This document shows, piece by piece, positions 1 to 64,000 of a stretch of DNA of 64,000 nt. The stretch is from Bryum argenteum (Eukaryota > Streptophyta > Bryopsida > Bryales > Bryaceae). Positions within the stretch are counted from its first letter, which is position 1. Each line of letters starts with the position of its first letter. The notes beneath the pieces are model-generated. The model did no database searches, was not told where the DNA came from, and was given only the letters and a program-made list of their open reading frames with translations. The stretch is taken from positions 21,108,758-21,172,757 of the forward strand of contig CM073323.1 of the NCBI GenBank assembly GCA_037043015.1. Direction: 5' to 3'. The position numbers were made by a program, and so were the translations under genes.

Positions 1-2286
1 CCTGTAGGAAATCTCTATAGAAATTCGACATGCAAGTAATATGTCAAGTTAGAAACGAAGATCCTAAAGTTGGATTTTCTCAATAATGCTTAGAGTGGGC
101 AATTTTGCACCAAGGGTAGTAGCGGGTTGTAAAGCAATGAATCAGACAATGTAGGCTAATTCAATGCTAAAAAAGGCAATGTGGTTGGAACTGGGATAAC
201 GCGGAACTCGGCTTACTGTTCAACTGTTGGGTGGAGTCGTCTAGAGATTCTTCGGAGTCAACTCGCTTTTCAACGATTATTCAACAAATATTCAACGCAT
301 TGTTTTGAACAGATCATGCCCAGCATTAATAGTAGTTGCCATGAGCTGCTGAAGCGGAGCTTTCATTTATCACGAAGCTGCTTTATGAGGTGCTTCCGAA
401 GGCTCGTACTTTTGGCCAACAATGCGCACTCTGTGGCTTTCATGGCTTCAGATGCCCACAAACCGACCATTTCTTTGGCCGGTCCCACAATAATTTAAAA
501 AAAGGAGAGGAGCAAACATAGCCTTTGTTCCATTGAGAATTCAGGAATACTGCACGATATTGCGACTACACTATTTCAAGAAAATCACTATAAGCAGTCT
601 TGTGGACTTGTACTTGTGTGCATGTATCAGTACATCCCGCCTTTATAGAGTAGGATAGATCAATGAGATTCATGAGATTGCTTGGATGCGATTCAATCCA
701 TAGTAAGGTGGCCAATAATGGCTTAATTTTCAGCACGCGGAAGTTTTTAGGGATGTTACTAGTGTAAGCAATTTTTGTGCATAGGGAAATCAGTAGAAAG
801 CTAGCGCAAGTGGAGTCAGCATTTTTGAACTCTTTTACAGTGAGTTATAAATTTTGAAGTTGGAAATATAGGTGTTTCTCAAATGGTGCCACAAAGTAAT
901 GTTTGCAGTGAGTGTACATGGTATTGTTGTATGGAGAAGCTATTATGTTCCTATGAGTGAAGATTACTAGAGCTCCATTTTAGACCACTACACTATTTTG
1001 ATGATTAGTTTTGATTGTATGTGTGAAGTAGAAGGAGAGTTTTAAGTGAACACCTTGATTAGCTTACCCCATTGAGAAATTTGATCTTTTTTGAATGAAG
1101 CTGGGAATGAATAACGCACCATCGAAAAAATGAATCTGAAATGAGCTAACATTAGCGAAGGAGAGTGGTAAGATACCCATAAGATTCTCGGTTTGAACCC
1201 CTTGTATGAAATCACTTTGTTGAAATCACTTTGTTGCATGTAAGAAAGGATGATAACAAAAAAATTCTTCCTTACTTGTGTGCAAGTTCTCTTGTGCATA
1301 ATGCACCCAGTGAAAAAAGGGCAACTTTGAAGGTGTCTTTTGTATGGTTTGGTGAAGGATTACTGTAATATGACAATCTTGATAAATATCAACATAACGA
1401 AGCAAATCATGCACTTTATTCACTCTGACATCATATAGACCATCATGTCAACTTGTCATGCAATTTATCGAATTTGGCATCACACGTGCTTGCATGAAGT
1501 GCTCTTCAAATGATATCATGATGTTATCAGAGGTTTGAAATCTCCAATTGCAAGGCCAAGGAAATCGGGCCAAATTGGAACACAAAAGTGCAAGATGTGG
1601 AGCCTAGAGTGGTGTTCAAAACCAAAATTGAGTGTCAAAACTATGACGGCCGGCCATCCTTACGACTTGAGTAAGTGACTGACGATCGAAAACTCAACTT
1701 CGCTGCTGATTTCGACGCACCGTCATGTCGAAAGTTCGGCATCCATCAACTCAACATTGAGATTCTTTTGCTTATTCAGATTCTGTCAGCGAGCAAGTGG
1801 GCCGGATTCTCAAGCTTTGGGCAGTAGAAATAATTTGGAGTCTTCAAAAGGCCCTCAAGCCCCATTTGGGCAGCATGCTTATGGTGCATTTTCTGTACAA
1901 TTTGGGCATTGGGCAGGCTCGTTAACATGATTGTATTGCCATAGTGGGCTTGCGTGGCACCATCATCAGGTTGATTTTGTGGAATTTTTTGCGCTAACTC
2001 ACCGAGAAGGTGTCCTACCCCGAAATAATTTTAAATTGGAAAGTCAACTGTGGTACCAGACTATAATATTGAAAAAAAAGGATGTACCATGTCGTTTTGG
2101 CAATGAGATGGCGGGAAGCATGTGGATGTTACAGTCAAAAATGGCACCAAGTCAATGTGTTACAAACAAGTAGGATAGAATTGGCGGGTGGGCGTGTGCC
2201 ATGTATCCTTTGTGGATTAGCGAGCTGCCTCGGTGTGGGTGTGCGTAGCTGTGAAGTCAACTGTGTGCTTCAACATGGTGTTGCAG
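1..2286. other. Gene-poor flank, no supported gene
   Basis: I see no reading frame here with convincing protein-like composition. A 14-bp direct doublet (GAAATCACTTTGTT) lies at 1,208-1,235. A donor-like GTAAGT near 1,670 could belong to an upstream non-coding or short exon of the gene that begins at about 2,287, but no coding frame leads into it. Confidence 0.4.
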
Positions 2287-5200
2287 GATGCCACAAATAC
2301 ATGCAGTTCGTATACTCTGCAAATTCAGTTATCAGGAAAGTATGCACCAATAATTAGGCGAGGGAAGTCATTGGATAGCCAAGCATTACGTAATAGTTTT
2401 CCACTGAGGAGAGCAAGGGGAGAAACTAACATAGATCTTTGGATCGATGGACGCATGTATCCAGTTGATCCCATCACACAGGAGCCGCCATCGTTTAGGA
2501 GCACAAAAGAATACTTGGAATTTCTTTGTGAAGGTGAGAGTGGAATGCTAGGTTACACAAAGCGATTGAAATTAGGGGATAATGGTCATCAAATGGAGAG
2601 CCTCGTCTCAACACTGCAGCAACGGATTACAAACTATGGGATAGAAATTCAGCAACTCAAGATCTTGTGTCAGCGGTTTCAGACCGAGGCCAAAAATATG
2701 GAGGTCTCTGTAGTACAGGATGCCATAGATCGACAAAAGCTACGCTTGGACATAGAAACACTTGAAGCAAGATGCGTTGAAATTGGCAATGCTTTGACGT
2801 GTAGCGAACGGTTCAATATAGCACAAGATGTCGATCATAGTGAGAAAGTACAGGCAATGGAAGATGAATTGCAGCGGTGCAAAGGCGAACATCAAAAGTT
2901 GAAAGAGAAATTGCACTCCATCTTTTGGACTCCCCGAGGCTTCCGCGAAAGAGTTCTCGGAAGAAAGATGAAAAGCTTCTACAAGCTTGCAAGCGGCAGC
3001 GGCCATACAAAGCGCCAACGGGCCCTTATGGGAGCTATATTGCAGCCTGCAGTTGTAGAAGCAGTGCAGCGCACAAACAAATCAGGTGGTGGTAAGAAGA
3101 AGCTGGCTGGAGATTCAACAACGCAAGTGAAAGTGGCCACCTGCTTGGCCAACATCCTGAGGCCAACCGAGGCGGCCGCAATGATTGAACAACCAAGAAT
3201 GGCCCAAGCAAAGGCAATTGTGGTGAAAGAAGTGATCAGAAAAATTGGAGATAGCATAGGCGAGGATAGCATGTTAGATGCATGCGATGGGTCTGGAGTG
3301 ACTGTAAGAGGTTACGATGCAATTTTCAGGACAATGAAGAATTGCATTGGGCTACTAGCACCTGGTGTTAAAGCAAGTATTTTGCCAGCGCCTCATTGGC
3401 TTGCGACGTTGAGGAAAGAAATAAATGCAAAGCTTCCGCAGTTTATCGGTGATTATTATCACATTGACGGGCGCCGGACTATTCCAGAAGTACGAGTCGG
3501 AGGAAAGGTGGTCACAACAGCAAAGGAGGTTGTGCTAGATAGCAAAAACAACTTGTTCGTTGAATTGGAAGTTGTGCAATGTTCAATGGTGATGTTCTAT
3601 GAAATGACGATGGAAGGTACGATTATTTGATTCCCAATATGTTTAAGGTGAATCTAATCATTTATTTTGTAATCTTAGTGTCGGTAACAACATTGATTAA
3701 AATTCATATGTCCATGTTCTGCAGAATGCACCAGAGGGCCTCTGATATTTGTGCTGAAGCTCGATGAAGCAAAGGTGCTACAGGGCAAGAAATTTGAACG
3801 GATGAGTTTGACGGGGATGAACCGAGCATTAGATCCTGACGTACAAAAGAACGATGAGAGATACTTCTCTGTCCAATCCGAACAGGAGATATGGCCCATA
3901 GGTTGCTTCCAGGTTGGTAAAGAGTCCTATGATGTGCTAAACTGGGCGTTCAACCAGATGAACTTATGTGAGTTAATTGCAGCAGAGAATGCAGGCCAAC
4001 AGATTGTCGTCGAAGGAGTTGGCAACTTCAATGTAGAATGGCACCTCGCTGCATATATGAAGACCATTAAAAGGTATGTATGGGCTTCAGCATGGTCCTA
4101 CATGCAAGATGACTTGCATCTATTGCGAGCACATCCATCTCATGTTGAAGTCTTGTACTAGTGCGCAACTATGCTTGAGTTTAGACTTTAAAGAAAGGGT
4201 AACTGGCAAGGGAGTCTCTTTGCATCACGGATTTCAGCACAACCTTGTGATACTAGGACGCATCCACGATGGAAGCCAATTTTACCAATTCCCTTGTCAA
4301 ATGTGCATATTTGTACCCTCCATGCACAAGTGCGAATCATTGAGAAAATTCTACACCTACATTTCATGTTCATATGGAACATGGAAGATGTAGTGAGAAG
4401 AGCCGAAGCCATGGATTCCATTGATAAGACTTTGTCAGCCATAGGTGTAGAGGGGGGCAACTACCAGCTGAAGCAGGATAAGAAGAAGTCAAGTAAAAAC
4501 GGTAATGTGGTGATGAAGCCAAGTTTGAGCGGAAAAGTAGCAGCAAGGTTGTTCCGTCCGAGCTCATGGTCCACCTATGATAAGGTCTGGAAAGAGGTGT
4601 GTATGTCAGAGCTCAACAACCTTCATGGAGGACAGGCTCCGCAAAATCGATGGCGGGTTTGGGAGACATTAGAGGATTTACAACCATATCTTACGGGACT
4701 TGTGCTCACGTAGAGACAACGTGAATCCTGTAGAACGAAGATGGATGCTTTTGGAAAGCCTTCCTCGCAGCGTTTGGCGAAACCCACGTAACACACTATA
4801 TTGTATGGTTCAATTATCTTGTTCGACCAACATAGGAATGAATGGGCCGGGATGGATGTCAACTGTTGAGGAAATGTGGATTGACATTGATAGATGATGT
4901 ATGACGTGAAATCTAATTTTATTACGTGTCACGCCGCTAATTTCTCCAATTTCATCTCTTGGGTGTAGCATGTGCTCGTGAAGCACGGGTCGTGGTTTGT
5001 CGAAAAATATAGAAGTTTGTTTGTTTGGAGCTGTCAAGGAATGGAAAAGTCCCACCATACTACAAAAGCAGCAACGCAAGGTCACACGCAGCATGGAGGG
5101 ACAACAGCGCGCACAAGCGTCATTGTGCAGCAGTATGAGTGGTGGTACCAGTGCATTCAGCATCGCTACACGAGGAAAGAGCAAAAGAAGTTGGTTGAAT

Positions 5201-5628
5201 CGGAGGCTGTACCAGTCAATCCAAACGCCATTGTTGCGGCTGCAAAACATCGTGAGGCATGGTGGACGTCAAATGGTGCAGCAACTTCCGAAGAGTGGCG
5301 AAGTGGGCGTCACAAAGAGAGGAAGCGCTGGGTGGTTGGAGATACGAGTTCTATGGAGGGCATGGACATGGGAGCAGATAGTGCAAAACTGCTGACATAC
5401 CAAGCAGATCAAGCAACGGGGCAAGAGAGACACTTAATTTCCAACCTACTCAAGAGGGGACCTCGGAGGCCAGTACGGATACAGAGTGGGAAAATGAACA
5501 TGTCACTAATATTACTTAGTTTTAGTGCGGATACAAAAATTAGACGTTTTCACCTCTGTTTTGGGCTACATGGCCCTCTTTTAATTTTCTTGTGTATTCA
5601 CTATGCAATTTTGAATGTGCTTCTATAA
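2287..5628 (+). pseudogene. Decayed multi-exon gene of an unnamed dispersed family
   Basis: A strong acceptor (GTGTTGCAG) precedes 2,287, and a first exon runs to 3,616 (donor GAAG|GTACGA). A 108-bp intron leads to the next exon at 3,725 with codon phase kept. Exon 1 gives a protein of about 440 residues with an early D-L-W-I-D-G-R motif, a heptad-rich coiled-coil stretch (roughly 2,600-2,930) and a basic R/K patch. Exon 2 carries V-E-W-H-L-A-A-Y-M-K. Downstream come a C-x3-C-x2-C cluster (about 4,095-4,125), a charged region to about 4,690, and a last exon from 4,969 with W-S-C-Q-G-M-E-K-S-H-H, a tryptophan pair (E-W-W-Y) and a basic tail. The frame changes near 4,072, 4,290 and 4,700, so this copy is probably dead unless the changes are sequence errors. 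From its central 'V-E-x-L-x-x-x-x-K' plus Cys-rich layout it recalls transposon-borne families scattered through algal and animal genomes, but I cannot name it. The gene stands alone, with AT-rich spacer on both sides. Confidence 0.55.
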
Positions 5629-6004
5629 TTTAAAAAATGGGCTAATTTCGTGTATGTACTTATTCAATTTTGGTAATTTTACCAGGCTGTTTTAGATGCC
5701 CCATCAAGGATGCTAGCTTCAAGTACCGCAGTTGCAGCAATTTATCCCTAGCACATTATTCGGTTACCAAGGTCATCCGCAAACAATAGGGAGATTTCCG
5801 CTGACAATAGCACTGAGTTCAATTGAAAACAAACCTACCCGGCTATGAAACCCATACTGTCGCTGAGAGGGATAACAACTCATGTCACAAAATTTGTAGC
5901 GATTGGTTGCCCTCACGGGAGCAAGGAGAGAAGAACAATTGGAGCTCTGAGTATTTTCTATGACACACACATCCAACAACAAATGGTATCATATATGATT
6001 GACT

Positions 6005-6313
6005 CTATTGAAGCAGCTGTAACTTGGCCTTCAATGTCGTGAGATTGTACATGGTCATGAAAAGGGAAGCAGATTCCTCAAACTTGCTTACTGCATTTTG
6101 CATTCTTTGTGCCCAAAAGGAAAGGTGTTGCTTCAGCAGCTCGAGAGCGATGGTTTGCGGAAGCTTGGTTAGGTCGAAAGCCTCCCGCCAGATGGTCATG
6201 TGATGAAAATTAAGATCCTTTGTTGCCTTTGATGTGTGGACCGTAGCGTCATTGGTATCTGACGATGTCGACACAACAGGGCGCTTGCCCCCAACCTTCT
6301 TTCTTTGGCCCAT
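6005..6313 (-). CDS. Small hypothetical protein (about 102 aa)
   Basis: The frame opens at an ATG (6,313) reading M-G-Q-R-K-K-V-G-G-K-R, a basic N-terminus, and continues with a mixed hydrophilic/helical composition (I-W-R-E-A-F-D-L, A-L-E-L-L-K-Q-H-L). I recognise no domain. It lies tail to tail with the decayed gene at 2.3-5.6 kb, about 380 bp beyond that gene's stop. It could be a single exon of a longer gene or a chance frame; composition is the only evidence. Confidence 0.3.
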   Translation of the reverse strand: MGQRKKVGGKRPVVSTSSDTNDATVHTSKATKDLNFHHMTIWREAFDLTKLPQTIALELLKQHLSFWAQRMQNAVSKFEESASLFMTMYNLTTLKAKLQLLQ

Positions 6314-6599
6314 CTTGACCTTAAAAGTCAGAATCACTATAATTTCACAAACAACATGCAAACCACTTCCGAGCGAGACAATGCGGTTTGACTGGTGAAG
6401 CAGAAACAATGTTGAATATACACTATAGCGTCACAATAGACCTCTAGCCTAGCATGCTGCAACGGATGCAAAATCGTCCGTGCGTTGGGTGACAACGTCA
6501 CAAATGGCGAAAGAGTGGAAAGTTGCAGCAGAGCAAATAGAGGGATGTTGAAACTCAAGCTGCAAAGCTACAGTATCTAAAGGTGAAAGGATGCTGGAA

Positions 6600-8190
6600 C
6601 CGAAACTACATGTGCTGCATTCGCTAATTGTGGAGGATGCGAAAAACCCAAACTGCAGTCAAAGTTGCACTAGTTGTGGGCAAAGAGATGCTTAAAGGCG
6701 GCCCAAATTGTAGTTAGCGTTGCACTACATACAAAAACTCACACGGAGTGATGCTGAATGCCCTAAGTAATACTGAAGGAATTTATTAGAATAACCTCAT
6801 GCTCTAGGTTGTGTACAAATCATAATACTTCATACACGTTGTTCAGTACACTATGAATATAATAAACCTAGAAGATAATAAGTCTGTAAGGTTCCAATGG
6901 AATATTGCTATTTTTAATTTTTAATTTTTTCTCCTTTTGGTCCTATCTCCCTTGTCGTATTCTTAATTTTCTAAAATGGGTCTACAACAAAGAACCCACT
7001 CCGCTATTAACCCTTAGAGAGTGACATTGCTAATGTAGAACTAAGTTAGGAGCAATTTGAGTTTGAACTTCATAATATAGAAGTCATTTACATTTCTAAA
7101 CTTTATAATGTAGATACATAATGTTCTTTGGTGCAACTAATGTTGAAAAATATTCATATTAACCAACATTCTCCATTATTACTTTATAGTTAGCAATTGG
7201 CACGTATCGAAGTGGAGTATGGAGGTCTGCTGAAATTCAAATACAAAGGCAAGTCTTTAACAATAAAAATTGCATGTGAAGAATAAATGGATTGAAGATC
7301 CGGACGGTGAGGTCATGCCTTGGTACCTCATCTACAAGTACAGAAATCAAAACTTGAAACTAAGTAAAATCTCAATTTTTGGTGAATTTTTGAAGTTTCT
7401 GCGATTCAATTGATTTTGGGCAAATTCTGAGAATAAATGAGCATATACCGCAGTTTGGCGGCAGTTTTGGGCAGCTTTCAAATATTGTTTTCAAACTTTG
7501 CCTGCGAATATCTCCTAAAATATAAGGAATTTTGAAGCATGAAATGACTTCTCAAAAAGGTATAAGAAAACTCTATGATGTGCCAAACGTAGCAACCTCG
7601 TACGACAGTCTAAATTTAGTAACTGAGATCCTGACCGAAGAAACATTGACCACAATCTAGTTGATTTGGACTCTAGGGGTTAAATGAGAATAACGGCAAA
7701 GTGTGGATGAAAAGTAGTTTCTATCCAAAATACAGAGAAACATAGAAAAATATGGTTCTATCACATATTAGTTTGTGTCTCTAGGAAGTTTAACACTCTC
7801 TAAAATTTGGGAAAGAAAGGACGTTGGTTCACATGATATGTTTCTCTGAATGTAAATGTTCCTATGATGTGTTCCTAGCTTGTATAAAAGATAATAAATA
7901 AATTTGTTCCTGAGTTTGTGGGATGCTACGTGATGCAGTAGTAATTTATCTTTCACTTGAAAATAGCGTGAATAATTGCTACACTTGAAATACAATTGCT
8001 ACTCACTCATAAAGGATTTTTGGAAGTATGAAAAGAATAATGTCCAAATACTCAGTATAAAAGATTTAGGTGAGTAGTCAATTTTTGCATAGGTATTACC
8101 CAAGTAGATCATCATGGTATTACCAACTAACCACGTATCACCATAGTATTGTGAAGGAAGTTCGCTAGGCTTTAGTGGCAATGCTGAATA
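6600..8190. other. AT-rich spacer, no gene seen
   Basis: No frame here has protein-like composition on either strand. A weak TTAA-bounded candidate (7,007-7,683) is treated under findings. From about 7,700 the sequence is AT-rich with only chance ORFs. Confidence 0.4.
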
Positions 8191-8560
8191 TTAACCCTTA
8201 AACGCCCTTGGGGTCTAAAACGGGCAGCCCAAAATTGGATCACAACATCTTTTGGACTTGGGCATCATGAATAGTGCACTTTTTGAACCTGGGCATCTTG
8301 AATGGACCAATCAATGATGAGCTTGCAACCTCCTACAAGGTTATGTACCACCCCAACCTACCTACCACAATTCTTTCGAAGCACAAAATCCTTCATACAA
8401 ATTGTGATTTGAATTGTAAAAATTCACTTTTTGAATGCATCATAAGATGGTGACCAGTTTGACATCAAAATATAAGTGAAATGTTGATTACACTGAGAGC
8501 TACAGGGAAGATTCGGTTGGAATCATGCCCCTTGGGCTTGCTTGGGCGTTTAAGGGTTAA
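8191..8560. mobile_element. piggyBac-like MITE with TTAA target duplication
   Basis: The 362-bp core (8,195-8,556) starts CCCTTAAACGCCC and ends GGGCGTTTAAGGG, a 13-bp perfect terminal inverted repeat. It is flanked on both sides by TTAA (8,191-8,194 and 8,557-8,560). An inner CCAAGGGG/CCCCTTGG-type segment extends the inverted repeat after a short gap. TTAA duplication plus CCC termini are the hallmarks of piggyBac elements. No coding capacity is visible, so it would depend on a transposase elsewhere. An older 15-bp inverted pair (GGTATTACCCAAGTA at 8,092-8,106; its complement at 8,857-8,871) brackets it, suggesting insertion into another repeat. Confidence 0.7.
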
Positions 8561-9079
8561 ATCAATGTTTTGCAGTCGGCTGCACCTCAAGTGCTGCAAC
8601 TTGTCCGGCTGTCCCATGTAAATGGGACCGGATAGGCTATTGGCAAATAGCCTCAACTAGGCATCAATGACTGTGAGACATGGTTGTTGTTACAAATGAT
8701 GCATCCTTGCTTATTAGTACAACCATAATTCCACAATCTCACCTTAAGCGGCTGAGCCACATTCCATGCCACTGTTCCGGAAGTTTTTCAAAACAATCCA
8801 GCTATTATCCCCTTCTTCATAAAATTATTCAGTAATTCTATTTGATACCTACATGATACTTGGGTAATACCATGTGATATTTTGGTGATATTTAGAATAT
8901 GAGTTGGAAAAAACCTAACTCTTTCAAATTGAATCAGTAATTTGACAACTTCGTTCGGCTGATTTACATCTGACTGACAGTTCTTCCCGAACACCTGTTC
9001 CATGTCGTCGTTGCCATTTTTAAATTTTTATTGGCCATTTGCCATGATCCGTGGGCATTGACTTGAGTACTTGACAGCT
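8561..9079. other. AT-rich spacer, no gene seen
   Basis: It contains the right arm of the old inverted pair (8,857-8,871) and otherwise only chance frames. It ends at the direct repeat that borders the large candidate transposon. Confidence 0.35.
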
Positions 9080-9089
9080 CAAACACATG
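9080..9089 (+). repeat. Left target-site duplication candidate (CAAACACATG)
   Basis: CAAACACATG here is repeated in the same orientation at 25,799-25,808. The copies sit 13 and 12 bp outside the two arms of a 30-bp perfect inverted repeat. Ten base pairs fits the 8-11 bp duplication made by Mutator-like transposases. A chance match of this length within such short flanks is unlikely, but it was found by inspection after the inverted repeat was noticed. Confidence 0.5.
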
Positions 9090-9102
9090 GGGGAATGCAC
9101 GG

Positions 9103-9132
9103 GTGTGAGCGGAGAGCGGTGAGCGGTGAGCG
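9103..9132 (+). repeat. Left terminal inverted repeat, GAGCGG-rich
   Basis: Thirty bases reading inward, beginning GTGTGAGCGGAGAGCGG and followed by GTGAGCGG repeats, match the right arm exactly in reverse complement. Just inside, GGTGATTGGCAGAATTTT resembles GGTGAATTGGTATTTT inside the right arm, so similarity extends imperfectly inward. Confidence 0.6.
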
Positions 9133-9663
9133 GTGATTGGCAGAATTTTTTTTTTTCATGAAAGATGAAGACCCTATTACCACTCATTGCAAAAAAAATA
9201 TAAAAGTTAATAGCCCTATTACCATGAAATGGGTGGTACTGAATTTTTGAAATGGTCGTTTTTAGGAAAAAAAAACAACCCAACACCGTGGATATAGGTC
9301 CTTTATCAATTTATTTTTATGGTACTGAGGTTATACAATATTTCATAAATTATCCACATTTGCAAGTTTAGATAAAAGTTTATTAAATTATAGGCTGGCA
9401 TCATCATGTCTAACCAATACAATTAAAATCATATACAAAATGTAAACCATAATTTGGGATGGCCCTTTAGGTAATCAATAAGTTAAATTTATCAATATTA
9501 AGATTTAGAGACTAATTAGGGCTGACGTCATCAATTTCCTATTACACCTGTCAGAATTATAGGTAGATGCTTCTGTTCATATAATCTGAAAATTATAACT
9601 ACAGGTCGTCTTCCTGTGTCACCTTGTAAGGTGTACAGAAAGACATTCACGTGGCATTGTAGT

Positions 9664-9688
9664 GGTCCGAGTTCGATTCTCCTCGGCC
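9664..9688 (+). repeat. tRNA T-arm-like (B-box) sequence, possible SINE remnant
   Basis: GGTCCGAGTTCGATTCTCC has the form of a Pol III B box (GGTTCGANTCC) with flanking complementary bases as in a tRNA T arm. No complete cloverleaf is visible. A tRNA-derived SINE fragment is the likeliest reading; chance is possible. Confidence 0.25.
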
Positions 9689-10157
9689 TCGTTTGAGCGT
9701 TGCACCGCGTCCTAAAGCAGCTATCCTGAGCTATACAATTACGGGACTATAGCCCCTACCGAGATTGGCAAGCTTCAATCACTCCCATGGAAAATAATAA
9801 AAACCTTCTGAAACTTTTAGGCTGCATTGGGTTTAAAACTTAAACACTTACATACATCGACTGATAGAAATTAAAGTTGAAGAAGTTACATCAAAATTAG
9901 GGCTGACGTAACCGTTAAAGGCGTTTTTGTTGTTTTGCTCTTAACCCTTTTGGGCCGAGCCTGCCAAATTCGGTCGATTTGTGAGGACCTAGGGGAATAC
10001 AAATTGAAATTTTTTGAATACAAATTTCCGACTTATAAAAATATAAAACCGTGTATATTGAAAAACAAATATAGATAGTATATAAGTAATAGATCATGGA
10101 AAACTTCGAATGTATGGAGCTACCATGTCCAGTACCTATCGGAAAACAAATCACACA

Positions 10158-13100
10158 CTAGGTAGACGGTGTAGTACCATTAAAGTGCTGATCACACTGA
10201 TCTGCCTCAAAGTCTATAAACTTAAGTACACTCTTGCTATAACGTCGACGTGGAGTGTCAGACAAAATGGGAGATGGAGCTTGAACAAACTCTTGAACAA
10301 GACGCTCAGCGTACGATGGTAGGGTGAATTTCGATGGAGGGCTCTTGTAGAGATGAGCGTTGCGAGTCAATCGCTCTTTTAGACCTGCGATCCTAAAATT
10401 GCAAAGAAAGTCAGTTTTGCCGATTTGAAAGTGTGTAATTTAAAATTGAAAAAGAGAATACAAGATGGTAATACGCACCAATGAACTTTCGTGGTTTCTT
10501 CACGACCGGTTCATCGTAGTCATAGTCTCATTGGGGCGATTCCCCACTTTCCTCATCACCGGGAGGTCCGTTCTTGTAATCCGCAAGTACACCATCAAAG
10601 ATCTCTTCGTCGGGTTCCATAGCGATGAGGTGTCGGTTGGAGCGCGCAAGCAATCACGAGATGCACCTACAAAATCGGAAGCCCACGTTAAAAATGCGAA
10701 ATGTAGAAACAAATTATAATGTAGAGTCTACGGAAACTTTACTCGATTTCTGCGCTCCAAATCGAAGACTATACCCCCTCGTCCAGTGAGACAATCGACG
10801 AAACATTGAATGAAGGAAGGGTCCTTCTCTCGTGAGCCTCGCCACGGCGTATCGTCCGGACGATATCGCAAGGTTTCTTTCTCTCGCAGTTACAGAGGTG
10901 TGGTCTTCCTCATCGTGTGCGATTGACACACCCGCATATGCGTGTGCGACTTGCCGAGTTTGGAACTTCGAAACAAACTCTTTGCGAACATACACTTTGA
11001 TATGGAAGCAGTAAGTCTGCAAAACACAAGTATAGATACATTAATATAGCTGCAAAGAAGGCAATTATCATGAGTTGCGAAATTGATAATTAGATTCTGA
11101 TCCGTACCTCTTTCGGCTTAGGTATGGTAGATGCCATAGGAAGGGGATTATATCCCCACCAGTCTCGAACAAGACGAAAACTATATGTATGGGACTCGGC
11201 ATCGAGAGTACGCTCGATTCTCCGACATTTTGGATGCATCAGAAGAATGGCTCCAACGTCTGTCAAATGATACGCGGCAAACACGAAGAGGCTCTCGAAG
11301 TAGGTTTTGTCACGCCGGTTCCAAGATGGAATTTCTGTTGGAGACACCCCCGGTACAGGCAAGTTCTCGGGAGCATCTGCAAAAATGAGATCAATTCCTG
11401 GATGCTTGGGTTCATACTCCATCGCCGAACACGGGTACTTACGGTCTTTTCCAATCTGAGAAAGAAGTTAAAAAATTAGATCAGGGCTAGTAGATTTACA
11501 AGTATAAAACGTAATGAGGGAGATTATGAATGACAAATGTAAGAGAAAATACCTTCTTGATGTGCTCAACGATATCTAGGATTTGCGAATCCCATTTTGC
11601 GATCTTCGATGATCGTGAACCAAATCTCCAATGTTCCCTTCTCCGGATACATTGGCGAGTGACTGCTTTTTTAAACGACGAGCCGCTAGCATTGTGATTG
11701 GGTTTGAAGTGGGCGTCTGGCGAATGTTGGGTGGCTCATGCGACGAGGCGATCTAACTGCGAGGTGTGGTCAACAGTGAATGATTGAGGAGGCGACCCCG
11801 CATTCGTAAGTGCACTGTAGAAAAGTCGAGTCAATCTTGCACGACGTCGAATTGTATTGTTTGCGGCTCCCGCCGGAAGCCTCGAGTGAGATCGGCATCT
11901 TCCGCCCCGCAATGTCTTCTCGAGAGGGGAGCATTTTCTTCGGATTTTTGCTCGGGGTCTATAACAAAGCTCCATAAATCGCGTTAAGTCGCTTCCTGTT
12001 TGCACGGGACACAGGCACCGCAATCGTGAAGAAGGAGAAGAAATTGGATCAAAGCGATAAAAATGGAGAGGTCGTCATCGTCATCGCTCGTCAATGTCCA
12101 TCGGTGCGAGGCACCGGGTTAGAAGCGAGGTTCCGGTAGATGCTTCTCCTCCTTGTGCACGTAATTGTCGCCGCACTCGAGGAACCATCCACCGTCGTCA
12201 ATTGGGAGTTAGTAAACCGCTCTTGTTGGGTCATTGAAAAAAAGCTGGAGGTCATTCGTGACCGAAATGTCCTCGAACTCCATTGGAATGGAGAACGAAG
12301 CTAATGCTCCTTCGCAACGAGCTCTTGTTTTAAGTATCTACAAAAATGTGAACAAATTAGATTGTGAACATTGAACACGTTGTACCGATTTTATTATTAT
12401 TGAATACAAAACTAGAAACATACCGGAATAAAAGCCGCTTAATTGCAACTTTGCCCCGTTAATCTTTTGAAGATCCGAGCCTTTGATGAACTTTGGGCTT
12501 GCATTAGGACCAAGATAGTCATGAATGCCTTGTCCCATAAGAGCAATCTCCACTTCTCCACATACTCAGATGGCTTTAGGACAACACTTGACCACTCAAT
12601 GTTGAGATTTTCGTTGTCAATCAGGTTCTGCAACTCACTCTGAAGTGATTGCTCAAGCTGTGAAAAAAGAAAACATGTTTAATATCAGAATCATGTTAAT
12701 AATGTTAATGATGTATATACCATATGAAACTTTAACAACACCTAACGATAATTTATGATACCTGTGCCCAAAGAGATGCGCGATGCAGAAATGCCACCAG
12801 ATATTTATCTTTCATTGGACGTTCATCTGGGAAGCGAAAAGATTGTCGCACATCGTCTGATGAGTTCCACCATTGGAGCCACTTTCCCTTGAAATCGCAA
12901 TGAACATTGGTAGTGGCCACCATTTGTAAGCGATCGATTGTCATATCGGGTTTCAGGTTCTTGCTGTAATGAGAATAAATCTGCACATGAAATACAGAAG
13001 TAAGAATCAAGTCAGAAATCTTGATTACAAATAAAGTCATGTGAAAAGTGAAAGGGGTGCATTTTCTACCTCCTTCGCAAATACTTTCCCAAGTTTATGG

Positions 13101-14452
13101 TTTGCTACAGCGACCATCTTGTCGAAGTTTTTGCCGCGAATGGCCTTAATTTCTGCTTTGATCGCATTGTCCATCGCACTCCATACTCCGGGTCCTGTTT
13201 GTTTCTCCTTTGGGACTGTGGCGTAATAATTCGTCTCAGCGTCATCAGAAGCCTTTGCTAATCTCCTCTGTACATAACATAAGTATAATTAATAAAGTGC
13301 CAAAAACCAAATACAAGGAATCACAATACGAACCCATTCCACTCTACTTACCGCATATAGGAATTTTACGAAAACGTCAATCGTTACAGGATACCAAGTA
13401 TCTTTTTTGGCTTTCGCGTTCTTGCATATTCGGTAATCCTCTGGGGTTATCAGATCCTTGAAATCCTCAAGTTTCAGTTTCCCGAACTTCCTCATACGCT
13501 GCAGTTTTGCACACAACCCGTCTTCGACATGGTCATGTTCAGTTGACCTGTAGAGCGAAATCAAACATCAGAAACAGTGAAGATACTCAAAATAGAAATG
13601 TAGCGATTAGAAAATTCAGTCAATTACTCACCAATTTATGTCGTTCATAGCGTCAAGAAGGAGGTTGCTCTCTCCTCGTGCATCAAGTACGATACAGTCC
13701 ACGGAGATGTGCCACGAAGGTTCCATCTTATGGTATCTCTCAATGTGACGCATCCACGCCGTAAGACGGTGGTTTCCCTCGTAGACGTAAAAGTACTTAT
13801 CGCTCAAGTGTTGAAGATCCGGATCAGATAGCAACGTCTTCTCAAACTCTTCATTTGTTGATTTCCATAGTGGATTCGTCCACACTGCATCACCGGCGTC
13901 AACCATTTTCTCCCTCCCTTTTCTATCGAAGGGAGAAACGTACATGACCCGGTCTCCTTCGCGGTAGCCTTTGTTGAACTCATTCTCCAATTTTCGTACA
14001 TCTTGTTCGGAGATAGGTCGAACCTTGGGATAACAAACAAGACGACACAATGGAATTAGCATGCGAGACTTTTTCACAGGTTTGTATCGCAACCTGTTGA
14101 TAATGGCAATTGAATCACTCTTGTGAATCATTCGCATCTCATTTGCACTCCAGTCGGGATCTTTGTTTTGAAGATGAGGGGGCATGTGAACAATCCCGAC
14201 GTTCACACTTCCCGGCAATGGAGTGCCTTCATCTTCAGAATGAGAGTCGCCTTCATCAGCATCGTGCTGGGGTTGAGGTAGACAGTCAGTTTCCACTGGC
14301 GTTTCCTTCGGCACTTCGTTGCCCACATCTATAGCACTTCTGCCACTGTCATGTAAGCGTTCATTATCATCAAGAGATCGAGATGGTGAAGATTGAAGAG
14401 GAGTCGGTGTGGCCTCCTCATCTTGCACGGATTGGACTTGAACTATGTTCAT
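10158..14452 (-). pseudogene. ParB-like domain fused to a beta-class DNA amino-methyltransferase
   Basis: Leftward multi-exon gene. Clean exons with canonical splice sites and matching phases: 14,452-13,632; 13,547-13,352; 13,267-13,070; 12,980-12,762; 12,657-12,424; later exons about 12,330-11,730, ending at 11,553, then 11,455-11,108; 11,016-10,743; 10,666-10,479; 10,384-10,158 (stop TAG). Exon 1 holds Y-E-G-N-H-R-L-T-A-W (about 13,755-13,790), matching the G-x-H-R core of ParB/sulfiredoxin-like domains. Exon 11,455-11,108 has D-L-I-F-A-D-A-P-E-N, aligned with the catalytic DPPY motif but degenerate. The 11,016 exon encodes D-C-L-T-G-R-G-G (about 10,770-10,800), like the SAM-binding F-x-G-x-G, followed across a splice by an A-M-E-P-D-like acidic end. 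Catalytic motif before SAM motif is the beta-class order of N6-A/N4-C DNA methylases; ParB-methylase fusions are known in phages and bacteria. From about 12,550 onward there are several frame changes and about six in-frame TAA/TGA stops, so this copy is probably inactive. Confidence 0.6.
13632..14452 (-). other. ParB/sulfiredoxin-like coding exon, intact
   Basis: This 821-bp exon is the best-preserved part of the leftward gene. It starts at ATG (14,452) directly after an acceptor (TTTGTATTGTCAG) and ends at TTG|GTGAGT. The first ~110 residues are acidic and Pro/Ser/Thr-rich, probably disordered. Then come R-P-I-S-E-Q-D-V-R-K-L (helix entering a ParB fold), V-M-Y-V-S-P-F-D, and the G-N-H-R signature with a following W-M-R-H-I helix. 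Because the ATG abuts a splice acceptor, it may be an internal methionine with translation starting further upstream. Confidence 0.6.
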
Positions 14453-14590
14453 CTGACAATACAAACAAAAATACAACAGGGCACAAAAAGAATAAGAACA
14501 TATCAAAATGACAATGAGATAAAGGAAGTACTTTAAAATCTTTTTATAATGAAGTATATGATAAACATATCATATAAGCGATGGATACAA

Positions 14591-17500
14591 TTAAGGAGAC
14601 CGCAACTTCGCGGCAAGTCGCGGAGAACGTCTGGGGGCAAGTTTAGCTAATTCTTTTTCTTGAATACGACGACGTTTTGCCTCATTCATTTTAATACGCT
14701 TGTTAACAGAGTGTGCAACCCTATCAACGAAAACACGTGAAGTGTGACGGACAGGTGAGGCAGGGGGCGGAGTTTCGGGAACCGAAGACAATGCCACTTC
14801 TAAACGACGAGATTCCACTACAGTCATAACATGAACCCTCAAAGCAGGTAAATCGCTGTCGGCATCAGATTCCTCTTCAGGATCAACTCCATGTCGCTTT
14901 GACGGATCCTGCAATACAAGTCATTATCACAAGCACACGATTAATCAAATACTTTACAACGCCAAATAACTTAAGAACCAAATTAATCTTTATATAATGA
15001 TCATTCATGTGCACATCAGGACACATCCTAACCGTAACAGAAAAAGAATAAATTAGTAAGGTAGTTGATTAGTTTGTGGAAAAAATAGGACCACGTCCAC
15101 ATCATAATCACTCGGATCCCAAAAAACCCACCAACACATCCACGAGGACCAGCTGAACTTCCACAGGATCAGATTCCCTCTCCAACACGAGGTAGATCAT
15201 CGGGACGACCACCAAATGACGGTTAGATGGACCAGAGTCTCAAATTCGTGACAAAGCATGAAGTCAAGTTGGCAAAAAAATCAAACCAACACGACGGAGA
15301 GGACGAGCCTGTCCATCACATAGTTCACGATCCCAGCCTGCGGCACTCAGCGACATCCGAGCATGGATCGGCACACCACCAGAGGATCAGATCCCCTCTA
15401 TAAATTCCCTAGCATCGGCACGACCCAGCAGCGACGGAAAGATGGACAAGAAGTCCCGAATTCGTGACAAATAAGAAATTGAAGTTAGCGTAATTCAAGA
15501 ATCAAACAATACCCCGTCAGACCTTCGTGGACGAAAGTCTGGAAGGCAGGCAAAAATTTCATGAAAAAAAATAATTTACGTCAACCCCTGCAGGCAAAAA
15601 ATCTAAACCAACACGACGGACAGCAAGAGCCTGTCACGGAGTTCAGGAACCCAGCTCGCGGCCTTAACAGACATCAAAGGATGGAATCAACACAACCACC
15701 AGAGGATATGTTCCCCTCTTCAACATGAAGTAGATCATCAGGACGAGCGTAGCGAGGGAATGATAGACAAGAAGTCTTAAACTCGTTACAAAGCATAAAT
15801 TCAAGTACGCAAGAAGTGGAATCGAGCGGTCACCCCTCCAGACCTTCGTGGACGAAAGTCTGGAAGGTAGCAAAAAAATTTAGGAAAAAAACAAATATCA
15901 CGTCCACCCATGCAGGCAAAAACAAAATCCAACACCACAAAGACGACGAGCCTGTCCATCACGGAGATCGTGAACCAAGCCGGCTCTAACAAACATCCGA
16001 GCATGGATCGGCACACCACCGAGCTCGAGATCCTCTCTCCAAACACGTTGTTGATTATCGGGACGCCCACAATGACGGATTGAACATGGACTAGAACTCT
16101 CTAATTCTTGACCAAAACACATTTCATGTTAGCGAAAAAGGGAATCGAAGCGTCTCTCCGCCTGGACCTTCGTGGACGAAAGTCCGGAAGGTAGCCAAAA
16201 ATTTGTGGAAAATAGCTCTAGTCAACCCCTGCAGCAAAACATAAAAACCAACACGACCCATCTTTAGGAGCCTGCCATGGAGTTGACACACCCAGCTCGG
16301 GGCCCTCAGACATCCGAGCACGGAATCAACACAGCAGTAGAGGATCTGATCCCCTCTCCAACAAGAGGTAGAACATCAGGAAGAGCGTAGCGAGGGAATG
16401 ATGGACAAGAAGTTTCAAACTCGTTACAAAACATAAATTCAAGTACGCAAGAAGTGAAATCGATCGGTCACCCCTCCAGACCTTCGTGGACGAAAGTCTG
16501 GAAGGTAGCAAAAAAATTAAGGAAAGAAAGTTCACGTCAAACACAGCAGGCAGAACTTAAAAACCAACACGACATATCTCCAGGAGCCTGCCATGGAGAT
16601 TACACACCCAGCTTGCGGCCCTCAGATATCCGAGCATGGAATCAACACACCAGTAGAGGATCTGATGCCCTCTCCGACACGAGGTAGAACATCAGGACGA
16701 CCTTAGCCAAAGAAAATTGGACCAGAAGTCCCAGCTCGTGACAAAACATGAATTCAAGTTAGCAATAAGGGGAATCGACCGTCACCCCTCCAGACCTTCG
16801 TGGACGAAAGTCTGGAAGGTAGCAAAAAAACTTTTGGGAGAAAATACTTTAACGTTTACCCCTGCAGGCCAAAAATAAAATCCAACACGACGAGGAGGAC
16901 GAGCCTGTCCATCACGGAGTTCAGGACCCCAGCGCGCGGCCCTCTCAGACATCCGAGCATGGATCAACACACCGACAGAGGATCCGATTCCCTCTCCGAC
17001 CACGAGATATATGATCGGCACGACCCACAGTGACTGATTGGACATGACTAGAAGTCTCAAATTGGTGACCAATAACAAATTCAAGTTAGCGAATTGGGGA
17101 ATCGAGCGGCACTCAGCCAGACCTTCGTGGACGAAAGTCTGGAAGCTAGCCAAAAAGTCTGGGAAAAAAAGTTCACGTCAACCACAGCAGGGAAAACATA
17201 AAAATCAACACGACGGAGAGGTCGAGCCTGTCCATCACAGACTTCACGAATCGAGCCTGCGGCCCTCACCGAACATCCGAGCACGTAATCAACTCATCTT
17301 CAGAGGATCAGATCTCCACTTTAAACCCGAGGTACAGCAACTGCACGACTTAGCAGCGACGGAAAGATGGTCTAGAAGTCATGAATTCGTGACAAATTAT
17401 AAATTCAAGTTATGAGAATGGAGGAATCGGACATCACCCGTCAAACCTTCGTGGACGAAAGTCTGGAATGTAGCAAGAAAATTTAGGGAACAAAAGATCA

Positions 17501-20500
17501 AAACCAACACGACGTAGAGCAAGAGCCTGTCACAGAGTTCACGAAGTCAGCTCGCGGCCCTCACAGACAACCGAGCATGGATCGGCACACCACCAGGATC
17601 GGCACCCTCTCCAATCACGAGGTAGATCATTGGGACGACTTACGCTCTACATGAGTAGAAGTCCCAAATTCGTGACAAATCACAAATTCAAGTTTGCACT
17701 AAGGGGAATCGAGCGTCACCCCTCCAGACCTTCGTGGACGAAAGTCTGGAAGGTAGCCAAAAAATTTGGGGAAAGAAGTTCTAGTCAACCACTGCAGGCA
17801 AAACATAAAAACCAACACGACCCATCTTCAGGAGCCATCCATGTAGTTTACACACCCAGCTCGCGGTCCGAGGTAGTTCAACAGGATGCCGTAGCTAAAG
17901 AAAGTTGGACCAGAACTCCCAGCTCGTGACAAAACATAAATTCAAGTTAGCAATAAAGGGGAATCGACCGTCACCCCTCCAGACCTTCGTGGACGAAAGT
18001 CTGGAAGGTAGCACAAATACTTTTGGGAGAAAATACTTTAACGTCCACCCCTGCAGGCCAAAAATAAAATCCAACACGACGAAGAGGACGAGCCTGTCCA
18101 TCACGGAGTTCAGGACCCCAGCTCGCCGCCCTGACAGACATCCGAGCCTGAATCGGCACAGCACCAGAGGATCGGATTTCCTCTCCGAACACGAGATTGA
18201 TCACCGAGACGACCCACAGCGACGGATTGATCATGACTAGAAGTCTCAAATTGGTTACCAATGACAAATTCAAGTTAGCGAATTGGGGAATCAAGTGGCA
18301 CCCCGCCAGACCTTCGTGGACGAAAGTCTGGAAGCTAGCCAAAAACACAGCAGGAAAAACATAAAAACCAACACGACGGAGAGGTCGAGCCTGTCCATCC
18401 CAGAGTTCAGGAATCGAGCCTGCGGCCCTCACCGACACCCGTGCCGAGGAATCAACCCGGAGTTCAGGAACCCAGCCTGCGGCCCTCACAGACATCCGAG
18501 CATGGAATCGGCACTCCACCAGAGGATCTGATCCCCTCTCGAACACGAAGAACATCATCAGGACGATCAGCAGCGACGCAAAGAGGGACCGGATTCCGCA
18601 TTCCGTGACAAATCAAAAAGTCAACTTAGCAAAGTTTACAAACCAACACGACAGAGAGGTTGAGCCTGTCCATTTCGGAGACTCATGAACCAAACAACGG
18701 CCCTTACCGACATCCGAGCCGAGGACCAGCAGAACCACATGAGAATCACATCCCCTCTCCAACACGATGTAGATCATCAGGACGACCCACCCGGGAAAGA
18801 TCATGGTCCAGAAGTCCCAAATTTGAGTCAAATCATACATTCATGTTAGCAAGCAAGACAAATCTAAACCCTAAATTCTCCCCCTGCTTCTATTCAAGAT
18901 TCCAGTTAGTCACAGCACCTACGAACTGACACACAATACCCAGTTAGCTAAGAAGCGGTTTCAGTGCATGATGAGGAAGGTGGTACTAACCTTCAAGGCC
19001 CTCGAGAACCACGCCTCCTTCTCTGCACGAGTCTTCATTTTTGCTAAAGAACTGTACTGAAGTGCGTATTCCCTGTAAAACTCAGAAAACAGGCTTGACT
19101 CTGAATCAGAACTCACATTCTCCAACTCCTTCTCGATGTTCTCCCCTTCTCGCTGCAATGTGATCTCCTCTTCTCGCCGCATTGTGATCTCCTCTTCAAC
19201 GCCCAAGTTTGCCATTGTAGATCCTTCCTTCAAACCAAACTGAACATTGACAAGAAATGAGTCTTTCATAGGAGCAGGTAGGCCAAATTAGTTCATCGTA
19301 AGCATCTTCACTAATTACATCCTGTCTATTCTGGTAGCTACAATCCAAATTGACACTCTTTGTGTCAGACATCTCTTCTGACAGCTTTTCAAAATTGTCC
19401 CTTGCCAAGCTTATCTGAGCATCTTTTTAAGTTTCTAGGGTTTGGCGCCGCCCCACAAAGGAGGAAATCCCGCTTCTGAACTATCCCAGGATCATTTGCC
19501 GATGGTGCCGGCATCACCTGCTTATCCCAACTACGCGCCGCAGAGGAGGACAGCGGACAGGGCGGAAGCGGGCTCAGATGGAAAGAGGACAGAGGAAGCA
19601 GATAAGACACCGCATTCCTGCAGTCACGGCATCGAGCCGGGCATCTCGGAGGTAAAGGCATCAAGGCGGGCATCAATACGGGCATCTTCGCGGTCAGGGT
19701 ATCAAGCCGGGCATCACCACGATCGAGGTATCACTGCGAGCAGTGCAATGCGGGGACGGTAGGGCTTCGTCGGTGCTAGGCTGCGTCGTGTAGAGGGCAG
19801 GGCTTTGTCGAGGTTGAGGGCAGGGCTTCGTCGGGGTACAGGGCAGGGCTACGTCGAGGTAGAGGGCAGGGGTTCGTCGGGGTAGAGGGCAGGGCATCGT
19901 CGGGGTAGAGGGCAGGGCTTCGTCGGGGTAGAGGGCAGGGCTCCAAACCCCGATACCCCAATATGACGTTGCTGCCTAGGCCGGGAATTATTACCCTGAT
20001 CTTAATGCGCTAATGCTTAATACCAGGCTCGAGAGGCTTTATACCTTGCTCTTGGGGCTTTACACCCTGCACTTTCTGGACCAGGGTATCCTACGCCGAT
20101 GATTTCTACCCCGATACCTTTCAATAATTTATATTCTCATAGTGGACCTCTTTTATTCATGGGATTTTACACTTGTACCGAATTCAAAACTGACATAGTA
20201 TAATAAATATCAAAACCAACCAAAGATATATTTAACATTACGTCACAATTTTCTCTCTAAAGCAATACTTAATTGATATCTACATTGGTGTACTTTGCAA
20301 GCATAATCACATATCTAATCTATGGAGGTGAATGCTAAAATGTGCCCAGACTCCTTCATGACACTTAAGAAAAACGTCATGTCATTTACCTCCTCCTCTA
20401 AAATACGATTTGTAGTAGCTTCATCTTCTTCAACATCTACCAACTTCTTTTTCTGGTCCAGCCGTTCCACGCTTTCAGAACAGTCTTTAAAATCTTTCTC

Positions 20501-21036
20501 CGTATCGTCAAAACTTAAATCATCTACCTCATCTTCCTTGAGACCTTTGTCGGCATCACCCTAGTACACAAACTTTCAATTCATTAAACTCAAACTGCAA
20601 TAATTTAATAGCAAAAACTCAAGATTAGTTACGACCGTACCTGCTTCTCGAATTGTTGCGCAACCTCGTCACCTCCTAAGTAATAACATAGAGATTCGCT
20701 AGATGTGGATCCACCTCCACCGCGCTCCTGCTCTTCTATATATCTCTTGTATTCGTTCCCATCTTCAGCACTGTCTTTCTCGTTGATCTCAATCACAGTG
20801 TCAAGATTGATTGACCGCATTTTGAGATTCCGCCTATACTGGGGCCCGACTTCATCATCGTTCAGATCATAATCAGCAGGGCCTCCCTCATCTCCACTCG
20901 ACCTAGACGCACCCGCCTTTCGCAATGCACTACGTTTGCGCGCTTTCGTATTACTAAAACGGGTACTCCCTCTCTTCTTCTTCTTCTTCGGCACACTCTC
21001 ATTCGATCTCTCAGACCCCATGCTCACCGCGTCCAT
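14591..21036 (-). CDS. Charged, coiled-coil-like protein, five exons, unknown function
   Basis: Five exons, all joined in phase 0 with canonical sites: 21,036-20,641; 20,560-20,390; 19,414-19,319; 19,239-18,991; 14,908-14,591 (stop TAA). The ATG at 21,036 gives M-D-A-V-S-M-G-S-E-R. The product is about 380 residues. Features: a Lys-rich tract (K-K-K-K-K-R) and R/K-rich N-terminus that suggest nuclear entry, two acidic Asp/Glu-rich stretches, an E-E-E-I-T-M-R-R repeat with coiled-coil character, and a C-terminal basic tail R-R-S-P-R-L-A-A-K resembling an AT-hook/chromatin-type motif. I do not recognise the family. It diverges from the transposase across 504 bp. The last intron is 4.1 kb and made of tandem repeats. 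The next leftward exon begins only 138 bp beyond the stop right after a strong acceptor, so this gene and the ParB-methyltransferase may be, or once have been, one transcription unit. Confidence 0.5.
15130..18860 (+). repeat. Intronic tandem array, ~320-bp units, about ten copies
   Basis: Units of about 255-327 bp share AACCAACACGACGGAGAGG, GAGCCTGTCCATCACGGAG, GACATCCGAGCATGGA and a 26-bp hairpin core CCAGACCTTCGTGGACGAAA followed by GTCTGG. The hairpin starts at 15,517, 15,838, 16,162, 16,476, 16,790, 17,117, 17,441, 17,724, 17,979 and 18,306. The first and last units lack it. The array lies wholly within the predicted 14,909-18,990 intron. No coding frame is conserved across units, so I read it as a satellite-type expansion; a structured non-coding role is possible. 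Confidence 0.75.
19760..19945 (+). repeat. GC-rich minisatellite, ~24-bp units
   Basis: About seven tandem units of AGGGCAGGGCTTCGTCGGGG type with small variants. A looser GGGCATC-rich repeat stretch lies just before it (19,600-19,740). Both sit in the intron between the second and third exons of the leftward charged gene. The long frames across this stretch are artefacts of the repeat. Confidence 0.7.
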
Positions 21037-21540
21037 AAGGTCCAGACTCTAGAACACAGATCAAACCGTCTCAATACCTTACCAACACCAACTAAACGAA
21101 CAAAGGAAAGGAACATCTCATCGTCCTACTCCTATTTAAGCAAGGTTTACAAGCCGCCCCCTGACCTAATTCGCGCACTTGATCATAAATAATCGCAACA
21201 ACTATGACGGTTCATGGTCTGCCGTATGTGTCAATCTCTGACATAGGATGCTAATCTATTTTTTGAATTTGCATACAAATGCTCTGACAGTGACGGCCGC
21301 CGTCACTTTTCCAATTTTGAGATTGTCAGCACTTGCACATTAATGATACTAAATACAATTGCCTAATGGTATACAGTATTTACTCTCCATTATGGTAATT
21401 TTTTGATTTATTCACTCTCTTAACCTCGTTTACTTCATTTCGAGTTCGTGCTACCAATTTTCTCTTATAAACTGCATCATTCATAGTCTGCTTCCTTTTC
21501 TCACATCCACTGTCGATGCTCGTTGGTCCTCTCGCACATC
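21037..21540. promoter_or_regulatory. Divergent promoter region between cargo and transposase
   Basis: These 504 bp separate the ATG of the leftward charged gene (21,036) from the ATG of the rightward transposase (21,541). No coding frame is present. A GTGACGGCCGCCGTCAC palindrome lies at about 21,290-21,307 and could bind a dimeric factor. No firm TATA box is assigned on either strand. Shared control of the two transcription units is inferred from position. Confidence 0.4.
21291..21307. promoter_or_regulatory. Palindrome GTGACGGCCGCCGTCAC
   Basis: A GTGACGGC/GCCGTCAC inverted repeat stands out in an otherwise AT-rich intergenic region, midway between two divergent starts. This is the form of a dimer-binding site. 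Function is inferred from symmetry and position only. Confidence 0.35.
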
Positions 21541-24500
21541 ATGGCTTCCTCCTCCTCTGAACCCACTGCTGCAGACATCGTTGAGATTGTGTCACAGGGA
21601 GCACTTGTTCCCATTTGCATGTTCGTAGGGCTTGAAGGTGTCGTAGAGATCACTACATCGTGGCTGGGAATTCGATTCGGCTACGATGCATCTTCCATGT
21701 GGTTAGAGAGAGAAGTTCTAGAACCTGATACTAATCATGTTCAGTACTCCATGGTCGTAGATCCAATCATACTAGAGAATAATACTACAATCTGGAAGCT
21801 TAGAGCTGGAAAGTATCGCCTCTACGGCTTGACGGAGTCCGTCATGAACGCGTCAACTGTTCTCCTCACCCCACGTAGTTCTTCTACTATCTCCACGGTT
21901 GCTCCAACTCTTACTCGTGTCAAAGTCGAACCGGGTCTGGAAGTCACCATAGACATATCAGATTCATCAGAAGACGAGAAGAAGTCTCCTCTGCAGCAAT
22001 GTCGTCCGTCGTCTCATATTCCATTGCCACCTTCTACTAGGGATAACTATCTAAGAGCAACCCCTCCTACTTTAATTTCCTCAGATATTGTAAAACCCAA
22101 AAAAATTCTTCCATCCCTCTGCAATCTCGCTAGTATGCCCAGTAGCAAGACTCTCCTCAAAAAAATTGATTTCAAAACCATCCGCACTGTCAACGTAACT
22201 TTCTTGCCTCCGTCATTCAATGGCGATGTTCTCTTCATCTTTCCACCTACTCTTCCGTCTGCAACTCACAAGGTCGCGAAGTCCATGGAGGGGATGGATA
22301 AACGTTACGACGGTCATGTGTGGACGAGGACAATGACTACCAACATAAGCAACACCCAAGGGTTATCTTTCCGATACTCGAATTGTGTAGGTCATCTACA
22401 GTGCCACAACCCAAACTGCGACTTCTTGCAACGCCCTGATCGAGTCGCTGGAGTGAACGACGTGGAGTTTGAAGGCATCACCAAAGACCCCTTCCCAGTA
22501 GGAGGATCGCCCCCACCCACCTCTACGTTGGTCTGTAAGCTTTGCAAAGATCCTCCAGTTTGTGTTGCGCCTTGTTCTGCAAAGATCTTTTACGTAGTTG
22601 GAGATGATTGTCAAGAGCGTGCATGTGTCCATATAGGAACGCACAAACACCCTGTCAAAGTTGGAGATTATAGATGTGTAAGAAAACAAATAGATGAGTT
22701 ACTAGAAGAGCATGTTGACCGTAACCCTCAAGCAACCGTTTCCAAAATAGTTATGGAAACCAGCAAAGACTTGTTAGGTAACTTACTTCTCCGTGACGAA
22801 GGTGACCCCGAAACCGACAATCTTTCTCTTCAGCAGCTGGAACCAGTCTTCGAACAATGCAAAGAGTTAAACTCTCCCAGCATGCGCAATCGTATCTACA
22901 CTTTCAAGTACTTGCGTAGATATGGCATTCTCGATGGGATCACAAAGCTCGGAGGTCTCAAAGAATCGGGCATATATGTGCAACGCAACATGTTCCCCGC
23001 CAAGGCGACGAATCGGAGAAAGTCTTCATCTTTAAGATGTCCGAGGTCGGCCCCGGTAGCGGTGTTGATCTCGTTCGCCGTATGCAGCCTGGAGGAAACC
23101 TCTCCCACGCATGGATGATGTTTGACTATGTCAAACGCGTTACGGATTGGACCACCATGGCCTGCCACGTGTACGACTCACGTTACCAACGCATTCTAAC
23201 CATTGCATGCTGTGATTTCCAATCAGAAGACAAAGATGCTCAACTAGTCTTCTGGAAGAACCTTAATCATGTGATGGCCAGGAACGGAGTACCCAAGCCG
23301 CAGTTCCAAGGATTTATGGCTGATAGTGCTCAAGCCAATTGGAACGTTGTACGCATCATCTACGGCTCTGGAAACCCTGCTGTCCCCATGGAAGGCCGCG
23401 AACGCACATGTTATTTCCATTGGACGCAGTCTCTTGAAAAACATACGAAACAATACATTGTGCCCGAATTGCAAGGACAACACCGGATTCTCTGTAAGCA
23501 GTACAAGGATGCGCGCACCATGGAAGAGGCTGAGACTCGATATTGGGCTATAAGAGCATGGTGGGCATCCTCGAAGGCCACCTCCGAAGTGGGTTTAGAA
23601 CACTTGGGTCATTGGCTTGCGTACTGGCACTTCAGATACAGACAATGGGGTGGATTTATGGAACTAGTAAGTGTACTATTTCTTTGCGATATTTTTGCTG
23701 ATTTCATGGTTTGTGGTAGCTTATGTAATGTTATGTCAGTACCAAGGAAATTAACAGTTCTTGTTTATAGAGTATCAGTTGATTTTTATGTGGATTTATA
23801 TACTGTGAATATGAATTTAGTTCAATTTTAAATTATGAATAAAGGCCTAATACGTTTGCACATTGCAGGAAAAAAAATATTCGGCAGAAGAACTCGCAGA
23901 GATGCCTTCTTGTAATCTTGCGGAGTCAATCCATAACAAGTGGCTGCAAGCGTCTGGCAATAAGGGTAGAGATCTCTACGTCGCAACGGTTGACGATTAC
24001 GTTTGGGCCTTCCTCCAAGTGGTTGGCTACCATCAATTTAACAAAGGCGGAGCAAGTGGTTCTGGACCATCCGTAGAAGAACTTCGTCAACGTCTTTATA
24101 CCGCTCAACGTCGTGCAAATCGATCCGGCAATCCATCTTGCCTCAACAAGGCAGTTATGGACTTCCCTGAAGCAGAAGCTTACTGTACGCGTGATGCCCA
24201 CTTGGAGGGGGCAGAGATCTTTGGTTCCAGGAAACGTAAGGCTGATGTTCCCATTGGTGCTGAAGATGAAACTCATCGACCTGACACCGTGAGTTACTCA
24301 CGTCCTCGTATAGGGAGAAGAGTCACACGAGCTCTTGCTGAGAATCTCAGTCCTATCCACGAAGAAGATGAAGTTCAGGAGCAACCGCTGGAACCCCCCG
24401 CTTCCCCAAGACCCAGTATTCAGCACGTCATTACTATCCAAGAGACGAGAGTGAATGAGCGTTTATGGCACATTGCTCGTTTGAAGGAATCTTCATCCAA

Positions 24501-25317
24501 GGCTTGTTGGGGTATTATGGCTAAGACCAGGAAGAAATGCGAATCACGCATTGTCCAGAACGGAAAGGCGACCGCAGCTCCAACTTACACCGGAGTATGG
24601 CAACGTCCTCAAGAGGGACCCAAAAAAACTGATCAGTTTTTCTTTTGTCCAGACGACATTGAGCGTTGTGTAAAAGGCAGTCGTCGTAAATGGATTGAGC
24701 CGTTCTCTCGGAAACAAGGACGACCGCCTATCCCCTCTGTTTGGCCCGTGAATATTGGGACCAATCTGACAGTGGACGAAATAGAGGCGTTGGAGAATGC
24801 TGGTTTTCGGCTCCCACAAAAGGAGCGCCTTCCTCTCAACCGCACATTCAATACTTCTGCGCCACCGAGAGACTTGTCACATATTCCTGTGCCGGACAGG
24901 GCTGATGTGTACCCAAAATCACGCAAGTCCAAAGTTCTTCGACGCATCAAGGCTGTGACTTCAAAGCACATGAAGAACATTGACTCAGCTCGTGCCATGG
25001 AGGCAAAAATACTCGAGGTGACCATGATACCTCAACCTGGTTTTGGATGTATCGTTGCTTTGGAGTCGGATTCAGAGTCTATCTATAAACTATCTCTAAG
25101 TGAGAACCCTGAGTGTTCTTGCCCGGTGTTCAAAAAAACCATAACTAAGCTGGGACGAAAAGGCGAACCGTATAGACATTGCAAGCACCTATACTTCGTG
25201 TTGGTATTGGTATGCAAATTTGATATTGATAGAGACCTCTTCATCCACGCGCCCACCCCGGCCAACGAGGTGAAAACCATTCTAGAGCGGGGAATCCTAG
25301 ACCAAGTTAGAGAGTAG
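21541..25317 (+). CDS. MULE-like transposase with WRKY-GCM1-like and SWIM zinc fingers
   Basis: Start ATG at 21,541 (M-A-S-S-S-S-E-P). Two exons: up to 23,666 (donor CTA|GTAAGT), a 202-bp intron, then 23,869-25,317 in matching phase. Order: a variable N-terminus with an acidic S-D-S-S-E-D-E patch; a Cys/His cluster at about 22,390-22,660 (C-H-N-P-N-C, C-K-L-C, C-V-H-I-G-T-H-K-H) of WRKY-GCM1 type; a catalytic-core-like region with F-D-Y-V-K (about 23,120), F-M-A-D-S-A (about 23,315) and C-Y-F-H-W (about 23,410); N-L-A-E-S-I-H-N-K-W at the start of exon 2; and near the C-terminus C-S-C-P-V-F followed by H-C-K-H, the C-x-C-xn-C-x-H SWIM finger (25,110-25,190). These are the standard parts of Mutator-like transposases, which cut and paste DNA in the nucleus. 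The frame changes once near 23,000, just before the core, so the copy is either recently inactivated or carries a sequence error. Confidence 0.7.
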
Positions 25318-25756
25318 ACTACCTCAAGGTCATATTACGTAAACCAACATCCACATCTACCCATTCTACATGTTATCCCTGTAATCGTGTGTTTCACACG
25401 TAATTTATTTTGATTTCAGCGTTTTACGTAAAGTCAATAAATGTATCCCTATTTACAAAAATTTATGAACTGCTATACAACTTCGACTTCCGATTTCAAA
25501 GTTATGATATACTAGCCTACTCTGTAAAATTTGTAAATGTCTCTTAACGTTTGAAGAACGTGGTTTAAGTCTACCAAATTTCAGAAATTTTAGCCTTATC
25601 TCCACGGGTTTAGGAACACAAAACCACGGTAATAAGTCAAGTATATTCGAATATTCTTGAGAATATTCCAGAAAAAATAGTAAAATATTATTTTTAGAAA
25701 TTTTTTTGCTAAAAATACCAATTCACCGCTCAAATTCCTGAAACTTGATGGCTCAA
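25318..25756. other. 3' flank of transposase to right inverted repeat
   Basis: AT-rich, no coding frame. A GCGGTGAATTGG-type motif on the minus strand at about 25,720-25,731 is a further copy of the terminal GAGCGGTGA unit. Confidence 0.35.
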
Positions 25757-25786
25757 CGCTCACCGCTCACCGCTCTCCGCTCACAC
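25757..25786 (-). repeat. Right terminal inverted repeat, GAGCGG-rich
   Basis: Exact reverse complement of 9,103-9,132. Reading inward on the minus strand it begins GTGTGAGCGGAGAGCGG. It lies about 440 bp after the transposase stop and 12 bp inside the direct repeat CAAACACATG. Confidence 0.6.
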
Positions 25787-25798
25787 GGTAGCTACGTC

Positions 25799-25808
25799 CA
25801 AACACATG
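25799..25808 (+). repeat. Right target-site duplication candidate (CAAACACATG)
   Basis: Direct copy of 9,080-9,089; see the left copy for the argument. Confidence 0.5.
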
Positions 25809-25928
25809 CACTCATGAAATTCTAAACGTGATTCAACCCTTCGAAGCTAAACCCTAAACTCTAAACCGCAAACCCTTCGAAGCTTCGGTGAGTGAAGAGT
25901 ACTCTTCTAGGCTTCAGTAAATGTTAAC

Positions 25929-26330
<402 letters not shown>

Positions 26331-28123
26331 ATTGATTTCTTACAAAACTACTTGCATCATATGTGATAAATATGTGTGCCCTCTGTTTGGTGGGCACTAG
26401 ATCATTGTCAGGATGAAGAAACACCGTTTATCCATGTTGGCTTTGTAAAGAGACCAGACTTCATACTCTATTATCTATTGTGTATATGTATTTATAAATA
26501 AATAAACGTGAAGATTTTCTTGCATAAACTGCACATATTAGAGTGCAAGTACAGAGGGCACTGACTTCCGGGAGCTTAGAATTTTAGATATTAAATATGA
26601 GTATGCAGTTATATATATTAGTGAGTATATATATACTTACTAATATATATACATATGCATATGTTAGTATGATAGACTTATGGCCGCGAGGATTCTGTAC
26701 AAGAAAGAGATAAAGTTCGTAAGTAGTCATTGCAATGATCATCACATTTTTCAAAAATCAATGTGAAGGGCAAATATTATAGTTGACTTTCAATAAAAAA
26801 GAAATCACTTATATGAGTGTTATGTTGGTATAAACGCACAAACATGGGTATTTGACATGTTTAAAATAAAAGTGGCACTTAGAGTAATTATTAGGGGACA
26901 CCTCTAAGAACTGCTTATTTCGAACTGGAGGGGTATCATTGCTAAAAATTGGATTATTACACATCCACTAAGTAGAGAAATTAAATCTTCCAAACATGCT
27001 TTTTAAACCCAAAATCCTAAACCCTATAGCTTCTAACTTTTTTAGAATTTTTTAGGAAAGAAGTGGTGAATCGTGAACTGTAACCTAAAGTTTTTGTAGA
27101 GTAAAAAACACAACTGTTGAACGTTGGAAACATACAATTATCATCCATGTAATCTGAGCGTCCACTTGATATTGAACTTAGGATACCCTTATTTAAGGCG
27201 GTTAAAATTAATAAGAATAGTATAAAATAGCACATACTATATAGTAATGTGAAGCATTTAAAACTACCCTTAGCATGATAGATCACTTTCAATTTACACA
27301 ACTGTAATGATACTAATTGAATTTTCACTTAAAATTTAGACAATCATAATTTTGGATACTAGGATCAAATTTTTACTTAAAATTGAGATAATTTTAATCA
27401 GTTACTCGGATCAAATTTTTATTTAAAATATAGACAATCGTAATCGATTGAATTATCACTTAAAATTTATACAATCATACTTATAGTTATTCAATAACCC
27501 TTAATTATCATGAAAATATTTCAATATACTCATGATTATATTAAGATATCAAATGAGTATATTAAGATATAATTTTCATGTAATAAACAAAGGCAAATCA
27601 TCTTTTTTAAATTCAAGGCATGAAACTTATTTCATCCACTATGGCTTAGTTGGCTATGAAGACGGATGTTTTTCCTCCAAAATCAAACGACCTCTATTGT
27701 GCCAACTTGGCGAAGTGTTGCCACAAAAAAATGAAAACAACGCTAGATGTAGTCATAAAGTGAGAAAAGGTCGAAGGCTCCCATGTGAGGTTTTTTCTAA
27801 AATGAACTTAGAGTACAGTAAGTGATTGGTTGTGGGTTTTTTGCCCAATGGCCCTCTGGATTTTTAGTTGGGGGCACACCTCATTGACTACAATGCTAGG
27901 AGCCCTCATCATTCACTGCACCTTTGTTGCGATAGAGGACAAAAGTGTGGTCCATGTCATTATTTCCTCCTCTTGTCCCTTGGACTCAGATTTGCCTCTA
28001 AAAAGCCTCACTTTTTTGACTTCTCAATTCTTGAACCTCCCATTGCCGGTTCAAATGTATTTTCTCTTAGCTTCATACTTCTAGTGTAAAGAGCTTAAAT
28101 AGCTTAAATAGGCCTTACTATCT
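26331..28123. other. AT-rich spacer with a decayed ~50-bp tandem repeat
   Basis: No supported gene. At about 27,310-27,490, diverged copies of CTTAAAATTTAGACAATCAT recur about four times. The frames at 27.5-28.1 kb have uneven composition and no recognisable domain. Confidence 0.4.
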
Positions 28124-28128
28124 CAAAG

Positions 28129-28314
28129 TGTAAGGAGACAAGGACAAGTCTGTAGTCAATGAATAGTACGAAAAACGAGTAAGAATATAGAATGTGCAGT
28201 GGGGGACAAGGCCCCCCCACTGGCCATATATAGGCAGTTGGTGGCAGTTAATTACATGCCAAACCCAACTGTCCGCCGCCGGGCTATGGGTCCTTAGGTC
28301 CTTGTACTCGTTAC
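28129..28314 (-). repeat. 3' LTR of the 28-38 kb element
   Basis: Starts TGTAAGGAGACAAGG and ends CGTTACA on the plus strand; CAAAG duplication at 28,124-28,128. On the element strand it is preceded by a polypurine tract AGAAGGGGGGGGTAA (28,315-28,329). Confidence 0.85.
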
Positions 28315-28462
28315 ATTACCCCCCCCTTCTAGGTCCAGGTAACGGTCGGGGAGCGTTCGGATGTAAGCGGTCAAACTCGCGAACCCGAAGAGGCGCATTC
28401 CGAAGGTGGCTAGCAGGTTCCCAGGAGTCTTCCTCCGGTCCATAACCTTGCCAAGAGACCAA

Positions 28463-29851
28463 CTACTGCAGCTGCCGACGTCGTCCAGAGAGTCGGCAGT
28501 TGAGTATCCGACGAACCTCCCACTCCATGTCGCTCGCCGGAGTAATGACTGGGGGTGGGGGGTTTTGCTTCCGTCCCGGGATGGTATTGGGGCGGTACGG
28601 TTCCAGAACGGCTATGTGGAAAACATCATGAATACGGAGGGTACTGGGCAACTTGAGGCGGTATACCAAGTTTGAAAACTTGGAGATGATTCGGAAAGGC
28701 CCTAAGAACTTGGGTCCTAACTTTCTTGACGGGGACGTCGTAGCAATGTGCTCACCTTGTAGAAGGACGTAGTCACCGACTTCGTACGTAGGTGCTTCCT
28801 GGACTTGTCGGTCGTAGTATTTCTTTGCGTGTTCCCCGGCAATTTGGATCATGGTCTGGATTTCTTCCTGCACTTGATGTAGCAACTGCACGCGCTCCTC
28901 CGCTGCTGGAACCATTGAGGTTGTTGGTGGGGTAAATGACAGAGTCGGGTGATAACCGTAAGTTGCATAGAACAGGGAGTACCCAGTAGCGGAATGGAGT
29001 GAGTTGTTGTAGGCGAATTCTGCTACCGGGAGGAGGTCAGCCCAATCATCCTGGCGTTTTGTTGGAAACTAACGAAGAATCTGCTCCAGATGTTGATTGA
29101 CCCTTTCGGTCTGGCCATCGGAGTGGGGGTGAAACGCTGTAGTTGGAACCGGTTGAATGCGCAGAAGCTCATACAGTCGACGCATAAATTTTGACACGAA
29201 AACTGACCCGCGATCGGAGATCACTTCCGTAGGAGTCCCGTGAAGCTTCCAAACGTGTTGTAAATAGAGTGCTGCGATCCCTGCTGAGTCAGTGGCTTCT
29301 GTAGTTGGAATAAAATGTGCCAACTTGGTATTCTTGTCCACCACCACCATGATCGTGTCAAAACCAGCGTTGAGTGGAAGCTTCACTATAAAGTCTGTAG
29401 TCACCTTTTTCCACGGGGCACCTCCCGCAGAAATAGGTTGCAGCAACCCATAGCGGGGATGTCGAGTCGACTTGGAGCGCTGACAAATGTCGCAGCCGTC
29501 CACGTAGCGATGAACATACTTAGTAAGGGTCGGCCAGTAAAACGTACGGGAGACCAAATCCACCGTCTTTGCCCGTCCCAGGTGTCCCGCCGCTGGGGCA
29601 TCATGGCGGGATCGAAGGATTTGTCGACGGAGCTCCTCGTCGTTTGGGACCATCATTGCGTCTTTGAAGAAAATTACTCCATCACGAAGTGAATAATCAT
29701 GTAGTTGACGTCGTATATGACTGGGGGCCTCCCCCACTCCAGTCATCAAAAATGTACGTACCGGCGTCAACGTAGGGTCCAGCGCGGTCGCTTCTTGGAG
29801 TCGTTGTATAATACGGCTGTCGTTCCAAACTAGCTCCACGGCCTCCAGCAT
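28463..29851 (-). pseudogene. Ty3 integrase region with chromodomain-like tail (fossil)
   Basis: The upper part shows the H-H-C-C zinc-binding head (G-H-L-G-R ... C-D-I-C-Q) and the catalytic-core landmarks T-D-F-I-V-K-L-P and I-S-D-R-G-S-V-F. The lower part ends in a G-P-F-R-I region followed by a W-E-V-R-R-I-L start typical of a chromodomain-like tail. This enzyme would insert the element's cDNA into chromosomes. It is part of a broken element. Confidence 0.75.
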
Positions 29852-29857
29852 TGCTAA

Positions 29858-31150
29858 TCAAAGCAGCGGCCGTACGTTCCGACTACTGTCATTATCTGTA
29901 TCGAAACGGCGGGAGAGCATGTCCGCCCGTGCATTAAGCACTCTAGGTCGATGCTCGATAACAAAATCATATGAGGAGAGGAATTCTGACCACCGTGCTT
30001 GACGGCGGTTGAGAATCTTGGTTGTCAGGAACTGTTCCAAGTTCTTGTGATCAGAGATTACTCGAATCTGATGGGGAGATCCTTCAAAGTACACCCGCCA
30101 ATCCTGGAATGCGAGTACGATGCTAAGAAGTTCTTTGTCGTATATATCGTAGTTTTGCTCCGCAGCAGACATCTTGGAACTACGATACGCACATGGATGT
30201 AACTGGCCGTCAGGTCCATACTGGGAGAGTATACCACCAGTGGCGGTATCTGAAGCGTCCGTCTCAACTACAAACGGATGATCGAAAACCGGATGTAGTA
30301 GGATCGGGGCTTCTGTGAATCTCCGACGGAGTTCATTGAAAGCTTTTTCCGCCTCTGTAGACCACGTGAACGGTTGATGCTTTCGCGTCAGCTGAATGAG
30401 GGGTACGGCTACATGAGAGTAATCCGCAATAAATCTCCTGTAGAAATTGGCGAAGCCCAAAAACGCTTGTACCTCCCGAAGGTTCTTGGGGCGTGGCCAG
30501 TCTTTGAGGGCGGATACCTTGTCAGGGCACATCTCCAGACCGCGGCCAGAAACAATTAAGCCTAGAAATTCCACGGAAGGACGGTGGAACTCACACTTGG
30601 ATAGCTTGGCATAGAGGCCGTGCTGATGAAGACGTCGTAGTACTTCCCGAACAACTTGACGGTGTTCCTCAAGTGTCTTGGAGAAAATGAGAATATCGTC
30701 CAAGTAGATCACAACGGAAATGTCGAGTAAATCCCCAAATATTGTCTGCACATGGGCCTGAAACTGGGCCGGGGCGTTCGTGAGGCCAAAAGGCATAGCG
30801 AGGTACTCGTAAAGGCCATAACGTGTCTTAAACGTTGTCTTATACTCATGTCCCGCCGCCATTCGCACTCGATGGTAGGCCTGTCGAACGTCAAGTTTAG
30901 AAAAGATAGTGGCTCCAACTAGCCGGTCCGTCAACTCTAGGATGAGAGGAAGCGGGTATCTGTTCCGAATTGTAACCTGGTTAAGGTTCCGGTAATCAAT
31001 GCAGACTCAGAGGGTCCCGTCTTTCTTTTTTGCGAACACAATCGGGGCCGACACCGGCGATTGAGACCGCCGAATCCAGCCCTTCCCCAAGTGTTCATCC
31101 AAGTAGCGCCGCAGCTCCTCCAACTCCGCAGGCGACATAGGTTGTAGTCC
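29858..31150 (-). pseudogene. Ty3 reverse transcriptase and RNase H (fossil)
   Basis: Y-L-D-D-I-L-I-F-S is the polymerase active-site box, preceded by L-A-M-P-F-G-L-T-N-A-P. Downstream, E-T-D-A-S-D-T-A-T-G-G and Y-D-I-Y-D-K-E-L-L mark RNase H. The sequence class is Ty3/Gypsy. It copied element RNA to DNA and degraded the RNA strand. The copy is part of a broken element. Confidence 0.8.
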
Positions 31151-31162
31151 CATATTACGAGG

Positions 31163-31771
31163 TTACTGGCCGTCTTTGAATTCTATCTTCATGTCCGAGG
31201 GACCGTGAATGGAGAACTCGTTGGATGCCTCTTCACTGAAAGCGCCCTCCAAGTCAATGTATTCCGGTGGGATCGTTGTGGTGGCAGGCGGTACCTCCTC
31301 TGACACTTCAGAAATTTCCATCATATATATCTCGACCCCCTTGGTGGCTTGTCGGAACGTTGGCTGGGACACTAAAATGTGTCGGCTGGAAAGCGAACAA
31401 GACCCCTTGCAGAGGGCTGTGTTCGGTCGTTCCATAGCTTTGCCGTGGGAAATGCAATGAGCTTGACAATAAGCAGAACTGAACTGTACAGCCCCTGTGG
31501 CCCAACGAATATCCGGGTTGTGGCGAGATAGCCACGGAGTCCCGAGAATACAGTCATACCAGCCGGTGTTCGTAAGATCCGCCGTAAGAGTCTCGATGTG
31601 GTTGTTGATCACCAACTTGAATGTCTCTTCATGTGTTATCAGCCCGGTATTGATGACCCGTCCATCTATCACCCGTACCTCCCGAGGTATCGCTTTGACT
31701 TTAATGGTGGCTCTGCTGGAGGCGGCAAAAGTTGGATGGACAAAGACACCGGTTGCCCCTGAGTCCACCAT
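31163..31771 (-). pseudogene. Ty3 aspartic protease region (fossil)
   Basis: V-D-S-G-A-T-G-V-F is the D-S/T-G active site of a retropepsin-like protease, followed by I-L-G-T-P-W-L. It would have processed the Gag-Pol polyprotein. It sits between the gag zinc knuckle and reverse transcriptase, as expected. Confidence 0.7.
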
Positions 31772-31945
31772 TAAGGTAGCGGGCCGACCATTGGCGAGAT
31801 CCCGCCAACGTTAAGTGAGTACTGGGATCGGTGGTGGCACGGAGGTACAGTGGCCCTCCCTCCAAGACACTTGTCGCCACTGTTGCTTGTTTATAGGTCA
31901 TGGTCCTCGCTGTTTGCGGTGGGCCCGGGCACTGAGCAGAGGATG

Positions 31946-33070
31946 TCAGTCCCGGGCCGTGTCTTTTCCCGGGCTCGCAGAATCCGCTTCCGACGTGGTA
32001 GAGAACGATAATGGTCTGGAAGGATTTGTCGGGCACCTCGCACGAGGGTGGCCCAATTGTCCACAGCCCCAACACTTCCCTTGACGTTGATACTCCAGTC
32101 GTTGGGCTGGGGTCTTAGCCATTGCCGTGGATTTGCGAGGAACGGGTCCAAATGCATCTAACTCCATGGGAACAGGACCCGGAGAGGGGGAAGGTCCCAG
32201 AAACCTCCGCCCCTGGTGAGCCGGCGCAAAGGTGGGCCGTCCTGCTTGCTTACGCAACGCCCAGATCCGCTCGTCTATTCGCGAAGCCCGCGCCATCCAT
32301 CCTTGGAGCGTCGTTGGGGGCTCGTCCCCGGTAGCCACCGAGTAGAGGATGTCATTTTTTAGGCCGTGACGGAATCTCGAAATAAGGGCTTCCTCGCACC
32401 AGTTGACTTGAGACGCCAGCTCACTGAAAGTTGCGATATAGGCAGCTGCTACGCCTGCCGTTTGTCGCAGCTCTTGTAAGCGATCTTGGGCATTTCCTTT
32501 GCGGTCGATCTCCCCGAAAACAGAGACAATCGCGTCGCAAAAAGCGTCGTATGACTCCAGCAGTGGATGACTCTAGCGTTTCTCCAGGGCTTGACAGATA
32601 GGCATCGCCCACCCTTGTGCCGCTCCGGTCAGGTAGGAGAGAGCGCAGTTGATCTTCTGGCGCTCCGTCCTATAGCCCTCTGGGTCAGCCTCAAACTGTA
32701 AGCGGAGTTGGGCTATCTATCGATACACTTCTCCTCCTTTCTTGCCTGCAAAGTCCTTAGGCCGAGCTACTCGTCCGGCCTTGGTGGGGGGTGCATTTCT
32801 CCCCAATGCTCCTCCACTTGGGGCCGGGGCGGGGGCCAAAAATAGTTGGACATTCCGTTCTCCTGACTCTTGAGTTCGATACTCCTGAATGATCATGGGG
32901 ATGGCCGCATGTAATCCGGATTGTAGTTGTTGTTGAAGACTCGTCTGCATCTGCTGAAGCTGCTGCTGGAGATAGGCTGTCCAATCGCCTCCTGAAGTGG
33001 CTGCTGCTGCTTGGTCCTGAACCGTCCCCCCGCTGTGCTCCATGTACTTTGCCTTTGACCCCTCTTCCAA
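31946..33070 (-). pseudogene. Ty3 gag region with CCHC knuckle (fossil)
   Basis: The N-terminal part has a Gln-rich coiled stretch (L-Q-Q-Q-L-Q-Q-M-Q). The C-terminal part contains C-W-G-C-G-Q-L-G-H-P-R-A-R-C-P, a CCHC nucleic-acid-binding knuckle. The region is fragmented. Confidence 0.65.
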
Positions 33071-33360
33071 AAATTTCCTAGAGTACCGGCCACTTTACGC
33101 GACCTAGGTGCTAGAGCGTCGGAATTGCATGTGGTGGAGAATTATCCGTAATTGGCTACCTTGGTTTGTATGCACACTTGATTCCTTCTCTACCTGGGTA
33201 ACTTCAAACGTCAAGGGTAATCCATGGGAGTTGACAAAACGTCTCGGTCCCACCGTCGTTGGGTCAATCTTTCCCCAGCTCATGGATCTGTCCTTGAATT
33301 AGGTCGCGGACCAATTTTTTGGAGCCCTTTGCCTCGTAATGAATGGTTGTGAGCATCCTA

Positions 33361-33700
33361 CTGAAATTCTTTTACGGTAAACAACGACTGCCTCTCTTCT
33401 TAAAACTCCGTAGTCGAATAAAGAGTCCCCACATACAGAGGACCGTTCACCGCACCAAGACCCTGGCTGGGTTATCAGCCTGCTCCGCCGAGATTTGCGC
33501 CAGGCGCGCAAACTGCTCCGCCGACCCCTCATGATCATGGCAGCCTTGTTGTGGCCGACGCGAAATTCTTTTTTCTGATGGCGACGATCGCCTCTGTTCT
33601 TAAAACTCCGTAGTCGAATGAAGAGTCCCCACATACAGAGGACCGTTCACCGCACCAAGACCCTGGCTGGGTTATCAGCCTGCTCCGCCGGGATTCCCGC
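33361..33700 (+). repeat. ~115-bp direct duplication, 205 bp apart
   Basis: CTTCTTAAAACTCCGTAGTC through GGTTATCAGCCTGCTCCGCCG occurs near 33,399-33,489 and again near 33,604-33,693 with few differences. It lies in the GC-rich part of the leader of the LTR element. High-GC CTGCTCCGCCG repeats continue to about 33,950 and create artefactual long frames. Confidence 0.75.
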
Positions 33701-34169
33701 TGGGGCGGCAGCCTGCTCCGCCGACCCCCTGTGACCGCGCGCCGAGCCCCGTGGCCGCCGCCGCTGCCCGACCCCTTGTGATCATGCGAGAGCCCTCATG
33801 GCCGGCCGCCGCCCGACCCCTTGTGACCATCAAGCGCGAGCCCGTGGCCGTCAAGTGCTGCTCAGCTCATGGTGGTCGTCTTTGGGGAGGCGACTGCTCC
33901 GCCGACCCCGTTCTTTGTGGCGCCGAGCCACAGCGTGGCCGTCAGCGCCGGGCGCAGTAACCGTTCTTCTTGTATTGGCCCACCGGCGTGCTTGGCGTCG
34001 CGTGAAACGCGTGGCCACTCCGCCGTTTCCACTCCTGTCTTGCTGTCGAACCGCTGTCCCTCAACCTTCGAGTTCCCTTAGTAGCCAACCTGTACCGCGT
34101 CGTTGTTTGGAGGAGAGTCTAGTGTCGATCACGCAACCGAGGCTAGATCTCCGCTACTAGCAATTGCAT

Positions 34170-36130
34170 AGTCCGCAGGAAGTGGTCCAGTGGTGAGAAT
34201 TCCTCCTCGTAGTCTGTTCCGAAACGCTCACTGAAGTTATAGTCCACAGTGCACCCCTCCTCCATCCGCTGTCGTGATGACATCAGTTACATGTTGTAAA
34301 AAACTAATATAAGTTGATAACCTCATAATTTTCCATGTACCTGGTACGTGGTAAATATATGAGTGTATTATTAGATTAAAAATATATTTTGTGGTGAGAA
34401 CCACAGTATAGGCTTAGAAGAATGGATAATAAATTCTTCGTGACAGGCCTGTATCTTGGAGGCACTGCATCTTGTCACAGTCTGGAGGTAGGAGCGCCGG
34501 TTGGTGGCATTATTTCCTGCCGTTTGGTCTCGCTAACAGAGCCAAGTCGCGAGCCGATAATGTCGCTCAACGAGTTCAGCGGGATTCGAACCCGGACCGA
34601 CAGAATGCGGCATCGACTTATCAAGCCAACCAACCAAGTTCGCGGCTTGGCAATTATATTTGAAGCCGCGACAGATTTATTACGCCATCGGGATAACTTT
34701 AAGTCTTAAATGACTTGATGGAGTGAGTTTTTATTAGATGGAGTTATTTGATGTTGGTTTTAATAGAATGTTAGTGTTTATTATTACTCTCAGTCAAAAT
34801 CCAATCTTTGCATTGATAACTGGGAAGGTAGAATGTAAAAACAAGTGATAGAATAGTTGTATAAGAGTAATAGAAGTTGATAAGGGAGTAGATGAGGTTG
34901 ACGATGCAAGCCCAATGGTATAGGAGATGCCATATGGGCATGGCATGGGGCCTAGGTGGTCCCCTTCTTCTTCTTCCTCCCCTTAATGTAGTGTGCGGAT
35001 TTTGAGAGAGGTGTGGACATTGTGTTTTTGGAGTTTGGAGATGAGCTTTGAGTATGCTGTAGATGTTGTCATGAGCTTTGTAAAAACCTATCAAGCGTGG
35101 TGAGATGAGTTGTAGTGAAGGAGCAACATCTTTTTGAGTACAAAAAGGTCTGCTGCCATGTATTTTTGATTACCGTGACTTCGAGGAGTCACTAAGTTTT
35201 GTAAAAACCGTTTCTAAGTGTGATATTTGGAGGGTTTGTGCATCTTGAGGTTGTGTTTGTAAAAAGCTATCAAGTGTGTGATTTGAAGATAGTATGAGGC
35301 CGTGGTGCCGATTTGAAGTAGAGAGGGTTTCTTCCTCTCTTAACATGGGAGCGGTTTTGAGATGACCGTTTTTGATTTGACCTCATAACTTTTGTGTGAT
35401 CTTTCTGAGATTGAGATTCAGAGGGTTTGTAATATAACTTGTTAGCTTTCTATAGAGCTATCACGCACTAACTTTGGAGCTTTTGAGTGTAGTTGGCACT
35501 CTTTTTAGTGAAGAAAGGTCTGCTGCCTTGAAAATTTGATCGCCTAACTTCTCATCGTCCATAGAGTTTTGTGTGATAACCTTCAAAACTTGAGATTTGG
35601 TATGCTTGTAGTATGTTTTAGTGGCTTTCTATCAACATATTGCTTGCTTGATTCTAATTTCGTATGAAGGTGTAGTGATTAACCAAAGTAAGAGGAAAAC
35701 CACGGTTAGAGTTTACTTAAACTAACAAAGGGTATACCAAGGGTATGTCTAGGATAAGGGTCTTATAGAAGAGGGTATAAAAGGGGCAGGGTATCTAAGG
35801 GTAAGGACCTTAAGGGGTTAAGGGTAATTAGAAATAATTACCTTAATCATGTTTGTTTAATACTAATTTTAATTAATTAACTTTAACTTTGTTTAATTAA
35901 CTTAATTAAGGTTAGAGACTAATTAAGATTACAAATTTTAATTAATCGTATTTAGTTTAACTCATCCTTGTTTAATTACTTCTAATTAATTATGTTAACC
36001 TAATGTGAATTAGATTTTTACTTATGACTTCTAAACTAATCTTTTAACTTATATCTGGGAGTGATTATGTATTGTTTAAGATAACTCTTTTAACATAGTT
36101 TAATTATTTCTCCTATTTCTCCACTGACTT
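34170..36130. other. AT-rich block inside the element leader
   Basis: Base composition falls sharply compared with the GC-rich flanks (33.3-34.15 kb and 36.13-37.5 kb), suggesting a separate insertion or acquired DNA. It contains diverged ~370-bp repeats (GGTCTGCTGCC at about 35,147 and 35,518) and a TTAATTAA-rich tract near 35,870-35,990. No gene is seen and clear insertion ends were not found. Confidence 0.35.
34560..34650 (-). repeat. tRNA-derived (SINE-like) sequence
   Basis: On the minus strand, a TGGCTTGATAAGTCG A-box-like segment is followed about 30 bp later by GGTCCGGGTTCGAATCCCGC, an excellent B box with a T-arm-like stem. Spacing suits a Pol III internal promoter. There is no complete acceptor stem, so a SINE head or tRNA pseudogene is likelier than a working tRNA. 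Confidence 0.45.
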
Positions 36131-36138
36131 AGGTGCAG

Positions 36139-36617
36139 CTAGAAACCCAGAGTTTTCCTAAGGCTAATTCTCTCTACCCGACACCGTTGTAGCTCTGTCT
36201 TGAACATGCGTAATTCTGCTAGTGTAGTGCTCCCCTCAATCATTGATTGCGCAATACCGCAGTAGTAGTTCCTGTACCAGTATTTAGTTAACTTGTTGGT
36301 TGCTTCTCGGACTTGTGCGCGTAGAAGAGCCCTCCTGAATGCTACTTTGAGTTCCGTGATTGTCAGTCGCCGGCTCGGCATCGTCCCTGCCACTCACTGA
36401 TGTATTGTACCGTTGTATCCAAGAAAACGGTAACGGGAGAGTTATAAAGTTCCCGGATCCAATCTGTTGAAGGATTGGTGGCGCCCGCCTCCCTCTCACT
36501 GCGGTGTCGCTGCACTTCCTCCAGGATCATGCTTGCATCAGCAGAGTCTCGGCAATCCCGCACCACTGCCCGCGCAAGGTTAAGATCCTCAAAGTCATCT
36601 TGACAATCTGCCTTCAA
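36139..36617 (-). other. Unrecognised minus-strand reading frames in the leader
   Basis: Two overlapping frames with protein-like composition (one with M-P-S-R-R-L-T-I-T-E-L-K, the other with D-C-R-D-S-A-D-A-S-M) lie between the 5' LTR and gag, on the element strand. No domain is recognised. They may be remnants of an additional ORF or of captured host sequence. Confidence 0.3.
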
Positions 36618-36785
36618 CCTCGGCGATGGTGGCTCTGATGAGTGCCGCCCGGAGATTTAACCGTCGGTGGTAGGTGCTGAGGCGCCGCCCCGGCATGCAA
36701 CCTCGGGGAAATGCGGTGGAGATCGCATGTCAACCCATGAACGAGGAGACACCCCGGCTGCTACCAACCTTCAGTTCGATCGGCC

Positions 36786-37035
36786 TTGAAAACCACCGGA
36801 CTGAGGCTCCGATGCTGCTGACGACCTGGAGCGAATCTTCAGGGCCAGGCGGAGAACCATTCCGCGATATCCATCAACTGACCACGCAGATCATTCAGCT
36901 TCTGAGAACCACCGGACTGAGGCTCCGATGCTGCCCTCAAGAAATCAGGATGTCGATGTCAGATCATTCAGCTTCCGAAAACCACCAGACTGAGGCTCCG
37001 ATACTGCCCTCAAGCTATCAGGATCTCGATGTCAT
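36786..37035 (+). repeat. Three direct repeats of ACCACCGGACTGAGGCTCCG
   Basis: The motif and its GATGCTGC continuation recur at about 36,790, 36,910 and 36,980, with a shared GATCATTCAGCTTC between copies. It lies in the GC-rich leader of the LTR element. Confidence 0.6.
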
Positions 37036-37538
37036 GAGGTTTGCAATCACCGGCCACAATTCACGTCGTGCGCCATCGGTGAAGTCATGGTCCTCGTACC
37101 CGCCCGTCTCCGCATTCACCTTCTGTGGCACTTTACCGCACGCTTCCAGAGTTCAGCGTCCTGTGTCGATGTTGTGACTGTCATGAATGTGTCGATGTTG
37201 CAGTGGTCTGGCTTCTCATCTGTGTGATGCTCCCATCTGTGATTTGGGGTGCAAGAGCAGTTGCTGTATCATCGTACAATGGCTGGCGTCAGTTTCATGA
37301 GGCTGTTGCAGCTGTGTCTAGCATCTCAATGTTGCACTGGCATCCTCCCACCGTGTTACACTCTCCACCGCCTACCGCAGGTTCGAAATACCGCGGCCCA
37401 GCAATCTTGCTTGCACTGCAGAACCTCACAGATTCAAATCCTCAGGGTCCATCAAGCTACCGATCTCCTTAAGTCATTCCGAGCCCCATAACCTGCAGAA
37501 TCTACTCATTGAAAAAGACTTCAAGGACTGCAAATTAT

Positions 37539-37725
37539 GTAAGGAGACAAGGATAAGTCTGTAGTCAATGAATAGTACGAGAAACGAGTAAGAATATAGA
37601 ATGTGCAGTGGGGGACAAGGCCCCCCCATTGGCCATATATAGGCAGTTGGTGGTAGTTAATTACCTGCCAAACCCAACTGTCCGCCGCCGGGGCTATGGG
37701 TCCTTAGGTCCTTGTACTCGTAACA
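37539..37725 (-). repeat. 5' LTR of the 28-38 kb element
   Basis: Same sequence as 28,129-28,314 with about seven differences, ending CGTAACA and followed by the CAAAG duplication (37,726-37,730). Confidence 0.85.
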
Positions 37726-38320
37726 CAAAGGGCACCACTTGAATTTTTGGATTAAATTTGGCTCTTTCATGTTGATTTACAATTTTAGACTTTCACATAT
37801 TTGATTTTGAGTATCTATGATTTTTTGATTGGTTATTCATTCAGTAATTTGGTTGTGGAGTGAATTTGGGATTCATTTGCGATGAGTAAATCCTAACTTG
37901 CCGTGAGTAAATCCCATACGTCAAAGAGTATGATTACAAGTGATTACCTTAATGAAGTGCTGAAGCAAAGCGTCGATTTCACTTCTGAGCCACTTGAGCT
38001 TTCAGGTGAGCTTTAAAGACGCATGGTGACTACAAATTATGAAGGACTCGGTTGGTGGTCGAAGTCATCTTCTTTCTCTATTACAAAGCTGTGTACCCAA
38101 ACACAAATTTTATATTGTGGCCAAACAACCGTTTGCCTCCACTCTCTGCTTCAGCTTTTATACGGTTTCATTTGTCTTGCTTGAGTACGCTTCCTTTACT
38201 TCTTCTTGCTTATAGCTCCCTGCATTTGTCTTGCACTTCCGTAGCCTTTTACAAGTACTTTTGCCGTTGTGAGTTTTTCACCATTGTTTATCTACCACGT
38301 TCTTAGGAGTTCGCGACACC

Positions 38321-38890
38321 ATGGTGAATCAGAAGGGCGAGGACAAGAAGTTGAGAAAGCGCAAGTCCCAGCTTGCCAGCCCTTGGTCCCGGAAGTGTTC
38401 CAAGCCTGCCATATTGGAGCATTCGGAAAATTCTAGCAGTGGCGACCAGCCCAATGCTCACGGTGAAACTGCTGTTGCGTATCAACTGGGCCCTTCCGAG
38501 TTCGATGCACCATTCAATGTGTCAGTGATTCCGCAGGCGCTACGGAATTGAATGCTTTCATTGGCACCAATGCTTTCAGGGCAAGATGCAATTTACGAAG
38601 ACGTTTTTTTCACGATCAGGTGGAGCTTTGCAATACTGGCCTACTGGTGGACGAGGTTTCTAAGTTCTATCCTGAAATTCTGGAGTCGGAAATCAAGAAG
38701 GTATGGAAAATGGGGGCCCACCCAAACCGGTTTGAGATAGCACTCTGTAGCGACACACAACTGGCCCATGTTTTCTCGCGGCACAACTTCCAAGTATACG
38801 ACCACCGCCCCGACAATTCCTACTTTGCAATGCGTTTCCTGAAGGCTGCATACGCTACTTTCGTCTACCAAAAGGATGTGAATTGGGTTG
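38321..38890 (+). pseudogene. 5' part of a host gene split by a retrotransposon
   Basis: ATG at 38,321 in good context (ACACCATGG) starts a basic, Ser-rich N-terminus (M-V-N-Q-K-G-E-D-K-K-L-R-K-R-K). A frame change near 38,520 separates it from a well-composed stretch (A-T-E-L-N-A-F-I-G-T-N ... D-N-S-Y-F-A-M-R-F-L-K-A-A). Coding is interrupted after V-A-K by an LTR element at 38,896. The other side (53,601 onward) continues in the same frame when one copy of the CAAAG duplication is counted. Roughly 390 residues in total across both parts. I do not recognise the family. The region 37,731-38,320 upstream shows no other gene. Confidence 0.55.
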
Positions 38891-38895
38891 CAAAG

Positions 38896-39508
38896 TGTTG
38901 CGGACAGCAACTCCAAGGCAAGATCAAAGACAAGATTGAGGGGAGACTCCAAAAGGAGACCAAGATAAACTAGAAGTGAGGGGATTCCTCATACAAGACT
39001 CAGAACGACACTCAAAGTAAGAGAATAGAGAGTAGTATTGATAACTGGAAGAGTAGGTACAACTGGTGTTGAAGAGAGTGAAGAACAACGACCTTCAACT
39101 CTCTATATATACTAGGCTAGAAGAAACTTCCGGAGTAAGGTCCTAGAAGCTCCTATGGAACCTTCCGGAGACTCGTGGGAGCTTCCGGAATCTAGGAAGG
39201 TCAAGCGGAACCTTCCGGAAGTTTATGAAACCTTCCGGAAACAATTGGATCCTTATGGAACCTTCCGGAAGCTTAGAGAACCTTCCGGAAACTACTATAA
39301 CTATCTGGAAGCTTGTGGAAGCTTCCGGAAACTACTAGAGCTATACGGAAGCTTGAGGAAGCTTTCGGAAACTAGTGGAAGGTTCTAGAACCTTCCAGAA
39401 AACTTGAACTTGCAAAATATACGGAATCTAGGAAATCTTTCAGAAATAGGGCTGATCACGGTAAACTCATGGGGTGTGGATAATACCCAGTATGGTATGT
39501 CAGTGACA
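38896..39508 (-). repeat. 3' LTR with heat-shock-element array
   Basis: Matches 52,983-53,595 almost base for base. On the element strand it follows the polypurine tract CCTTGAAGGGGGGGTGA (39,509-39,525). Confidence 0.85.
39104..39413 (-). promoter_or_regulatory. Heat-shock-element cluster and TATA box in the 3' LTR
   Basis: Same arrangement as in the 5' LTR, with the five-unit site at 39,378-39,400 and the TATA box at 39,104-39,112. From this LTR the promoter would fire leftward, out of the element into the flank at 38.9 kb, antisense to the interrupted host gene. Confidence 0.7.
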
Positions 39509-39600
39509 TCACCCCCCCTTCAAGGAACGAGTTCCACGAGTTCCCACACGAACCAATAATAAAACATAAAACGAGAATGTTCACGTGGGTTTCACGTGGA

Positions 39601-39945
39601 CTAGACAAAAGGAGTAAATATACGGGATATGAATACCGTGAAAATCGAATGTCGGCGCTGGCGGCGGAAAGTCGTGAGTTGTTTACGGATACGTGGTAGA
39701 ATGCAAAGCAACGGACCGGTATAAAACCATGTGGTTGGCGACTTGAGACATCGGCGAGGTGGCGCTCGCGGCCTTACCAAATTTTCGGCCAACGTGAGTT
39801 CGAAGGCCTGCCCCTGTAAAACTGAGCTAGACAAGCGCGTCGTCGCCTCGTCGATACCCCCATCGTTTTGGTTCAAAGTCTCTGCATCTGCACCTGCACC
39901 AAGAAGAAACTTACAGACTTGGTGCCGGTGGCGATTCAGATGCAT
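39601..39945 (-). other. Extra segment with a single ankyrin-like motif
   Basis: Between the integrase end and the 3' LTR lies a minus-strand frame containing V-C-K-F-L-L-G-A-G-A-D-A-E-T-L-N, close to one ankyrin-repeat helix pair (x-x-L-L-x-x-G-A-D-x-x). Only one unit is visible, so this could be a captured host exon fragment or coincidence. Confidence 0.25.
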
Positions 39946-40088
39946 TGAACCTAAACGCTTTTAGGTTTTCGAGGGTATCGGCGATGAAACTCTTGAATTA
40001 ACTCAGGAGAGTTCTTGAGGTTTGAGGCAGGCTCTCAGGTTCTTTCGCTGACGTCGTAGCCCTGCGAATGCACAAGATATTCGAGTTG

Positions 40089-41166
40089 TCAACGGTGGAT
40101 GCGAGAGTCTAGAACCTCCGAGACTTCAAATTCTTCATCGCCTTTCATCTCGATCGGTGGAGGAGGTTTTTGAATCCTGCCCGGTAACGTAGATTCCTTG
40201 TACATTTCAAGGAGAGATACATGGAAAACTGGATGAATCTTCATAGAGGCCGGTAACTCCAACCGGTAAGCCACCTTGTTGATTTGTTTGACCACTGTGA
40301 ATGGTCCAAGGCGACGGTAGTCGAGTTTGTCAGATGGCCGGCGAGTCCTCAAATTTCGACGCAGTAGCCATACCTTGTCACCAATAGAAATGGCTGGATG
40401 TTCCTTACGAGACCTGTCAGCGTTTGTCTTCTGGTGCTCTTGGGCTTTGAGGAGGCTCTGCTTCATCTGCTTCTGGATATCAGACAATCGAGTAGCAAGA
40501 TTTGTGGCAGCTGGATTCTCAGAAATGTTTAGATTGAATTGATCAATTCTGGGATGATGACCGTAGTTTGCAAAAGAAAGGGTTGAGTAGACCCTGCAAC
40601 GTGTTGTTGTAGGCAAACTCGGCAAGCGGCAACAACTCCACCCAATTGTCTTCTTTGGTAGTTGATGGTGCACCGCAAATCTTCGCTTCCAACACTTGAT
40701 TGACGCGCTCGGTTTGTCCGTCAGTCTGAGGATGGTATGCTGAAGATAGCTTGATCTCCACGCCCAGAATCTTGAACAAAGACTGCCAGAACTTCGATGT
40801 GAATTGCGTTCCACGATCGGAAATGATGTCGTTGGGGAGGCCGTGGAGTCTGTAGACATTGTCTACAAAGAGTCTTGTTGTTTCTTCTCCGGTAACTGTC
40901 TTGTGGCACGGAATGAAGTGAGCCATCTTGGTCAGCCGGTCCACAACAACGAAGATGGAATCAAAGGTATTGGACATTGGAAGGTCCACAATAAAGTCCA
41001 TGGATATGGATGTCCATGGGGTTTCTGGAATCGGCAACGGCTGAAGCAACCCGTACGGCCGATGACGAGGGATCTTGGATCTAGAACAGATGTCACACGT
41101 TGTGACATAGTCCTTCACGGTTTTCCACATTTGAGGCCACCAAAAGTCTCTGGATAACAGTTCCAT
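40089..41166 (-). pseudogene. Ty3 integrase with C-terminal tail (fossil)
   Basis: C-D-I-C-S-R-S-K (zinc head), S-M-D-F-I-V-D-L-P and I-S-D-R-G-T-Q-F (catalytic core), [10 protein letters not shown], then a C-terminal G-P-F-T-V and F-E-V-S-E-V-L chromo-like segment. It belongs to the minus-strand element at 38.9-53.6 kb and is broken. Confidence 0.75.
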
Positions 41167-41187
41167 GGTCTTGTTGTAACCAAAGTG

Positions 41188-42329
41188 TCATGCCGATGGA
41201 AAGTCGTGTCGAGACTGGAGCACTCGGAGTCGGCATGGGCCTTCAGGGACATAGAGTAGTCCTTGATAATATAGTAGCCCATCTCGAAACTGGAATCTTG
41301 GATCTGCATCATCTTGGGGAGTTTCACGCGACGTGGAAGCCCGTGAACTGGAAGCTGGTTGATTCGGGGATTCCGAATCTATAACCTCTGAATCTGAGAC
41401 TTGAGAGTCCCGACATGGAGATTCTTCAACATTGGAGACGCTAGGATTACTCTTGACTTTCAAGGCCAAAGGATCAGATTGTAAACTTACTCGGATATCT
41501 TCGAGAAAAGATGCATCCACTGAAATTGTGGTGCGCACGGTCTTGAGCTGAAGTTGCTCAGGCTTGATGAGGGTAGTCCTCTGTTGGTCGTATCTTTGAT
41601 CGCTTTCTTTAGGCGCAAGGTATGTTCGCCTAGAAAGTGCATCGGAACGAATTTGTTGAGAGCCGGGCGATGCGTGATTACAAAGTTGAATCGTGACAAC
41701 GATATACTCCAACGGGCTTGTCGACGATTCATTCAAGACTCTTGGCGTATACGAAATACTCAAGGTTCTTGTGATCGGTATGAATCGTGACGGAATCTTG
41801 AGCACCTTCAAGGAAGTGACGCCATTCTTGGAAAGAGTCGACGATAGCTAAAAGCTCTTTGTCGTGAATCTTGTAATTGATCTCAGCAGCAGTAAATTTT
41901 CGCGAGTGGAACGCGACAGGATGGAGGCGTCGGTCGTCGTCGGATTGTGAAAGGACCGCTCCAAGGGCAAAATCAGAAGCATCCGTTTCTAGGAAGAACG
42001 GCTTCTGGAAATCAGGATGCGTGAGTATAGGCGCTGTCGTAAACGCCTTCTTCAAAACCTCGAAAGCTTCGTCGGCTTCTGTAGTCCACTCGAGCTTGTC
42101 CTTGCAAGTCAATTGGGTCAACGGAGCAGCAATCTTAGAGTAATTTCGAATAAAGATTCGATAGAAGTTGGCAAAACCAAGGAAACATTGTACGTCTCGA
42201 ACGGTATTTGGTTTCCGCCAAGCAACGACTATTTCAATCTTCTTTGGGTCCATGGATAGACCCTCTCCTGAAATGATGTAGCCTAGGAATTCGACTTGAG
42301 GTTGGTGAAAGACGCATTTTTCCAACTTG
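41188..42329 (-). pseudogene. Ty3 RT/RNase H, downstream part (fossil)
   Basis: Thumb-to-RNase H landmarks: F-L-G-Y-I-I-S-G, F-L-G-F-A-N-F-Y-R, E-T-D-A-S-D-F-A-L-G-A-V-L-S and I-H-T-D-H-K-N-L-E. The upstream part of the same reverse transcriptase lies at 50,437-50,931 across the nested element. Confidence 0.75.
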
Positions 42330-42334
42330 GCGTA

Positions 42335-43648
42335 TGTCACATCCCTTTCAAAAGGATGCCCGAACACCGTGGTGAGCCAAGAGGACCCCGGGAGTGACGT
42401 CCCGGGCTTGGCAAGAGACAAGGTGAAGTGACTAAGGGGAGTCCCGAGCAAACAGCACGCAATGGCGTCGTGCTCGGGACGAACTTGGTGGTGTGCTTTA
42501 CATGGTTGGAAACCTTGTTCAAGCACGCACCCATAGGTCCAAAGAACGCGCGATTTGGAGTTGTGAGTCATGAGATATGGCTCTCCAAAGTTGGAGCGCG
42601 TTCCGGGACACTCCGGGACTCGGGAGTGTTACCTTTCGGGACTCGAAATGTCGTCCTTCTTGGATGGCGGCATGTTGCATGTCTTTGGAAAGCTCTGGAC
42701 AAGAGCTTTCCAAAATGCTAAGGCTCGTGAGGAGCAAAGCAATGCTTTGGGAGATATGGCTCTCCAAAGCATCGGGACTTCGGGACTCCGGGACTGCTGC
42801 CTCCCGGGACTCCCGAATGTTCAAGGGAGCATAGCTTCCACATAGAAGCTCCGATTGGGACAAGTGAGGAGTCTATCGACATCTACTCAAAGAGTAGATG
42901 TCGAAAATGGGCTCACACGTCCCATTTGGATAACTGAGCTACAAGTTAGCCCGAGAAGAAGATACGACCCGTTTTTGAGGCTAAGGCAAAAACGGGTGGT
43001 CTTCCAAAATAAAAGTGTGCCACGGAAGGCCCCTCAACACAAGAGGGGGCCTACCGAAGACTCAGAGAGTACTATGAGGAGGAGTGGTCTCCTCCTCACT
43101 TCCACATGGTGCCGAGGAGAGCCGGGGTGGCTCTAAGGGGGTGAGGCTTGGGATGGAGCCTCACTCCCGCACCTTGGGCACTATGGGATGCTTGTGGTGT
43201 GCATCCCGAAACATTGGGTTGGAAAAGTGTCCCGCTCCAAACTAGTCCCCGAAAAGAAAAGTAGTGCCGTTTCCGGTAATGTCCCGAATGGAGAGTGTAG
43301 ACATGAATGGAAGGGGACTAGTGGGGAGTTGGACAATATGCAAGGGCGGTTAGCTCGGGGGTGAGTAGTGCCACCCTTGGGAGCTTGGACATGTGTGGAA
43401 GGCCGCCCGTGCCACCAAGTGGCATGCCCATGTGTTTTGTGAGTTCGGTTTACGGGTTCGGGTAATGAGTTGGGGAGTCAAGGTGGGTTGGACACCTTGA
43501 CTAGAAAGAGTGCTAACATTGTGTGTGCTTGGCATGTGCAGTGTTAGCTAAGTTGTGGCCGGTTGCTACCAACAAAGTAAGTCGTGATTCCGCTACCAAG
43601 TAACGCTTACTTGAAGAAAAAGAGTTGGGAGTAATTGGGGCCGTGACA
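42335..43648 (+). repeat. 5' LTR of the nested chromovirus
   Basis: Starts TGTCACATCCCTTTC and ends GGGGCCGTGACA. About the first 710 bp are identical to the 3' LTR; all differences I see lie in the remaining ~600 bp. Confidence 0.9.
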
Positions 43649-43650
43649 CT

Positions 43651-43662
43651 TGGTATCAGAGC
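43651..43662 (+). other. Primer binding site, initiator tRNA-Met type
   Basis: TGGTATCAGAGC immediately follows the LTR and complements the 3' end of plant initiator tRNA-Met, where minus-strand cDNA synthesis starts in many plant LTR retrotransposons. Confidence 0.8.
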
Positions 43663-43694
43663 AGGCTACGTTACGGGATCCAATCAAGAGTAGG

Positions 43695-44198
43695 ATGGCA
43701 CGAGGGGCCGGAAGCTCGCGACGTGGCCCGAACACACGTAGTCAAGCCCTTGAGGCCGGGGATGCCCCTAATGAGGAGTTTTCTCAAGATGTCTCGGAAG
43801 AGCGGGAGGAAATTCAAGAAGAGCAAGGGGACCCAAGGGAAGTTGCTAGTGGTGAGGAGGACACTCACCATGATGAGGAAGAAGTTCCTTCAAGTCCCGT
43901 TCCCGGGAAACGAGGCTACAAGCGGAAGGCACGAGATGAAATGTTTAATGAGCTTGTCAAAACTCTTCAAGTCATGCAAAAAGAGATCAAGGAGCTCAAG
44001 GGAAGGGCATCAAGCCCTTCTTCCCGCAAGTTGTGCAAGACTAACTTGCCCTCTTCCTTCACGGGATTGGGCAAGGCAAACAAGGTCAAGGACTTCATTG
44101 TGGAACTTGAGCTCTACTTTGAGGCCCAAAGAGCTCGTGAAGAGGACAAGATCACCATTGCCGTGACCTTCTTGAAAGAGCATGCTCTTTTGTGGTAG
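43695..44198 (+). CDS. Gag N-terminal region of the nested chromovirus (fossil)
   Basis: Opens M-A-R-G-A-G-S-S-R-R, has a long acidic Glu-rich stretch, a heptad-like segment (L-V-K-T-L-Q-V-M-Q-K-E-I-K-E-L) and the start of a capsid-like domain (A-N-K-V-K-D-F-I-V-E-L-E-L-Y-F). It would form the particle shell. The element as a whole is broken. Confidence 0.65.
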   Translation: MARGAGSSRRGPNTRSQALEAGDAPNEEFSQDVSEEREEIQEEQGDPREVASGEEDTHHDEEEVPSSPVPGKRGYKRKARDEMFNELVKTLQVMQKEIKELKGRASSPSSRKLCKTNLPSSFTGLGKANKVKDFIVELELYFEAQRAREEDKITIAVTFLKEHALLW

Positions 44199-44228
44199 AC
44201 TCGTTTCCGGGATGAAAATGCGGGAGTA

Positions 44229-46817
44229 GTGAGCAACTTAACTTGGACCGGTTTCAAGGAGATCCTAAGTGAGCGCTTTACCCCGGAGTACCAAGACATT
44301 CGGGATGGCATGGCCCTTGTGCGATTGAAGCAAACGGGCACCCTTCATGCCTATGTGAGGGATTTCAATGCACATTTAAATGTGCTCCCGAAGTTAGATG
44401 AATTGGCCAAAAAGGTCATTTTCTTCAATGGACTCCAAGGTTGGGCGGAGCGGGCATTATTTAGGATGCCAAAGCTGCCAGAAACTTGTGCCGAGTTGCT
44501 CAAGTTGGCAGAAAGAATTGGTGATGATGAAGGTCACCGGAAGACTTCTAAAGAAGGGACTTCCACCGGGGAGCAAGGCAAGTCGCAGTCAAAGCGCCAA
44601 CACAAGAAACATGGTTGGCAGAAGCATAAAGGCGGTGAGGGTGGGCCTTCCAAGGATGGGAAGGACAAGTTTGCCAAGGACAAAACCAAAAGTGGGGACA
44701 AGTCCAAGAAGGAGACAAGTCACATAACTTGTTACAATTGTGGAGAAAAGGGCCACATGGCAAAGGATTGCTCCAAACCAAAGGTGAGTTTGGAAAATAG
44801 GAGAATCCTTGTTACAAGTCACCTATTGGAAGGGGGTTTCATTGCAAGAGCAAGTTGCTCCAAGTTAGGTGGTGGCTTGTTGTTCCTAAAAGGAGTTGTT
44901 GATAAAAGTGACAATTGCTTTCTGTTGGATACAGGGGCAACCCACTCGTTCATAAGTCCGGAAGCTGCGAAGAGGATGGGCTTGCATTTGAGCAAGGCAA
45001 GCAAGCCCATCCAAGTGAGGTTTGCAAAAGGCAAGCCTCACCAAACATGCCTTGTAGCTACGGGAGTAGAAGTGAAGTGTCAAAACTTCACATTTGTGGA
45101 AAACTTCACGGTTTGTGAGATGGATGGGATTGATCTCATCTTGGGTAATACTTTCTTTGACACCTATGGGGTGGATATAAGGAGGCGGCCATTGAGTGTG
45201 GTTGCCAACCCCGAAGGCAAGGAGATTGAGTTGGAGTTCACCAAGGCACCCAACATGTTGGGGAGTAGGATCAACTTGGTGAACTTAGAGGAGTTAGAGG
45301 AAACCCGGTTCTTGATAATGCTAAGGACCGATTTGGGAGTTGAAGAGAATAAGCCCACTTCTAACTCAACACCTCCCAAGTGTATTCGGGAGGTCATCCA
45401 AGGCTTTGGTGATGTTCTCACGGAGGAGTTGCCGGATGAGTTACCGCCACGAAGAGAGGTTGATCACAAGATCGAGTTGGTGCCGGCGGCACCGCCATCC
45501 AAGGCACCTTACCGGATGAACCAAAGGGAGTTGGTAGAGTTGAAGAAACAACTCAATGAGCTTTTGGCAAAGGGATATATCCGCCAAAGCAAGTCACCTT
45601 ATGGAGCACCGGTCTTGTTTGTGGACAAGAAAGGAGGGAAACTACGCATGTGCGTGGATTACCGGGCGCTCAATAAGATCACTATCAAAAACAACTACCC
45701 TTTGCCTCGAATTGACGATCTCTTTGACCGGTTGGCGGGGGCCAAGTATTTTAGCCGGATCGACTTGAAGTCGGGATATTACCAAATCTTGATTGCGGCC
45801 GAGGATGTGGAGAAAACCGCTTGTAGGACTAGATATGGGTCTTATGAGCTTTTGGTGATGCCTTTTGGGTTGTGCAACGCCCCATCAACGTTCACAACCC
45901 TTATGAATACGGTGTTCCATCAAGAGATGGATGTGTTTGTCATTGTTTACATTGATGACATATTGGTGTTCTCCAAAACCGAGGAAGAGCATGCACAACA
46001 CCTTGCAATTGTGCTTCAAAAACTTAGGGACAATAAATTGTATGCAAATGGGGAGAAAAGTGAGTTTGGCTTGCAAGAGATTGAGTTCTTGGGACACATT
46101 ATGACGGGGCAAGGTGTCAAACCGGACGACAAGAAGGTAGAAGCAATCAAGAAGTGGAGCCGACCTACTTCACAAAAAGGAGTGAGGTCATTTCTTGGGT
46201 TGGCTAATTATTATAGGAGGTTCATAAAGAACTTCTCCAAGATTGCTAAGCCCATGTCCGATTTGCTTAAGAAGAACTTGACCTTGGAGTGGACCAAGTC
46301 ATGTGAGCAAGCCTTTCAAGAACTCAAGGAGAAACTCTCCTCCCCGCCGGTATTGAAGTTCCCGGAGTTTGAGAAGCCTTTTGAGGTGCATACCGATGCA
46401 AGTGACTTTGCCATCGGGGGAGTGCTCATGCAAGAAGGAAGGCCAATTGCATTTGAGAGCAAGAAATTGGATGGCACTCAAATCAATTGGCCAACGCATG
46501 AAAAGGAGATGTTTGCCGTAGTGTATTGTTTGAAGACATGGCAACATTACCTTGGTCTCCACAAGACCAAGGTATTCACCGATAATGTTTCATTGAAGTA
46601 CTTTGAGACACAAGCCAAAGTCACACCAAAGCAATTGAGGTGGTATGATACCTTAGTGCTTATGAATGTGGAGTTGATCCACAAGCCGGGCCGGGAGAAC
46701 GTGGTGCCGGACGCACTAAGCCGGAAGGATGAACATAGGTCAAGCACCACGCAAGTCTTGAGAGTGATGTATGCGGGAGAAGGTGATTTGGCAAAGCGGA
46801 TAAGGAGGCATATATGA
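44229..46817 (+). CDS. Gag C-terminus, protease, RT and RNase H of the nested chromovirus (fossil)
   Basis: In order: retrotrans-gag remainder (F-K-E-I-L-S-E-R-F), CCHC knuckle [14 protein letters not shown], protease [10 protein letters not shown], reverse transcriptase with V-D-Y-R-A-L-N-K and Y-I-D-D-I-L-V-F-S, and RNase H with [11 protein letters not shown]. The 862-residue open run is long and well preserved, which suggests recent insertion. Confidence 0.85.
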
Positions 46818-48004
46818 AAGACCCCGAGGCTCAAAAGTTCTTAGATGAACTTAGGTGTGGCAAGAAGCCCAAAGGTATCCGGCTTCACCAAGGTATGATC
46901 AAGTTCAAGCAAAATAGGGTGTATGTTCCAAAGGGCAAGTTGAGGTTGAGTGTGCTCAAGGAGGAGCATGACAACCCCTTGGCCGGGCATAGGGGGGAGA
47001 AATCCACCATATGCTCGGTTTCAAAGAGGTTCTATTGGCCCGGGATGAAGGAAGACATTGCCCATTATGTGAAAACTTGTATTACTTGTCAAGCCAACCG
47101 GGCGTCATACCGAAAGCAAGTGGGTTTGTTAAGGCCTTTGCCTATCCCGAATGGTCCATGGGAGTGTGTCTCTATGGATTTCATTACAAGCCTTCCGAGT
47201 CACGAGGGAGTGACGCCATCTTTGTGGTGGTTGATAGGTTTAGTAAGTTGGCAAGATGGAGCCAACAAAAGGGACGGCGACCGCTTTGAAACCGCGGTGC
47301 TCTTTTTCAACGTTTGGTGGCGGCACCATGGATTGCCAAAGGTGATTGTATCCGATAGAGACCCCAAGTTTACAAGTGCATTTTGGAGGCACTTGTTTAG
47401 GAGGATGAAGACAAAGTTGACATTTAGTACGGCTTTTCACCCTCAAACCGATGGGCAAACGGAACGGGTGAATGGGGTCTTGAATCAATACCTTCGCAAC
47501 TATGTGAGTGCGGACCAAAGTGATTGGAGTGAGTACTTGGGTTTGGCGGAGTTTAGCTACAATGCATCAAGGCATTCAACTACGGGGCAATCGCCGTTCA
47601 AGGTGGCTTATGGAGTTGAGCCACTTATGCCCGCCGACCTAGCTTTGGAAGGATTGCAATCGGAGTTGGAACGGCCAAGTTGTGAAGACTTGGTGGCCAA
47701 GAGAGAGCAATTACTTGAGAAGACCAAGTGGTACTTAGACAAGGCACAAAAGAGGTATGTGAAACAAGTTAACAAAGGGCGGCGCCATGAGGAGTATGAG
47801 GAGGGCCAAAAGGTGTGGTTGAATGTGAAGAACTTCACCTTACCGGATGGCTTGACTCCCAAATTCATGGCAAAGTATGCGGGTCCATTTGTCATTGCAA
47901 AACGGTTGTTTGAGGATGTTTATAAGTTGGACTTACCACCGAGATCAAGGTTCACCCCACCTTCCATGTGTCATTGCTCAAGCCATATCACGAAGATAAG
48001 GTGA
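46814..48004 (+). CDS. Integrase of the nested chromovirus (fossil)
   Basis: G-H-R-G-E-K ... C-I-T-C-Q is the zinc head. [17 protein letters not shown] and [11 protein letters not shown] mark the catalytic core, and W-L-N-V-K-N-F and G-P-F-V-I-A-K the C-terminal GPY/F module. It overlaps the end of the preceding frame by a few bases. Confidence 0.8.
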
Positions 48005-48020
48005 GGCCGAACGCAAGCAA

Positions 48021-48248
48021 GTGTTGCGGCCTCCACCCGAACTAGTTGGTGATCACCTAGAGTTCGAGGTAGAAGGCATTTTGAAATGCCGGAACACCAA
48101 GAAGAAGGGCAAAGAATACTTGGTGAAGTGGCGGGGGTACCATGAGAAGGAAGCAACATGGGTTGAGGCCAAGTACATGGCAAATGCAAAGGAGATGGTG
48201 GAAAGGTATGAAAGCCAACGGAGATCCAAGACACCGAGAAAGCATTGA
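48021..48248 (+). CDS. Chromodomain tail of the nested chromovirus (fossil)
   Basis: F-E-V-E-G-I-L-K-C-R, then E-Y-L-V-K-W-R-G-Y and A-T-W-V-E-A match the chromodomain fold with its aromatic positions. In chromoviruses this module guides integration to modified chromatin. It follows integrase directly and fixes the element as a chromovirus. Confidence 0.8.
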   Translation: MLRPPPELVGDHLEFEVEGILKCRNTKKKGKEYLVKWRGYHEKEATWVEAKYMANAKEMVERYESQRRSKTPRKH

Positions 48249-49110
48249 TGAGGACATCAACCTTTGAAGTGGGGGTGAATCACCACACTTGTATAGACTT
48301 GGCCTAAGTTTTGTCTTGTATTTGGTGCAAATTGCACATGTTGTAATACTTGGTTGACAATAAAGTTGCAAATTGAATGGCAAGTTTCCGTGATTGCATG
48401 TTGAATGTGAGATGTGTCCTAGTCTCACGTTGGATTGCTAGGTTGGTTGGAAGAGGTTGAAGGATACGCGAAGCCAATACTTGGAATGCGGCAAAACAGG
48501 GACCTTGGCTTGGGAGTTGTGAGTGGGTGAATCCCCATGACTCTCAAGCTTAGGACTTGCTCGGGCGGGAGCAAGATAGTGGCACGGGCTCATAAAAGTG
48601 CCCTTTGCGGGTTGACCATTGTCAACGCATGGGTTGGCCATCCATGTCTCGGTAGGGTGAAGCAAAGGCTAGGTCGGGCGGGACTTAGCATTATCCCTAG
48701 GCGAGCAAAGTTTACCACTTGAGAGCCTAAGTGCTTAAAAGAGGGCTTGGTGTTGCGACCAAGAAAGTATTGGTTAGCCTTGAATTTATTCCTAAGTCAT
48801 GTGAGTATAATAGGCTAGTTGAGCCTAACTTGGGGCCATTGGGGGCATTCCAAGTAAGTCTCAAAGTAGATAGGTCTAGATTTTATAGGTCCTTTGAAGG
48901 CAAACTCTAGGGTGCCAAGGACCTTAGACCTATCTAATGCCACCTTTGAGGACTTAGCCATTTTCTAAGTGGAAGGATGCTTAGAGCATTGTGGGGCTAG
49001 CTACCATGGAACGCAATGCAAGTGCCAAGGAGGAGGCTACCTCAAGAACTTGGTACTCCCGACAAGAGAGATTGTCGATGAGGGCATCGACGCTGTTTGG
49101 TGGGGGTGAG
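48249..49110 (+). other. 3' untranslated part of the nested chromovirus
   Basis: No coding frame. It ends in GTTTGGTGGGGGTGAG, the polypurine tract abutting the 3' LTR. Confidence 0.6.
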
Positions 49111-50431
49111 TGTCACATCCCTTTCAAAAGGATGCCCGAACACCGTGGTGAGCCAAGAGGACCCCGGGAGTGACGTCCCGGGCTTGGCAAGAGACAAGGT
49201 GAAGTGACTAAGGGGAGTCCCGAGCAAACAGCACGCAATGGCGTCGTGCTCGGGACGAACTTGGTGGTGTGCTTTACATGGTTGGAAACCTTGTTCAAGC
49301 ACGCACCCATAGGTCCAAAGAACGCGCGATTTGGAGTTGTGAGTCATGAGATATGGCTCTCCAAAGTTGGAGCGCGTTCCGGGACACTCCGGGACTCGGG
49401 AGTGTTACCTTTCGGGACTCGAAATGTCGTCCTTCTTGGATGGCGGCATGTTGCATGTCTTTGGAAAGCTCTGGACAAGAGCTTTCCAAAATGCTAAGGC
49501 TCGTGAGGAGCAAAGCAATGCTTTGGGAGATATGGCTCTCCAAAGCATCGGGACTTCGGGACTCCGGGACTGCTGCCTCCCGGGACTCCCGAATGTTCAA
49601 GGGAGCATAGCTTCCACATAGAAGCTCCGATTGGGACAAGTGAGGAGTCTATCGACATCTACTCAAAGAGTAGATGTCGAAAATGGGCTCACACGTCCCA
49701 TTTGGATAACTGAGCTACAAGTTAGCCCGAGAAGAAGATACGACCCGTTTTTGAGGCTAAGGCAAAAACGGGTGGTCTTCCAAAATAAAAGTGTGCCACG
49801 GAAGGCCCCTCAACACAAGAGGGGGGGGCCTACCGAAGACTCCAGAGAGTACTATGAGGAGGAGTGGTCTCCCTCCTCACTTCCACATGGTGCCGAGGAG
49901 AGAGGGGTGGCTCTAAGGGGTGAGGCTTGGGATGGAGCCTCACTCCCGCACCTTGGGCACTATGGGATGCTTGTGGTGTGCATCCCGAAACATTGGGTTG
50001 GAAAAGTGTCCCGCTCCAAACTAGTCCCCGTGAAAAGTAGTGCCGGTTTCCGGTAATGTCCCGAATGGAGAGTGTAGACATGAATGGAAGGGGACTAGTG
50101 GGGAGTTGGACAATATGCAAGGGCGGTTAGCTCCGGGGGTGAGTAGTGCCACCCTTGGGAGCTTGGACATGTGTGGAAGGCCGCCCCGTGCCACCAAGTG
50201 GCATGCCCATGTGTTTTGTGGGAGTTCCGGTTTACGGGTTCCGGGTAATGAGTTGGGGGAGTCAAGGTGGGTTGGACACCTTGACTAGAAAGAGTGCTAA
50301 CATTGTGTGTGCTTGGCATGTGCAGTGTTAGCTAAGTTGTGGCCGGTTGCTACCAACAAAGTAAGTCGTGATTCCGCTACCAAGTAACGCTTACTTGAAG
50401 AAAAAGAGTTGGAATAATTGGGGCCGCGACA
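49111..50431 (+). repeat. 3' LTR of the nested chromovirus
   Basis: Near copy of 42,335-43,648, 7 bp longer because of small length differences in G/C runs, ending GGCCGCGACA before the GCGTA duplication. Confidence 0.9.
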
Positions 50432-50436
50432 GCGTA

Positions 50437-50931
50437 CAACCCGGCAGCGCGTAGCTTCTTTAATACCAATCGGACATGGTTGGTGTGATCTTCTTCATTC
50501 TTGGAGAACACCAATATGTCGTCGAGGTAGCAAACAACAAAGTCGTTCAGGAACTCTCGGAACACGTCGTTCATTAAGTGACCAAAAGGCATAACATTGT
50601 ATTCGAAATGTCCATACCTCGTTCGGAATGCAGTCTTCCACTCGTCACCTTCTTTGATACGTACTAGGTTGTACGCTCCACGAAGATCGATCTTGGTGTA
50701 GAGCTTTGCTTGACCGAGTTGGTCAAGGAGTCCCGAGATAAGTGGCAATGGATACCGATTCTTGATTGTAACCTTGTTCAGGCCGCGGTAGTCCACGCAC
50801 ATCCGAAGGGAACCGTCCTTCTTCTTGACGAACAGAATAGGAGCTCCGGCAGGTGATTTGGAGTGTCGGATGAAATTCTTTGCAAGATTTTCATCAAGGT
50901 ATTCTCGTAATGCAGCAAGCTCGTTCTGCAA
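50437..50931 (-). pseudogene. Ty3 reverse transcriptase, upstream part (fossil)
   Basis: [25 protein letters not shown] and Y-L-D-D-I-L-V-F-S are the fingers, palm and active-site boxes. It belongs to the minus-strand element at 38.9-53.6 kb, separated from its downstream part by the nested chromovirus. Confidence 0.75.
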
Positions 50932-52671
50932 AAGGCTGTAGATCGGACCAAATGGCGGTTACGCTCCTTCTTGAAGTTCGATACCACAATCATAGGGTCG
51001 GTGTTGAGGAAGTGTGTCAGCATTCTTCTTCTCGAACACGTCCGAAAACTCTTCATATTGTGCTTTGGTAGTTTAGCTAGTTTTGAACAAAGGTGATGAC
51101 GGAATTGCATAAATTGCAAACATACTCCCGTCTTTGGCGCCCTCATAAAGGCTCCGCACCGACCATCGCGAATTTTGACCTCGGATCTTTGCACTTGGTA
51201 AGAAGCAAGACTTGATTATTTGAAGGCATATGGGGAGCTAAAGCTCGATCGTTAGCTTACGTTTTTTCCAAATCTATATCCTGGATTGACCATTTTTAAC
51301 CAAGAAAGACCTAGGACAAGAGGATTCGAGGAGAACTAATGATATTGAAAACAACAATACTTTGGTGACCGTCTAGGATAATATTCAAAGGTTTAGTTTC
51401 GTGGGTAACATCTCCCGATACCAACGGTCTCACCGTCAATAACCTCCATCACTACGGGGTATTTCTTAGGAACTATAGGCGAGTTATGACGTTTGACAAG
51501 GTCCCTATCAATAAAACAAGCGAGATGCTCCGGAATCTAGCAAAGCTTTGACTTTTATACTATGCGGATAAAAATCTATTATAAGCGGGATATTAAAACA
51601 ACGAGAGGGTTCAGAAGATAAGATAGGACCTGATGACGTGGCAACATTTGTCAGCCGCACGGTCCCTACTCTGGCTGGCCGTTATCGTTTTCCGACATGA
51701 ACTCCTCGTGGTTATCGCCGTGCGCTCGAAGTGCCTCGGAACTTATGCGGTTTTGACCTCTCGAAGTTTTGCGCGCTTCCTCCAACCGTGGTCCTTTTCT
51801 CCACAATACAAGCATAGGTGTTCTCTGCGACGTCGTTCTTTCTCTTCTTCGGACAACTTCTTAACCTTTGAAGTGTCGATTTGCATGGGTTCCATCGTTG
51901 AAGTGTAGGGAGGTGTCTGGCGAGATGGGGCCGCGTAGTCCGCTCGATACGATCCAAAGAGCAATCGCCGCTCTTGCCGCTGCTCGAACAATCGGTTGTC
52001 GCAGTCGATTGCTTGAGTAATAGCCTCCGATAGCGTAGTTGGCTTGGGCAAGTTCAGCAACAAGGTCTTGATATCGTCACGAAGTCCCCATCGAAACATG
52101 GTAATGAGAGTCATGATCGTTCCAATCCAGTGCCACAAGAAATTTGTTAAAACTCGCAACGTATCTCTGTATCGGTAGCGCGAACGTTGTTGTAGGGAAC
52201 GGAGTTTTGCGATCGCTACCAATGTTCGATCTCTTTCTCCAAACGCTCGCTTTCGCTTCTTCCAAAAACTCGGTCGCGACTTGACAAGATTGGAGAGTTT
52301 TTCTCCAAGAGCGATGAGAACCACGACAACGCAGTTCCGGTGAGCAAGGTCCCGATGAACCCGACTTGTATTTCTTCCGTTGAGTATCTTTGAAGTTGGA
52401 GACGAAAGACAAGTCGAATTTGATTGACGAAATCTCGAAGCTTAGTGCGATCGCCATCAAATTTGTCTGGCAAGCTTACTCGAGGCTCTTTAGGTGCTTG
52501 TAGATGTGGCACTTGGTTTGCGACAGGGGCTGCCACATGGACTTGAGTGAGAGCCGCTTGGTGTTGTTCCATGACATGCCGTATGTTGGCATTCTCCTGC
52601 TGTAGTTGTCGTATCATGGCGATCATATCGTGCATCTCGAGATTTGATAAGTCGCCCATCTTGGAATACAA
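50932..52671 (-). pseudogene. Ty3 gag and protease region (fossil)
   Basis: The right-hand frame starts near 52,671 with M-H-D-M-I-A-M-I-R-Q-L-Q-Q-E, a coiled stretch, then F-D-G-D-R-T-K-L-R-D-F (capsid-like entry). A later frame holds F-R-W-G-L-R-D-D-I-K and C-L-Y-C-G-E-K-D-H, a CCHC knuckle. The section at 50.95-51.65 kb in the protease position is too degraded for me to mark the active site. Confidence 0.6.
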
Positions 52672-52982
52672 AAGCTTGAAGATTCACAAGTAGATGAAGT
52701 AACAAAGATTTCCGTTCTGTACTCTAGGGATAATGACAGGAAAAGGTGATCTCAAGAGGTTCAAATAGAATTCTTCACTTCTCTGTCGGATGAGGACGTC
52801 TCTAAGTTCAGTCTTTGATCTAAAGAGAAAACGTACTTCTAGAACAACAGGACTTGGTGATAGGGGAAGTCGGTTCAAGTCCATGCAAAAACTTTCATGA
52901 AAATTCTAAAACGAAACTTCTATAGGAAATACTAAACGTAGAATCTCTCGGACCAGAATGTAGTCAGTCACTCTCTTCAAAC

Positions 52983-53595
52983 TGTTGCGGACAGCAACTC
53001 CAAGGCAAGATCAAAGACAAGATTGAGGGGAGACTCCAAAAGGAGACCAAGATAAACTAGAAGTGAGGGGATTCCTCATACAAGACTCAGAACGACACTC
53101 AAAGTAAGAGAATAGAGAGTAGTATTGATAACTGGAAGAGTAGGTACAACTGGTGTTGAAGAGAGTGAAGAACAACGACCTTCAACTCTCTATATATACT
53201 AGGCTAGAAGAAACTTCCGGAGTAAGGTCCTAGAAGCTCCTATGGAACCTTCCGGAGACTCGTGGGAGCTTCCGGAATCTAGGAAGGTCAAGCGGAACCT
53301 TCCGGAAGTTTATGGAACCTTCCGGAAACAATTGGATCCTTATGGAACCTTCCGGAAGCTTAGAGAACCTTCCGGAAACTACTATAACTATCTGGAAGCT
53401 TGTGGAAGCTTCCGGAAACTACTAGAGCTATACGGAAGCTTGAGGAAGCTTTCGGAAACTAGTGGAAGGTTCTAGAACCTTCCAGAAAACTTGAACTTGC
53501 AAAATATACGGAATCTAGGAAATCTTTCAGAAATAGGGCTGATCACGGTAAACTCATGGGGTGTGGATAATACCCAGTATGGTATGTCCGTGACA
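52983..53595 (-). repeat. 5' LTR with heat-shock-element array
   Basis: Carries promoter and array; see the regulatory entry. It ends at the CAAAG duplication (53,596-53,600). Confidence 0.85.
53189..53500 (-). promoter_or_regulatory. Heat-shock-element cluster upstream of a TATA box in the 5' LTR
   Basis: Read on the element (minus) strand, an array of GAAnnTTCnnGAA units at about 53,500-53,215 precedes TATATATAG (about 53,200-53,189). At least five three-unit sites of the form GAACCTTCCGGAA or GAAGCTTCCGGAA are present, plus a five-unit site GAAnnTTCnnGAAnnTTCnnGAA at 53,465-53,487. This is the canonical binding site of trimeric heat-shock factor; three units suffice, and five is exceptionally strong. 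The order (sites, then TATA, then transcript toward the element body) fits transcription of the element. The 3' LTR has the same array (39,128-39,413). Confidence 0.75.
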
Positions 53596-53600
53596 CAAAG

Positions 53601-54230
53601 GCCCAGTCGCATCGTACCAGGCGCTTGTCGACCGCTGCAAACAACCCAAAGAAGCTCGGACCAGTTGCGTTGCGTCGACACGTGGAAAATTTGTGTGAGA
53701 TCGTGCAGTACATTGCGACCGGGAACCCTGCGCGTCGTAATTTGTCCCGAATTGTACAAGGAGCAACGAGAGATGTAGACGCTGCAAGAGCGGCTGTGAA
53801 CGTTGTAGCAGATGTGCTTGAAGCGTTCAAGAAGAAGCATAGTGAAGCGACCGACGTCATGAATGCTTCCTCAAATTGTGAAGCTCTTGAATTAGAAAGC
53901 TACGCAGCAAGTACGGAGGTTAGACGACTCTTCCACGAGGGGACAACAAAGGACTACAAGATTCAGGCGGAAGTGGCGCGGGAGATTTTAGAAAAGCTAG
54001 GAGCAATGCAGGAGGAGCAGATGATCGTGCGGTCAACCATTGAAGAGCTTGAGGCAGGGCCCCTTGCTGACGCCACCGCAGCTCATGAGAAGGCCATGGT
54101 AGACCTTACTGCAGCAGAAGCGACTCTGGTGAAGGTGAAGGACAATAATCTCATCTTACGGCCGCGCTCAGTGTCTCTGAGTTTTCATTTCCCATTGTTG
54201 GGGTGTGCAAAAATTTTCGTCAAACGTTGA
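53601..54230 (+). pseudogene. 3' part of the host gene split by the retrotransposon
   Basis: Starts just after the CAAAG duplication with A-Q-S-H-R-T-R-R-L-S-T and continues about 200 residues to a stop at 54,228-54,230. Composition is strongly helical and Ala/Glu-rich (A-R-A-A-V-N-V-V-A-D-V-L-E-A-F-K-K-K-H, then E-I-L-E-K-L-G-A-M-Q-E-E-Q), suggesting a coiled coil. The frame is in register with the 5' part at 38,890. No domain is recognised. The last ~25 residues look less protein-like and may be intron or 3' sequence read through. Confidence 0.5.
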
Positions 54231-56590
54231 TGGAGTGAAGCAACGTTCGGGAACTTGCTTTAACAAACGTTTCCAAGAAAATAAGTCATGTTACGAATTC
54301 ACCAGGCAATGTTATTTGTACCTCAATAAATTTGAGGTTGAAAACAAGTACTAGGACAACCCCGTACTGGGACAACTTTTACGTTGAGCAGCGTAAGGAA
54401 AGCTTCACAATAAACATTGCAATGTCAAGAAAGCAACACAAAAACATTGTAAACCCTCGTCTTTTCTAATATTGTTTGAGCATGTGTATTTTGTGAAATT
54501 GTGGAAGACAATTTTGTAGATGTACGCTCAATAAGTGCACAAATTTTTTCATGAGATTTTAAGGAATCAAAAAAGAGAGGATCTCTAAATCTCTTAAGCT
54601 TAAGTTGTTTCAAACACACATCTTGTTTGATTATTGAGAACGTTATTAATAGGTATATATAAAATCACAATCTAAAAATGTCCTTTTTTTAAAGTATTAA
54701 CAATGGTATCCACATTTGTACGTTCAATTTTGAAATGAAACTGTTGTAAACAATGTTGAACAAATTTGGTATCATAAGGTCCAATGATTTGAGAGATCAT
54801 AATGTATCAATATTGGGTCGGGTTTCACTTTCAAATTTTCAAACATTACTACTAGAATTGTGGAGGAGGGAGGGGGGTTTTGCAACGTTTTTTCTTCTAC
54901 ATTTCTTACAAACCTTGGTGTAGTGAAGCAACGTCCTAGGTTCAAGTAATGTAATCAACATTAGATTTAAAAAAATTTAGGCAACGTTGCGTATCACACA
55001 ACTATTGTTACTAATTTCGCTACAAACGTTAGTTATCTTGCCAAAACCGTTGACAGAACAAGAACTAGGACGTTACTTCACTTGAGCAATATTGCAAACT
55101 CTCCTAAATTCTAGTACTGCACACTTTAGTCATAAACTTCCAACTAGCAAGTTTATACCTTTATTTCATACACATACTAAATCCAAAAAGAAATATGAGA
55201 ACAATTTCTTGTTGAACTAATGAATTTGCAATTGTGTAAATTGCATTAAATCTCACAAATGAAAATACAACCTAAAATTAGACCCCTTGCGTTAAAGTTC
55301 ATGTCATATCTTCCTAATTGAATTTAGCCAAGACCTCTATTACTAAAATTGGGATTGAGCTTAAATTCATTTTCTTAAATAACATTGAATTATGCATTGG
55401 ATAGGACATACGACTTTTTAAGAGCCATGTGCCTCATTTATATTTTTAGTGGAGTAACATCCTTGCAAATCTTATACAAACCTATTCTAATTGAGTGATG
55501 AACTTCCAAATAAATTGGTAATCTTATTCAAGAGGAAATAATAAGACTAAGGAAAATCACAGTCAACTTCTGGAAGCACTTTGACATGTTTGCATTGTCT
55601 CTAGGGTGAACGCATGCTAGACCATACAATTTTTTGCAGATTTGCCCGGTACACAAAAATAGTTTTTTTGTCATTGTGTACAGTGAGTACACATGCGAGA
55701 GTACCTACAACCGTCGGATTACAGCAACCGTCGGATTACAGCAATAAAAGCTCGTGAAGTTTACGGTTCCGATTGATTGTGTTGGGTGATCCAGTCCAAG
55801 CACACCACGAAGTCTGACATTGTGCAGAGTTTGAAATCAATTTGGAGAAGATTCATTGTTACGTATTAAATTTAGAAACTAAAGATAGGAATGTCTTGGT
55901 GACAAGTTCAAGAGAGGGAATGGATCTAATATATGCAGCTTTTCTGCCACATGACTAGAGAATGAACTTCGTCCTTTAAAATAAGCATATGAATTGTTCG
56001 CATAGATAAACCTATGCTCCTCCACCATATATAAGTTTAATTTGGATGAATTATGTATGAATTTTAATGACCACTTATTATCATACATAATTGGTAGGAA
56101 GGAATACATGGAACACATACATCTACTCTAAAAGGCAAGTAAATAATTTAATAATTATTCTCTGCATTTCATAATATGGGCTTATAATGTGGATTTTAAT
56201 CATATATAAATTTTGAACAATGCATATTAATGTCGGGCTATTGTTTAATGTCATTGTTAATTTTTTTTTTCTAAGATACTTGTCGTGGACATTCTTTCTA
56301 GTAGAGAGAATTATTGTGAAGGGTTTAAGATGAATCATGAATATGTAGGTGATGTTTTGGAAATTTGAGCGAAGTTGGAAGTATAAGGGCACATGTTTAA
56401 TTTTAGTAAAGTTGTTATAATTAGACATGTCATATGACTCATGTTGAATATCCCTAGTACAATCATAATATCCTATTAAAAATTGAGTATTGTATTCAAA
56501 TAACTTAAGAGGTTTTGGTTGCATAGTTAACATGTGATAATGGTCACTAATCAATAAGCACCTTCTATAAGCTATGTTAAATATGCAGAT
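54231..56590. other. AT-rich spacer, no gene seen
   Basis: No supported frame. GCAACGTT/CAACGTTG variants recur at 54.2-55.1 kb without a clear unit. An 18-bp direct doublet (CAACCGTCGGATTACAG) lies at about 55,709-55,743. Confidence 0.4.
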
Positions 56591-56599
56591 TCACAATCA

Positions 56600-57609
56600 A
56601 CTCTTGTATATACTTTGTACTTTTGGCCCACCATGTTCGCCGACGCCCACCGGCACGCCACCAAGTGTGACGCATGCCAACGGTTTGCTCGGAATGACCT
56701 CCACATGGCGTTCCCTTTAATACCCTCGCTACCCTTGCTTCCTTTTGAGAAGTGGGGAATAGACTATGTGGGCCCGGTGCACCCCACTTCATCACGCCAA
56801 ATGGCGTACATCATTCTCGCGGTCGATTATTTGACAAAATGGGTAGAGGCCAAGGCGGTCAAAGTGGCAAATAAGAAAACCACGGCACTCTTTTTGTTTG
56901 AGAATGTTTTTTCTCGTTTTGGGGTGCCACGGGTTTTGGTTAGCGACCGGGGCACCCATTTCCTCAACGACCTCATTGAGGAACTCACCACGACTTACGG
57001 GATTGATCACCGTAAAACCACCCCTTACCATCCTCAAACCAACGGCCTAAATTAACGAACGATGTAATCAAACCATCGTGAGGATTTTGAGAAGACTATC
57101 CACGACAACAAACGGGATTGGGATACCAAACTCAATGCCGCTTTGTGGGCATATATAGGACCACGTTCAAGGTCACCACAAAGCAAACCCCGTTTGCCCT
57201 AGTTTATGGGATAGAGGCGGTTTTACCCATCGAAATCGAGATCCCCTCCTTGCGCATAGCAATCGAGGCTAGACTCCCCATTTCGGACTCTATCCACGAT
57301 CGAGTCCTCATGCTTGAAGGGTTGAGCGAGACCCGGCGCCTTAGCGCTCAACATATTGAGACAATGGCTCGGCGCCGCAAGTTGGCTTTTGACAAGCTTC
57401 ATAAGAAGCGGGTTTTAGCTCCAGGAGACTTAGTTATGCTCCAAGATGCCACAAGGATGGAATTTCCGGGCAAATTTGATGCCATATGGCTAGGCCCATT
57501 TGAAGTAAGGGATGTCCGTCCAAACAACACCGTCCAACTCGCGACATTAGATGGCGCTCCTTTCCCCGCTCGCACAAATGCCGAGCGGTGTAAGTTGTAC
57601 CACATGTGA
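56600..57609 (+). pseudogene. Integrase end of a Ty3 element (fossil)
   Basis: Y-F-W-P-T-M, C-D-A-C-Q-R-F (zinc head), G-I-D-Y-V-G-P-V, Y-L-T-K-W-V-E-A, V-S-D-R-G-T-H-F and Y-H-P-Q-T-N-G are integrase landmarks of plant Ty3 elements of the Athila/Tat type. The lower frame (57,118-57,609) carries the C-terminal part with A-L-V-Y-G-I-E-A-V-L-P and a W-L-G-P-F-E-V module. Only the 3' end of the element is present and it is broken. Confidence 0.75.
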
Positions 57610-59113
57610 CCGTGCGAGCCCAATGGGAGCATTTGCCTACTAAACCGAGACCTCGAGTCCGTTGCATTTTGGGAAAATGCCCCGCAGATGGTCGACACCC
57701 TGAACCCTCGAGATGGTTCACTTCATGTAAAAAAACCTTATCGCAAGGTTTTGACCAAATATACATATTATGTAGTGATTAAACATGCGTATTACCCATT
57801 TAGTCTAAAAACCCAACATATGTTAGTTGGGATTAGAGTGTTTTGGGATTCTTGTGTATTTGCTTTAGGTCTTGAATAATTGAAGTAGTTAATAATTCAT
57901 AGTTAGAATTGGGGGTGTTTAGGAGAGTTGGGTAAATTCCAATTTCTCTTATTTCCGTATTCGGTTATCCTAAGTTTTATGTAGTTGTGAGGCTTGGTAT
58001 TTGACCTATTCAAATGCGGTGGTAGTGGATCTCCTTAGTCCCATCTTGCTAATCTAGACTTGTAGGAGTAGTAATTGGCATGGTTTAGGTTCTAGGGAGT
58101 TAGGAGTGTGAAAGGGGCTAGAAGGGCTGGATGGATGGAAACTAACGGATGAAAAATCATCCTTGCGATGAATGAAGCTTTTAGAGGTTTCCATCACCTA
58201 TAGCAACGGTTAGAGGAGAGAGTCTAGGTGTGTGTGGGTGAGAGAGGAAGAAAGTTAGGAAGGAGGTGTAGAGAAAAAATGTTCAATCTAGGTTTAGTTT
58301 GGTGATTGATTGTTGTTGGAATGTTGTTGTTGAAGATTTGAGAGATTTGGCGTGAGTTGTGACAAGGTAGGAGGGCAGCAGTTGGAGAGTCGACTTTGAA
58401 GGACAAGATCTCACGATTTACAAAGAATTGGAAGGCGAGCCTTAGAGATCCGGAAGCGTCGTCAACTCTTCTTTCCAACAAGACTAGGCGCGCCCTCATT
58501 GAAGCAAGGACGAGGGAGAAATCGTGATTCTACCAAGGAGACCCTACTGGCGACGGCAGAGTTGGAGGGTCGACTTTGAAGGACGAGATCTCACGATTTA
58601 CAAAGAATTGGGAGGCGTGACTTAGAGATCCAGAAGCGTTGTCGAGTCTCCTTTCCAACGAGACCAAGCTCACTCTCATTGGAGCAAGGACGAGGGAGAA
58701 ATCACTATTCTACCAAGGAGACCCTACTGGTGACGACAGCGCTTTTAAGGAGGGAGATGCTCCTCCTTCCTTGTTATATTTTTTCCTTGTGTGTTTCCTT
58801 TTATGCAATGTAGATTTGTAGTATCTTAGATACTAGACATAACATTATCTTGGAAATGGCAACTTAATTGCCCAAAAACATGTGTGGTTGCTTTGTTTGA
58901 TGTGGTGATGATTGTGGTGAGTTCATTGCATGAATGGTGCTCTTTTGCTTGATTGAATGAAATTGATTGCTTGATTGATTGAATGAAATTGATTGCTTGA
59001 TTGATTGAATGAAATTGGAGTCCGTTGCTTGGAAGGCTACTACTTAGGTTGCACCCCACCATCTCGACCCAACTTGTGACCTTAAAACCGGGCAACCGGG
59101 ATTAGGGCTCACA
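57610..59113 (+). repeat. LTR-like spacer between integrase and the next primer site
   Basis: It lies between the end of one integrase and a primer-site-like sequence starting at 59,118, so it probably is an LTR ending ...GGGCTCACA at 59,113. Its left end is not fixed. Inside are a ~178-bp tandem duplication (58,386-58,741) and a 27-bp GAATGAAATTGATTGCTTGA repeat (about 58,950-59,018). Confidence 0.45.
58386..58741 (+). repeat. ~178-bp tandem duplication
   Basis: Two adjacent copies from GTCGACTTTGAAGGAC to CAAGGAGACCCTACTGG, differing at scattered positions. It lies within the probable LTR. Confidence 0.8.
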
Positions 59114-59117
59114 TAAT

Positions 59118-62100
59118 TGGTGCGTCTGCCGGGAGGTGGTGGTTTTGCATTGATTGTGTTTGTTTTTAATTGCTTAGTTGACCTTCTTCTAAATTGTGTA
59201 AGTCTAGGTGGGTTAGATTAGGTGATTGGCATTGATCTAACTTGTGATTGATTTTGGTGAAGGAATTCAAGGGGGAATTTTGGAGCGATTACTATTTATA
59301 GTAAGTCGTAAATTCCATGTGGGTTCAAACTTCATTGTCCTTGGGTTGATCTATGTTTGGTTTGGTCTTTGCCTTTGATTTGATTGGATCGTCTTGCTTA
59401 AGTTTGAAAGGGGCTTGTTTTGAATTTATCAAAGTTTTCTTGCTTAAGCTAGAGAGAGTGTCTTTTGAATTCATTGATTGATATTTATTTCTCACCTTGT
59501 GGCATAACTCCTTATACGCATTAATTTTGTGGAAGTGATTGTGAAGGTGTCTTGGGAAGCAAAGGACCGATTACTATTTTTAGTAATTTGTGGAGCGTTA
59601 GTTCTTCCATGGGTTTTTATTAAAACCTTGTATTTTGCCTTGTTTTACTTTGTTTTAATCTTGTGTGGGTTTTACGGCCCAAGTCCGGACGAGGTTTTCG
59701 TGATTTTGTTGTTGAATTTTGTGGGGGCGGGTATCTTGGTGAGCCGGGTGATCCGGGACACGAAGTGAGGTTGTTGGCCATTTAGCCTAACCCACTGTGT
59801 TGTAAATTGTGGGCGTTTTTGATTTTTTTGTACCAAGGGAGTTTTTGGGGTTGGCTTGTGTTATCAAATCAAATATTGAGCGTCAAGTCTCTCTCCCTTG
59901 TCTATTGTAGTCTTGGGAGATTGAGGCGATTACTATTTATAGTAATCTGCCATCTCTCACAAGGCGCCCGTGAGTGTTTTTAACACTTCGCCCAACCCTA
60001 GTAGGAAGGGACACGCGTAGCCCCCGGGGCGAAAGTGAATGTTCTCACCACTCGGGTGAGGATTCACTCGTGTTTAGGTTGGCAATTTTCCAACCGAAAA
60101 TAGAAGTTCATCGTTGTTGGGTGACTTCTATTCGTGTGTAGTAGTAGCTTTTTTTTCCATAGGCTTTTGTATATGGTGAAGTCGGGTTAATCGCCGGCGG
60201 GACCATTTTTATCGTTCTGAATCGGAGACCGTTGGCGGTGATGCCCCAACGGTTTTGAGAGGTTGTTTTTGCGAGTTGAACCTGCGGCGCTGCGCTTTTC
60301 ACCCGTCCATCGGTGAGACTTTTGTGGTCCAACCGTTTGTTTTCACTTAATCATTTAAAATTTTTAAACCTCTCGTGGGTCGAAGCCCAATCGGTAAATT
60401 GGGAGTGGACCGGGTGATGCCGCCCGTTCAAGAACCGCACGGGGTTTGAGTGGTTACCACTCCCGAGACGCGCACCATCACGGTAAGGGGCGAGGACCAT
60501 CCGTTTACACTTGTGATAAGAAACTTGTGTTATAATTCACCAAGCCTAAATTGGAAGTCTTCGTATGCTGCCTTGTTTTTTCCTTGGTCTTTTTAGGGTC
60601 CTTAGAGGTCCCGGTTCTTGATTTTTATTTAGGTCGAATCTAGCTTAGTAAGCTTATGTGTGTTTCCTAGGCCTTCTTAATTCATACCAATTAGACTAAG
60701 GGTTAAGGAATTTAGGGGACTTAGTAATTGTGGGACCGACAAGTCTTTTGACATTGGCATGGTACAAACCAATTTTATCCATTACCTTCACTCCTCGCCC
60801 ACGGGAGGAGTGTGAGTGGAAAAGGAAAGGGTGTGTGGCTTAAGCGACGACGTGGTGCCAAAAAGCACAACCCGGTATCAATGATCACCTTTCTTCTCCG
60901 TCTTTACTAAATTTGAGGACACGTGGGCTAAAGCGCTTCGCCTTCCCCGCTTCGATCAAGACGCGCACGCGACCTAGGGAGATCCGGCCCATAGCCGGGA
61001 GGGGTACAAGGCTGCCGATCTCTTCCCCTCTTATTTGGGCACTCTTAGAAAGGGTTTCCTACGGGTCAAGGGATTATCATTTGTCATTTTTACCATGCCC
61101 ATTACCGGTTTACCTTCATCGTGTCATCTCATTTACCTAAGCGAGTTAGGAAGTCACACTTAGAGTTGTCTTCGCGGCCCATTAAGGGAACTTATCGATT
61201 AGTTTAGTTCAACAAGGATCGGGTTTTCCACCTACTAGTTAGTAGTGTGGTTTATTCCCCCAAGTTTCCCGTCTACCTATGTTGAATTTCCCATTGATAG
61301 GGTGACATCGGCATTAATTTCTCCGGTAGTCAAAATTCAATGACGACCAAAGGAGCAATTGCCAATGGTAACACTCCGATCGGGAAGATCGTACCGTGAA
61401 TTACCATCACACAAGGGTACGCAAAGTAGATTTAGTAAATTAGTAGGAGTCCAACCTAAGGATTTGGAAGGTGGGACTTCCGAGGTAGTCAACCCTCGGT
61501 TCCGGTCCTCCCATTTGGTCCTATTCTCACGGCGCGCAACCATTCAACCCGGACTCGGGTGCCCTGACCCGGCGGATGCAATGATGGCCCCACGAGGGCT
61601 TCCAATAGCGATGCCCGTGGGGTTAGCACCGCGGGCATGCCTTACGCACCTTCCAAAGTTCTCCCGGATGGCTCACGAGACCCTCCAATCATATCGAGAG
61701 GTATATTGAAACCCTCGCGACCAATGTCATCCCCAAGAAGACTATTGGTTGGTGTGGTTTTCCACTACCTTAGAGAGGCGGCATATGAGCGGTACCGCCA
61801 CACGCCCCGAACGTTTGTGGATTGGCCGACCATACAAAAAGGCTTTCTTAAGGCAATTTAGGCCCGAGACCGGGCAACAAAATGCCTTGGTGGCTCTCAC
61901 GGAGATAAGGCAAGGGCCCACCGGGAATCACGGAGTATATACGCCGGTTTAATACGGTGGTAACAAGGTTTGTGGGCAACCACTGACCGATGACACCATC
62001 CGTATTACTTCATCCAAGGATTCAACAAACAATCCACAATCCGGGATGTGTTGAACTCCATGCCCCGAACGGTGGGTGATGCCTGCCCATTGCCCGCCGA

Positions 62101-64000
62101 GTTGAGAAAGATAGAGAAGAGAATAACCGAATGTGGGCCCGATCGGTGGCCCCGGTTCCTTCATTTATCCCCACTCACTACGAACCCCTCATGGGAGGGT
62201 CAAACCCGGAGCCATCTAGGCCTATGGCACCATATACCTCCGGTTATGCTCAACCCAACCCTTGATTCAAGGCCACCGCTCCTCAACTTCAATGGCACCT
62301 CAACCGGAACCTCCTAAGGTGGACCGGTTGGCGGAATTAGAGAACGGTTTAAAAAAGCCAATGATGATCTTAAGGTGGATATGATGAACACCATCAAGTC
62401 TCTAGGGGACCAATTGACCATGGCCATTAATGCTAAAAGCATGAATGCACCACCACCGTAAGTGAGACCCGTGGTACACCCGTCTAACCTTTGGTCGCAC
62501 AAATTGCCGGCAATTTGGTCATACTCCCGATTTTGCCCAAGTCCACCTAATCCAAGCCCGTACGTCCCACCACATAGCCGGCCTACACCGCCCAAACCAA
62601 CCGGGGTAATCCACCATTACCAAGCGACACCGCGCCTTTACATGTGGGCGATTTCACCCCATTGGTCCTAAAGTGTTGGGTGGAGACCGGCGTGGTGTGT
62701 GACAATTGTGGGGACAACCACCCCACCGAGCGCGCCTCCGCCAAAAAAGGCAAAGCCGAAACCGTTCGGGGCTTCAAGCTCCTCAACCCCACCCAAGGCT
62801 TCTTCTATGATAAGCCGGCACAAGCAGTACCTTTTACAAACATACCCGACTCCACGGTATCCAATGGCTCCTACTAGTTATGTTCCACCACCGTCGGACC
62901 AAAGCCAAGGTGCGGGACCAAGAATCCCCGGTCCAATATTACATAGGGATGCAACCGGCCCCCCTAGCGCTCAACCGCGGGCGGTATACGCCAACCCAAC
63001 GGTCTCCCAAGACGTCCGGAATAGCGTTGTACCTCCCGGTGGTCCTCCGACCACGGGGTCATCCCAAACGCGCCCACCCCCTATACATCAAAGTATGCAT
63101 TTAATCATACATGGAGGTGGACACCGCGTTGCTATGGTAATGGGAACCCCGGTTGAACACCATGTGGCGGTCACGACAGCGCAACAACGAGCCAATAATC
63201 CACCTCTTGATACAATATCCCGAAAGGGTAGTGACTGGAAGAGAACCGGATATCCCGGCCGTGAAGGAGTTTTTGAGAGTCAATTGCATGAGTTTTCCCG
63301 ACCCACCCTTGACCAACCTCAATGGAGGGCATCCAATTAGAACCTCTTGATGATGAGGTAGAGGACCTCTATCGGTTTGTAGACACGGCGAGTCCGACAC
63401 CGGGATCCCCTAGGCCAAGGCTCAGCAGTACCGGTGTTCAACCCGGCGGCGGATTATGACTTTTGGACGGATCTTTGCACCATTAGGGCTAATATATCCA
63501 TAGCCCAACTTATCCGGTAGCCCCATTGAGAAAAGAGTTCAAAGAAGGGGCGACAATGCCCGAGATCTCGGAAGGTGGTAATGGCCGCTAAAATGTACAC
63601 TAGCCCGTTGGTAGATGACGGTGCATTCGAGATTGATGTCTCTATTTTGGAAGAATCATCCCGCGCCGTTGTTGACACAACGGTAGCGGCATCAACGCTA
63701 TGTCCTCCATCACGATGGCTAAGCTAGGCTTAGATATTACCGCCCTTCCCCTTACATTGTCAAGGTGGCGGACCAACGTCCAATTACTCCACTTGGCGAA
63801 ATCGCCAATCGCCACACTGGAAGCGGGAGGAAGTCTATCCATTGACTTTCCATGTATTGAAGCTTGAGGCTAGTAAGGCCGCTTATCCCATCCTCTTAGG
63901 AAGGGATTGGTTGAGAAGGGCCAACGCCGACGAGCGTTGGTCCATCAATCAATCAACGTTGCACTTTGGTCCGCCGAAACCGATCAATGGTGACCATCGG
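59118..64000 (+). mobile_element. Leader, gag and protease start of a Ty3 element, cut by the window end
   Basis: TGGTGCGTCTGCCGGGAGG (59,118-59,136) has the form of a tRNA primer site following an LTR. A long non-coding leader to about 61.3 kb is followed by fragmented gag-like frames (61.36-63.4 kb, with P-R-T-F-V-D-W and Pro-rich stretches) and by a protease-adjacent segment at 63.85-64.0 kb with Y-P-I-L-L-G-R-D-W-L. It is broken with many interruptions, and the rest lies outside the window. Leader size and primer type recall the Athila/Tat group. Confidence 0.55.
59287..59947 (+). repeat. Three copies of a palindromic 20-mer in the leader
   Basis: GATTACTATTTATAGTAA (59,287-59,304), GATTACTATTTTTAGTAATT (59,569-59,588) and GATTACTATTTATAGTAATC (59,928-59,947). 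Each can fold as ATTACTAT/ATAGTAAT with a two-base loop (the second imperfectly). The spacing is 282 and 359 bp. Confidence 0.7.

Follow-up and report, generated by a model that had tools for sequence, protein, structure and literature searches.

A 64,000-nucleotide stretch of the Bryum argenteum genome (the window) holds a block in which a transposase gene and two oppositely directed genes, one of them ParB- and methyltransferase-like, lie between repeated ends, and it raises the question of whether this block moves as one unit and what a ParB-like protein would do inside it. Read directly, the window carries CAAACACATG at positions 9080–9089 and again at 25799–25808, which the initial annotation had taken as a 10-bp direct repeat at both outer edges. 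The family termini obtained by comparing copies (left GGGGAATGCACGG..., right ...GGTAGCTACGTCC) fix the ends, so that the element spans 9090–25799 (16,710 bp, unstranded), as judged by these termini, the duplication and the stop of homology at the ends, and the duplication is the 9-bp AAACACATG, located at 9081–9089 on the left and at 25800–25808 on the right (both on the + strand, read directly and compared between copies). The direct repeat is thus present, but its length is 9 rather than 10 bp: the leading C of the right-hand CAAACACATG is the last base of the element, and its agreement with a C in the left flank is fortuitous. A perfect 30-bp inverted repeat was found as described just inside the edges, with its left arm at 9103–9132 (+ strand) and its right arm at 25757–25786 (− strand), each 13 bp inside the corresponding end; the outermost 13 bp at the two ends are not inverted copies of one another.

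The genome (258.8 Mb, 25 contigs) was searched with a left-end query of 421 bases, and the best 40 of 519 first-look candidates were scored. With the element edge at query base 11, matches start at bases 8–13 in 38 of 40 rows other than the window, and at bases 5 and 26 in the remaining two; homology crossing the proposed ends was thus not seen in those 38 of 40 left-end rows, which stop at the edge. Among the matches listed, these rows are 90–96% identical, one short fragment excepted. For the right end the best 40 of 617 candidates were scored, about 20 left/right pairings were made by eye, and eight with ends within about 24 kb (copies A–H, 14.1–23.6 kb long) were fetched, a few more pairings near 23–25 kb being left out of the fetched set. 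Nine of 10 copies carry a 9-bp duplication of their own, namely the window copy (W), B–H and a copy on contig C7 examined at its two ends (L007 and L010) only; copy B shows a slip of one or two bases at its right end. Comparison of the junctions of copy A gave no matching duplication at its ends, and this copy may be rearranged. The flanks of copies H and D were each joined around one duplication and searched against the genome, and both tests (2/2) returned uninterrupted target sites: the joined H flanks align over the whole junction at dozens of places (for example 178 query over 178 genome bases, 96%), as do the joined D flanks (for example 158/158 bases, 95%), and we read these places as empty sites in repeated DNA. 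Because copies bear specific duplications and such empty sites exist, transposition is demonstrated, and the window block represents an old member of a family of large cut-and-paste DNA transposons. The proposal that the block moves as one unit is accordingly borne out by the copies with the same termini and different duplications (9/10), by the uninterrupted targets of H and D, and by a gene order kept in 8/8 copies. In the copies examined the end repeats were found bounding large elements and not as isolated minisatellites, and no other outcome that the initial annotation had named as refuting turned up in the material inspected.

Each of the eight further copies contains, in an unchanged order, DNA that matches the ParB/methylase gene, the divergent region at the center and the transposase, so that the main genes recur together. 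Their directions are as the initial annotation had read them, the transposase pointing right (21541–25317) and two genes pointing left (14452–10158 and 21036–14591), and in the window two divergent ATGs, of the second gene and of the transposase region, lie 505 bp apart. Five of these copies (C, D, E, G and H) also match the exon of the second gene near 19000, and A, B and F do not. Genome matches were scored for the ParB exon (best 141 of 1227 candidates), methylase exon 7 (best 150 of 990) and the transposase (best 93 of 1327). On contig C1 at least 43 of the 70 listed ParB matches have a same-strand methylase-exon match within 6 kb and, in the reverse direction, at least 43 of 84 listed methylase-exon matches are paired with ParB; a divergent ParB match lies no more than 40 kb behind at least 17 of the 35 listed transposase matches on this contig, and a same-strand one behind 3. 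C1 makes up 17% of the genome yet holds 70 of the 141 scored ParB and 84 of the 150 scored methylase-exon matches; it is possibly a sex chromosome or an otherwise repeat-rich chromosome. Protein relatives number 38 for the transposase (36–71% identical), 24 for the ParB exon and 8 for the methylase. A viral origin was also considered and set aside: neither the ParB exon nor the transposase had a confirmed relative in viral contigs, and a tblastn search of phage records with the ParB exon gave no match.

The transposase gene (21541–25317, + strand) has at least two exons by reading frame, and in the window copy the frame is broken between about 22900 and 23120. Near its end a SWIM-like CSC...CKH motif occurs in 9/9 copies, one of them with an internal stop. 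Among the matches listed, the transposases form at least two subfamilies, 78–100% and 68–71% identical to that of the window. Pfam gave nothing useful on single window ORFs and no SWIM hit for the transposase, and no MULE profile match was obtained in 21 members of the transposase family. A genome scan with PF10551 returned 74 matches, 53 of them marked over cut-off (one only with its neighbours), and none lay within 12 kb of the transposase at the 93 listed places; ordinary MULEs (PF10551) are thus also present in this genome. Missing one profile does not exclude membership of a family. The description of the transposase as MULE-like may hold: it draws on the 9-bp duplication and the SWIM-like CxC...CxH motif, and PF10551 does not recognize the protein. 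By duplication length and zinc-finger-like motif the transposase appears Mutator-like, with membership of Mutator itself not established.

The first of the leftward genes (10158–14452, − strand; 10 exons in a gene model built over nine copies) would encode a ParB/methyltransferase-like fusion, with a ParB-fold domain in exon 1 (14452–13632) and methylase-like motifs in exons 7–9; the window copy is decayed, being frameshifted in the methylase half. Structure prediction followed by Foldseek gives a ParB/sulfiredoxin fold at the N-terminus, with every E-value above 0.001 and with sulfiredoxin, of the same fold, as the top match by E-value; a sequence search of the PDB with the ParB part found none. 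The CTP-binding motif GxxR is present as GNHR in 18 of the 20 rows covering the region, and the two rows that lack the R include one in-genome copy (L060). The C-terminus resembles N6/N4 DNA methylases, in profile matches that are sub-threshold and consistent in direction. For PF01555 the best E-value is 0.0023 and 4/9 members match, the first with 16.4 bits against a cut-off of 26.7, so that the whole-protein score stays below the curated cut-off. Motifs IV and I are ordered as in DpnA; motif IV in the form DPPY/F/W is absent, and its place is taken by DAP, DVP or DTP in the rows that cover the motif, 7 of 9. A PDB search with a single methylase sequence found none, and the predicted structure of this half is uninterpretable (pLDDT 39). 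Since every relative seen has a degenerate motif IV, the methylase-like domain may bind rather than catalyze. Of the DNA-methylating cargo that had been proposed, a weak N6/N4 methylase likeness is thus retained, but methylation itself is doubtful. Ka/Ks values of 0.06–0.18 over exons 2–8 (6 of 9 copies) show that the fusion gene is under purifying selection. Synonymous divergence is about 0.8 in exons 2–5 and lower, at 0.22–0.26, in exons 6–8, a difference suggestive of sequence exchange between copies, by gene conversion or recombination, within the methylase half.

The second leftward gene (14591–21036, − strand) has about four exons, judged by eye from conserved exon sequence and splice signals, and a large intron; its four exon frames match no Pfam family over cut-off. 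Inside this intron lies a tandem array of approximately 316-bp units, about 70% alike (15332–17500, unstranded, with related units on to about 18400), and with it the 26-bp palindrome CCAGACCTTCGTGGACGAAAGTCTGG, which together with close variants occurs ten times (15517–18331, unstranded) and is a candidate docking site. A palindrome near CTTKCGTNNACGMAAG is kept in 12/12 copies, more weakly in D and E, and mostly in tandem arrays whose units are unrelated, at roughly 0.5–11 kb upstream of the ParB start and with a length of 16–26 bp. Its form varies, being TCAGCCTTGCGTCCACGCAAGGCTGA in A, CCAGACTTGCGTCGACGCAAGTCTGG in B, F and G, CCAGACTTTCGTGGACGAAAGTCTGA in C and AGCATTTCGTCGACGAAAGGCT in H. 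By one criterion, fixed after the variants had been seen, the site counts are 10 in W, 6 in A, 2 in B, 6 in C, 0 in D, 0 in E, 2 in F, 2 in G and 36 in H, and 2 in each of the partly read copies L059, L060 and L061; D and E have one weaker site each, and the other 10 of the 12 copies have at least two and up to 36. First-order Markov resamplings (30 per copy) give an expectation of 0–0.1 sites per copy. Genome-wide, CTTKCGTNNACGMAAG occurs at 1050 places versus 2 for the pattern read backwards, and a looser pattern at 1270 versus 93 for its control. Outside the element, the remaining 47 kb of the window have no such palindrome. That it might belong to the terminal repeats was ruled out, since element ends together with their flanks, 127,723 bases in all, contain a single site. 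In copy A (L040) the right junction falls at the exact center of a B-type palindrome, the next bases being GACGCAAGTCTGG, and we read it as a putative insertion or recombination within another element's array.

Our preferred reading, to which we assign a probability of roughly 55%, is that the palindromes are putative parS-like sites on which the ParB-like protein of the same element docks, and through which the element would mark or regulate its own copies. A ParB–parS-like pair is suggested because a ParB fold with GxxR is combined with clustered 16-bp palindromes near the gene that differ between subfamilies, and CTTGCGTCGACGCAAG, CTTTCGTGGACGAAAG and TGCGGCACCGCAAG may be considered candidate binding sequences. 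Alternatively, the arrays could be neutral minisatellites in which the palindrome acts as a seed for repeat expansion, for example as a hairpin at replication. Such an origin would fit unit lengths that differ between copies at the same place (308 bp in A, 424 in B, 393 in C, 170 in G and about 190 in H, next to the 316 of the window) and the expansion of one lineage with approximately 424-bp spacing into long C2 arrays. We nevertheless hold it to be improbable, for the palindrome is what the copies share while the units are replaced, it covaries with its center left free, and copies D, E and F have it where no tandem array was detected around it. The long approximately 424-bp-spaced arrays on C2 (about 28.26–28.28 Mb and 34.55–34.63 Mb, one of them near the contig end) carry a one-armed variant of the palindrome and are probably expanded element-derived satellite DNA. 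Such asymmetric variants occur at 219 places, and 98 of the 100 listed are on C2, mostly at this spacing.

Returning to the sites as docking sequences, their arms pair in 89.4% of cells over eleven different sites, versus 23–41% for slid partners, a percentage inflated by the choice of these sites as palindromes; the stronger part of the evidence is that 5 of the 12 pairs have changed on both sides. With arms of 12 pairs the palindromes could also fold as RNA hairpins in the intron of the second gene. This explanation seems to us very improbable, for the conserved pairs run up to two central bases, which is too tight for an RNA loop, and the sites, intronic as they are, vary in number. A second subfamily, known from one region (L062, 1351 bases, ParB 73% identical), contains no CGTNNACG in those 1351 bases; a script found six GCG[GA]NNCCGC sites in it, three of them TGCGGNNCCGCAAG, sites of the GCGGCACCGC type were seen by eye, and they escaped a palindrome finder set to 9-bp arms. 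Beside the center, T-A has here become G-C, which would leave a 2-nt hairpin loop and so favors a duplex site over the hairpin seed of the minisatellite explanation. TGCGGNNCCGCAAG occurs 262 + 348 = 610 times in the genome versus 3 + 3 = 6 for the control, and one ParB gene on C2 is preceded by 18 sites of this subfamily, at upstream distances of 0.7–3.5 kb. Some isolated symmetric TGCGGNNCCGCAAG sites, at least two, are each about equally far from a transposase match and could be coding.

A site 0.3–5 kb upstream was found for 3/8 ParB matches with the first pattern and for 3/72 with the second, and in the same listed ranges no exact site lies downstream of ParB matches. These low fractions imply that the exact patterns cover only some lineages and that sites vary between lineages. 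The palindromes might instead be operators or enhancers for the transposase, the second gene or a host factor, and so control transcription that starts in the central region, with the ParB-like protein acting elsewhere. Sites within an intron of the second gene and upstream of the ParB start would suit this explanation, as would symmetric covariation, which suits any dimeric binder; but placement is tied to the ParB start (6 matches upstream versus 0 downstream in the listed ranges), and subfamilies with different ParB also have different site sequences. The transposase also differs between them (68–71% versus 78–100%), so that co-divergence does not single out ParB, and the transposase as binder is the main rival to the ParB-like protein. 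We regard a role as operators or enhancers as unlikely, though worth keeping in mind. For docking by the ParB-like protein, which we continue to prefer, the asymmetric variants, the 93 control matches of the looser pattern, the low upstream fractions, the uninterpretable methylase model, the two rows without the R of GxxR and the Foldseek E-values above 0.001 count on the other side.

Mechanistically, the ParB-like protein would, as a symmetric dimer, load on the palindromes as bacterial ParB does on parS, would then spread over or cluster the element DNA, and would thereby recruit the methylase-like domain there. In this way the element's own copies would be marked or regulated, most likely with a bearing on expression or on evasion of silencing. 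Segregation of the bacterial type is unlikely because no ParA-like partner was recognized among the element's three genes. The initial annotation had suggested that the cargo might help mark, protect or segregate the element, and the palindromes that covary and precede the ParB gene, which that annotation did not report, offer the suggested role a concrete candidate site. More tentatively, and with appreciably less confidence than in the docking sites themselves, we propose that eukaryotic nuclear transposons may carry complete ParB–parS-like pairs, in which a ParB-fold CTP switch with a methylase-like domain and lineage-specific arrays would form self-recognizing chromatin, site and protein codiverging so that families recognize only themselves.

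Bacterial parS is read by an HTH domain. The Bryum element differs from bacterial ParB–parS systems in having no recognized ParA and no identified HTH, in its methylase-like fusion, in its eukaryotic host and in its many palindrome variants; shared with them, as far as the available part of the source describes, are the ParB N-domain fold, GxxR and clustered 16-bp palindromes near the gene (PMC12207404). In MULEs, according to the portion of the survey at hand, duplications are 8–11 bp, a SWIM-type zinc finger occurs in many groups and an antisense extra gene in several (PMC6446971). The 9-bp duplication of the Bryum element falls within that 8–11 range, whereas PF10551 fails on its transposase, the copies read are 14–24 kb long and a ParB/methylase cargo is not listed for MULE groups in the same portion (PMC6446971). 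KDZ and other fungal transposons with TET/JBP genes likewise have a DNA-modification gene on a DNA transposon, a dioxygenase there and ParB/methylase here, as the accessible text has it (PMC12730594).

Green- and red-algal cases of ParB-methyltransferase transposons are reportedly described in Iyer 2011 and Petroll 2025. Sola elements make 4-bp duplications. The transposase of Sola1-1_Ec32 is probably different from that of the Bryum element, which has a 9-bp duplication and a SWIM-like motif. Sola1-1_Ec32, a 21.5-kb element of Ectocarpus, encodes a 1104-aa protein, ParB-like and N4/N6 methyltransferase, opposite its transposase; the available sections of the paper suggest a self-marking role for this protein and cite green- and red-algal cases (PMC12477816). 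Both are therefore giant DNA transposons with a ParB-like/methyltransferase gene opposite the transposase, and those sections mention no palindrome arrays (PMC12477816). On this partial text, ParB-methyltransferase genes in eukaryotic transposons are already known (PMC12477816). Beyond the Ectocarpus paper (PMC12477816), the entries listed from the open-licence literature yielded no palindrome arrays and no ParB in Mutator-like elements, and the word ParB is not in the accessible part of a giant-transposon review (PMC6431247). New, as far as the literature found shows, are the arrays, their covariation, the subfamily versions and carriage by a Mutator-like family with a 9-bp duplication and a SWIM-like motif. 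The algal fusions have been guessed to bind and modify their own element, with no binding site named in the available sections (PMC12477816); a candidate site with strong evolutionary support, at more than a thousand places and in two diverged versions, makes binding, specificity and marking directly testable. Should the docking reading prove true, it would mean that a partition module of bacteria has been re-created within nuclear transposons of eukaryotes.

The remainder of the window holds other repeats. About 130 bp beyond the right end of the element lies a TATGTA hexanucleotide array of about 64 units (25936–26312). Gypsy-type retrotransposon frames occupy 38891–53277 and 42335–50423. 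Two direct repeats of 300 bases, 100% identical, stand there at a distance of 14.1 kb, and further direct repeats lie inside, 6.8 kb from each other; these are apparently nested LTR elements. Finally, at 28129–37692, 155-base direct repeats (97% identical, 9.4 kb apart) enclose reverse transcriptase and integrase frames.
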